DNA of 39,605 nt from Myxococcales bacterium (GTDB lineage: Bacteria > Myxococcota > Myxococcia > Myxococcales > Anaeromyxobacteraceae). How positions within the stretch are numbered: the stretch's first letter is position 1; every line of letters starts with the position of its first letter. The stretch is taken from assembly GCA_021818285.1 (NCBI GenBank), contig JAKAEO010000009.1, positions 1 to 39,605 on the forward strand. The letters are read 5' to 3'. The position numbers and the translations under genes were made by a program. Below the pieces are notes generated by a model. The model had not been told where the DNA came from and made no database searches. It saw nothing but the letters and a program-made list of their open reading frames with translations. This document shows, in pieces, positions 1-39,605 of this stretch.

Positions 1-709
1 CGGCCCGCACCCGCTCCGGCGGCTGGCCCGACGCCAGGAGGACGTCGAAGGCCAGGACCGAGGTGTCGGCGGGGTCGGCGCTCGGCAGGGTGCAGACCAC
101 CTCGCCGACCTCCTTGAGCCGCGCCTTGAGCCCCTCGAGGGCGGTGTCGAAGGTGGCGAGGTCGAACGCGGCGTGGACCCGCCAGATGCGCAGCCCCTTC
201 TGCACGCCGGAGCGGAGCCGGTGCTCCTCGTACTCGGTGAGGACCTGCAGGCTGCCCTCGGGCAGCTCCAGCTCGCGGAGCGGGTCGGCCGGGCGCCCGG
301 CCTCGGGGGCCGGCGCCTGCCGCAGCCGCGCCGCCAGCGCCTCGGCCGCCTCGGCGGTCTCCGGCGGGCCCTGCCGCGCCTCCTCGGCGACGATCCGGGC
401 GAACAGCTCCGGCGCCGCCAGCAGCGCGTCCAGCACCTCGCCGTCGAGCGCCTGCCGGCCCATGCGCAGGTCGTCGAGCCGGTCCTCGAGCGCGTGCGCC
501 AGGAGCGCCATGCGCTCGACGCCGAACATCGCCGCCAGCCCCTTCAGCGAGTGGGCGGCGCGGAAGACGGCGTTCACCCGGTCGGGATCGACCTCGCCCC
601 CGCGGCGCTCCTCGTCGAGGCGCAGGAGGTCGGCGTCCAGCGCCTCGACCGTCTCCTGCGCCTCGGAGACGAACTCGGCGAGGGCCTTGGGCGTCTGGCG
701 GTCGGCCAT
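1..709 (-). CDS. cheA: CheA-type chemotaxis histidine kinase, N-terminal part (truncated by window edge)
   Basis: This open frame starts at an ATG (709-707) and runs off the left edge, giving about 236 residues. The N-terminal ~105 residues are a histidine phosphotransfer (Hpt/P1) domain with the motif RAAHSLKGLAAMFG; the phospho-accepting histidine is H53. A Pro/Ala-rich linker follows, then a region with 'YRIHV-like' character (LRIWRVHAAFDL, KEVGEVVCTLPS) typical of the segment between Hpt and the dimerisation/kinase domains of CheA proteins. The kinase, ATPase and CheW-like domains would lie outside the window. In the family, CheA phosphorylates CheY/CheB-type regulators downstream of chemoreceptors. 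It is last in the minus-strand run after nusB but has its own promoter-like sequence. It could instead be another Hpt-bearing hybrid kinase; the start and Hpt call are secure. Confidence 0.8.
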   Translation of the reverse strand, partial: MADRQTPKALAEFVSEAQETVEALDADLLRLDEERRGGEVDPDRVNAVFRAAHSLKGLAAMFGVERMALLAHALEDRLDDLRMGRQALDGEVLDALLAAPELFARIVAEEARQGPPETAEAAEALAARLRQAPAPEAGRPADPLRELELPEGSLQVLTEYEEHRLRSGVQKGLRIWRVHAAFDLATFDTALEGLKARLKEVGEVVCTLPSADPADTSVLAFDVLLASGQPPERVRA

Positions 710-751
710 GCGGCGTCGCCGATCCCCGAAAACCCCTGGGATGAGCGGGAG

Positions 752-1327
752 TTATCGTAGCACGCCGCGCCGGCCCGGCAAGGACGGGGACCGGGGGCCG
801 GGCGGCGGCTCGGGCGCGCCCAGCTGGATGTCCACGCCGAGTGCATCGCGGGCCGCCGCGAGGGCGCGGCGCAGCGCCTGGGCGTCGCCCAGCAGGAGCT
901 GGCGCTCCGCCGGGAAGCGCACGCAGGCCTCCAGCCAGAGCCGCGCCACCGCGCCCACCTCCGGGCCGCCCGGGCGCACCGGGGGCAGCGACGCCACCTG
1001 GTGGCGGCTCCCGGCCTTGAGCAGGGCGTCGAGCGCGCGGTAGGCGAGCGCCCGGAGGGCCGCCTCGTCGCCGGGGGGATCGGCCACGCCCACGCACAGG
1101 ACCCGCGTCAGGCGCAGCCGCCCCTGCACCGGCAGCAGCAGCTGCTCGCCGGCGTCGCCCCGGAAGTGGCCGGCGCGCAGCGCCCGGGAGATGGCCCCGG
1201 CCAGGCGCCAGTCGGCCAGCCCGGCCAGCCCCTGGAGCGGCCGCTCCGGCCCGACGAAGAGCGCCAGGGTGTCGCCCTCGGCGGCGTCCAGCGACGGCAG
1301 CGCCAGCTCGGCGACCTCGAGGCGCAC
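752..1327 (-). CDS. Stand-alone M17 leucyl-aminopeptidase N-terminal domain protein
   Basis: 191 residues with a GTG start (1327-1325), four bases after the nusB stop. Residues ~15-115 resemble the non-catalytic N-terminal (macro-like) domain of leucyl aminopeptidase: GDTLALFVG, ISRALRAGHFRGDAGEQLLLP, LTRVLCVGVADP. The M17 catalytic domain that would bind two metals is absent, and the frame ends in a Pro/Arg-rich tail. It therefore cannot be a peptidase by itself. The domain in full-length enzymes contributes to hexamer assembly and, in PepA, DNA binding; a ligand- or DNA-binding role here is inference. Co-transcription with nusB is likely from spacing. No truncation scar (frameshift or residual catalytic fragment) is seen downstream, so it is probably a genuine short protein rather than a pseudogene. 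Confidence 0.65.
   Translation of the reverse strand: MRLEVAELALPSLDAAEGDTLALFVGPERPLQGLAGLADWRLAGAISRALRAGHFRGDAGEQLLLPVQGRLRLTRVLCVGVADPPGDEAALRALAYRALDALLKAGSRHQVASLPPVRPGGPEVGAVARLWLEACVRFPAERQLLLGDAQALRRALAAARDALGVDIQLGAPEPPPGPRSPSLPGRRGVLR
754..781 (-). promoter_or_regulatory. Sigma-70-like promoter for cheA
   Basis: On the minus strand, TTGCCG (776-781) is followed by a 16-base spacer and TACGAT (754-759), each matching the consensus at 4 of 6 positions. It lies about 45 bases upstream of the cheA ATG and overlaps the stop codon of the upstream aminopeptidase-like gene. This is prediction from sequence only. Confidence 0.45.
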
Positions 1328-1331
1328 CGGC

Positions 1332-1763
1332 CTACCCGCCCCCCGGGGGCGCCGGCAGGCGGCCGGCCACCTGGTCCAGGACGCCGTTGACGAAGGCGCC
1401 GGAGCTCTCCGAGCCGTACTTCTTCCCCAGCTCGATGGCCTCGTTGATGACCACCTTGCGCGGGACGTCGGGCCGGTGCAGCAGCTCGTGGACGGCGAGC
1501 CGGAGGACGTTGCGGTCCACCCGCGCCATGCGGTCCAGCCGCCAGTTGGCGCTGGCTCCCTCGATGGCCTCGTCGATCTCCCTGCGGTGGGCGGCCACGC
1601 CGCGCACCAGCTCCTCGGCCATCTCCCGCACCTCGCGCTCCACCGGCTCGAAGCTGCGCCAGAAGCGGGCCAGCGCCTCGTCGAGGTCGGAGGCGGTGAC
1701 GTCGAGCTGGTAGAGCGCCTGGACGGCGCGCTCGCGGGCCTTGGTGCGCTTGGCGTGGGCCAT
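1332..1763 (-). CDS. nusB: Transcription antitermination factor NusB
   Basis: 143 residues, the usual NusB length. It is recognisable from the start ([18 protein letters not shown]) and the C-terminal half ([43 protein letters not shown]), which form the all-helical NusB fold that binds boxA RNA with S10/NusE during rRNA antitermination. It lies 10 bases downstream of ribH, the common ribH-nusB arrangement in bacteria, and is followed after four bases by the M17-like gene. The ATG start at 1763 directly precedes the conserved first helix, so the start is secure. Confidence 0.96.
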
Positions 1764-1773
1764 CCGGCCGGGC

Positions 1774-2253
1774 CTACTTCCTCTTCCCGCCGGGCAGCGC
1801 GCGGAAGACGTTGGCCTGCTCGACGGCCGCCAGCGCGGCCTCGGCCCCCTTGTTGCCGGCCTTGAGCCCGGCCCGCTCCAGGGCCTGTTCCATGGTGTCG
1901 GTGGTGAGCACGCCCATGGCCACCGCGCAGCCCGCCTCCATCGCCACCTGGGCCACGCCCTTGGTGGCCTCGCCGGCCACGTACTCGAAGTGCGGGGTGC
2001 CGCCGCGGATGACGCAGCCCAGCGCCACCACCGCGTCGTGGCGGCCGGAGGCGGCCACCCGGCGCAGCAGCGCCGGCAGCTCGAAGGTGCCGGCGCAGCG
2101 GTAGACCTCCAGGTCCTTCTCGTCGGCGCCGTGGCGCCGCAGCGCGTCCACGGCCCCCTGGAGCAGCTGCTCGGTGACCAGGGCGTTGAACCGCGACACC
2201 ACCAGCCCGAAGCGCAGCCCGGTGGCGACCAGCGACCCCTCGTGGACGATCAT
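1774..2253 (-). CDS. ribH: 6,7-dimethyl-8-ribityllumazine synthase
   Basis: 159 residues. It condenses the RibA/RibD/phosphatase-derived pyrimidine with 3,4-dihydroxy-2-butanone 4-phosphate, the penultimate step of riboflavin synthesis. Family hallmarks are visible: FGLVVSRFN near residue 15, the substrate loop AGTFELP (~55-60), [17 protein letters not shown] (~77-93) with the catalytic-region His, and [16 protein letters not shown]. The ATG at 2253 overlaps the ribBA stop as ATGA (2250-2253), indicating translational coupling. Longer upstream extension of this frame is a shadow of ribBA and is rejected. The C-terminal PGGKRK tail is short and basic. Confidence 0.96.
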
Positions 2254-3527
2254 CGCTTCCTCCCCTTCCCGGCCGCCCGGCGCGCCGCGCCGCGGGCCGG
2301 CGCCAGCGTCAGCAGGTGGCCCATCTTGTCCCGCTTGGTGATGAGGTAGGCCCGGTTGCGGCGGGTGGGCGGCATCTCGATGGGCACCCGCTCCACCACC
2401 TCCAGCCCGTACCCCTCCAGCCCGACGATCTTCTTCGGGTTGTTGGTGAGCAGCCGCATCTTGCGGACGCCGAGGTCGCGCAGGATCTGGGCGCCGATGC
2501 CGTAGTCGCGCAGGTCGGGCTTGAAGCCCAGCTTGAGGTTGGCCTCGGCGGTGTCCAGCCCCTGGTCCTGGAGGTTGTAGGCCTTGAGCTTGTTCACCAG
2601 CCCGATGCCCCGCCCCTCCTGGTCGAGGTAGAGCAGCACCCCGCGCCCGGCCTTCTGGATCTGGCGCAGCGCCGCGTGGAGCTGCGGGCCGCAGTCGCAG
2701 CGCTCCGACTCGAAGACGTCGCCGGTGAGGCACTTCGAGTGGACCCGGACCATCACCGGCTCGTCGTCCTTCCAGCGCCCCTTCACCAGGGCCACGTGCT
2801 GGTTGCGGTCGACGTCGTTATCGTAGGCCACCGCGGTGAAGGGGCCGTAGCTGGTGGGCAGCGGCGCCTCGGCGGCGCGCCGCACCAGGGTGTCCTTCAT
2901 CATCCGGTAGGCGATGAGGTCGGCCACCGAGACGATGGGCAGGCCGTGGGCCGCGGCCAGCCGCTCCAGCTCCGGCATGCGGGCCATGCTGCCGTCGTCG
3001 TTCATCACCTCGCAGATGACGCCGGCCGGCCTCAGCCCCGCCAGCCGCGCCAGGTCCACCGAGCCCTCGGTCTGCCCGGCCCGCACCAGCACGCCGCCGG
3101 GGCGCGCCCGCAGCGGGAAGACGTGGCCCGGCCGCGCCAGGTCCTCGGGGCGGCAGCCGTCGGCCACCGCGGTGAGGATGGTGTGGGCCCGGTCGCGGGC
3201 GCTGATGCCGGTGGTGACCCCCTTGGCCGCCTCGATGGAGACGGTGAAGGCGGTCCCGAAGCTGGAGGTGTTGTCGTCGTCGTCCACCATCAGCGGCAGG
3301 CGGAGCTGGCGGACCTTGTCCTCGGCGAGCGCCAGGCAGACCAGGCCGCGCCCGTGCCGGGCCATGAAGTTCACCGCCTCGGGCGTCACCTTCTCGGCGG
3401 CGACGCACAGGTCGCCCTCGTTCTCGCGGTCCTCGTCGTCGACGAGGATCACCATCCGGCCCTTCCTCATGGCGGCGATGGCCTTCTCGACGTTGGCCAC
3501 CGCGTGCAGCGAGTGCTTCACCTTCAT
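2250..3527 (-). CDS. ribBA: Bifunctional DHBP synthase / GTP cyclohydrolase II
   Basis: 425 residues from ATG 3527. The N-terminal ~200 residues are DHBP synthase ([33 protein letters not shown] and the T-E-G-S-V-D-L signature), which makes the four-carbon unit of lumazine. The C-terminal half is GTP cyclohydrolase II, with [10 protein letters not shown], the zinc cysteines in [19 protein letters not shown] and LGLDTAEAN-like [12 protein letters not shown]. Both catalytic sets appear intact. The start at 3527 is preferred over GTG 3551 because it gives a 4-base ATGA overlap with the ribE stop, matching the other junctions, and has GGGAG upstream. The gene lies between ribE and ribH. Confidence 0.96.
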
Positions 3528-4180
3528 GGAGCCGTTCTCCCGTATCCCCACGCCTCGAGCCGCCCGGCGTCGAGCCCGCCCGGCGCCGCCCCGAGCTCGG
3601 CGAGCCGCGCCACGTGGCGCGCCACCACGTCGGCCTCCAGGTTCACCCGCGTCCCCGGCGCCGCCGCGCCCAGGGTGGTGCGGGCCAGGGTCTCGGGGAT
3701 GAGCGCCACCTCGAAGCGGTCCCGCTCCGCCCGGGCCACGGTGAGGGAGACGCCGTCCACGGCGATCGAGCCCTTCTCCGCGACCAGAGGGGCGATGGCG
3801 GCCGGCAGGGAGACGGTGAGGCGCGCCCCCTGCCCCTCGGGCGCGCGGGCCAGCACCTCGCCCACGGCGTCGACGTGGCCGGCGACCAGGTGGCCGCCCA
3901 GCCGGTCGGAGAGGCGCAGCGCCTGTTCCAGATTGACCCGGTCGCCGGGCCGCCAGCCGCCCAGGGTGGTGCGCGCCAGGGTCTCGGGGACGGCGTCGAA
4001 GGAGAGCAGCCCGGCCCCGCGCTCGGTGACGGTGAGGCAGGCGCCGGAGCAGCAGACGCTCTCGCCGGGCTCCAGCTCCTCCGCCCGGAGGGCCGAGGGG
4101 CGCACCACCAGGCGCGCCCCTCCCTGCCGCGGGGAGATCCGCTCGACGGTGCCCAGGTCGCTGACGAGGCCGGTGAACAT
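3524..4180 (-). CDS. ribE: Riboflavin synthase alpha subunit
   Basis: 218 residues. It dismutates two lumazine molecules to riboflavin. The protein shows the expected internal duplication of two lumazine-binding barrels: [13 protein letters not shown]...GACLTVTE...[14 protein letters not shown]...VNLEQALR and [14 protein letters not shown]...VDGVSLTVA...[12 protein letters not shown]...[14 protein letters not shown]. The conserved N-terminal MFTG sets the ATG at 4180. There is no obvious Shine-Dalgarno before it, but a TAGATT hexamer lies nine bases upstream. It lies 59 bases downstream of ribD and overlaps ribBA by four bases. Confidence 0.96.
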
Positions 4181-4239
4181 CGGAGGGGCAATCTACCGCC
4201 GGGCTGGTGGAATCGCCAGCGGGGACCGGAGCTTGGGCG

Positions 4240-5391
4240 CTATCCCCCGACAGCGCGCCGCCGCGGCCGGCGGGCCTTCCGGGCCGCCGCGGGCGGCCGG
4301 GGCGAGCCCGAGAGGAGCAGGTCCTCCCCGAGGCGCGAGACCTCCAGCCCCTCCACCCGGAGTGCGTCGGCCATCGCCTCCGGCCCCCGCCCCGCCGCCC
4401 AGGAGAGGCCGCCGCCGAGGAGGCGCGGCGCGAGGAGGAGCAGCAGCTCGTCCACCAGCCCCTGCTCCAGGAAGGAGGTGGCCACCGCCGCGCCGCCCTC
4501 CACCAGCAGGCTGGTGACGCCGCGCTCGGCCAGCTTGCCGAGGAGGTCCGCGAGGTCCACCCGCCCGGCGCGGGGCGCGCAGCGCACCGGCTCGACCCCC
4601 GGCGGCAGCCGCGGCACCGCGCGGCGGACGTGGGCCACGAGCGTGGGCGCGGCCGAGCGCTGGCGGAAGAGGCGCAGCCGGCGCGGCAGGGAGAGGCGCG
4701 AGTCGAGCACCACCCGGATCGGATCGCGCCCGCCCCCGCCGGGGAGGCGGGTGGTGAGCCGCGGGTCGTCGGCGCGGGCGGTGCCGGCCCCCACCAGCAC
4801 CGCGTCCACCCGGTCGCGCAGCCGGTGCACGTAGGCGCGCGCCTCCGGGCCGGTCACCCAGCGCGAGTCGCCGGTGCGGGTGGCGATCCGGCCGTCGAGC
4901 GTCGCGGCCACCTTGAGGGTCACGAAGGGGCGCCCGGTGGTGATGAAGTGGAACCAGTGGCGGTTCAGCCGGTCGCACTCGGCGGTGAGGACCCCCTCCA
5001 CCACCTCGACGCCGCCGCGCCGCAGCCGGGCCAGGCCGCGCCCGTTCACCACCGGGTTGGGGTCGCGCGAGCCGACGAAGACCCGGCGCACCCCGGCCTG
5101 GAGGATGGCCTGGCTGCAGGGCGGGGTCTTGCCCCAGTGGTCGCAGGGCTCGAGCGTGGTGTAGAGGTCGGCGCCGCGGGCCCGGGCGCCGGCCCGGGCC
5201 AGCGCCACCACCTCGGCGTGCGGGGCGCCGGCGCGGGCGTGGTGGCCGCGCCCCACCACCCGGCCGCGGCGCACCAGCACCGCGCCCACCGCCGGGTTGG
5301 GGCTGGTCCGGCCCGCGCCCTTGCCGGCCTCGGCCAGCGCCTCCCGCATGAAGCGCGCGCCGGCGGCGGCCGGGGCCCCGGCCGGGGTCAC
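4240..5391 (-). CDS. ribD: Bifunctional riboflavin deaminase/reductase
   Basis: 383 residues. The N-terminal deaminase domain carries [10 protein letters not shown], the zinc-binding PHAEV, and [11 protein letters not shown]. The C-terminal reductase domain carries [25 protein letters not shown] and the NADPH-binding stretch [22 protein letters not shown]. Together they convert the GTP cyclohydrolase II product to 5-amino-6-ribitylaminopyrimidinedione phosphate. The start is taken as GTG 5391, which overlaps the nrdR stop as GTGA (5388-5391); the first conserved residues (FMREALAEA) begin about 14 codons later. The C-terminal tail is Arg/Lys-rich, probably a lineage extension. Longer upstream extension of this frame lies over nrdR and is rejected. 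Confidence 0.95.
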
Positions 5392-5849
5392 GGCTTCTTC
5401 CCCGAGGCCAGGCCGGCCAGCTCGCTCATGAAGTCGCCGACGTCCTCGAAGGAGCGGTAGACCGAGGCGAAGCGGACGTAGGCCACCGGGTCGAGCACCC
5501 GCAGCCGGGACATCAGCGCCTCGCCGATGACGCGGCTCGGGACCTCCTTCTCGCCCGACTCCTGGAGCTCGCGCTCCACCTGGGCGATCAGCCCCTGGAT
5601 CTGCTCGGCCGAGACCGGCCGCTTCTGGCAGGCCCGCTCCAGGCCGTGGAGGATCTTGGCGCGGTCGAAGGCCTCCCGGCGCCCGTCCTTCTTCACGACC
5701 GCCGGCAGCACCTCCTCGATGCGCTCGTAGGTGGTGAAGCGGCGCTGGCAGCCGGCGCACTCGCGGCGGCGGCGCGTCGCCTGCCCGTCCTGGGTCTCGC
5801 GGGAGTCGACGACCCGATCCTCGAGGTGGCCGCAGAACGGGCAGCGCAC
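5388..5849 (-). CDS. nrdR: Transcriptional repressor NrdR
   Basis: 153 residues with a GTG start (5849). The N-terminal zinc ribbon is intact (CPFC at residues 3-6 and CAGC with [12 protein letters not shown]), followed by an ATP-cone domain ([20 protein letters not shown]...). In the family NrdR senses adenine nucleotides and represses ribonucleotide reductase genes by binding NrdR boxes. It lies between glyA and ribD, a frequent neighbourhood in proteobacteria. The last codons overlap ribD by four bases. I did not find an NrdR-box-like palindrome in this window. Confidence 0.96.
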
Positions 5850-5867
5850 GGTGCCCCTCCCCCTCCC

Positions 5868-7121
5868 CTAGACGCGGTCGGGGTAGAGCGGGAAGGCGCG
5901 GCAGAGCTCGCGCACCTCGCCGCGGACCGCGGCCAGGACCGCGTCGTCGCCGGGGGCGTCGAGGGCGCGGCCGATGAGCCGCGCCACCGCCGCCATCTCG
6001 GCCGGCCCCATCCCGCGGGTGGAGAGCGCCGGCGTGCCCACCCGGATGCCCGAGGTGGTCATGGGCTTCTCCGGATCCCAGGGGATCATGTTCTTGTTCA
6101 CGGTGATCCCGGCCTTGCCGAGCGCCTCCTCGGCCACCTTGCCGGTGAGCCGCTTGGGGCGCAGGTCCACCAGCATGAGGTGGTTGTCGGTGCCGCCCGA
6201 GACCAGCCGCAGGCCGGCGGCGATGAGCCCCTCCGCCAGCGCCTGGGCGTTGTCGAGGATGCGCCGCTGGTAGGCCTTGAACTCGGGGCGCAGCGCCTCG
6301 CCGAAGGCCACCGCCTTGGCGGCGACGACGTGCTCCAGCGGCCCGCCCTGGATGCCCGGGAAGATCTGCGAGTTCACCGCCTTGGCGTGGGCCTCCTTGC
6401 AGAGGATGAGGCCGCTCCGGGGCCCGCGCAGCGTCTTGTGGGTGGTGCTGGTGACGATGGCGGCGTGGGGCACCGGGCTGGGGTGCAGCCCGGCGGCCAC
6501 CAGCCCGGCGATGTGGGCCATGTCCACCACCATGTGCGCGCCCACCTCGGCGGCGATGGCGGCGAAGGCGGCGAAGTCCAGGGTGCGGGGGTAGGCGCTG
6601 GCGCCGACGACGAGGAGCTTCGGCCGGTGCTCGCGGGCGAGGCGCGCCACCTCGCCCATGTCGATGCGCTCGTCCCGCTGGGAGAGGCCGTAGGGGACGA
6701 TCTTGAACAGCCGCCCGGAGAAGTTCACCGGCGAGCCGTGGGTGAGGTGGCCGCCGAAGTTCAGGCTCATCGCCAGCAGGGTGTCGCCCGGCTGCGCCAG
6801 CGCGAAGTAGGCGGCCATGTTGGCCTGCGACCCGGCGTGGGGCTGGACGTTGGCGTGCTCGGCGCCGAAGAGCTTCTTCACGCGGTCGATGGCCAGCTGC
6901 TCCACCTGGTCCACCACCTCGCAGCCGCCGTAGTAGCGCTTGCCGGGGTAGCCCTCGGCGTACTTGTTGGTGAGCGTGGAGCCGGCGGCCTCGAGGACGG
7001 CCGGGGAGACGAAGTTCTCGCTGGCGATGAGCTCGAGCCCCTCGGCCTGGCGCCGCGTCTCCTCGCGGATCAGCCGGAAGACGTCGGGATCGGCCTCGGC
7101 GAGGCGCTGGGTCGGCATCAT
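5868..7121 (-). CDS. glyA: Serine hydroxymethyltransferase
   Basis: 417 residues, full length. It is a PLP enzyme interconverting serine and glycine with tetrahydrofolate, feeding one-carbon metabolism. Seen: [54 protein letters not shown], and the PLP lysine in [14 protein letters not shown] (K229). The start is ATG 7121 or the adjacent ATG 7118; the conserved region begins a few residues later, so this cannot be separated. It is the first gene of the glyA-nrdR-rib-nusB run and has a promoter-like sequence upstream. Confidence 0.97.
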
Positions 7122-7148
7122 GGGCGGCTCCGGGCGGTTGGAGCGCGC

Positions 7149-7177
7149 TTTCTACCGCGCGCCCCGTGAGGCCGCAA
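7149..7177 (-). promoter_or_regulatory. Sigma-70-like promoter for glyA-nrdR-rib operon
   Basis: Minus strand: TTGCGG (7172-7177), 17-base spacer, TAGAAA (7149-7154; 4 of 6 consensus). It lies 28 bases upstream of the glyA ATG. No FMN-riboswitch conserved core is recognisable between rpiB and glyA or upstream of ribD or ribE. Confidence 0.45.
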
Positions 7178-7194
7178 GGCCAGGAGGCGAAGGG

Positions 7195-7638
7195 CTATTT
7201 CTCCAGGTCGGCGATCTTCCGGACCCGCCGCTCGTGGCGCCCGCCCTCGAACGGCTGGGAGAGGAACTCGGCGGCGATGGCGCCGCCCACCCCCAGGCCG
7301 GTGACCCGCTCGCCCAGGCAGAGGACGTTGGCGTCGTTGTGGGCGCGGGCCATGCGGGCCTCGTACTCGCTGCGGCAGACGGCGGCGCGGACGCCCTTCA
7401 CCTTGTTGGCGGCGATGCTCATGCCGATGCCGGTGCCGCACACCAGGATGCCGAGCTTCGCCCGCCCCGAGGCCACCGCCTCGGCCACCTTCCGGGCGTA
7501 GTCCGGGTAGTCGACGCTGTCGGCGCCGAAGGGGCCGAGGTCCTCGACCTCGAAGCCCTTCTCGCGGGCGATGCGGACCACCTCGGCGCGGAGCTGCAGC
7601 CCCGCGTGATCCGAGCCGGTGACGACCCTGTCGGCCAT
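7195..7638 (-). CDS. rpiB: Ribose 5-phosphate isomerase B
   Basis: 147 residues, typical length. It interconverts ribose 5-phosphate and ribulose 5-phosphate; ribulose 5-phosphate is also the DHBP synthase substrate, so the location next to the riboflavin operon is metabolically sensible. Motifs: GSDHAGLQLR (residues ~8-17), DYPDYARKVAEAV, the catalytic-Cys loop CGTGIGMSIAANK (~66-78), and ARAHNDANVLCLG. ATG 7638 is preceded by GGAGGAGCGC, a good ribosome binding site. It lies 73 bases upstream of glyA on the same strand. Confidence 0.95.
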   Translation of the reverse strand: MADRVVTGSDHAGLQLRAEVVRIAREKGFEVEDLGPFGADSVDYPDYARKVAEAVASGRAKLGILVCGTGIGMSIAANKVKGVRAAVCRSEYEARMARAHNDANVLCLGERVTGLGVGGAIAAEFLSQPFEGGRHERRVRKIADLEK

Positions 7639-7733
7639 GCGCTCCTCCGGTGGGGCGGTCATTGTGCCACAGGACGCGCCGCGCGGGACCACCCGGCGCC
7701 CCCGCGCCGGGCGGGGGCGGGCGCGCCGCGGCT

Positions 7734-8168
7734 TCAGGCGGGCGTCGCCGCGGGCAGCACCGCGAATCCGAGCGCGGCGGCGTTCCGGCGGACGCGCTCG
7801 TCGCAGCTCACCACGACCAGGCCCCCGAGCTCGGCGTCGAGGAACCGCACCGAGGCCAGGTGGATCGCGTCCAGCGAGCGCACCGGCTCCGCCGGCCATT
7901 CCTCGCGCGCCCGCCGGTGCACCTCCTCCCCGAGCGCGACGACGTCGCAGGCGCGCTCGAAGGCCGCGAGCTGCCGCTCCGCCTCGCGGAACCCGCGGGC
8001 GTCGATGCGACCCTCTCGCCGGGCGCGGAGCAGGGCCCGCCCGGCCTCCAGGAAGGTGAGCGCCGAGGTGACGAGCCCCTCGCCCGAGAGCGCCGGCCGC
8101 AGCGCCTCGTCGCCGTCGAGCAGGACGCGCAGCAGCGCGCTCGTCTCCACGTACCGGCGATCGCTCAC
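7734..8168 (-). CDS. PIN-domain toxin, VapC family
   Basis: 144 residues, PIN-domain size. The family are Mg-dependent RNases acting on tRNA or rRNA. The expected acidic positions are E42-like (TFLEAGRALL), D in RSLDAIHLASV, and D in VVSCDERVRRNAAALGF. The first position, normally Asp in 'DTSAL', is Glu (YVETSALLRVLL, E8). The GTG start at 8168 overlaps the antitoxin stop as GTGA (8165-8168), which is typical translational coupling in type II toxin-antitoxin pairs. The longer frame upstream overlaps the antitoxin gene and is rejected. Activity is not proven; Glu at the first acidic site could lower but not necessarily abolish it. Confidence 0.85.
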   Translation of the reverse strand: MSDRRYVETSALLRVLLDGDEALRPALSGEGLVTSALTFLEAGRALLRARREGRIDARGFREAERQLAAFERACDVVALGEEVHRRAREEWPAEPVRSLDAIHLASVRFLDAELGGLVVVSCDERVRRNAAALGFAVLPAATPA

Positions 8169-8461
8169 TCGGCGCGCTCCGCGTCGAGCAGCTCCTGCGA
8201 GGTCCCGCGCGCGAGGCGGATGCGCGGGGCGGCGGCCCAGTCGACGGCGCCCGGGGCCGCGGCGGGCCGGAGGAGCCCGCGCTCGACCAGCCGGTGGAAG
8301 CCGGGTCCGCCCGGCAGGGTCGCGGTCCCGGCGGCGCCCGGCGAGCGGATCTCGGCGACGACGCGGCCGCGGTCGGTGACGAGCACCACCTCGCCCCGCG
8401 CGACGTCGCGGAGGTAGCCGCTGAGGTGGGCCTTGAGGTCGCGGACGCCGGCGGTCTTCAT
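8165..8461 (-). CDS. Phd/YefM-type antitoxin of the VapC pair
   Basis: 98 residues. The N-terminal half (MKTAGVRDLKAHLSGYLRDVARGEVVLVTDRGRVVAEI) is a classic Phd/YefM DNA-binding domain; the C-terminal half, with a Pro/Ala-rich linker and DAERAE end, would wrap the toxin. The start is set at ATG 8461 because family homology begins exactly there. No Shine-Dalgarno precedes it; the putative -10 hexamer is only seven bases away, suggesting a leaderless message. Upstream extension of the frame (to 8497) crosses the operator and promoter and is rejected. The gene overlaps the toxin by four bases. Confidence 0.85.
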   Translation of the reverse strand: MKTAGVRDLKAHLSGYLRDVARGEVVLVTDRGRVVAEIRSPGAAGTATLPGGPGFHRLVERGLLRPAAAPGAVDWAAAPRIRLARGTSQELLDAERAE

Positions 8462-8468
8462 GGCCCAT

Positions 8469-8497
8469 GATGTAGTCACATGAGACCACATCGTCAA
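8469..8497 (-). promoter_or_regulatory. Toxin-antitoxin promoter with operator palindrome in the spacer
   Basis: Minus strand: TTGACG (8492-8497), exactly 17 bases, then TACATC (8469-8474). The spacer plus part of the -10 is an inverted repeat: arms ATGTGGTC and GACTACAT (8484-8491 and 8470-8477, one mismatch) around six bases. Placement between -35 and -10 is what an autorepressor site would need. The -35 overlaps the stop codon of the upstream winged-helix gene. Binding by the Phd-type antitoxin is inferred. Confidence 0.6.
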
Positions 8498-8823
8498 GAG
8501 GTCCTGGCGGGGCGCACCAGCCCGTCCACCATGCAGCGTCGGTAGGCCTCGAGGGCGCGGCGTCCCTCCGGGCTGATCCGGTAGCTCGTCACCGGCATCC
8601 GGTCGCGGAAGGCCTTCCGCACCGTCAGGTACCCGGCCGCCTCCAGCTTCGACAGGTGGGACGACAGGTTCCCGCGGGTGAGGCCGATGGCGGCCCCGAA
8701 GAACTTGAACTCCACCTCCTCGGCGGCGGCCAGGACCGTGAGGATGGCCAGTCGCGCGGGCTCGTGGACGACGCGGTCCAGTTCCAGGAGGGACTGGACG
8801 CCGGGTACCCGGGGAGCGCTCAG
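8494..8823 (-). CDS. Winged-helix transcriptional regulator (MarR/HTH_34-like)
   Basis: About 109 residues if translation starts at the CTG 8823-8821, or fewer from a later codon. The conserved body is ELDRVVHEPARLAILTVL, then FKFFGAAIGLTRGNLSSHLS (recognition helix), KLEAAGYLTVRKAF and RISPEGRRALEAYRR, a winged-helix fold common in small one-domain regulators. No ATG, GTG or TTG precedes the conserved region in frame. CTG 8823 follows GGGAGG closely and overlaps the upstream stop (CTGA), mirroring other overlaps here; the GTG at 8715 would delete the first helices. It is co-transcribed with the membrane protein gene upstream, a pairing usually seen when the regulator controls its partner (inference). 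Confidence 0.75.
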   Translation of the reverse strand: MSAPRVPGVQSLLELDRVVHEPARLAILTVLAAAEEVEFKFFGAAIGLTRGNLSSHLSKLEAAGYLTVRKAFRDRMPVTSYRISPEGRRALEAYRRCMVDGLVRPARTS

Positions 8824-9506
8824 GGAGCCTCCCGGAACTCCGCGAGCCGGCGGTCGAGCTTCATCCAGGCGTCGTGCTGCCAGCCGCCGAGGACGGCGAG
8901 GAAGAGGCCGACGCCACCCAGGAGGACCGCCGGGCCGATCGCCTCTTCCCAGTCCCCCGGGAGGATGCGGCGCGCGTCCGCGAAGACGTTCCAGACGGCG
9001 AACAGGGCGATGGGGGGGATGGTGTCGCGATAGCCGCGGGCGAGCGCCAGGGCGAGAAGCAGGGTGGCGACCGCGCTCGCCACGGCCACCGCCACCGCCA
9101 CCGTCGCGGCGTCACCCTGCGAGGCGGCGTAACTCTGGCGGTGGCGGAGGATCCGCGCCACGAACTGCATCCCGAAGCCCGCGAGCACGAGGAGCCCGAA
9201 GAGCCGGGCCACCCGCGGTCCACGCGTCCCCACCTCGCGGGCGAGAACCCGTCCACGCGCCTGGTAGCGGCGGCGCGCCAGGTGCATCACCGGGTACCAG
9301 GCGGGCGCTGCCAGGAAGGCGAGGTTGGGGCCCCAGGCCGGGGCCAGGAGACAGGCGACCGCCGCCGCCGCCAGCCACAGCCCCCACGCGACGTAGCCCA
9401 TCCCGAAGGCCGTGGTCGAGTAGCTGGCGTACTCGCGGGTCAGCACCTCCAGTTCGCGCAGCCGGGGCGCAGCGCCCCCATCCGGGACAGCGACGGATTC
9501 GCTCAT
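8820..9506 (-). CDS. Membrane protein of unknown function, paired with a winged-helix regulator
   Basis: 228 residues from ATG 9506. Not recognised to a family. About five to six hydrophobic segments are visible: GMGYVAWGLWLAAAAVACLL, NLAFLAAPAWYPVMHL, VARLFGLLVLAGFGMQFV, a long Ala/Val-rich helix pair (VAVAVAVASAVATLLLALAL), IPPIALFAVWNVFA, and AVLLGGVGLFLAVLGG. The N-terminus is short, cytoplasmic-like and acidic/basic mixed; the C-terminus contains WMKLDRRLAEFRE. Residues upstream of 9506 in the same frame are low-complexity and cross an operator-like region, so they are excluded. It probably forms a two-gene operon with the downstream regulator. Confidence 0.75.
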   Translation of the reverse strand: MSESVAVPDGGAAPRLRELEVLTREYASYSTTAFGMGYVAWGLWLAAAAVACLLAPAWGPNLAFLAAPAWYPVMHLARRRYQARGRVLAREVGTRGPRVARLFGLLVLAGFGMQFVARILRHRQSYAASQGDAATVAVAVAVASAVATLLLALALARGYRDTIPPIALFAVWNVFADARRILPGDWEEAIGPAVLLGGVGLFLAVLGGWQHDAWMKLDRRLAEFREAP

Positions 9507-9512
9507 GGTCCG

Positions 9513-9539
9513 TGTAGTTTGCACTACAGACCAGTCTGT
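9513..9539. promoter_or_regulatory. Two overlapping palindromes upstream of the membrane protein/regulator operon
   Basis: TGTAGT-TTGC-ACTACA (9513-9528) has perfect 6-base arms. It overlaps ACAGAC-CA-GTCTGT (9526-9539), also with perfect 6-base arms. The pair sits 7-33 bases upstream of the ATG at 9506, where an operator for the co-encoded winged-helix protein could act. A TGGACA -35-like hexamer lies just upstream on the minus strand, but no convincing -10 accompanies it. Function is inferred. Confidence 0.45.
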
Positions 9540-9984
9540 GTCCACTGGTTGCGCCAGGCGATCGAGGGGGCCCGCAGCCGCGGACGGTGCGGACGGCAGC
9601 GGGACGCGCCCCTCACCCATATGTGCTGTCAGTGAACGCAGTTGCCCTCTCCCCGGCCGGAGCCGGGGCGAGGGCCAACACTGCACGTGCGTCCCGATCG
9701 TCTCAGGTCGGGACCGGGGCGAGGGCCAACGAGGCGCTCACGTCGCAGGACGCCCGGGCAGAACCGGGACGCGCGTCGCCAGGTGTCCGGCCGGAACCCG
9801 GGCGAGCATCGCCGGGTCGGGTCGGCAAGATCGGGACAAGCGCACCAAGCTGGCCCTCTCCCCCGCTCCGGCGGGGGGAGAGGGTAAGCGAGTACCACGT
9901 CGCACGGTGCGCGGCCGCGGCCCCGGAATCAGGGCCACCGAGGTGACCGAGTCCCGAGGTGCGTGGCTGGAGACGGGCGCGGGT
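9540..9984. repeat. Gene-free region with REP-like hairpins and short direct repeats
   Basis: No convincing gene is present; frames here are low-complexity shadows. Seen directly: a hairpin at 9645-9674 (arms CCCTCTCCCCGG and CCGGGGCGAGGG, one mismatch, 6-base loop) and a perfect 11-base stem at 9854-9864/9874-9884 (CCCTCTCCCCC with GGGGGAGAGGG). An exact 17-base direct repeat, CCGGGGCGAGGGCCAAC, occurs at 9663-9679 and 9714-9730, 51 bases apart. Further degenerate 'GTCGGGA/GGGACGCG' pieces lie between. This could be a REP-type intergenic element or decayed repeat cluster; the second hairpin could also terminate transcripts leaving fabF. Confidence 0.6.
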
Positions 9985-11223
<1,239 letters not shown>

Positions 11224-11283
11224 GTGGCCTCCCGCGATCGACCCCGGAGGAGGGCCCCGGCCCGCGCCGGGACCCGCCGCCGC

Positions 11284-11523
11284 CTACTTCTTGTGGGTGT
11301 TGATGTAGTTGACGGCGTCGGAGACGGTCTTGATGTTCTCCGCCTCCTCGTCCGGGATCTCGACCTCGAACTCCTCCTCCATCGCCATGACCAGCTCGAC
11401 GATGTCGAGCGAGTCGGCGCCGAGGTCCTCGATGAAGCTGGAGGTGGTCTTGATCTCCGCCTCCGCCACGCCCAGCTGATCCGCGATGATGGCCTTGACC
11501 TTCGCCTCGATGTCGTTCGCCAT
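11284..11523 (-). CDS. acpP: Acyl carrier protein
   Basis: 79 residues, acidic, the usual ACP size. Serine 38 in [18 protein letters not shown] is the 4'-phosphopantetheine attachment site. It carries growing acyl chains for the FabD/H/G/F enzymes encoded around it. ATG 11523 is preceded by AGGGAGGAG, one of the strongest ribosome binding sites in the window, consistent with the high ACP demand. Located between fabG and fabF, as in many proteobacteria. Confidence 0.98.
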
Positions 11524-11571
11524 GGAACTCCTCCCTTTCTCTCGTTCGATTCGCCGGCGTGGAGCCGCCGG

Positions 11572-12324
11572 CTACATGTACATGCCGCCGTTCACCCGGA
11601 CCACCTCGCCGGTCACGTAGGAGGCCCGGTCGCTCGCCAGCCAGGCGACGCAGTCCGCCACCTCCTGGGCCGTGCCCAGCCGCCCGAGCGCGATGGACTC
11701 CAGCATCTTGCCGCGGGCCGCCTCGGGAAGGCCCGCCGTCATGTCGGTGTCGATGAAGCCCGGGGCCACCGCGTTCACCCGGACGTTGCGGCTGGCCAGC
11801 TCGCGGGCCACCGCCTTGGTGAGGCCGATGAGCCCGGCCTTGGTGGCGGCGTACGCCGCCTGGCCGGCGTTCCCCATCTCCCCCACCACGCTGGTGAGGT
11901 TGACGATGGCGCCGCCGCGCTGCTTCATCATGGGCCGGGTCGCCGCCCGGATCAGGTGGAAGGCCCCGGTGAGGTTCACGTCGAGCTGGCGCCGCCAGTC
12001 CTCGTCCTTGAGCCGCATCACCAGCTGGTCGATGGCGACGCCGGCGTTGTTGACGAGCACGTGGAGCCCGCCCAGCTCCCCGACGATCGCCTCCACCGCC
12101 GCCTGGCAGGCGGCCGGGTCGGCGATGTCGAACTTCCGGAGCACCACCCGCGCGGCGCCGGCCCGCTCGCAGAGGGACCGGGCCTCCTCCGCGGCGGCGT
12201 CGTTGCCGGCGTAGTTCACCACCACCGTGGCCTTCCCGGCCGCCAGCGTGGTGGCGATGGCCCGCCCGATGCCGCGCGAGCCGCCGGTGACCAGCGCCAC
12301 CTTCCCGCCGAAGTCGTAGCTCAC
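11572..12324 (-). CDS. fabG: 3-oxoacyl-ACP reductase
   Basis: 250 residues, short-chain dehydrogenase family. It reduces 3-oxoacyl-ACP with NADPH. The nucleotide-binding TGGSRGIGRAIA (~14-25), NNAGVAIDQLVMRLKDEDW, and the catalytic Ser/Tyr/Lys (NLTSVVGEMGN... AYAATKAG) are visible, as is PGFIDTDMT. The GTG start 12324 overlaps the fabD stop as GTGA (12321-12324); the longer frame upstream lies antisense-of-frame across fabD and is rejected. Confidence 0.97.
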   Translation of the reverse strand: MSYDFGGKVALVTGGSRGIGRAIATTLAAGKATVVVNYAGNDAAAEEARSLCERAGAARVVLRKFDIADPAACQAAVEAIVGELGGLHVLVNNAGVAIDQLVMRLKDEDWRRQLDVNLTGAFHLIRAATRPMMKQRGGAIVNLTSVVGEMGNAGQAAYAATKAGLIGLTKAVARELASRNVRVNAVAPGFIDTDMTAGLPEAARGKMLESIALGRLGTAQEVADCVAWLASDRASYVTGEVVRVNGGMYM

Positions 12325-13268
12325 GCGCCTCCCTTCAGCGCCGCCAGGGTGCTCTCCAGCGACGCCGGGTCCTCGACGTGAAGCGCCTCGATCGACCTGT
12401 CGATGCGCCGCACCAGCCCGCCCAGCACCTTGCCGGGGCCGACCTCCACCACCCGGGTCACGCCCTGGCGCGCCAGCTCCTGCACGCACTCGATCCAGCG
12501 CACCGGCGCCGTCACCTGCTCGACCAGCAGCGGGACGATGCGGGCGGCGTCGGCGTTGGCCTTCGCCTCGACGTTGGTCACCACCGGCACCCGCGGCGCC
12601 CGGAAGGCCACGGCCCGCAGCACCGCCTCCAGCCGCGGCCGGACCGGCTGCATCAGGGCGCAGTGGAAGGGAGCGGACACCGGGAGGGGCAGGACGCGCC
12701 TGGCGCCCGCCTCCTTGAGCCGCGCCCCGGCCGCCTCCACCGCCGCGGCCGCGCCGGCGATCACCGTCTGGCCCGGCTCGTTGTAGTTGGCCGGCGAGAC
12801 CACCTGCCCGGTGGCCGCCGCCGCCTCGTCGCAGACCGCCTTCACCCGCTCCGGGGCGAGCCCCAGCACCGCGCTCATCGCCCCCTGCCCGGCCGGCACC
12901 GCCTCCTGCATGAAGGTGCCGCGGGCCCGCACCGCCCGGGCGGCGTCGGCGGCGCCGAGCGCGCCGGCGCAGACCAGCGCCGAGTACTCGCCCAGGGAGT
13001 GGCCGGCCACCAGGTCGGGCGCCACGCCGGCCTCGGCCAGCACCGCCGCGGCGGCGGCCGAGACCGCCAGGATGGCCGGCTGGGTGTTGGCGGTGAGCCG
13101 GAGCGCCTCCTCGGGCCCCTCGAAGCAGAGCGTCGAGAGCTTCTCCCCCAGCGCCGCGTCCACGGCGTCGAAGACGGCGCGCGCCGCCGGGAAGGCCTCG
13201 GCCAGCGCCCGGCCCATGCCGGCGGCCTGCGATCCCTGCCCGGGGAAGACGAATGCCAGCTTGCCCAT
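12321..13268 (-). CDS. fabD: Malonyl-CoA:ACP transacylase
   Basis: 315 residues. It transfers malonyl from CoA to ACP. Seen: FVFPGQGSQAAGMGRAL at the N-terminus, the nucleophile Ser91 in AGHSLGEYSALV, the His in LPVSAPFHCALM, and the C-terminal VVEVGPGKVLGGLVRR. ATG 13268 precedes the conserved KLAFVFPGQGSQ. It is 11 bases downstream of fabH and overlaps fabG by four bases. Confidence 0.97.
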   Translation of the reverse strand: MGKLAFVFPGQGSQAAGMGRALAEAFPAARAVFDAVDAALGEKLSTLCFEGPEEALRLTANTQPAILAVSAAAAAVLAEAGVAPDLVAGHSLGEYSALVCAGALGAADAARAVRARGTFMQEAVPAGQGAMSAVLGLAPERVKAVCDEAAAATGQVVSPANYNEPGQTVIAGAAAAVEAAGARLKEAGARRVLPLPVSAPFHCALMQPVRPRLEAVLRAVAFRAPRVPVVTNVEAKANADAARIVPLLVEQVTAPVRWIECVQELARQGVTRVVEVGPGKVLGGLVRRIDRSIEALHVEDPASLESTLAALKGGA

Positions 13269-13279
13269 GGTCCGGTCGC

Positions 13280-14260
13280 CTACCAGCGGATGATGCCCGC
13301 ACCCCAGGCCATGCCGCCACCGATGGCCATGACCAGGATGGAGCAGCCGGGCGTGAACCAGCCGGCCCGGGCCGCCTCGTCGAGGGTGGTCGGCACCGAG
13401 GCCGCCGAGGTGTTGCCGTACTTCTCCAGGTTCATCCAGCACTTGGAGGCGGGGATGCCCAGCCGCTCCAGGGTGGAGTCGAGGATGCGCTTGTTGGCCT
13501 GGTGGGCGATGACGAAGTCCACGTCGCCCGGGGTCATGCCGTTGGCGCCGAGCGCCTCGCGGCAGCTCTCCTCCAGCGCCCGCACCGCCACCTTGTAGAC
13601 CTCGCGGCCGTTCATCTTCACGTAGTGGCTCTTCTCGTCCACCACCTTCTGCGAGATGGGGTTGCGCGAGCCGCCGCCGGGCATGTGGAGGATGGGCCAG
13701 AGCGCGCCGTCGGTGTGCAGGTGCAGCGACTGGACGCCGCGCCGGTCGTCGTCGGTGGGCCGGAGCACCATCGCCCCGGCGCCGTCGCCGAAGAGGATGC
13801 AGGTGTTGCGGTCGGTCCAGTCGGTGATGCGGGTCAGGGTGTCGGCGCCGAGCACCAGGGCGTTCTTCACCCGGCCGCTGCGGATGAACTGGTCGGCGAT
13901 GGAGAGGGAGTAGAGCGAGCCGGCGCAGGCCGCCGAGACGTCGAAGGCGAAGGCCTTCTTGTTCCCGAGCCGGCCCTGGAGCACCGCCGCCGCCGCCGGC
14001 CAGGGCATGTCGGCCGTGACCGTCCCCATGGCGATCATCTCCACGTCCTTGGGGTCGAGCCCGGCCTGGTCCAGGGCCTTGCGCGCGGCGTGCAGCGCCA
14101 GGTCGCTGGTGGCCTCCTCGGGCGCGGCGATGTGGCGCTCGCGGATGCCGGTCCGCTCGACGATCCACTGGTCGGTGGTGTCGACCAGCTTCTCCAGGTC
14201 GGCGTTGGTCACGACCTTGGCGGGGCTGTACGAGCCGGTGCCGACGATGAGCGAGCGCAT
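13280..14260 (-). CDS. fabH: 3-oxoacyl-ACP synthase III
   Basis: 326 residues. It starts fatty acid synthesis by condensing an acyl-CoA primer with malonyl-ACP. The catalytic triad is visible: Cys112 in DVSAACAGSLYSL, His in IAHQANKRILD, and Asn in YGNTSAASVP. ATG 14260 is preceded by AGGAACGGAG. The primer choice (acetyl or branched acyl-CoA, common in myxobacteria) cannot be read from sequence alone. Confidence 0.97.
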   Translation of the reverse strand: MRSLIVGTGSYSPAKVVTNADLEKLVDTTDQWIVERTGIRERHIAAPEEATSDLALHAARKALDQAGLDPKDVEMIAMGTVTADMPWPAAAAVLQGRLGNKKAFAFDVSAACAGSLYSLSIADQFIRSGRVKNALVLGADTLTRITDWTDRNTCILFGDGAGAMVLRPTDDDRRGVQSLHLHTDGALWPILHMPGGGSRNPISQKVVDEKSHYVKMNGREVYKVAVRALEESCREALGANGMTPGDVDFVIAHQANKRILDSTLERLGIPASKCWMNLEKYGNTSAASVPTTLDEAARAGWFTPGCSILVMAIGGGMAWGAGIIRW

Positions 14261-14271
14261 CTCCGTTCCTC

Positions 14272-15354
14272 TCAGGACTCGCGGGGCGCCGCGCGGCGCG
14301 CCGGGCCGTGGGCGCCGGCGGCGGCCGCGCCCGAGGCCAGCAGCTCCTCGGACCGGGCCACCGCCTCGGCGATCTCGGCGGTGAAGTGGGACTCGGCCGC
14401 GGCGCGCACCCTGCGGATGGCGTTCTCCATGGCCAGGGCGTCGGAGCGGCCGTGGCTGATGAAGCCCACCCCGTCGACGCCCACCAGCGGCGCGCCCCCC
14501 ACCTCGCGCCAGTCGATCTTCGCCTTCAGCCCCTGGAGCGCGCTCCTGGCGAGCAGCCCGCCGATCTTGGAGGCGGTGGTGCTCCGCAGGGCCTGCTTCA
14601 CGTACTCGCTGACCACCCGGGCCGTCCCCTCCATGGTCTTCAGGGCCACGTTCCCGGTGAAGCCGTCGGTGACCACCACGTCGAGCTCGCCGGCGAGCAG
14701 GTCGCGCCCCTCGCAGTAGCCGCGGAAGTCGATGGGGGCGAGGCGCAGCGCCGCCGCCGCCGCCCGGGTGAGGTCGGTGCCCTTGGCGTCCTCCTCGCCG
14801 TTCGACAGCACCGCCACCCGGGGCCGGGCCACGCCCAGGACGCGGCGCGAGAAGAGCTCGCCCATCAGGCCGAACTGCACCAGGTGGACCGGCTTGCAGT
14901 CCACGTTGGCGCCGCCGTCGAGCATGATGGTCTGGCCCTTCAGCGTCGGCAGCACGGCGATGATGGCCGGGCGCTCCACCGTGCCGGTGCGCCCGAGCAC
15001 GAACATGGCGCCGGCCATCACCGCGCCGCTGTTGCCGGCCGAGACCATGCCGCAGGCCTCGCCCCGCTTCACCAGCTCGAAGCAGACGCGGATGGAGTTG
15101 TCCTTCTTGCGGCGCATCGCCTGGCCGGGGTGGTCGTCCATCGCCACCACCTCGGAGGCGCCGTGCACGGTGACGGGCAGCCCCTGGCCGGCGCGGTGGC
15201 GCGCCAGCTCCTCGCGGACCCGTGCCTCCGGGCCGACCAGCACCACCGGCAGCCCGTGCCGCGCCGCGTTGATGGCACCCTGGACGATCGCCCCGGGGGC
15301 GTGGTCGCCCCCCATCGCGTCGACGGCGACCGGTGCCAGGCGGCGCGAGGGCAA
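14272..15354 (-). CDS. plsX: Phosphate acyltransferase PlsX
   Basis: 360 residues. It makes acyl-phosphate from acyl-ACP for the PlsY step of phospholipid synthesis. Family features: VAVDAMGGDHAPGAIVQGA at the N-terminus, MVSAGNSGAVMAGA, MLDGGANVDCKP, VVTDGFTGNVALKTMEG, and GVGFISHGRSDA. The start appears to be TTG (15354), three bases after the rpmF stop; no in-frame ATG or GTG lies before the conserved start. The C-terminus carries an Ala/Arg-rich tail. Confidence 0.95.
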   Translation of the reverse strand: MPSRRLAPVAVDAMGGDHAPGAIVQGAINAARHGLPVVLVGPEARVREELARHRAGQGLPVTVHGASEVVAMDDHPGQAMRRKKDNSIRVCFELVKRGEACGMVSAGNSGAVMAGAMFVLGRTGTVERPAIIAVLPTLKGQTIMLDGGANVDCKPVHLVQFGLMGELFSRRVLGVARPRVAVLSNGEEDAKGTDLTRAAAAALRLAPIDFRGYCEGRDLLAGELDVVVTDGFTGNVALKTMEGTARVVSEYVKQALRSTTASKIGGLLARSALQGLKAKIDWREVGGAPLVGVDGVGFISHGRSDALAMENAIRRVRAAAESHFTAEIAEAVARSEELLASGAAAAGAHGPARRAAPRES

Positions 15355-15357
15355 GGC

Positions 15358-15537
15358 TTACTCGCCGGCCGTGACCTGCTGGCCCTTGTACGTCCCGCAG
15401 GAGGGGCAGACCCGGTGGGACAGCACCGGCTCCTTGCACTTCGGGCAGAGGGTGACGTTGGCCGGCTTGATCTTGAAGTTGGCGGCGCGGCGGCGGTTGC
15501 GACGCATCGAGCTGGTGCGCTTCTTCGGGACGCCCAC
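15358..15537 (-). CDS. rpmF: 50S ribosomal protein L32
   Basis: 59 residues with a GTG start (15537), preceded by AAGGAG at good spacing. The sequence VGVPKKRTSSMRRNRRRA is the standard bL32 N-terminus, and CPKC...CPSC is the zinc-ribbon form of L32. The frame continues upstream as an antisense shadow of yceD, which is excluded. The yceD-rpmF-plsX order is widely conserved. Confidence 0.97.
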   Translation of the reverse strand: MGVPKKRTSSMRRNRRRAANFKIKPANVTLCPKCKEPVLSHRVCPSCGTYKGQQVTAGE

Positions 15538-15559
15538 GGTGTGCTCCTTGTTCGCGGTG

Positions 15560-16141
15560 CTACTTGGTCCTGGACCGAAACTTCTCGAGCCCCGCCCAGC
15601 GCGGGTCGGGGACGTGCCGGTCGCAGCCGCACTCCCGCTCGTTCCGGTTCTGCCCGCAGACCGGGCAGAGCCCCTTGCAGTCCTCGCGGCAGAGCGGGTA
15701 GCCCGGCAGGGCGAGCAGGATCTGCTCGCGGACCACCGGATCGAGGTCGATCTCGTGCCCCTGGTAGTGCTCCTCGCCGACGTCCTCGTCGCCGAAGCTC
15801 CCGGCGACGCGCGCCTTGCCGCGGTCGTGGGGCTCGCCGGGCTCCTCACCCTCCGGCCGCTGGCGCTTCTCGGCCGGGACGAAGGTGAGGGAGAAGTCCA
15901 CGGGCAGCGGGACGGCGACCGGCGCGAGGCAGCGGCCGCAGGGGGCGGTCAGCTCGGCGCGGGTCCGGGCGCGCAGCAGGACCCGCTCCCCGAACCGCTC
16001 CAGGTGGGCGGCGATCCGGGTGGTCGACCCCGCCCGGTAGCCGGCGGGGTCGCCGGCGAGGATCTCGTCCAGGCGGGCGGGGAGAAAGTCCCAGGAGCGG
16101 TCGAGGCCGCCCTCTTTGATTTCATCAATATTCACGCGCAT
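15560..16141 (-). CDS. yceD: YceD/DUF177 family protein (23S rRNA accumulation protein)
   Basis: 193 residues. DUF177 proteins are encoded next to rpmF across bacteria, and the E. coli member affects 23S rRNA accumulation. Seen: cysteine pair CGRC (~88-91), the C-terminal ILLALPGYPLCREDCKGLCPVCGQNRNERECGC segment with conserved cysteines, and a central acidic insert. ATG 16141 is 27-30 bases from the predicted transcription start and lacks a strong Shine-Dalgarno. It leads the fatty acid operon. Confidence 0.9.
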   Translation of the reverse strand: MRVNIDEIKEGGLDRSWDFLPARLDEILAGDPAGYRAGSTTRIAAHLERFGERVLLRARTRAELTAPCGRCLAPVAVPLPVDFSLTFVPAEKRQRPEGEEPGEPHDRGKARVAGSFGDEDVGEEHYQGHEIDLDPVVREQILLALPGYPLCREDCKGLCPVCGQNRNERECGCDRHVPDPRWAGLEKFRSRTK

Positions 16142-16174
16142 TTGCGCTGCTTCTGCGCCGTCGGAAAGGGCGCC

Positions 16175-16202
16175 ATTATAGGGACCGAGCGCCCGTAGTC
16201 AA
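16175..16202 (-). promoter_or_regulatory. Strong sigma-70 promoter for yceD-rpmF-plsX-fab operon
   Basis: Minus strand: TTGACT (16197-16202), 16-base spacer, perfect TATAAT (16175-16180). It is the best promoter match in the window and lies in an AT-richer pocket. It probably drives all eight downstream genes, to fabF. Confidence 0.75.
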
Positions 16203-16264
16203 GGCGCCCCGGGTCATTCCGCCACGCCCCACGTCCCGCCCGGGCCCCGGGCGACCGGGCCCTG

Positions 16265-16906
16265 CTACGGCTTCACCAGGCCGCGCGCCACCGCGAGGAG
16301 CGCCGCCTCGGCCTTGGTCGAGACGTCGAGCTTCTCGTAGATGCGCTTCACGTAGGTCTGCACCGTGCCCTCGGCGATGCCCAGGGCCTGGGCCACGTCG
16401 GCGTAGGTGTGGCCGTGGACCAGCAGCTCCAGCACCTCCAGCTCGCGCTTGGAGAGGGCCGGGCCGGTCCGCTGCTCGGGCGGGTCGCCGCGCAGCTCGG
16501 CGAGCAGCACCTTGGCGGCTCGCGGGCTGATGGGGGCCGCCTCGCCCGAGAGCACGTCCTCCACCGCCCGGGCCAGCTCGGCGGCGTGGAAGGGCTTGAG
16601 GATGTAGCCGGCGGCGCCGGAGCGGAGCGCCGCCAGCACGCGGGCGGGGATGTCCACCGCGGTCAGCGCCAGGCACTTGGTCTTGGGCAGCTCCTTGTGG
16701 ATGGCCTGGATGACCTCCTCGCCGCTCATGCGCGGGAGGCCCAGGTCCACGAGGGCCACGTCCGGCTTCTCCTTGCGGGCCAGCGCGACGCCGTCCTCGC
16801 CGGTGTGGGCGGTCCCGCAGACCTCGAAGCCGTGGCTGGAGAGGACCTGGGCGATGAGCCGGGCCACCGCCTCGTCGTCCTCGATCGCGATGGCACGTAC
16901 AGCCAT
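16265..16906 (-). CDS. LuxR/NarL-type response regulator
   Basis: 213 residues. Receiver domain ~1-120: acidic pocket IEDDEAV, phospho-acceptor Asp54 in VALVDLGLPRMSG, Thr in LALTAVD, Lys in GYILKPFH. C-terminal LuxR HTH: LSKRELEVLELLVHGHTYADVAQALGIAEGTVQTYVKRIYEKLDV. It would activate or repress genes when phosphorylated by an unlinked kinase; no kinase is adjacent. ATG 16906 follows GGGAGG at seven bases and is chosen over the upstream ATG at 16966. It has its own promoter. Confidence 0.95.
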   Translation of the reverse strand: MAVRAIAIEDDEAVARLIAQVLSSHGFEVCGTAHTGEDGVALARKEKPDVALVDLGLPRMSGEEVIQAIHKELPKTKCLALTAVDIPARVLAALRSGAAGYILKPFHAAELARAVEDVLSGEAAPISPRAAKVLLAELRGDPPEQRTGPALSKRELEVLELLVHGHTYADVAQALGIAEGTVQTYVKRIYEKLDVSTKAEAALLAVARGLVKP

Positions 16907-16944
16907 GGTGCGGCCTCCCGTCCAGCCCGGCGCCCGGATGGCTT

Positions 16945-16973
16945 GTGTTAGCAGCCACCATCCCACGGGTCAA
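16945..16973 (-). promoter_or_regulatory. Sigma-70-like promoter for the LuxR-type regulator
   Basis: Minus strand: TTGACC (16968-16973), 17-base spacer, TAACAC (16945-16950). The 5' leader before ATG 16906 would be about 30 bases and includes the GGGAGG ribosome binding site. Confidence 0.5.
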
Positions 16974-17074
16974 GGACGGCGTCCCGCCCGCGGGGGACCA
17001 CGGATCGCGCGGGGGCGCGCCGCCGGAGGCGGGGCCCGCGCGCCATGCGGACCCGGCAAGGATCCCGGGCGGCC

Positions 17075-17332
17075 CTACGGCCGGTCGTCGTCCACGGCCT
17101 CGCGATTGGCCTCGAGGGCCGCCTCGTAGGCGGCGCCCCCGGCCTGCAGGTCGAGGACGATGGCGAGCAGGAAGAGCGCCAGCGAGAGGATGGCGATGCC
17201 CTGCCCCACGCTCATCGCCAGCACCAGGATGAGCGGCCTGGGGGCGAGGATGGCGAGCACCATCATGCCGATCGCCACCACGGTGGCGACCGAGGAGAGC
17301 AGCACCAGCTTCTTCACCTGGACGTGCTTCAC
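17075..17332 (-). CDS. Small two-helix membrane protein downstream of a tetrahaem cytochrome
   Basis: 85 residues, GTG start 17332, overlapping the cytochrome stop as GTGA. A short basic N-terminus (KHVQVKK) precedes two hydrophobic helices, LVLLSSVATVVAIGMMVLAIL and a second running from LILVLAM to LLAIVLDL, then a soluble acidic tail. Not recognised to a named family. Tight coupling to a NapC-type cytochrome suggests a membrane partner of that quinol dehydrogenase (inference). It has no haem motif or cysteine. Confidence 0.75.
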   Translation of the reverse strand: MKHVQVKKLVLLSSVATVVAIGMMVLAILAPRPLILVLAMSVGQGIAILSLALFLLAIVLDLQAGGAAYEAALEANREAVDDDRP

Positions 17333-18027
17333 CGGGAGCCCTCCTTCGCGGCGGCGGCGCCGGCGCGGCGCGACAGGGCCAGCGGGTGGATGTTGTCGTG
17401 GCAGTCGATGCAGAGCTGCTTGGAGCCGCGCACGTCGTCGGCGAAGTCGCCGTGCTTCTCCACCCAGACCGCGGCGTAGGTGGAGTGGCACTGCATGCAC
17501 ATGCCGTTCATCTGGGAGTTGAACTGCGCCTCGGTGATCTTGTGGGTCTCGAGGTCGTGGCGCTTGTAGAGCTTGATGAGCGGCCCGCCCTCGCCGTCCG
17601 GCCCGGTGTTGGCGTACTCGGTGATGTACATGAACAGGTGGCGCATCCCGTTCAGCTTGGTGGTGATGGCCCCGAACATCTTGTAGTCGGCGTGGCAGTT
17701 GTAGCAGCTGTTCTCGCCGAACTTGAGGTTGTGGCTGTGGATGGAGGCGAGGCTGGTGGACTTCGGGTCCTCGGCGTCGCGCAGGTACGGCCCCATGACG
17801 TGGCAGGAGCCGCAGAACGGGCGCGAGAGCGTGTACTCGAAGCCGGCGATGTTGCCGGTGAGCGAGACCACCGCCGGGAAGACGCCGAGCCCCATGAGCA
17901 GCAGGGCCTTGGTGAGCCGGCCGAGGGGCGGGCGCCGGATCAGGTACCAGAGGATGATGATGAGGGCGGCGGCCGCCGAGGCGACGGCGACCGCGCGGAG
18001 CAGTTGTTCTGTGCTTTGGATGGGCAT
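17329..18027 (-). CDS. NapC/NirT-type tetrahaem cytochrome c
   Basis: About 232 residues from ATG 18027 (GTG 18054 is an alternative). It has two N-terminal hydrophobic segments (AVASAAAALIIILWYLI and ALLLMGLGVFPAVVSLTGN) that anchor it, then four CxxCH haem sites: CGSCH, CYNCH, CMQCH and CIDCH, as in NapC/NirT/NrfH/CymA proteins. These pass electrons from menaquinol to periplasmic reductases. Spacing and the CGSCHVMGPY first site agree with that family. No terminal reductase is adjacent, so the electron acceptor is unknown. It is followed by the small two-helix protein. Confidence 0.9.
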   Translation of the reverse strand: MPIQSTEQLLRAVAVASAAAALIIILWYLIRRPPLGRLTKALLLMGLGVFPAVVSLTGNIAGFEYTLSRPFCGSCHVMGPYLRDAEDPKSTSLASIHSHNLKFGENSCYNCHADYKMFGAITTKLNGMRHLFMYITEYANTGPDGEGGPLIKLYKRHDLETHKITEAQFNSQMNGMCMQCHSTYAAVWVEKHGDFADDVRGSKQLCIDCHDNIHPLALSRRAGAAAAKEGSR

Positions 18028-18155
18028 CGGGGCGGGTGCGATACCATGACGCACCCATTTGGTTCAAGTCCCAGACGCCCCGGCCGGGTGGGAGTGCCGA
18101 GCACCTCCCGGGCACCCCTGGCGGCGCGCGGACTTGACCGGGCCGCAGCGGCCGC

Positions 18156-18184
18156 TTGCCTTCCTGCCGGGGGTGCACTACACA
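18156..18184 (+). promoter_or_regulatory. Possible promoter for tRNA-Arg
   Basis: TTGCCT (18156-18161), 17-base spacer, TACACA (18179-18184); the -10 matches at 3 of 6. It sits 12 bases before the mature tRNA 5' end. Confidence 0.35.
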
Positions 18185-18196
18185 CGCCTCTCGCAC

Positions 18197-18273
18197 GCGC
18201 GATTAGCTCAGATGGATAGAGCATCAGCCTCCGGAGCTGAGGGCCACAGGTTCGAGTCCTGTATCGCGCGCCA
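18197..18273 (+). tRNA. tRNA-Arg (anticodon CCG)
   Basis: A complete cloverleaf: acceptor GCGCGAT (18197-18203) pairs with ATCGCGC (18263-18269), with discriminator G and encoded CCA (18271-18273). The anticodon stem is TCAGC/GCTGA with loop CTCCGGA; the anticodon CCG is at 18231-18233 and reads CGG, an abundant codon in GC-rich genomes. The T arm is ACAGG-TTCGAGT-CCTGT. Confidence 0.97.
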
Positions 18274-18278
18274 TCTCC

Positions 18279-18313
18279 GGCCCTGGTCCTGGCTCGCATC
18301 CGGGACCGGGGCC
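18279..18313 (+). terminator. Hairpin between tRNA-Arg and the ABC-F gene
   Basis: Arms GGCCCTGGTCC (18279-18289) and GGACCGGGGCC (18303-18313) form an 11-pair stem with one G-U pair and a 13-base loop, six bases after the tRNA. A weak C/T-rich tract follows. It could stop transcription from both the tRNA and the converging ABC-F gene. Confidence 0.5.
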
Positions 18314-18372
18314 CTTCGCTCCTCCCCGGGCAGGACACCGGAGGCCGGCTCGCACCGGCCGGGTCCGCGGGG

Positions 18373-20376
<2,004 letters not shown>

Positions 20377-20497
20377 GGGGGCCCTCCATAGCACGGCGCT
20401 CGCCGCCGGTCCGGCGCGGGCGGCCCGGCAGGGAGTTGCGGACGCCGCCCGCCTCCCCTACCCCACCCTGGTCCCGATCCGGACCGAGGAGACACGA

Positions 20498-20752
20498 ATG
20501 GCGCGTTCCACGAAGACCGAGGTCAGCAAGCTGCTGCGCGTCCTGGTGGTGGGCGGCGTGGCGCTGGCGGCAGCCGCCGGCCCGGCCGCCGCCGCGGCCG
20601 ACGACAAGGCCCCGGCCGAGCAGGGCGCGGCCGCGAAGGCCAAGGACAAGCCGGCGGCGAAGCACAAGGGCAAGGCCAAGGAGAAGGCCAAGGAGGACGC
20701 CAAGGCCGGCGAGGCGAAGGACTCCGGGGCCGGCGGGGTGAAGGGCTGGTGA
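20498..20752 (+). CDS. Small lysine/alanine-rich exported protein
   Basis: 84 residues. A signal peptide is apparent: basic start (MARSTKTEVSKLLR), hydrophobic VLVVGGVALAAAAGPAAAAA, and a likely AxA-type cleavage near residue 30. The mature ~55 residues are highly charged, with KAKDKPAAKHKGKAKEKAKE and no cysteine, aromatic core or recognisable domain; it is probably disordered. ATG 20498 follows GAGGAG at seven bases. Its stop overlaps the start of the ferritin-like gene (GTGA, 20749-20752), so the two are translationally coupled. Function is unknown; a periplasmic or nucleic-acid/polyanion-binding role is speculation. Confidence 0.75.
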   Translation: MARSTKTEVSKLLRVLVVGGVALAAAAGPAAAAADDKAPAEQGAAAKAKDKPAAKHKGKAKEKAKEDAKAGEAKDSGAGGVKGW

Positions 20753-21501
20753 GCGGGCCCGGCCTCCCGGTGCCGGATCGGGTCCGAGAGCTGGCGGCCT
20801 CGGCCTGGGTCTTCCGCTGGCAGGTGGAGCTCGAGGCCGAGGTCCGCTTCGCCGGGCTGGCCAACCGGCTCGAGAGCCTGGGGGCGCCCACGCTGATCGT
20901 GGAGCTGGCCCGGCGCGCCGCCGGCGAGGAGGCCCGCCACGCCGTGCTCTGCGCCCGGATGGCGGCGGAGCTGGGCCGGCCGGTCCCTGCCCTGTCCCCG
21001 CCGCCGCCGCCCGCGGTCGCGCCCTCGGGGCTCGCCGAGGAGGAGGCGGTGACCTACGAGCTGACGGCCGCGTGCTGCGTGACCGAGAGCGTCAGCGTGG
21101 CGGTGCTCACGGCGCTCCTCCCGGCCGCCGGCGCGCCGTCCCTGCACCGGGCCCTCCGCGAGCTGCTGGCGGACGAGGTGGGCCACGCCCGCCTGGGCTG
21201 GGCCCACCTGGCGCTGGCCCGGGAGCGCGGGCGCACCGCCTTCCTCGGCCCGCTCCTGCCGGCCATGCTGGAGGGCAGCGTCGACGAGGACCTCTTCCTG
21301 CCGGTGGAGCCGGCCCGCGAGGAACCGGCGCTCCTCCCGCTCGGCGTCCTGCCGCACGCCCTGAAGCGCGAGCTGTTCGCGCGCTCGCTCGAGGAGGTGG
21401 TCTTCCCCGGGCTCGAGGGCGCAGGGGTGGACGCCGCCGCCGGCCGGGCCTGGCTCGCGGCGCGCGCCGGGGCCGCCGGCGACGCCCCCGCGTCGCGCTG
21501 A
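20749..21501 (+). CDS. Ferritin-like (diiron-type) protein
   Basis: 250 residues with a GTG start. A four-helix ferritin-like pattern is visible: a first helix with ELEAEVRF, then GEEARHAVLC (an ExxRH metal-ligand motif, E61/H64), a third with TAACCVTES, and a fourth with DEVGHARLGWAHL (ExxH). These supply the E, ExxH, E, ExxH ligand set of diiron carboxylate proteins. A Pro-rich loop (SPPPPPAVAP) separates the two halves. The substrate is not inferable; iron storage, peroxide handling or amine/alcohol oxidation are all seen in the superfamily. Coupled to the Lys-rich exported protein, though this protein has no signal peptide of its own. Confidence 0.75.
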   Translation: MSGPGLPVPDRVRELAASAWVFRWQVELEAEVRFAGLANRLESLGAPTLIVELARRAAGEEARHAVLCARMAAELGRPVPALSPPPPPAVAPSGLAEEEAVTYELTAACCVTESVSVAVLTALLPAAGAPSLHRALRELLADEVGHARLGWAHLALARERGRTAFLGPLLPAMLEGSVDEDLFLPVEPAREEPALLPLGVLPHALKRELFARSLEEVVFPGLEGAGVDAAAGRAWLAARAGAAGDAPASR

Positions 21502-21526
21502 GCGCCGCGGCGTGCACGAGGGGCAC

Positions 21527-21556
21527 GGAGGCGAGCGCCGGGGAGGCGAGCGCCGG
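21527..21556. repeat. Perfect tandem 15-base repeat
   Basis: GGAGGCGAGCGCCGG occurs twice back to back (21527-21541 and 21542-21556) in the short gap between the converging ferritin-like gene and the site-2 protease gene. Function is not evident. Confidence 0.6.
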
Positions 21557-21578
21557 CCGCGTCCGCTCTCCCCCGCCG

Positions 21579-22727
21579 TCAGGCGGAGCGTCCCCCGGGC
21601 GCGAGGCCGGCGACGGGATGCTGGGAGGCCAGGAGCTCCTGCAGCCGCAGCCCCCGGACCACGTCGAACCGGGAGACGGTCCCGACCAGCCGATCCTGGT
21701 CCACGACGGCGAGGACGGGCGTCCGCTGCTCGGCGAGGACCCGCAGGACGTCGGCCACCCGGTCGCCGGCCGCGATGGTGGCCGCCGGGCCCATCACCTT
21801 CCCGGCCGGGGTCACCTTGCGGTCGTCGAGCTGGACCCGCTCGACGGCGTCGAGCGTCAGGAGGCCGAGCAGGCGGCCCTGGTCCGCCACCGGGAAGTAG
21901 AGGCGCTTCTCGTGGATCATCCGCTCACCGACGGCGTAGAGGGTGTCCCCGGGCGCCACCACGGCGGGCTGCGACGCCATCAGCTCGGCCACCCGGAGCT
22001 CGCCGAGGACGGCCCGGGAGAGCACGGCGTGCTGCTCGCCCTCGGCGCCGATGAAGACGAAGAAGGCGATGATCACCAGGAAGAAGTTCCCGCCGAAGAG
22101 GCCGGCCAGGGCGAAGAGCCCCGCGAAGACCTTCCCGACCGTCACCGCGATCTGCGTGGCGCGGGCGTGGCCGCGGCTGCGGACCAGCACGGCGCGCAGG
22201 ATGCGGCCGCCGTCCATGGGGAAGGCGGGGAGCAGGTTGAAGACGCCGAGCACGACGTTGAGCTGCCCCAGGTAGAACAGGGCGAAGCGCGCGTCGAAGC
22301 CGCCGGCGCCCGCGGTGGCCCGGAGCAGCCCGTAGCAGGCGGCGCCGATGGCGAGGCTCGTCGCCGGGCCGGCGAGCGCCATCCACGCCTCCTGCGCCGG
22401 CCGCTGCGGCGCCTCGGTGAGCTCGGAGACGCCGCCCAGCATGAGGAGCGTGATCGAGCGCACCTTGCCGCCGTGCGACAGCGCGTAGAGGGAGTGCGCC
22501 AGCTCGTGGACCAGCACCGAGGCGAACAGGGCCACCGCGACGAGCAGCCCCCAGGCCCACGGCGGCCCGGAGAGCGCGTCGGCGGGGACCCCGGCCAGCC
22601 GGGCCGCGTCGGCGAAGCGCTGGCCGAAGGCCCAGGCCAGGAACGGCAGGACCAGCAGGAACGTGAAGTGGATGCGGATGGGAATCCCGCGGACCGTGAA
22701 GATCCGGAACCCGTGGCGCGTGTTCAT
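21579..22727 (-). CDS. Site-2 protease family metalloprotease with CBS domains (M50)
   Basis: 382 residues. An N-terminal transmembrane core carries the zinc motif HELAH (H74, E75, H78) and the second-ligand motif NLLPAFPMDGG (~165-175), typical of M50B/SpoIVFB-like intramembrane proteases. Several further hydrophobic helices follow (FGGNFFLVIIAFFVFIG). The C-terminal ~130 residues form two CBS domains (ELMASQPAVVAPGDTLYAV... and VMGPAATIAAGDRVADVL...), which bind adenine nucleotides and regulate activity in SpoIVFB-type proteins. Substrates in this organism are unknown. ATG 22727 is preceded by GGGGAGG. A TATGAT -10-like element lies about 60 bases upstream. Confidence 0.92.
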   Translation of the reverse strand: MNTRHGFRIFTVRGIPIRIHFTFLLVLPFLAWAFGQRFADAARLAGVPADALSGPPWAWGLLVAVALFASVLVHELAHSLYALSHGGKVRSITLLMLGGVSELTEAPQRPAQEAWMALAGPATSLAIGAACYGLLRATAGAGGFDARFALFYLGQLNVVLGVFNLLPAFPMDGGRILRAVLVRSRGHARATQIAVTVGKVFAGLFALAGLFGGNFFLVIIAFFVFIGAEGEQHAVLSRAVLGELRVAELMASQPAVVAPGDTLYAVGERMIHEKRLYFPVADQGRLLGLLTLDAVERVQLDDRKVTPAGKVMGPAATIAAGDRVADVLRVLAEQRTPVLAVVDQDRLVGTVSRFDVVRGLRLQELLASQHPVAGLAPGGRSA

Positions 22728-22873
22728 GGAAGACCTCCCCGCTGGGCCGGGACGGGGAGCTGGCGCTCCGGGACTCGACCGACTGTCGGATCATAGGCCG
22801 CGGCGAGGCGCGCCGCAGGGGTCAGGCGGGGCCCTGCGGCGGGGGCGCGCCGATCGCCGGCGGCGGCCCGCGC

Positions 22874-24589
22874 TCAGGGCCCGGCGGCGAGCCTGGCCTC
22901 GACCAGCGACGCCGGCATGGGCCCGCCCAGCGCGTAGCCCTGGGCCAGGTCGCAGCCCAGCTCGTGGAGCCGGCGCAGCTGCCGGTGCGTCTCCACCCCC
23001 TCGGCCACCACCCGCAGCCCCAGGCCGTGGGCCAGCCGGATGATGGGCTCGAGCAGCGGCGACCCGTCCTCCACCTCGCGCACGAAGGAGCGGTCGATCT
23101 TCAGCGCCTCCACCGGCATGCGGCGCAGGCAGGAGAGCGAGGAGTAGCCGGTGCCGAAGTCGTCGATGGCGATGCGCACGCCGGTGTCGCGCAGCGAGGC
23201 CATCCGGGCGATCGACTCCTCGCGCATCGCCACGCTCTCGGTCAGCTCCACCTCCAGGAGCGCCGGCTCCAGGCCGGTCTCCCGCAACGTCTCCCGGACC
23301 AGGTCGGGGAAGTCGCCGCGCTCGAGCTGCCGCGCCGAGACGTTGACGGCGACGCGCAGGTTCCGCCCGCCGCGCTGCCAGGCGGCGGCCTGCCGGCAGG
23401 CCTCGCGCAGCACCCAGGCGCCGATGGGGAGCACCAGCCCCGACTCCTCGGCCACCGGGATGATCCGGTCGGGCATCACCTGGCCCAGGGTGGGGTGGTT
23501 CCAGCGCAGCAGCGCCTCGAAGCCCACCAGCCGGGAGGTGGCGAGGTGGGTCTGCGGCTGGTAGTGCAGCGTCAGCTCGCCGCGCTCCACCGCCCCGTGG
23601 AGCTTGCTCTCGAAGTCCAGCCGGCGGTCGTCCCGCTGGCCCGGCGAGAAGAGCCGCACCGCGTTCGGCCCCGACTCCTTGGCCTGGTACATGGCGGCGT
23701 CGGCGCAGCGCAGCAGGGTGTGCGGGTCCTCGCCGTCGGTGGGGTGCAGCGCCACGCCGACGCTGGCGGTGACGTGGAGGTCGTGCCCCTGCAGCTCCAC
23801 CACCGGCCGCAGCGCCGCCGCCAGCCGGTGGGCGACGGCGGCGGCCTCCGCCCCGTCGACGACGTCCGGGACGATGGCGCAGAACTCGTCGCCGCCCATG
23901 CGCGCCATGGTGTCGGAGTCGCGGACCGCCGCGGCCAGCCGCCGCCCCACCTCCTGCAGCAGCCGGTCCCCGGCGTGGTGGCCCAGGGTGTCGTTCACCA
24001 TCTTGAACCGGTCCAGGTCCAGGTAGACCAGCGCCACCCGCGCCGGGCCCCGCCGCGCCGCCGCCAGCGCCAGCCCGAGCCGGTCCATGAACAGGGCGCG
24101 GTTGGGCAGGCCGGTGAGCGCGTCGTGGAAGGCCTGGTGCTGCAGGCGGGCCTCGGCGGCCTTGCGGTCGGTGACGTCGAGGATCGTCCCCACCAGCCCG
24201 GCGACCTCCCCGGCCGGGCCCGGGAAGGTCGCCTTGTTGAAGAGCACGTCGCGGCGGGAGCCGTCCGCGTAGCGCACCTGGCTCTCGTAGGTCTGCACGC
24301 CGTGCTCGCGGAGCAGGGCGAGGTCGGCGGCGTGGTAGACCTCGGCCAGGTCCGACGGGGCCAGCTCGTGGACGGTCCGCCCGACGATCTCCGAACGCGG
24401 CCGGCCGATGTACTCCTCGAAGGCCCGGTTGCAGCCCCGGTACACGCCCGCCGCGTCCTTGAAGAAGATGGGGATGGGGACGGCGTCGAGGATGACGTGC
24501 AGGTCACGGTGCGCCGAGGCCGGCGCCGGCCAGGCCGCGCCGCCGCCACCGCCGCCCGGCCCGCCGTCCACGGTCGCCTTCGCCGCCAC
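22874..24589 (-). CDS. PAS-GGDEF-EAL cyclic-di-GMP protein
   Basis: 571 residues, GTG start. Residues ~28-145 are a PAS/PAC sensor (VILDAVPIPIFFKDAAGVYRG...). GGDEF domain: MGGDEF active-site loop, with RDSD (an RxxD inhibitory I-site) just before it. EAL domain: EALLRW, VAVNVSARQL, LEVELTES, AIDDFGTGYSS, LKIDRSFV, VAEGVET and AQGYALGGPM, so all catalytic positions look intact. It may therefore both make and break c-di-GMP, with direction set by the PAS signal. No transmembrane segments. It lies next to a hybrid kinase on the same strand and within reach of a PilZ protein further on. Confidence 0.95.
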   Translation of the reverse strand: MAAKATVDGGPGGGGGGAAWPAPASAHRDLHVILDAVPIPIFFKDAAGVYRGCNRAFEEYIGRPRSEIVGRTVHELAPSDLAEVYHAADLALLREHGVQTYESQVRYADGSRRDVLFNKATFPGPAGEVAGLVGTILDVTDRKAAEARLQHQAFHDALTGLPNRALFMDRLGLALAAARRGPARVALVYLDLDRFKMVNDTLGHHAGDRLLQEVGRRLAAAVRDSDTMARMGGDEFCAIVPDVVDGAEAAAVAHRLAAALRPVVELQGHDLHVTASVGVALHPTDGEDPHTLLRCADAAMYQAKESGPNAVRLFSPGQRDDRRLDFESKLHGAVERGELTLHYQPQTHLATSRLVGFEALLRWNHPTLGQVMPDRIIPVAEESGLVLPIGAWVLREACRQAAAWQRGGRNLRVAVNVSARQLERGDFPDLVRETLRETGLEPALLEVELTESVAMREESIARMASLRDTGVRIAIDDFGTGYSSLSCLRRMPVEALKIDRSFVREVEDGSPLLEPIIRLAHGLGLRVVAEGVETHRQLRRLHELGCDLAQGYALGGPMPASLVEARLAAGP

Positions 24590-24737
24590 GCAGCCGCCTT
24601 GTCTCCCCCGCTCCGGCGCCCCCGCACCAGGGTGCGGCGGATCGCCACAGCGACCTCACATGGGACACGATCCCCGGAGCCCGGATCAAGGGGGTGGATG
24701 TGGGACGCCGAGGCGCGCGCCCCGACCCCGGCCGCTG

Positions 24738-27356
24738 CTAGGCCGGCCGGTCCAGGGAGACGGGCCGCGCCAGGATCTCCTGGACCTTCTGCTCGAGCGC
24801 GAACGGGGTGAAGGGCTTCTCCAGGAAGTCCAGCTCGCCGCTGATGATCCCCTTGGTGAGGATGGCGTCCTCGGTGTAGCCGGACATGAAGAGCACCTTG
24901 AGCCCCGGCCGGCGCGCCGAGAGCCGCTCGGCCGTCTCCCACCCCCCGAGGACCGGCATCACCACGTCGGTGACCAGCAGGTCGATGGCGCCGGCGTGGC
25001 GCTCGGCGATCGCCAGCGCCTCCTCGCCGTTGCGCGCCTCCAGCACCTCGAAGCCGTGCCTGGAGAGGACCATCTGGATGAGCCTCCGCACGCCGTCGGA
25101 GTCCTCCGCCACCAGCACCGTCGCCCCGCCCTTCTCCGGCGCCAGGTCCGGCGCTCCCGGCGCGGGCGCCTCGGCGCTCGCCTCGGCCCGCGGGAGGTAG
25201 ACCTTGAAGGTGGAGCCCAGGCCGAGCTCGCTGTAGGCGTCGACGTGGCCGCCGCTCTGCTTGACGATGCCGTAGACGGTGGAGAGCCCGAGCCCGGTCC
25301 CCTTCCCCTCCTTCTTGGTGGTGAAGAAGGGCTCGAAGACCCGGGCCAGGGTGGCGGCGTCCATGCCCTCGCCGGTGTCGGAGACGGCCAGCAGCACGTA
25401 CTCGCCGGGGCGGACGTCCTTCTGGTGGCTGGTGTACGAATCGTCCAGGACCACGTTGGCGGTCTCGATGGTCAGCGTCCCGCCCCGGGGCATGGCGTCG
25501 CGGGAGTTCACCACCAGGTTCATGATCAGCTGCTGGACCTGGACCGGATCGGCGCGGACCCGCCACAGGTCCGGCTCCAGCCGGGTCTTGAGCTGGACGT
25601 CCTCGCCGATCACCCGGCGCAGCATCCGGTCGGTGCTCGCCACCAGCCCGTTGAGCTGCACGATCTCGGGCTGCAGGACCTGCTTGCGGCTGAAGGCCAG
25701 GAGCTGACGGGTGAGCGCCGCCGCGCTGTCGGCGGCCTTGCGCATGACCTCGATGTCCTCGCGCAGGCCCGGGTCCTGGACCTGGAGGAGGGCCAGGTCG
25801 CCGTGGCCGGCGATCACCGTGAGCAGGTTGTTGAAGTCGTGGGCCACGCCGCCCGCCAGCCGCCCCACCGCCTCCATCTTCTGGGCCTGGAAGAGCTGCT
25901 CGGCGAGGCCCCGGTTCTCGGCCTCGGCCCGCTTGCGCCCGGAGATGTCGCGCAGCGCCGCCACCACCACCTGCTTCCCCTCCATGGTGAAGTAGCTGCC
26001 GGAGGCCTCCACGGCCACCAGGCTGCCGTCCTGGCGGCGCATGGTGCGCTCGACCAGCGGCGGGGGATCGCCCGGCACCGACGGGCGGGTGGTCTCGGGC
26101 ACCGTCGAGAGGTCGGTGTTGGTGAGCTGGAGCAGCTCGTCGCGGCTGTAGCCGAGCAGGCGGGTGGCGGCCGGGTTGGCCTCCAGCACCCTCCCGCTGG
26201 CCTGCTCCAGCAGGAACAGGGCGTCCGACTCCACCTCGAAGAGCCTGCGGTACAGCTCCTGGCTCAGCGACAGGGCCCGCTCGCGCTCCGCCAGCCGGCC
26301 GGCCATGTCGTCGAAGCTGCGGGCCAGCGCCCCCAGCTCGCCGCCGCCCTCCTGCTCCGCCACCCGGGCCTGGAGGTCCCCGGCGGCGAGCCGCCGCGCC
26401 GCGTCGGCGATGCGCGCGACGCGGTCCACGATGGCGTACTTGGCCACCAGGCCGGCGACCAGCGCCGCCAGGGCGAGGAAGGCGAGGAGCATCGCCACGT
26501 TCACGAGCAGCGCCCGGTTCGCCTTGGCGACGATGGCGTCCACCGGGACGCCGACGCGGACGAACATGTACGGCGTCCGCTCCCCCTCCAGCCGGACCTT
26601 GCGCCAGGCGATGAGCCGCCGGTCCCCGGCGAACGACATCGCCACCTCCGAGCCGGCGTCGGGGCCGTCCAGCATGCGCTGGAAGCCGGCCGCGCCGTAG
26701 GAGCGGCCGACGACGTCGTCCGGGTCGATGCCGCGCGCCAGCACCACGCCGCGGTGGTCGAGGAGCAGGTAGCTGGTGCCGGCCGGGAGGCTCGCCGCCG
26801 CCAGCAGCCGCCGGTAGTGGTGCAGGTTGAAGCCCATGCAGATGACGCCGGCGGTGGCGCCGTCCTTGCCGGCGTAGGGGAGCCCGAAGTTGAAGGCGGG
26901 GCGGGTGGTGGCCCGGCTGATGATGTACTCCCCCGAGGCGAGCTTCCCGCTGTCCAGCGCGTCGCGGAAATAGCGCCGGTCGCGGATGTTGAAGGGGTCG
27001 GAGCGCACCGCCGAGGCCCACACCTCGCCGGCCAGGTCGGCGACGAAGATGTTCGAGTACTCGGGGTTGAGCCGGAGGACGCTCTCCAGGAGGGCCCGCA
27101 CCTTCGCCGGCCTGCGCTCCCGGACGTCGGGCAGCTGCGAGAGCACGGTGAGCAGCTGCTGCGCCGCCGCCACCCCCTTGGCCTGCGTCTGGGCGATGTC
27201 CTCGGCCAGCTGCCGGGCGCCGAGGCGCGCGTCGCCGAGCGCGTCGGTCCGCAGCCGGACGCCGGAGTAGACGATCACCGCCGCGGCCGGGAGCGCCACG
27301 ATGAGCGTCACCAGGAGCAGCTGCGTCCGGATGCGGAGTGCGAACAGGCTCTTCAT
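24738..27356 (-). CDS. Hybrid sensor histidine kinase (Cache-HAMP-PAS-HisKA-HATPase-REC)
   Basis: 872 residues. N-terminal membrane helix ([20 protein letters not shown]), an extracytoplasmic Cache-type sensor (~35-285, [31 protein letters not shown]), second membrane helix, HAMP ([12 protein letters not shown]), PAS (~375-485), then the HisKA motif with phospho-His506 in [22 protein letters not shown]. HATPase boxes follow ([37 protein letters not shown]). A C-terminal receiver has Asp797 in [14 protein letters not shown]. It is an orphan in that no separate regulator is adjacent; the output may go through an Hpt protein elsewhere. The ATG at 27356 is directly before the membrane anchor. Confidence 0.95.
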
Positions 27357-27489
27357 GCCCCGGGCCTTCCCGTGACCTCGCGCTCCCAGCAGGGTGTGGC
27401 CCGCCCCCCCCCTCGCCTCCCGGAGCGGGCGGACCCGTCCCCGGCAGTCTGGCCGCGGAAGCGGCGCACCGCAAGTGCGCGGCGTGGGC

Positions 27490-27495
27490 TATCAT
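27490..27495 (+). promoter_or_regulatory. -10-like element close to a start codon
   Basis: TATCAT (5 of 6 consensus) lies seven bases before the ATG at 27503, placing the transcription start at or near the start codon. No good -35 is seen. Confidence 0.35.
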
Positions 27496-27502
27496 CCCGC
27501 CG

Positions 27503-27697
27503 ATGGCGACGAACGGCGGCAGGGGCGGCATGGGCCGGAAGGCGGCGCAGGTGGGGCTCTTCGCCTGCGCCCTGCTCGTCTTCCTGGGCGGCTACTACGC
27601 GATGCGGACCGACGACTGGAAGAAGATCGCCGGCTTCACCGCCATCGCGCTGGTGGCCGGGATCCTCGCCTCGGCCTTCGCCCGGCGGGCCCGCTAG
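27503..27697 (+). CDS. Small membrane protein, two predicted helices
   Basis: 64 residues from ATG 27503. A Gly/Arg-rich start (MATNGGRGGMGRKAAQ) precedes two hydrophobic helices, VGLFACALLVFLGGYY and IAGFTAIALVAGILASAFA, ending RRAR. Not recognised. There is no Shine-Dalgarno; the -10-like TATCAT seven bases upstream suggests a leaderless message. It converges with and overlaps by four bases the stop region of the next minus-strand gene. Confidence 0.55.
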   Translation: MATNGGRGGMGRKAAQVGLFACALLVFLGGYYAMRTDDWKKIAGFTAIALVAGILASAFARRAR

Positions 27698-29091
27698 CCG
27701 CGGGCGCGCCCCGGGCGGCGGGCCGGCGCCCGGCGCCAGGCGACGTGGGGCGCGAGGTCCCCGGGGTGCTCCACCAGCAGCGGCCCCCACGAGGCGTTGC
27801 GGGCGTGCATGGCGGCGAGCAGCTCCACCATCCGGCCCTGCAGCCGCGCCGGGTCGCCGCCCCGGGCCAGCGCCTCCTGCACCGCCGCGGCCACCGCGTG
27901 CGCGGCGTAGGTGCCGGCCTGGATCTCCTCGGGGAGCCGCCCCTTGCCCCGGAGCGCGAGCCGCAGCCGGGCGACGACGGCGTCGTCGGCGTCCCGCCAG
28001 GTCTGGATGGCGCCCAGGGCGTGCCCCTCCAGGGCGCGCAGCGGGGCCCCGACGACGGTCCCGGCCACCAGCGCCGCCGAGCGGCGGGCCAGCGCCGGCG
28101 GGACCGCCTGGCCGGCCAGCACCACCTCCCGGGCGTCGCGGTCGGTCTCGGCCTCGATGGCCCGGGCCCAGGCCGCGGCCCCGGAGAACGGCAGGAGCCG
28201 GAGCGTCGCCGCCGCGAGCCAGCCCCGCAGCACGTCGGCCGGGTGCGGGTCGGTGGCGGGCCCCTCGCCGCGCAGCCGGGGGCCGCTGCCCCAGGCCGCG
28301 TTCAGGGCGCGGAAGTAGCCGACCAGCGCCGCCGCCGCCGCCGGGCCCATGTTGAGGATGCCCATGACGTCGGAGGCGGTCTCGCCGATGCGGGCGGCCC
28401 AGTACTCGGCGAGCGAGGTCGCGCCGCCGGCCCGCAGCGCCGCGCGGACGGCCTGCTTCAGCTCGTCGGAGAGGCCGGTGTCGGCGCCGAGGACGTCGTG
28501 GCCGGCGGTCTCGTGGCCCAGCGCGCCCCAGGCCAGCAGGCCGCGCCGGGCGTTGGCCGGCGGCAGGCTCACCACCCCCATCGCCAGGCCGAAGGGGGCG
28601 GTGGCGTCCACCGGCAGGGTGTAGGGTCCGAAGGCGGGGCGCCCCCACTTCACCAGGGGCGCGATGACGCCGCGGTCGGGCGGCTTCACGCCGCGCCGGT
28701 CCTCGGCCGACAGGAAGCCGTCGTAGAGGTCGGAGACCACCTCCTGGAAGGCGTCGGTGGCGGGCGCCGCGCCGGCCGCGAGCAGCGCCTCGGCGACGTC
28801 GAAGAGCACCAGCGCCTGGCCCCGGACCTCCGGGTCCATGGCCAGGATGCGCCGGAAGCCCGCCTCGCCGATGCGGTCCAGCGTCCGCAGGAACGGCTCC
28901 AGCGCCCGGGTGCGGTAGAGCGGCGGCAGCCGCTTGCCCGTCCGGGTGAGCGCGGCCCGCAGCGTCGCGAAGCGCGCCGGGTCGCGCGGTCCGGCCTCGC
29001 CGCTCGCCGCGGCGACCCGCGCGTCCTCGACGCAGGCCGCCAGGTTCGACAGATCCGGCCCCGCCCTCCCCGCCGCCGCGCCCTTGCCCAT
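27694..29091 (-). CDS. Unrecognised zincin-like protein with HExxxH motif
   Basis: 465 residues. I do not recognise a named family. No signal peptide or clear membrane helices. A possible metal site is visible: ALGHETAGHDVLG (H193, E194, H198) followed by ARIGETASDVMGILNMGP (E237, S240, D241). The second stretch resembles the ExxSDxxG of thermolysin-like gluzincins, but the first has three residues between E and the second H instead of two, and the spacing to E237 is longer than in thermolysin. The rest is helical and Ala-rich. It could be a diverged metallopeptidase, a non-peptidase metal protein, or an inactive relative. It starts ATG 29091 and is followed only by the small membrane gene on the other strand. 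Confidence 0.6.
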   Translation of the reverse strand: MGKGAAAGRAGPDLSNLAACVEDARVAAASGEAGPRDPARFATLRAALTRTGKRLPPLYRTRALEPFLRTLDRIGEAGFRRILAMDPEVRGQALVLFDVAEALLAAGAAPATDAFQEVVSDLYDGFLSAEDRRGVKPPDRGVIAPLVKWGRPAFGPYTLPVDATAPFGLAMGVVSLPPANARRGLLAWGALGHETAGHDVLGADTGLSDELKQAVRAALRAGGATSLAEYWAARIGETASDVMGILNMGPAAAAALVGYFRALNAAWGSGPRLRGEGPATDPHPADVLRGWLAAATLRLLPFSGAAAWARAIEAETDRDAREVVLAGQAVPPALARRSAALVAGTVVGAPLRALEGHALGAIQTWRDADDAVVARLRLALRGKGRLPEEIQAGTYAAHAVAAAVQEALARGGDPARLQGRMVELLAAMHARNASWGPLLVEHPGDLAPHVAWRRAPARRPGRARG

Positions 29092-29170
29092 GAGGGCCTC
29101 CCCGGTCCCGAGGTGAAGGCAGGCAGTCTACACGCAGCGTGATTCCGCGCGCCAGCGCCGGCGGGCGGCC

Positions 29171-31246
29171 TCAGCCCGCGGCCCGGCCCGGGTCGGGCCC
29201 CGGGCCCGGGGGCGGCGGCCCGGGCGGCGCGCCCCGCCGCTCCTGGAGCACGGCCACCAGCCGCCCGCCCAGCCGCGCGTAGAGCCAGGAGGCGAAGAGC
29301 AGCGCCGCGCCGACCGAGAAGAGCACCCCGACCTGGAGCGGCCGCTGCCACAGGTCCCAGACCGCGACCCGCGCGATGATCACGCCGAAGAGCCCGAGCC
29401 CCAGCGCCCGCAGCAGCCCGCTGCGCCGCCGGAAGCCGGCCCACACCAGCAGCGTCGCCAGGCCGGCCCAGGCCAGCGTCGAGTAGGCGCCGGGCAGCAC
29501 GTGCATGGCGGCGGCGGCGAACAGCCCCACCGCCACCGCCTGCAGGGCGTTGCCCCAGCGCGGCGAGCGGGAGAGCAGCATCCCGCCCAGGGCCACGTGG
29601 GCGGCGCCCGAGGTCGCGGCCAGCGCGCCCCGCACCAGGGGCTCGCTGGGGGCGAGGAACAGCACCAGCGCCCCGTAGACCACGCCGGTGCCCGAGGCGG
29701 TGACGATGTGCGGCCAGTCGGGCGTCTCGCGCTGGGACCGGATGCGGTAGGCGAGGCCGCCGAGGTGGACCAGCACCCAGCAGCCGCCCAGCGCCAGGAG
29801 CACGTGGTCCCCCTGGTCCCGCAGCGGCAGCGCCGCCCCCAGCAGGCCGAAGAAGGCGAGCAGCCCGGTCCCGGCGAGCAGCAGCGAGTAGCGCCGCTTC
29901 ATGGCCAGCCAGGCGTAGGCGAAGGACCAGGCGACGGTCACCAGGCCGAAGGCGCGCCAGTGGAAGGGCGCGAGCAGCTCGCCGGCCACCACCAGGAAGA
30001 GCGCGCCGGCGACTCCCGAGAGGATGAGCGACCCGTGCAGCCGGTGGCGCGCCAGCCCCCAGGCGTAGGCCGTCCCCCACGCCGCCAGGGGGAGGAAGGT
30101 GGCGAGCGGCGGGCTCCGGGAGTGGTCGGCCCCCAGCAGCAGGAAGAAGGACAGGGCCAGCGGCGGGAGCAGCGTCCAGGGCTCGTCGGCCGGGAGCAGC
30201 CGGACGGCGAGGAGCGCCAGCGCGGCCGCGGAGGCGGTGACCAGCGGCGGCTGGTCCCAGACCAGGGCGGCGAAGGGCAGGTGGGCGAGGAGCAGGCCGG
30301 CCACCAGCAGCTTCCCCGGGGCGACGGCGGCGCGCCCCAGGCTGCGGGCGCGGGCCGGCGCGGCGATCCAGAGGGCCGCGAAGGCGGCGGCGAAGAGCAG
30401 CGGGACGGCGCGCGCCGCGAGCAGGGCGTGCGGGCCGCCGGGGCGGGCGTCGAAGGAGCGCCAGGACCAGTGGGCCAGCGCGGCGCACCCGCCCAGGGGC
30501 GCCAGCCAGGCGGCGACCGGGAAGGCCCGCCACACCGCCACCGCCAGCGGCGCCGCGGTGACCGCGAGCAGCCAGGCGAAGAGGGCCGGCGCGGGCGCCC
30601 CGCGCCAGGCGAGCGCCGGCGCCACCAGCGCCCCGGCGAGCGGGATGACCAGCGGGACCTCGGTGGCGTGGCGGACCGCCAGCGCCCCGCCCACGGCCAG
30701 CACCGCCGCGGAGCCGGCCAGCGCCGCCCAGGGCGGCGCCAGGTGGTAGAGCGCGGCGCTGGCGACGGCGGCGAAGGCGAGCACCGCGGTGCCGAGCCCC
30801 AGCACCACCTGGTTGAAGAGCGGGCGGGCCCGGCGCCGGCTCACCTCGGCGAAGGCCAGGGCGGCCACGCCGGCGGCGCCCGCCACCGCCAGCCGGCCCG
30901 CTCCGGCGCCGCCGCCGGTCGGGCCGTAGAAGAGGAAGACCGCGGCGCCGACCACCAGGAGGCCGGCGCCGATCCGCGCCAGCCACACCAGGGCGATGCG
31001 CTCCTCGAGGCTGGTCTCCGCCGCGGCCGGCTCGCCCTCCGCCGGGCCGGGGATCGCGACCGCCTCCCCGGTGGGAACCTGCCTGGGGCGGTCGAGCCCG
31101 AGATGCTTCTCGATCGCCGCGAGCCGGCGCTGGACCGCGCGGAGGGTCTCGCGCGCCTCGGCGGCCCGGACCCAGGCGCCGACCGACAGGAGGACGAGCG
31201 CGAAGATGACGACGAGGAGCAGCAGGCCGGCGGCGACGGCGAGCAT
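29171..31246 (-). CDS. DUF2339 large membrane protein
   Basis: 691 residues. A first membrane helix (LAVAAGLLLLVVIFALVLLSV) is followed by a coiled-coil-like helical segment (AEARETLRAVQRRLAAIEKHLGL) and a Pro/Ala linker. Then come about 20 hydrophobic helices to the end, including ARIGAGLLVVGAAVFLFYG, the conserved entry into the membrane domain of DUF2339 proteins. The cytoplasmic tail is Pro-rich. Family function is unknown. ATG 31246; the extension past the C-terminal RAAG is absent. It is divergent from the next plus-strand genes with 123 bases between. Confidence 0.8.
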   Translation of the reverse strand: MLAVAAGLLLLVVIFALVLLSVGAWVRAAEARETLRAVQRRLAAIEKHLGLDRPRQVPTGEAVAIPGPAEGEPAAAETSLEERIALVWLARIGAGLLVVGAAVFLFYGPTGGGAGAGRLAVAGAAGVAALAFAEVSRRRARPLFNQVVLGLGTAVLAFAAVASAALYHLAPPWAALAGSAAVLAVGGALAVRHATEVPLVIPLAGALVAPALAWRGAPAPALFAWLLAVTAAPLAVAVWRAFPVAAWLAPLGGCAALAHWSWRSFDARPGGPHALLAARAVPLLFAAAFAALWIAAPARARSLGRAAVAPGKLLVAGLLLAHLPFAALVWDQPPLVTASAAALALLAVRLLPADEPWTLLPPLALSFFLLLGADHSRSPPLATFLPLAAWGTAYAWGLARHRLHGSLILSGVAGALFLVVAGELLAPFHWRAFGLVTVAWSFAYAWLAMKRRYSLLLAGTGLLAFFGLLGAALPLRDQGDHVLLALGGCWVLVHLGGLAYRIRSQRETPDWPHIVTASGTGVVYGALVLFLAPSEPLVRGALAATSGAAHVALGGMLLSRSPRWGNALQAVAVGLFAAAAMHVLPGAYSTLAWAGLATLLVWAGFRRRSGLLRALGLGLFGVIIARVAVWDLWQRPLQVGVLFSVGAALLFASWLYARLGGRLVAVLQERRGAPPGPPPPGPGPDPGRAAG

Positions 31247-31369
31247 TACTTCATCAGTACCAAATGGATGTGGCGTTTGAACGCACCCTTTCTCCCTGAC
31301 TCGCTGGACCTAGGCGCAAGAGGGAGGTCCAGGGGAGTCCCGGCCTCCGAGCCGTGGTAGGTTCTCGCC

Positions 31370-31564
31370 ATGCCCGTGAGCAAGAAGCGAAAGAACAGGG
31401 AAGGGAAGCCGGTCCACCGGAGCCAGGCCACGCCCGAGGCGGCGAGCGAGGAGCACGCCGCGCCCGAGGCCAAGCAGACCCCGCTGCAGCAGCGGGTGAT
31501 GGGCCGGGCCAGCAACCCCTTCGTCGCCCAGATGCCCCGGCGCGCCGCCCAGCGCGGCCGCTGA
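31370..31564 (+). CDS. Small basic hypothetical protein
   Basis: 64 residues, strongly basic: MPVSKKRKNREGKPVHRSQA, an acidic middle, then QQRVMGRASNPFVAQMPRRA. No signal peptide, membrane helix or known domain. The start has TAGGTT six bases upstream and no Shine-Dalgarno, so it too may be leaderless. The lysine/arginine-rich ends suggest nucleic-acid or ribosome contact (inference). It lies 14 bases before the GIY-YIG gene on the same strand. Confidence 0.6.
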   Translation: MPVSKKRKNREGKPVHRSQATPEAASEEHAAPEAKQTPLQQRVMGRASNPFVAQMPRRAAQRGR

Positions 31565-31578
31565 CCGCCGGCGGAGCG

Positions 31579-31875
31579 GTGCCCCGCCCCGGCTGGCGCG
31601 TCTACCTGCTGGCCTGCCGGGACGGCTCCCTCTACGCCGGCTCCACGAACGACCTGGCGCGCCGCCTGGCGCAGCACGCCGCCGGGAAGGGGGCCCGCTA
31701 CACGCGCTCCCGCCTCCCGGTGGCGCTGGCCTGGGACGAGCCGGCCCGGGACCGCCCGGCCGCGCTCCGCCGCGAGGCCGCCCTGAAGCGCCTCACCCGG
31801 GCCGAGAAGCTCGCGCTGGTGGCCCGCCGCGGGCGGCCGGGCCCGCGCCGGCCGGGCCGCCCGGGGCGGACCTAG
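31579..31875 (+). CDS. GIY-YIG domain protein (UPF0213/YhbQ-like)
   Basis: 98 residues from GTG 31579. Single small GIY-YIG domain: WRVYLLACRDGSLYAGSTNDLARRLAQH (the LYAGST stretch replaces the usual YxGIT), then GKGARYTRSRLPVAL and ALRREAALKRLTRAEKLALV, the UPF0213 signature. The C-terminus is Arg/Gly/Pro-rich. The family has a nuclease fold; cellular substrates are not established for most members. The upstream part of the same frame overlaps the small basic gene and is excluded. It converges with the NrfD gene, overlapping its stop by four bases. Confidence 0.85.
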   Translation: MPRPGWRVYLLACRDGSLYAGSTNDLARRLAQHAAGKGARYTRSRLPVALAWDEPARDRPAALRREAALKRLTRAEKLALVARRGRPGPRRPGRPGRT

Positions 31876-33059
31876 TGGCCCGTGCCGCCGTCGGCCTCCG
31901 CCTCGCCGGGCCGGTGGATGGGCAGGACCCGGTCGAAGATCCACATCAGGACGAACGGGGTGATGAAGAGCACCACCGCCATCACCACGCCCTCGCGGCC
32001 GAACAGCTCCGGCGTGTAGGGCGAGCGCAGGCCGCGCAGCGACTTCGAGAGCAGCTGCCCGCCGATGACCACGTTCCAGCGCATCGAGAAGACCTGCAGG
32101 AGCAGCAGCAGCGCCGAGGCCACCGTCAGGGTGTTGCGGACCCGCTCGTGCAGGTAGGCGTTCATCATCACCACGATGCCGAGCAGGATGACGGGGATGA
32201 GGCCGCCGATGATCATCTGCACGGTGATGAAGCTGAACTCCAGCCGGGTGGTGAGGAGCTCGGAGATGATGTGCCAGGGCTCCGACTTCTCGTAGGCCAG
32301 CATGATGATCTCGAGCAGCTCGAGGGTGATGGTGAGGATCAGGAAGAGCCAGAGCCAGCGCGCCATCGCCGAGACGGTGGCCTGCTGGGCCGGCACCCGG
32401 CGCGCCTTGGAGACCACCTGGTAGACGATGGTGAGCAGGGCGATGCCCGACACCGCCGCCGAGAGCAGGAAGATCACCGGCATCAGCGGCGAGGACCACC
32501 AGGGGTTGGCCTTGATGGCGCCGAAGATGAAGCCGACGTAGCCGTGGAGCATGCAGGCCATGGGCAGGCCGATGCCGGCGAGCACGGTGATGACCTTGTG
32601 GTCCACCGCCTTGGCCTCGTCGGAGCTGTCGTAGGTCCAGAGCGCCATCGCCGCGTAGAGCTTCCGCTTCAGCCCGCGGGAGCGGCGCGCCGCCTCGATG
32701 ATGTCCTGGCGCCAGACGAACCAGACCTCGAAGGCCACGATGACCAGGTAGGTGGTGTAGAGCAGGCCGAACCCGGCCATGGCCGAGGTGAAGTGCGGGG
32801 TGATCATCACCTTGTAGCCGCGCTCGGGGTGGCCGAGGTGGAGCTGCAGCGGCATCCCGGCGATGAGCAGGAAGCAGAAGCTGGCCGCCAGCGACAGCTT
32901 GGCGATGGGCTTGAACTCCTGCCGGCCGAACACGTGGTAGAGCGAGGTGACGATGAAGGAGCCGGCCACGAAGCCCGTGATGTAGGGGTACATCACGATC
33001 ATCAGGCTCCACAGCACGTGGATGTCGTTGGGGAAGGCGTAGCCGGTGATCTCGGGCAT
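31872..33059 (-). CDS. nrfD: NrfD/PsrC-type quinone-interacting membrane subunit
   Basis: 395 residues with about nine to ten membrane helices (WSLMIVMYPYITGFVAGSFIV, LAASFCFLLIAGMPLQL, FIFGAIKANPWWSSPLMPVIFLLSAAV and others). This is the NrfD/PsrC fold, which binds menaquinol or menaquinone and exchanges electrons with a partner ferredoxin subunit. ATG 33059 shares its A with the ferredoxin stop (TAATG). It is the last gene of the repeat protein-cytochrome-ferredoxin-NrfD operon. No catalytic reductase (NrfA, PsrA, DmsA type) is encoded in the window. Extension of this frame upstream is a shadow of the ferredoxin gene. Confidence 0.92.
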   Translation of the reverse strand: MPEITGYAFPNDIHVLWSLMIVMYPYITGFVAGSFIVTSLYHVFGRQEFKPIAKLSLAASFCFLLIAGMPLQLHLGHPERGYKVMITPHFTSAMAGFGLLYTTYLVIVAFEVWFVWRQDIIEAARRSRGLKRKLYAAMALWTYDSSDEAKAVDHKVITVLAGIGLPMACMLHGYVGFIFGAIKANPWWSSPLMPVIFLLSAAVSGIALLTIVYQVVSKARRVPAQQATVSAMARWLWLFLILTITLELLEIIMLAYEKSEPWHIISELLTTRLEFSFITVQMIIGGLIPVILLGIVVMMNAYLHERVRNTLTVASALLLLLQVFSMRWNVVIGGQLLSKSLRGLRSPYTPELFGREGVVMAVVLFITPFVLMWIFDRVLPIHRPGEAEADGGTGH

Positions 33060-33898
33060 TACCGGACCTCCTTGTCGAGGTGCAGGTAGAAGCAGTTGGG
33101 CTCGGTGAGGAGGTGGGGCTGCAGGATGCCCACGCGCCGGGTCTCGATGATCTTCCGGACCGGGTCGTCCTCCTTCTTCATGTTCCCGAACATGCGGGTG
33201 CCGGTGGGGCAGACCTCGACGCAGGCCGGGCGCAGCCCCTTGGTGATGCGGTGGTAGCACCAGGTGCACTTCTCGGCGGTGTGGGTCACCGGGCTGAGGA
33301 AGCGGCTGCCGTACGGGCAGGCCTGGACGCAGTAGCCGCAGCCGATGCAGGTCTCGGCGTCCACCATCACCACGCCGTCGCGGGTCCGGTAGGAGGCGCC
33401 CACCGGGCAGACCTGGACGCACGGGGTGGCGGTGCAGTGCATGCACATCTTGGGGACGAAGAAGGACTTGGTGGCGTGGAAGTCCACCTGCGACGGGGGG
33501 AAGCCGTTGATGCCGCCGTCGGGCGAGTCCACGTGGGAGCCGCCGGCCCCGACCACGTAGCGCTCCACCCAGGTGCGGAAGAAGCCGTCCGGGACGTCGT
33601 TCTCGGCCCGGCAGGCGCGCACGCAGGAGCCGCAGCCGATGCACTTCTCGGTGTCGATGACGTAGGCGTAGCGGTACTCGTTCCAGTCGTAGCCGGGGAT
33701 GTCGGGCCGGGACGGGCCCGGCGACTCGCCGGCGCCGGAGGCGCGGGCCTCGGGGGCGCCGGCGAGGAGGGCCACCGCGCCGCCGGCCAGCAGCACCGCC
33801 TGGCCGAGGAACTCGCGCCGGGCGCCGTCGCAGCCGCCCGCCTCGCCGCACCCCGGGATCTCGGGAGAGGGCGCCGGGCTCTGGTTCTGTTCGCTCAT
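33059..33898 (-). CDS. nrfC: Tat-exported four-cluster ferredoxin subunit (NrfC/PsrB-like)
   Basis: 279 residues. A twin-arginine signal is visible (ARREFLGQAVLLAGGAVALL, residues ~26-46). The mature part carries four cysteine groups of the DmsB/NrfC/PsrB type: CIGCGSCVRAC, CMHCTATPCVQVCP, CIGCGYCVQACPYG, and CTWCYHRITKGLRPACVEVCP, each for one [4Fe-4S] cluster. An insertion with HVDSPDGGINGFPPSQ precedes the second group. It would ferry electrons between NrfD and the tetrahaem cytochrome on the periplasmic side. The N-terminus before the Tat motif has an extra CGEAGGC pair, which may be fortuitous. It is 14 bases downstream of the cytochrome gene. Confidence 0.93.
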   Translation of the reverse strand: MSEQNQSPAPSPEIPGCGEAGGCDGARREFLGQAVLLAGGAVALLAGAPEARASGAGESPGPSRPDIPGYDWNEYRYAYVIDTEKCIGCGSCVRACRAENDVPDGFFRTWVERYVVGAGGSHVDSPDGGINGFPPSQVDFHATKSFFVPKMCMHCTATPCVQVCPVGASYRTRDGVVMVDAETCIGCGYCVQACPYGSRFLSPVTHTAEKCTWCYHRITKGLRPACVEVCPTGTRMFGNMKKEDDPVRKIIETRRVGILQPHLLTEPNCFYLHLDKEVR

Positions 33899-33912
33899 GT
33901 CGGGCTCCGTGC

Positions 33913-34377
33913 TCAGGGCTTGGGCGAGTGGGGGTTGTGGCACTGCAGGCAGACGTCGCCTTCGACCGCGACCGGGACGTGCTGGTCGAGCACCACCTGC
34001 GGGAACTTCTCGGGCCGGCCGGCGATCTTCCGGTGGCAGCGGGCGCAGAGCGTGTAGCTCCGGTCCAGCGGCATCTTGGCCTTCACCACGCCGTCCACCA
34101 CGTGGACCGAGAGCGGCGCGTGGCACACCTCGCAGCTCACCGTCTTGTGGCTGCCCGCCGCCCGCTCGGTCGCCTGCTTGGCGTGGCAGGGGGCGCAGGA
34201 CTCGGGGCCGCCGTGGCGCGGCGCGCGGATCCGCGCCTGCTCGGCGACGTTGTCGGCGCGGTAGGGGCCGTACAGCCCGTAGGACTTCGGCACCAGGAAG
34301 CCGCGACCGAGGATGAAGACGGTGAGGGCCACCACCAGCACCAGCAGGGCGCGGAAGACGTGTCGTGCGTGCTCCAT
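33913..34377 (-). CDS. Membrane-anchored tetrahaem cytochrome c
   Basis: 154 residues. An N-terminal helix (ALLVLVVALTVFILGRGFLV) acts as anchor or uncleaved signal; four CxxCH sites follow: CAPCH, CEVCH, CARCH and CLQCH, with H-K/H-x spacing typical of NrfB-like/class III multihaem proteins. It would pass electrons to or from the ferredoxin/NrfD pair. CGGAGG precedes ATG 34377. It is 12 bases downstream of the repeat-protein stop and 14 bases upstream of the ferredoxin gene, so the four genes form one operon. The haem count (4 rather than the 5 of E. coli NrfB) argues for a related but not identical complex. Confidence 0.9.
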   Translation of the reverse strand: MEHARHVFRALLVLVVALTVFILGRGFLVPKSYGLYGPYRADNVAEQARIRAPRHGGPESCAPCHAKQATERAAGSHKTVSCEVCHAPLSVHVVDGVVKAKMPLDRSYTLCARCHRKIAGRPEKFPQVVLDQHVPVAVEGDVCLQCHNPHSPKP

Positions 34378-34389
34378 CCAGCCTCCGGG

Positions 34390-34824
34390 TCAGGGGTCGA
34401 GCTTCTCGGGTTTGAAGAGCCAGGCGATCCAGTGCGTCCGGCGCTCCGGCGCCGGTCCCGGCGGATCCTCGGGGAGCGGCTCGGGCGCGAAGAGCCACGC
34501 GCCCCAGGAGTTCCTCCGGCGCGCGGCACGCGGCGCCGGCGGATCCTCGGGGAGCGGCTCGGGCGCGAAGAGCCACGCGCCCCAGGAGCTCCTCCGGCGC
34601 GCGGCACGAGGCGCCGGCGGATCCTCGGGGAGCGGCTCGGGCGCGAGGAGGAACCGCAGGATCCGGCCGGTGCCGCGCGGCGGCGCGACCGGGTCCTCGG
34701 GCAGGGGCTCGGGTGCGACCAGCGCGCGCAGGAGGTTCCAGCGGACCCGTGGCGCGCCGGCGTCCGGCGGCGGGGGGGGCAGCGTCTCGACCTCGAGCAC
34801 CTTGCGCAGAAACGCAAGAAGCAT
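34390..34824 (-). CDS. Tandem-repeat protein heading the NrfD-type redox operon
   Basis: 144 residues made almost wholly of a ~24-27-residue repeat: a short aromatic/hydrophobic helix, then PEPLPEDP, then an Ala/Arg/Pro linker. Copies: LLAFLRKVLEVETLPPPPP (degenerate), LLRALVAPEPLPEDP, ILRFLLAPEPLPEDP, SSWGAWLFAPEPLPEDP, NSWGAWLFAPEPLPEDP, and a final THWIAWLFKPEKLDP. No haem, iron-sulfur or known domain, and no cysteine. ATG 34824 has no clear Shine-Dalgarno. The frame is open without stops, and its repeats keep the reading frame, favouring a true gene. I do not recognise a family. A membrane-surface or scaffolding role in the downstream complex is only inference. Confidence 0.6.
   Translation of the reverse strand: MLLAFLRKVLEVETLPPPPPDAGAPRVRWNLLRALVAPEPLPEDPVAPPRGTGRILRFLLAPEPLPEDPPAPRAARRRSSWGAWLFAPEPLPEDPPAPRAARRRNSWGAWLFAPEPLPEDPPGPAPERRTHWIAWLFKPEKLDP
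34463..34650. repeat. Tandem 78-bp DNA repeat inside the repeat-protein gene
   Basis: Two adjacent 78-base units, 34463-34540 and 34541-34618, differ at two positions only; a third unit starting at 34619 is alike for its first ~30 bases and then diverges. The length is 26 codons, preserving frame. The near identity points to recent duplication or ongoing homogenisation. Confidence 0.9.
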
Positions 34825-34931
34825 GGGGGATCGGCCTCGTTGCTGGTGAGCCCGCAGCGAAGCACACTCGAACGGGGCGTCGCAACCCCACTGCCGCGTG
34901 GAGTCAGGTCGAAAGGACGAGGCGCGATGCG

Positions 34932-35879
34932 TCAGAGCTGGCGGCCGCGGAAGGCCAGCGAGCCGAGCATCGCCGCGATCTCGGAGTCGCGCGGCGAGAG
35001 CTGGATCGCCCGTCGCAGCAAGGCGATCGCGGTGTGGACGTCGCCGGATCCCACCGCGGCCCGCGCGCGGTCGAGGCACTCCTGGGCGGCGGGCGGGCGC
35101 GGCGCGTCCCCTGGTCCGGGCCCCGCCACCGAGGCAGCCGCAGCTGCCCCCTGCGGGGGGACGGCGTGCGGCGCCGCCGCGGGCGTCCGCGCCGGGGTCG
35201 GCTCGGCCCCGGCCGGCGTCGGCGCCACGGCAGGCTCGGCCGCGCGCTGCTCGGCGGCGAGGCTCGCCAGCACCGGCTTCCACTGCGCGGCCGGGACGGA
35301 GCTGCCCATCGCCAGGGTCAGCACCCGCTTCTCGAACAGCGCGAAGAGGGCCCGCACGACCGCCGGCGCGCCGGTGCTCCGGCCGTCGAGCAGGTCGCGC
35401 GGCGTCCTCCCGCTGTCCATGAGGCGCAGCAGCGCGGCCTCCTCGTCGGTGAGGTCGACGATGAAGCGCGGCGGCGGGAGGAGGTAGAGGGGCGCGTCGA
35501 GGTAGAGCCGTTCCGGGGCCCGCAGGACGCGCGAGGCGAGGCCCGGCTGCGAGGCCAGCCAGCGCCGCAGCCAGGCGTCGGGATCGACGGTCCCGGGCTG
35601 CCTCCCGTCGAAGGCCACGCCGGCCCGGAGGCGGGCCTCGGCGCTGGTCCAGGCGACGTGGCCCAGCACCGAGAGCGGCCCGGCGTCGCGGGCGTCGCCG
35701 ATGGCGAGGCGCAGCACCGCCCCCTGCACCAGCGGCCGCGGCGTCACCAGCAGGCAACCCCCGGCGCCCACGTCCTCGGTGACCGCCTGGAAGAGCTCGC
35801 CGCGGGCCGACACACCGACCGCCAGCCGCGCGGGGACGCGCGGGAACCGGCGCGGGTTCTCGATGAAGTCGGCGGCCAC
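34932..35879 (-). CDS. PilZ domain protein with C-terminal TPR-like region
   Basis: 315 residues, GTG start. Residues ~8-100 look like a PilZ domain: RRFPRVPARLAVGV supplies the RxxxR c-di-GMP contact, and DVGAGGCLLV stands in for D/NxSxxG (the S is replaced by A/G). A middle helical region (VDLTDEEAALLRLMDSGRTPRDLLDGRS) recalls the winged-helix DUF4388 domain. A long Ala/Pro linker leads to a TPR-like end (CLDRARAAVGSGDVHTAIALLRRAIQLSPRDSEIAAMLG). Such proteins in myxobacteria often respond to c-di-GMP. It would be a candidate receptor for the c-di-GMP made by the GGDEF protein, though the two are not adjacent. TAGACT lies 10 bases upstream of the start. Confidence 0.75.
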   Translation of the reverse strand: MAADFIENPRRFPRVPARLAVGVSARGELFQAVTEDVGAGGCLLVTPRPLVQGAVLRLAIGDARDAGPLSVLGHVAWTSAEARLRAGVAFDGRQPGTVDPDAWLRRWLASQPGLASRVLRAPERLYLDAPLYLLPPPRFIVDLTDEEAALLRLMDSGRTPRDLLDGRSTGAPAVVRALFALFEKRVLTLAMGSSVPAAQWKPVLASLAAEQRAAEPAVAPTPAGAEPTPARTPAAAPHAVPPQGAAAAASVAGPGPGDAPRPPAAQECLDRARAAVGSGDVHTAIALLRRAIQLSPRDSEIAAMLGSLAFRGRQL

Positions 35880-35996
35880 GTCTACCGGCAGTCTATGCAG
35901 TCCCGGCGGGCCGCGCGAGCCCGCGACCCGTCCCGCGCCCGCGCGTCAGGCTTGCCCGCGACACCGGGGACGGCTACAGCCTTCCCCGGAACCCGC

Positions 35997-36644
35997 ATGG
36001 CGCCGCTCACCTTCTCCGCCGCCGCCGACCGCATCCGCTCCGCGCTGGCCGCCCGCCCGCCGCGGCGCGTGGAGGTGCCGGAGTTCGCGCGCGCCGCGGT
36101 GCTGGTGCCGGTGCTCTCCCGCCCGGAGGGGCCCACCCTGCTCTTCACGCGCCGCACCGAGGCGCTCCGGCGCCACCGCGGCGAGATCTCCTTCCCCGGC
36201 GGGCGCATCGAGCCGGGAGAGGTCCCGCGTCAGGCGGCGCTGCGCGAGGCGGCCGAGGAGATCGGCCTCGGGGCCGAGCGGGTGGAGCTGCTCGGCGAGC
36301 TGGACGAGCGGCCCACCGTGAGCAGCTACGTCGTCACCCCGGTGGTCGGCCTGGTGGAGCGCCCCCCCGAGCGCTTCGGCCACGACCGCGGCGAGGTCCA
36401 CGAGGTCTTCGAGGTCCCGCTGCCGCGCCTCCTCGAGGCGGGCATGCCGCGCGGCGAATGGTGGGACACCCGGCGGCTCCCGCCCGACCTCCCGGCGCGG
36501 CGGCTCGACGACCTGGCCGACGTGGAGATCGACCGGACCACGGGGCGCTACCGCGTCTGGTTCTACGACGTCGCGCCCGACCGCGTGATCTGGGGGCTGA
36601 CGGCGCGCGTCCTCAAGGAGCTGCTCGACCGAGCGATGGGCTGA
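35997..36644 (+). CDS. NUDIX CoA pyrophosphatase (NudL-like)
   Basis: 215 residues from ATG 35997. It bears the UPF0035 signature LLFTRRTEALRRHRGEISFPGG just before the NUDIX box GRIEPGE...REAAEEIGL, the pattern typical of CoA pyrophosphatases (PS01293-type). These hydrolyse CoA and related derivatives. The upstream frame continues over the PilZ gene region and is excluded. Neighbours offer no obvious pathway link. Confidence 0.88.
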   Translation: MAPLTFSAAADRIRSALAARPPRRVEVPEFARAAVLVPVLSRPEGPTLLFTRRTEALRRHRGEISFPGGRIEPGEVPRQAALREAAEEIGLGAERVELLGELDERPTVSSYVVTPVVGLVERPPERFGHDRGEVHEVFEVPLPRLLEAGMPRGEWWDTRRLPPDLPARRLDDLADVEIDRTTGRYRVWFYDVAPDRVIWGLTARVLKELLDRAMG

Positions 36645-36725
36645 CCCACACCCGCCCACCCCGGCCCCTGGACGCCTCCGCGCGCGCTGCGCCATGGTCG
36701 CGGGACACGGTCCAACGCCGCCGCC

Positions 36726-37241
36726 ATGTGGTTCGCCATCTTCACCGCGGGTGCGCTCGCCCTCCACCTGGCCGACTGGGCCGGCCTGGCCCGCGGGCTG
36801 CCCCACCCGCCGCCGGCCTGGGCGCCCTACGCCCTCTACTTCCTGCTGGCGGCCCTGCTGCGGCTCGCCATCCGCGACGCCCGGCTGCGGCCGCTCCTCC
36901 GCAAGGCCCGGGCGGCGGCGGCCGCGCAGGCGCCGGGGCTGGGCGTCGCCGACTTCGGGATGGGCGTGGGCAAGGGCGTGGCCTCGGTGGTGGTCGGGGG
37001 CGACTTCCTCGGCGCCGCCATGGTCGGCGCCGACCTGCTGGTCCGGTGGCTGTTCGGCTCCCGCGCCCGCCAGCGCAAGCGGATCCCGGCCGCCCTCCGC
37101 GAGGCCATCGCGCGGGAGCGGCGGAGCGCCCTGCGGTGCATCGCCGCGGTGGCGATCCTCTGCCTGGCGCAGGGGTTCCAGCCCGATCTCCTGTCCCGCG
37201 TCACCTCCGACGCCCTGGCCCTCGCCGGAGTGGGCTTCTAG
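36726..37241 (+). CDS. Membrane protein of unknown function
   Basis: 171 residues. Hydrophobic helices: FAIFTAGALALHLADWAGLA, YALYFLLAALLRLAI, a Gly/Val-rich segment (DFGMGVGKGVASVVVGGDFLGAAMVGADLL) and CIAAVAILCLAQGF. A basic loop (GSRARQRKRIPAALREAIARERRSALR) lies between. Not recognised. It ends 49 bases before glcD on the same strand. Confidence 0.65.
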   Translation: MWFAIFTAGALALHLADWAGLARGLPHPPPAWAPYALYFLLAALLRLAIRDARLRPLLRKARAAAAAQAPGLGVADFGMGVGKGVASVVVGGDFLGAAMVGADLLVRWLFGSRARQRKRIPAALREAIARERRSALRCIAAVAILCLAQGFQPDLLSRVTSDALALAGVGF

Positions 37242-37258
37242 GAATCGCCCTTCGCCCG

Positions 37259-37264
37259 TACAAT
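37259..37264 (+). promoter_or_regulatory. -10-like element for glcDE
   Basis: TACAAT (5 of 6 consensus) at 37259-37264, 26 bases before the glcD ATG, which has GGGGAGG upstream. The -35 region (TTCTAG) is poor, so this may need an activator or be fortuitous. Confidence 0.4.
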
Positions 37265-37290
37265 GGCGCCCTCCCCGGGGAGGACGCCGC

Positions 37291-38760
37291 ATGGCCTCGC
37301 TGACCGAGCCGCAGCGCCTGGAGCTGGCGAGCCGCCTCGCGGCCGTCGTGGGCCCCTCGCACGTCGTCTCCGATCCCGCCGAGCTGGCCGTCTACGAGTG
37401 CGACGGCCTCACCCACGGACGCACCGCGCCGGCGCTGGTGGTGCTGCCCGGCTCCACCGCCGAGGTGGCGGCGACCGTCCGGCTGGCCCGCGAGGCCGGC
37501 ACGCCGGTGGTCCCGCGCGGCGCCGGCACCGGGCTGTCGGGCGGGGCCCGCCCGGTCCCGGGCTGCATGGTGATGTCGCTGGCCCGGATGAAGCGCATCC
37601 TCGAGGTGGACCTGGAGAACGGCTGGGTGCGCGCCGAGCCCGGCGTCATCAACCTCGACGTCACCCGCGAGGTGACGGGCCGCGGCTGGTACTACGCCCC
37701 CGACCCGTCCTCCCAGGGGGTCTGCACGGTGGGCGGCAACGTCGCCGAGAACTCCGGCGGCGCCCACTGCCTGAAGTACGGCTTCACCACCAACCACGTG
37801 CTGGCGGCCAGGCTGGTGCTCGACGACGGGACGGTGATGGACGTGGGCGGGCCGGTGGCCGACGCCCCGGGCTACGACCTGCTGGCGGCGCTGGTGGGCA
37901 GCGAGGGGATGCTGGGCGTGGTCACCGAGGTGACGCTGCGGCTGCTGCGCAAGCCGGAGGCGACGCGGACCTTCCTCGCCGTCTTCCCCTCCTCCCGCGA
38001 GGCCGGGAAGGCGGTCTCCGACATCATCGCCGCCGGCATCCTCCCCGCCGCCATCGAGATGATGGACTCCCTGGCGATCCAGGCCGCCAAGGCGGCGACC
38101 GGCCTCGACTGGCCCGAGGACTGCGCCCTGCTGCTCATGGACGCCGACGGGCCGGCGCCGGAGGTGGAGCACGTCCACCGGCGCGCCACCGAGATCGCCC
38201 GGGCCTGCGGCGCCCGGTCGGTGCAGGTGCCGAAGGACGAGGCGGAGCGGCAGCTGATGTGGAAGGGGCGCAAGAGCGCCTTCGCCGCGGTGGGGCGCAT
38301 CAGCCCCAACTACATGGTGGAGGACGGCGTCATCCCCCGCTCGGAGATCGCCGCGGTCCTCGGCGAGATCGGCCGGATGGCGAAGGAGGCCGGCCTGCGC
38401 GTCGCCAACGTCTTCCACGCCGGGGACGGCAACCTCCACCCCCTGGTGCTCTACGACGCCCGCAAGCCGGGCGAGGAGGAGCGGGCGGCGAAGCTGGGCG
38501 GCGACATCCTGCGGCTCTGCATCCGGGTCGGCGGCTCCATCACCGGCGAGCACGGCGTCGGCGCCGAGAAGGCGGCCTACATGGCGGAGCAGTTCACCCC
38601 CGACGACCTGGCGACGATGATGAAGGTCCGCTGCGCCTTCGACGGCGGCCAGCTGTTCAACCCGGGCAAGGTCTTCCCCACGCCGCGCCTCTGCGGCGAG
38701 AAGCCCGGCCCCTACGTGCCCCACCCGGCCGAGGCCGCGGGGCTGGCGGAGCGGTGGTGA
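37291..38760 (+). CDS. glcD: Glycolate oxidase FAD-linked subunit
   Basis: 489 residues. FAD-binding (PCMH-type) N-terminal domain: VVLPGSTAEVAATVRLAREAG, PVVPRGAGTGLSGGARP, VGGNVAENSGGAHCLKYG; the C-terminal FAD-oxidase cap has FHAGDGNLHPLVLYD and GGSITGEHGVGAEK. It oxidises glycolate (or D-lactate) to glyoxylate with GlcE and an iron-sulfur GlcF. The start is ATG 37291. Its stop overlaps the glcE GTG (GTGA, 38757-38760). D-lactate or other 2-hydroxyacid use cannot be excluded. Confidence 0.93.
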   Translation: MASLTEPQRLELASRLAAVVGPSHVVSDPAELAVYECDGLTHGRTAPALVVLPGSTAEVAATVRLAREAGTPVVPRGAGTGLSGGARPVPGCMVMSLARMKRILEVDLENGWVRAEPGVINLDVTREVTGRGWYYAPDPSSQGVCTVGGNVAENSGGAHCLKYGFTTNHVLAARLVLDDGTVMDVGGPVADAPGYDLLAALVGSEGMLGVVTEVTLRLLRKPEATRTFLAVFPSSREAGKAVSDIIAAGILPAAIEMMDSLAIQAAKAATGLDWPEDCALLLMDADGPAPEVEHVHRRATEIARACGARSVQVPKDEAERQLMWKGRKSAFAAVGRISPNYMVEDGVIPRSEIAAVLGEIGRMAKEAGLRVANVFHAGDGNLHPLVLYDARKPGEEERAAKLGGDILRLCIRVGGSITGEHGVGAEKAAYMAEQFTPDDLATMMKVRCAFDGGQLFNPGKVFPTPRLCGEKPGPYVPHPAEAAGLAERW

Positions 38761-39605
38761 AGCCCCCGCGCGCCGCGACGGCCGGCGACACCGTCCTGGG
38801 GGTGGTCCCCCGGCTGGTCTTCGAGCCGGCCACGCTCGACGAGGCGGTCGAGGCGGTGCGGGCCTGCGCCCGCGACCGCCTGCGGGTCCTGGCGGTCGGC
38901 GGAGGCACCGACCTGGGGCTCGGCAACCCGCCCTCCGGTCTCGACGCGGTGATCCGCACCGGCAAGCTCCACCGGGTGATCGAGCACGCCCCGCACGACC
39001 AGATCGTGCGGGTGGAGGCCGGCATCACCCTGGACCGGCTCCAGGCGGCGGTCCGCCCCCACGGCCAGCGGCTGGCGCTGGACCCGCCCTTCCCGGATCG
39101 GGCCACCGCCGCGGGGCTGCTCTGCGCCAACGCCTTCGGGCCGCTGCGGGCCAGCCGGGGCTCGGCGCGCGACCTGGTCATCGGCCTCACCGTGGTCCGG
39201 GCCGACGGCGTGGTGGCCCGCGGCGGCGGCAAGGTGGTGAAGAACGTGGCCGGCTTCGACCTGCCCCGGATCTTCTTCGGGTCGCTGGGGACGCTGGGGC
39301 TGGTCACGGAGGTGAACTTCCGGCTCCACCCCCTGCCCGAGGCCTCGACCACCCTGCTCCTCGCCGCGCTGGCGCCGGCGCGGGTGCGCCAGGCGGTGAA
39401 GCTGGTCCTCGGCGCCCAGGTGGAGCCGGCGGCCGCGGCGGCGCTGGCCGCCGGCGACGGCTTCGACCTGGCCCTGCGGTTCGAGGGCTTCGGCCCGGGC
39501 GTGGCCGGCCAGGTGGAGCGGCTGCGCGGCGCCGCGGCGCGGGAGGGGCTCGCCGCCGAGACGCTCGAGGGCGGCGCGGCGGCCGCCTTCTGGGCCCGGC
39601 ACGAC
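38757..39605 (+). CDS. glcE: Glycolate oxidase subunit GlcE, truncated by window edge
   Basis: At least 283 residues from GTG 38757 to the right edge. FAD-binding domain: FEPATLDEAVEAVRA, RVLAVGGGTDLGLGNPP, GLLCANAFGPLRASRGSARDLVIGLTVVRADG, GGKVVKNVAGFDLPRIFFGSLGTLGLVTEV. These are the GlcE signatures, shorter than GlcD and paired with it. The first bases overlap glcD. GlcF would be expected next, beyond the window. Confidence 0.92.
   Translation, partial: MKPPRAATAGDTVLGVVPRLVFEPATLDEAVEAVRACARDRLRVLAVGGGTDLGLGNPPSGLDAVIRTGKLHRVIEHAPHDQIVRVEAGITLDRLQAAVRPHGQRLALDPPFPDRATAAGLLCANAFGPLRASRGSARDLVIGLTVVRADGVVARGGGKVVKNVAGFDLPRIFFGSLGTLGLVTEVNFRLHPLPEASTTLLLAALAPARVRQAVKLVLGAQVEPAAAAALAAGDGFDLALRFEGFGPGVAGQVERLRGAAAREGLAAETLEGGAAAAFWARHD

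Follow-up and report, generated by a model that had tools for sequence, protein, structure and literature searches.

A variable tandem-repeat protein encoded with one clade of NrfD-type membrane complexes

The repeat gene and its neighbors

The window, a 39,605-nucleotide stretch of DNA from a member of the Anaeromyxobacteraceae, carries on its minus strand four genes in the order REP, CYT, FeS and NrfD (Table 1). The first of these encodes a 144-amino acid tandem-repeat protein of six units, as the initial annotation had described. A typical unit of ca. 25 amino acids consists of basic residues and a short hydrophobic/aromatic stretch, followed by a PEPLPEDP-like sequence and a Pro/Arg/Ala linker. 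The first and last units are shorter or diverged, and the last is of the type that forms the conserved C terminus of REP across the Anaeromyxobacteraceae. Tandem Repeats Finder recovers a period of 78 in the underlying DNA (2.5 copies, 97% matches, score 365), and 76 of 78 bases are identical in the best adjacent pair of 78-bp units, which reproduces the near identity of two units reported previously. The 12-base gap to the tetrahaem cytochrome gene was likewise correct, with REP ending at 34390 and the ATG of CYT lying at 34377.

We found no signal peptide, transmembrane (TM) helix or cofactor motif in REP, the last in agreement with the earlier statement that it lacks any known cofactor site. 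The protein also belongs to no named family, as had been suspected: searches of Pfam, NCBIfam, PHROGs and the PDB returned no significant match to REP (the best Pfam match, to DUF6321, has an E value of 0.12 and 13.4 bits vs. a cut-off of 28.5), nine distant homologs gave no family match either, and literature searches found no description of it.

The remaining three genes encode the parts of a CbcSTU-type module, namely a membrane-anchored tetrahaem cytochrome, for which the structure model shows a TM helix followed by a haem domain, a 4Fe-4S ferredoxin-like subunit, which matches Fer4_11 (E 3e-26) plus further domain models, and an NrfD/PsrC-type membrane subunit. The same parts list is known from CbcSTU (Cbc4) of Geobacter, a menaquinol:ferricytochrome c oxidoreductase described with three genes, which encode a tetrahaem c-type cytochrome, a 4Fe-4S ferredoxin-like protein and an integral membrane quinone subunit (PMC11434368, PMC10989804); the likeness is one of gene content. 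The NrfD-type redox operon proposed in the initial annotation is supported, with the correction that the module resembles the CbcSTU type by gene content. Unlike CbcSTU as described, the loci reported here have a fourth, repeat-encoding gene. Quinol modules of the NrfBCD/SirCD/DsrJOP type also share an NrfD-family subunit (PF03916), a periplasmic 4Fe-4S partner and a multihaem cytochrome, but against the curated NrfC, NrfD, DsrO, DsrP and TtrB models the trio falls well short of the equivalog cut-offs. No repeat protein is known from these systems.

A PilZ-TPR gene lies on the same strand about 107 nt upstream of REP. Because this neighbor was seen only in the same genus (G002), it is probably outside the operon unit, of which REP is likely the first gene. 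Downstream of NrfD is a gene for a DUF2339 polytopic membrane protein (PF10101, E 2e-15); similar proteins also adjoin NrfD in the Hydrogenedentota loci L185 (E 3e-11) and L216 (E 2e-6, below the cut-off), and none was found beside NrfD in the Anaeromyxobacter relatives inspected. A gene encoding a GIY-YIG nuclease-domain protein converges on NrfD.

Table 1. Features of the REP locus and flanking genes in the window
Feature	Coordinates	Strand	Basis
REP, 144-aa tandem-repeat protein, six units	34390..34824	-	translated frame, family alignments, structure model
REP unit 1, N-terminal helix unit, MLLAFLRKVLEVETLPPPPPDAGAPR	34747..34824	-	aligned with homologs
REP unit 2, VRWNLLRALVAPEPLPEDPVAPPRG	34672..34746	-	unit profile
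REP unit 3, TGRILRFLLAPEPLPEDPPAPRAA	34600..34671	-	unit profile
REP unit 4, RRRSSWGAWLFAPEPLPEDPPAPRAA, DNA near-identical to unit 5	34522..34599	-	Tandem Repeats Finder, pairwise match
REP unit 5, RRRNSWGAWLFAPEPLPEDPPGPAPE	34444..34521	-	Tandem Repeats Finder, pairwise match
REP unit 6, C-terminal, RRTHWIAWLFKPEKLDP	34393..34443	-	aligned with homologs
CYT, membrane-anchored tetrahaem c-type cytochrome, CbcS-like by architecture	33913..34377	-	four CxxCH, N-terminal hydrophobic helix
FeS, NrfC/TtrB/DsrO-like 4Fe-4S protein, RR Tat-type signal, CbcT-like by architecture	33059..33898	-	profile matches
NrfD-family quinone-interacting membrane subunit, CbcU-like by architecture	31872..33059	-	PF03916, E 9e-38
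PilZ-TPR protein	34932..35879	-	
GIY-YIG nuclease-domain protein	31354..31875	+	
DUF2339 polytopic membrane protein	29171..31246	-	

Coding status, spread and linkage of REP

The window copy of REP has 78% GC and overlaps several further open frames, so its coding status rests on the homologs. Across 22 of 22 homologous loci checked, the REP frame is the sole frame without stops; at one of them, with 49% GC, it runs for 178 open codons while the other frames contain 3-12 stops. These stop counts rule out antisense and other open frames at the locus. In relatives, the homologous frames anticipated by the initial annotation carry neither stops nor frameshifts, with one low-coverage contig bearing a fusion (see below). 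The dN/dS ratio of REP is below 1 in all 12 close pairs, mostly at 0.4-0.5, whereas most pairs of CYT give values of about 0.15-0.3. In three genomes (G004, G016 and G019), the stop codon of REP and the start codon of CYT overlap as TGATG, and in four genomes of another genus the two codons are directly adjacent. There was no match to Rfam at the locus, and promoter and terminator scans were likewise empty. Judged from these comparisons, REP is a real protein.

The number of units varies among the homologs, a check that the initial annotation had proposed. The window copy has six, G002 five, most Anaeromyxobacter four, the PSR-1 group three and G008 two, and the remaining homologs have 3 to 8, with eight in L120. 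The core consensus common to the homologs, FxRWLLxxExLP, persists throughout this range of 2-8 units, and the Glu/Asp and Leu of ExL are strongly conserved. When ten related genomes were searched with a unit profile, only REP loci scored well and no other protein had a comparable score; the best non-REP match, in G005, had an E value of 0.0075. A Planctomycetota REP (L214, G325, positions 2-139), whose locus is cut by the contig start, has near-identical tandem units (SREELATDEPE), and this is an independent recent unit duplication.

REP homologs were found in 18 of 60 genomes searched (own included), all from the one family that contains Anaeromyxobacter. Within that family, 18 of 24 genomes encode REP, directly 5' of CYT-FeS-NrfD at every one of the 18 loci, with flanking genes that differ among them; the six genomes without REP are the same six that are without CYT. 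A full-length profile run over 195 Myxococcota genomes matched only in this family, and REP never occurred without CYT in that set. A divergent four-unit REP lies upstream of CYT in G163, from another Myxococcota family. A search of plasmids returned no REP relative.

Using the CYT alignment as an anchor, we scanned 84,980 species genomes, which returned 65 loci. A repeat frame lies upstream at every assessable locus with a close CYT/NrfD; L112, where the sequence is cut 39 bases upstream, was left out of this assessment. The REP loci come from Phycisphaerae (L116, L119 and L120), Planctomycetota (L123), Hydrogenedentota (L122 and L124), Nitrospinae (L125) and a Deltaproteobacteria MAG placed in Myxococcota (L121). 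The converse scan, with repeat units alone, yielded five new loci (G325, G506, G638, G640 and G681), each of them in a CYT-FeS-NrfD operon. At a sixth (G755, L226/L223), at least three REP units directly follow genes for a trihaem cytochrome, an FeS protein and a molybdopterin oxidoreductase, and the contig ends inside REP. The unit profile is specific: it hit just 4 of 392 genomes in Planctomycetota, 3 of 68 in Hydrogenedentota and, among genomes taken from the phylum to which a Desulfopila genome belongs, 3 of 395. Two matches were rejected. One look-alike motif in an MBL-fold-like protein (G833, from the phylum of the Desulfopila genome, E 3e-4) was judged a chance hit because it is a single copy within another protein, and a single unit match in a 41-codon frame of a Nitrospinae genome, opposite a glycosyltransferase-like gene, was set aside.

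REP homologs thus precede CYT-FeS-NrfD in Planctomycetota, Hydrogenedentota, Nitrospinota and a genome sampled as Desulfobacterota. By sequence comparison, REP is present in at least five phyla and is not confined to Myxococcota. The link to cytochrome, ferredoxin and NrfD genes raised in the initial annotation is supported. The association of REP with the CYT-FeS-NrfD complex is well supported.

Several of the distant loci have unusual arrangements. REP and CYT are about 426 bp apart in L123/L186 (G200), the only such gap seen between neighboring copies of the two genes. In L213 (G506, 101-12842), REP heads a large operon that encodes a nonahaem cytochrome, Rieske-like and cytochrome b frames, CYT, FeS and NrfD, with the bc-like module between REP and CYT, as well as 11- and 13-haem cytochromes, a sensor kinase and a sigma54-type regulator. 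In the Phycisphaerae locus L190 (G197, 1671-15637), cytochromes with 9, 9, 19 and 11 haems surround an eight-unit REP-CYT-FeS-NrfD set.

In a tree of 63 NrfD proteins, all 29 REP-bearing operons fall on one side of a single branch (support 98/94), and 33 operons without REP lie outside it. The REP label changes once on this tree, vs. about 21 times when labels are shuffled. Thus, REP is tied to one lineage of the complex, a pattern that within this sample corresponds to a single gain or a single loss. Just ten positions of NrfD are invariant in the REP-bearing clade and differ outside it, some of them inside TM helices. Three clade-specific residues, I120, R128 and Y143, sit in an Arg/Lys-rich loop between TM3 and TM4, which by the positive-inside rule would be cytoplasmic (for NrfD-family topology, see PMC8076601). 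The cytochromes of REP-bearing operons share a tail motif close to MEH[ATS][KR]H[VIL]xR ahead of the anchor helix (34350-34377 in the window), which differs in outgroup cytochromes. Taken together, the data give good support to REP as a new and widespread repeat protein that varies rapidly and is genetically part of one clade of NrfD-type complexes.

Location and possible function of REP

AlphaFold2 models REP as a largely unstructured chain interrupted by six short helices (pLDDT 62, pTM 0.15). In G008 (L037/L110), a two-unit REP is fused in frame to the N terminus of CYT, immediately before the membrane anchor, and in the model of this fusion the two units form helices of 15-16 residues that precede the membrane-anchoring one. 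This fusion comes from a single contig of low coverage (about 2.2x according to the record title) and could be an assembly error, so it is suggestive evidence for location. Together with the absence of a signal peptide, it points to the cytoplasmic face of the membrane.

The initial annotation had suggested a helix lying on the membrane surface. An amphipathic helix of this kind is not supported: the helical hydrophobic moment of the units is not above that of shuffled versions, and family members differ in net charge from -9 to +13. REP contains 2.5 interfacially hydrophobic 9-mers per 100 residues, vs. 0.8 in three soluble comparator proteins from the window, and given this ca. threefold enrichment it may contact the membrane. 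The conserved core, which combines a short hydrophobic/aromatic cluster with ExLP, resembles a docking motif more than a charged amphipathic surface helix.

The position of REP directly beside the genes of one branch of membrane electron-transfer complexes, seen in at least five phyla, makes it a probable fourth component of this branch that has been overlooked. Perhaps it tethers multiple copies of the complex to each other at the inner face of the membrane. The most likely single mechanism, to which we give somewhat less than an even chance, is that REP acts as a multivalent cytoplasmic scaffold that clusters CbcSTU-like complexes. REP would then be an accessory subunit of one clade of CbcSTU-like menaquinol:cytochrome c oxidoreductases, in which 2-8 short docking motifs (FxRWLLxxExLP), each a short helix followed by a Pro-rich linker, are strung along the chain. 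Each unit would dock on the cytoplasmic side of a complex and/or into the adjacent membrane interface, with the charged TM3-TM4 loop of NrfD or the short N-terminal tail of CYT as candidate sites, and one chain could thereby hold several complexes together. The gene linkage, the single NrfD clade, the translational coupling, the fusion, the varying unit number and the clade-specific NrfD residues speak for this reading; the small number of those residues, some of them in TM helices, speaks against it. We infer the cytoplasmic side, the docking and the clustering.

REP has the features of a scaffold in that a short motif is repeated in a disordered chain with variable copy number. In mechanism only, it recalls the Rubisco linkers EPYC1 and CsoS2, mostly disordered chains in which short motifs recur between linkers; in contrast to these, the partner of REP would be a membrane complex, and no sequence relation is claimed. 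Linkers of pyrenoid Rubisco show little conservation between species (PMC11570498; also PMC10614612). Greater constraint on the motif cores of REP than on its linkers was expected, but was not found in close pairs, where dN/dS is 0.54 in the cores and 0.44 in the linkers. These pairs therefore reveal no strong fine-scale constraint on a fixed docking sequence, probably because L, F, I and V can replace one another freely in the cores.

The main rival to clustering is that REP is an assembly or quality-control factor, whose motifs would hold nascent CYT, FeS or NrfD in the cytoplasm until export, haem insertion or assembly, after which REP would leave. Complexes with Tat-exported subunits often have dedicated chaperones, and FeS carries a Tat signal; moreover, REP is small, disordered and, by its lack of a signal, cytoplasmic, and as the first gene it is translationally coupled to CYT in several genomes. 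However, known Tat chaperones are globular rather than arrays of short motifs, the fused REP of G008 would stay with the cytochrome, and outgroup complexes with the same subunits are without REP. On balance, we consider an assembly role unlikely, though deserving of serious attention.

Lower still in probability is that REP sits at the membrane surface and binds lipid through its hydrophobic/aromatic clusters, without the complex as a direct partner. The density of interfacial 9-mers and clusters rich in Trp, Leu and Phe, such as SWGAWLF, would fit lipid binding, but the unremarkable hydrophobic moment and the wide range of net charge argue against it, as does the strict linkage to one NrfD clade, and the conserved Glu/Asp and Leu of ExL would be unexpected for unspecific lipid contact. 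We regard as similarly improbable, by a hair more so, that REP links the complex to some other cytoplasmic partner, such as a dehydrogenase, a regulator or a cytoskeletal element, instead of to further copies of itself: a string of motifs can bind any partner, and the larger Planctomycetota operons do encode extra electron-transfer parts, but only REP, CYT, FeS and NrfD recur in the neighborhoods inspected, which have no gene for a cytoplasmic partner in common. Finally, a reading of the frame as an artefact of high GC content or as a leader/RNA element, which the open frames of the window copy might favor, is strongly disfavored and has almost no probability left, given the uniquely open frame in all homologs checked (including the locus at 49% GC), the dN/dS values, the lack of an Rfam match and the occurrence of homologs in at least five phyla.

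Implications for respiratory complexes

REP is a nameless gene that forms a constant fourth member of one clade of quinol oxidoreductases in several phyla, some represented here by metagenomes alone, and it can serve as an annotation marker for a recognizable four-gene version of the complex. With more reserve than for clustering as such, we suggest that it could represent a previously unrecognized class of respiratory scaffold, one that would array NrfD-type quinol oxidoreductases of at least five phyla along the cytoplasmic face and whose valency would change as units of about 75-78 bp are gained or lost. If REP is a multivalent scaffold, the forms with 2 to 8 units that occur in nature would allow a direct test of valency, and the protein would be a dedicated organizer for bacterial respiratory complexes.
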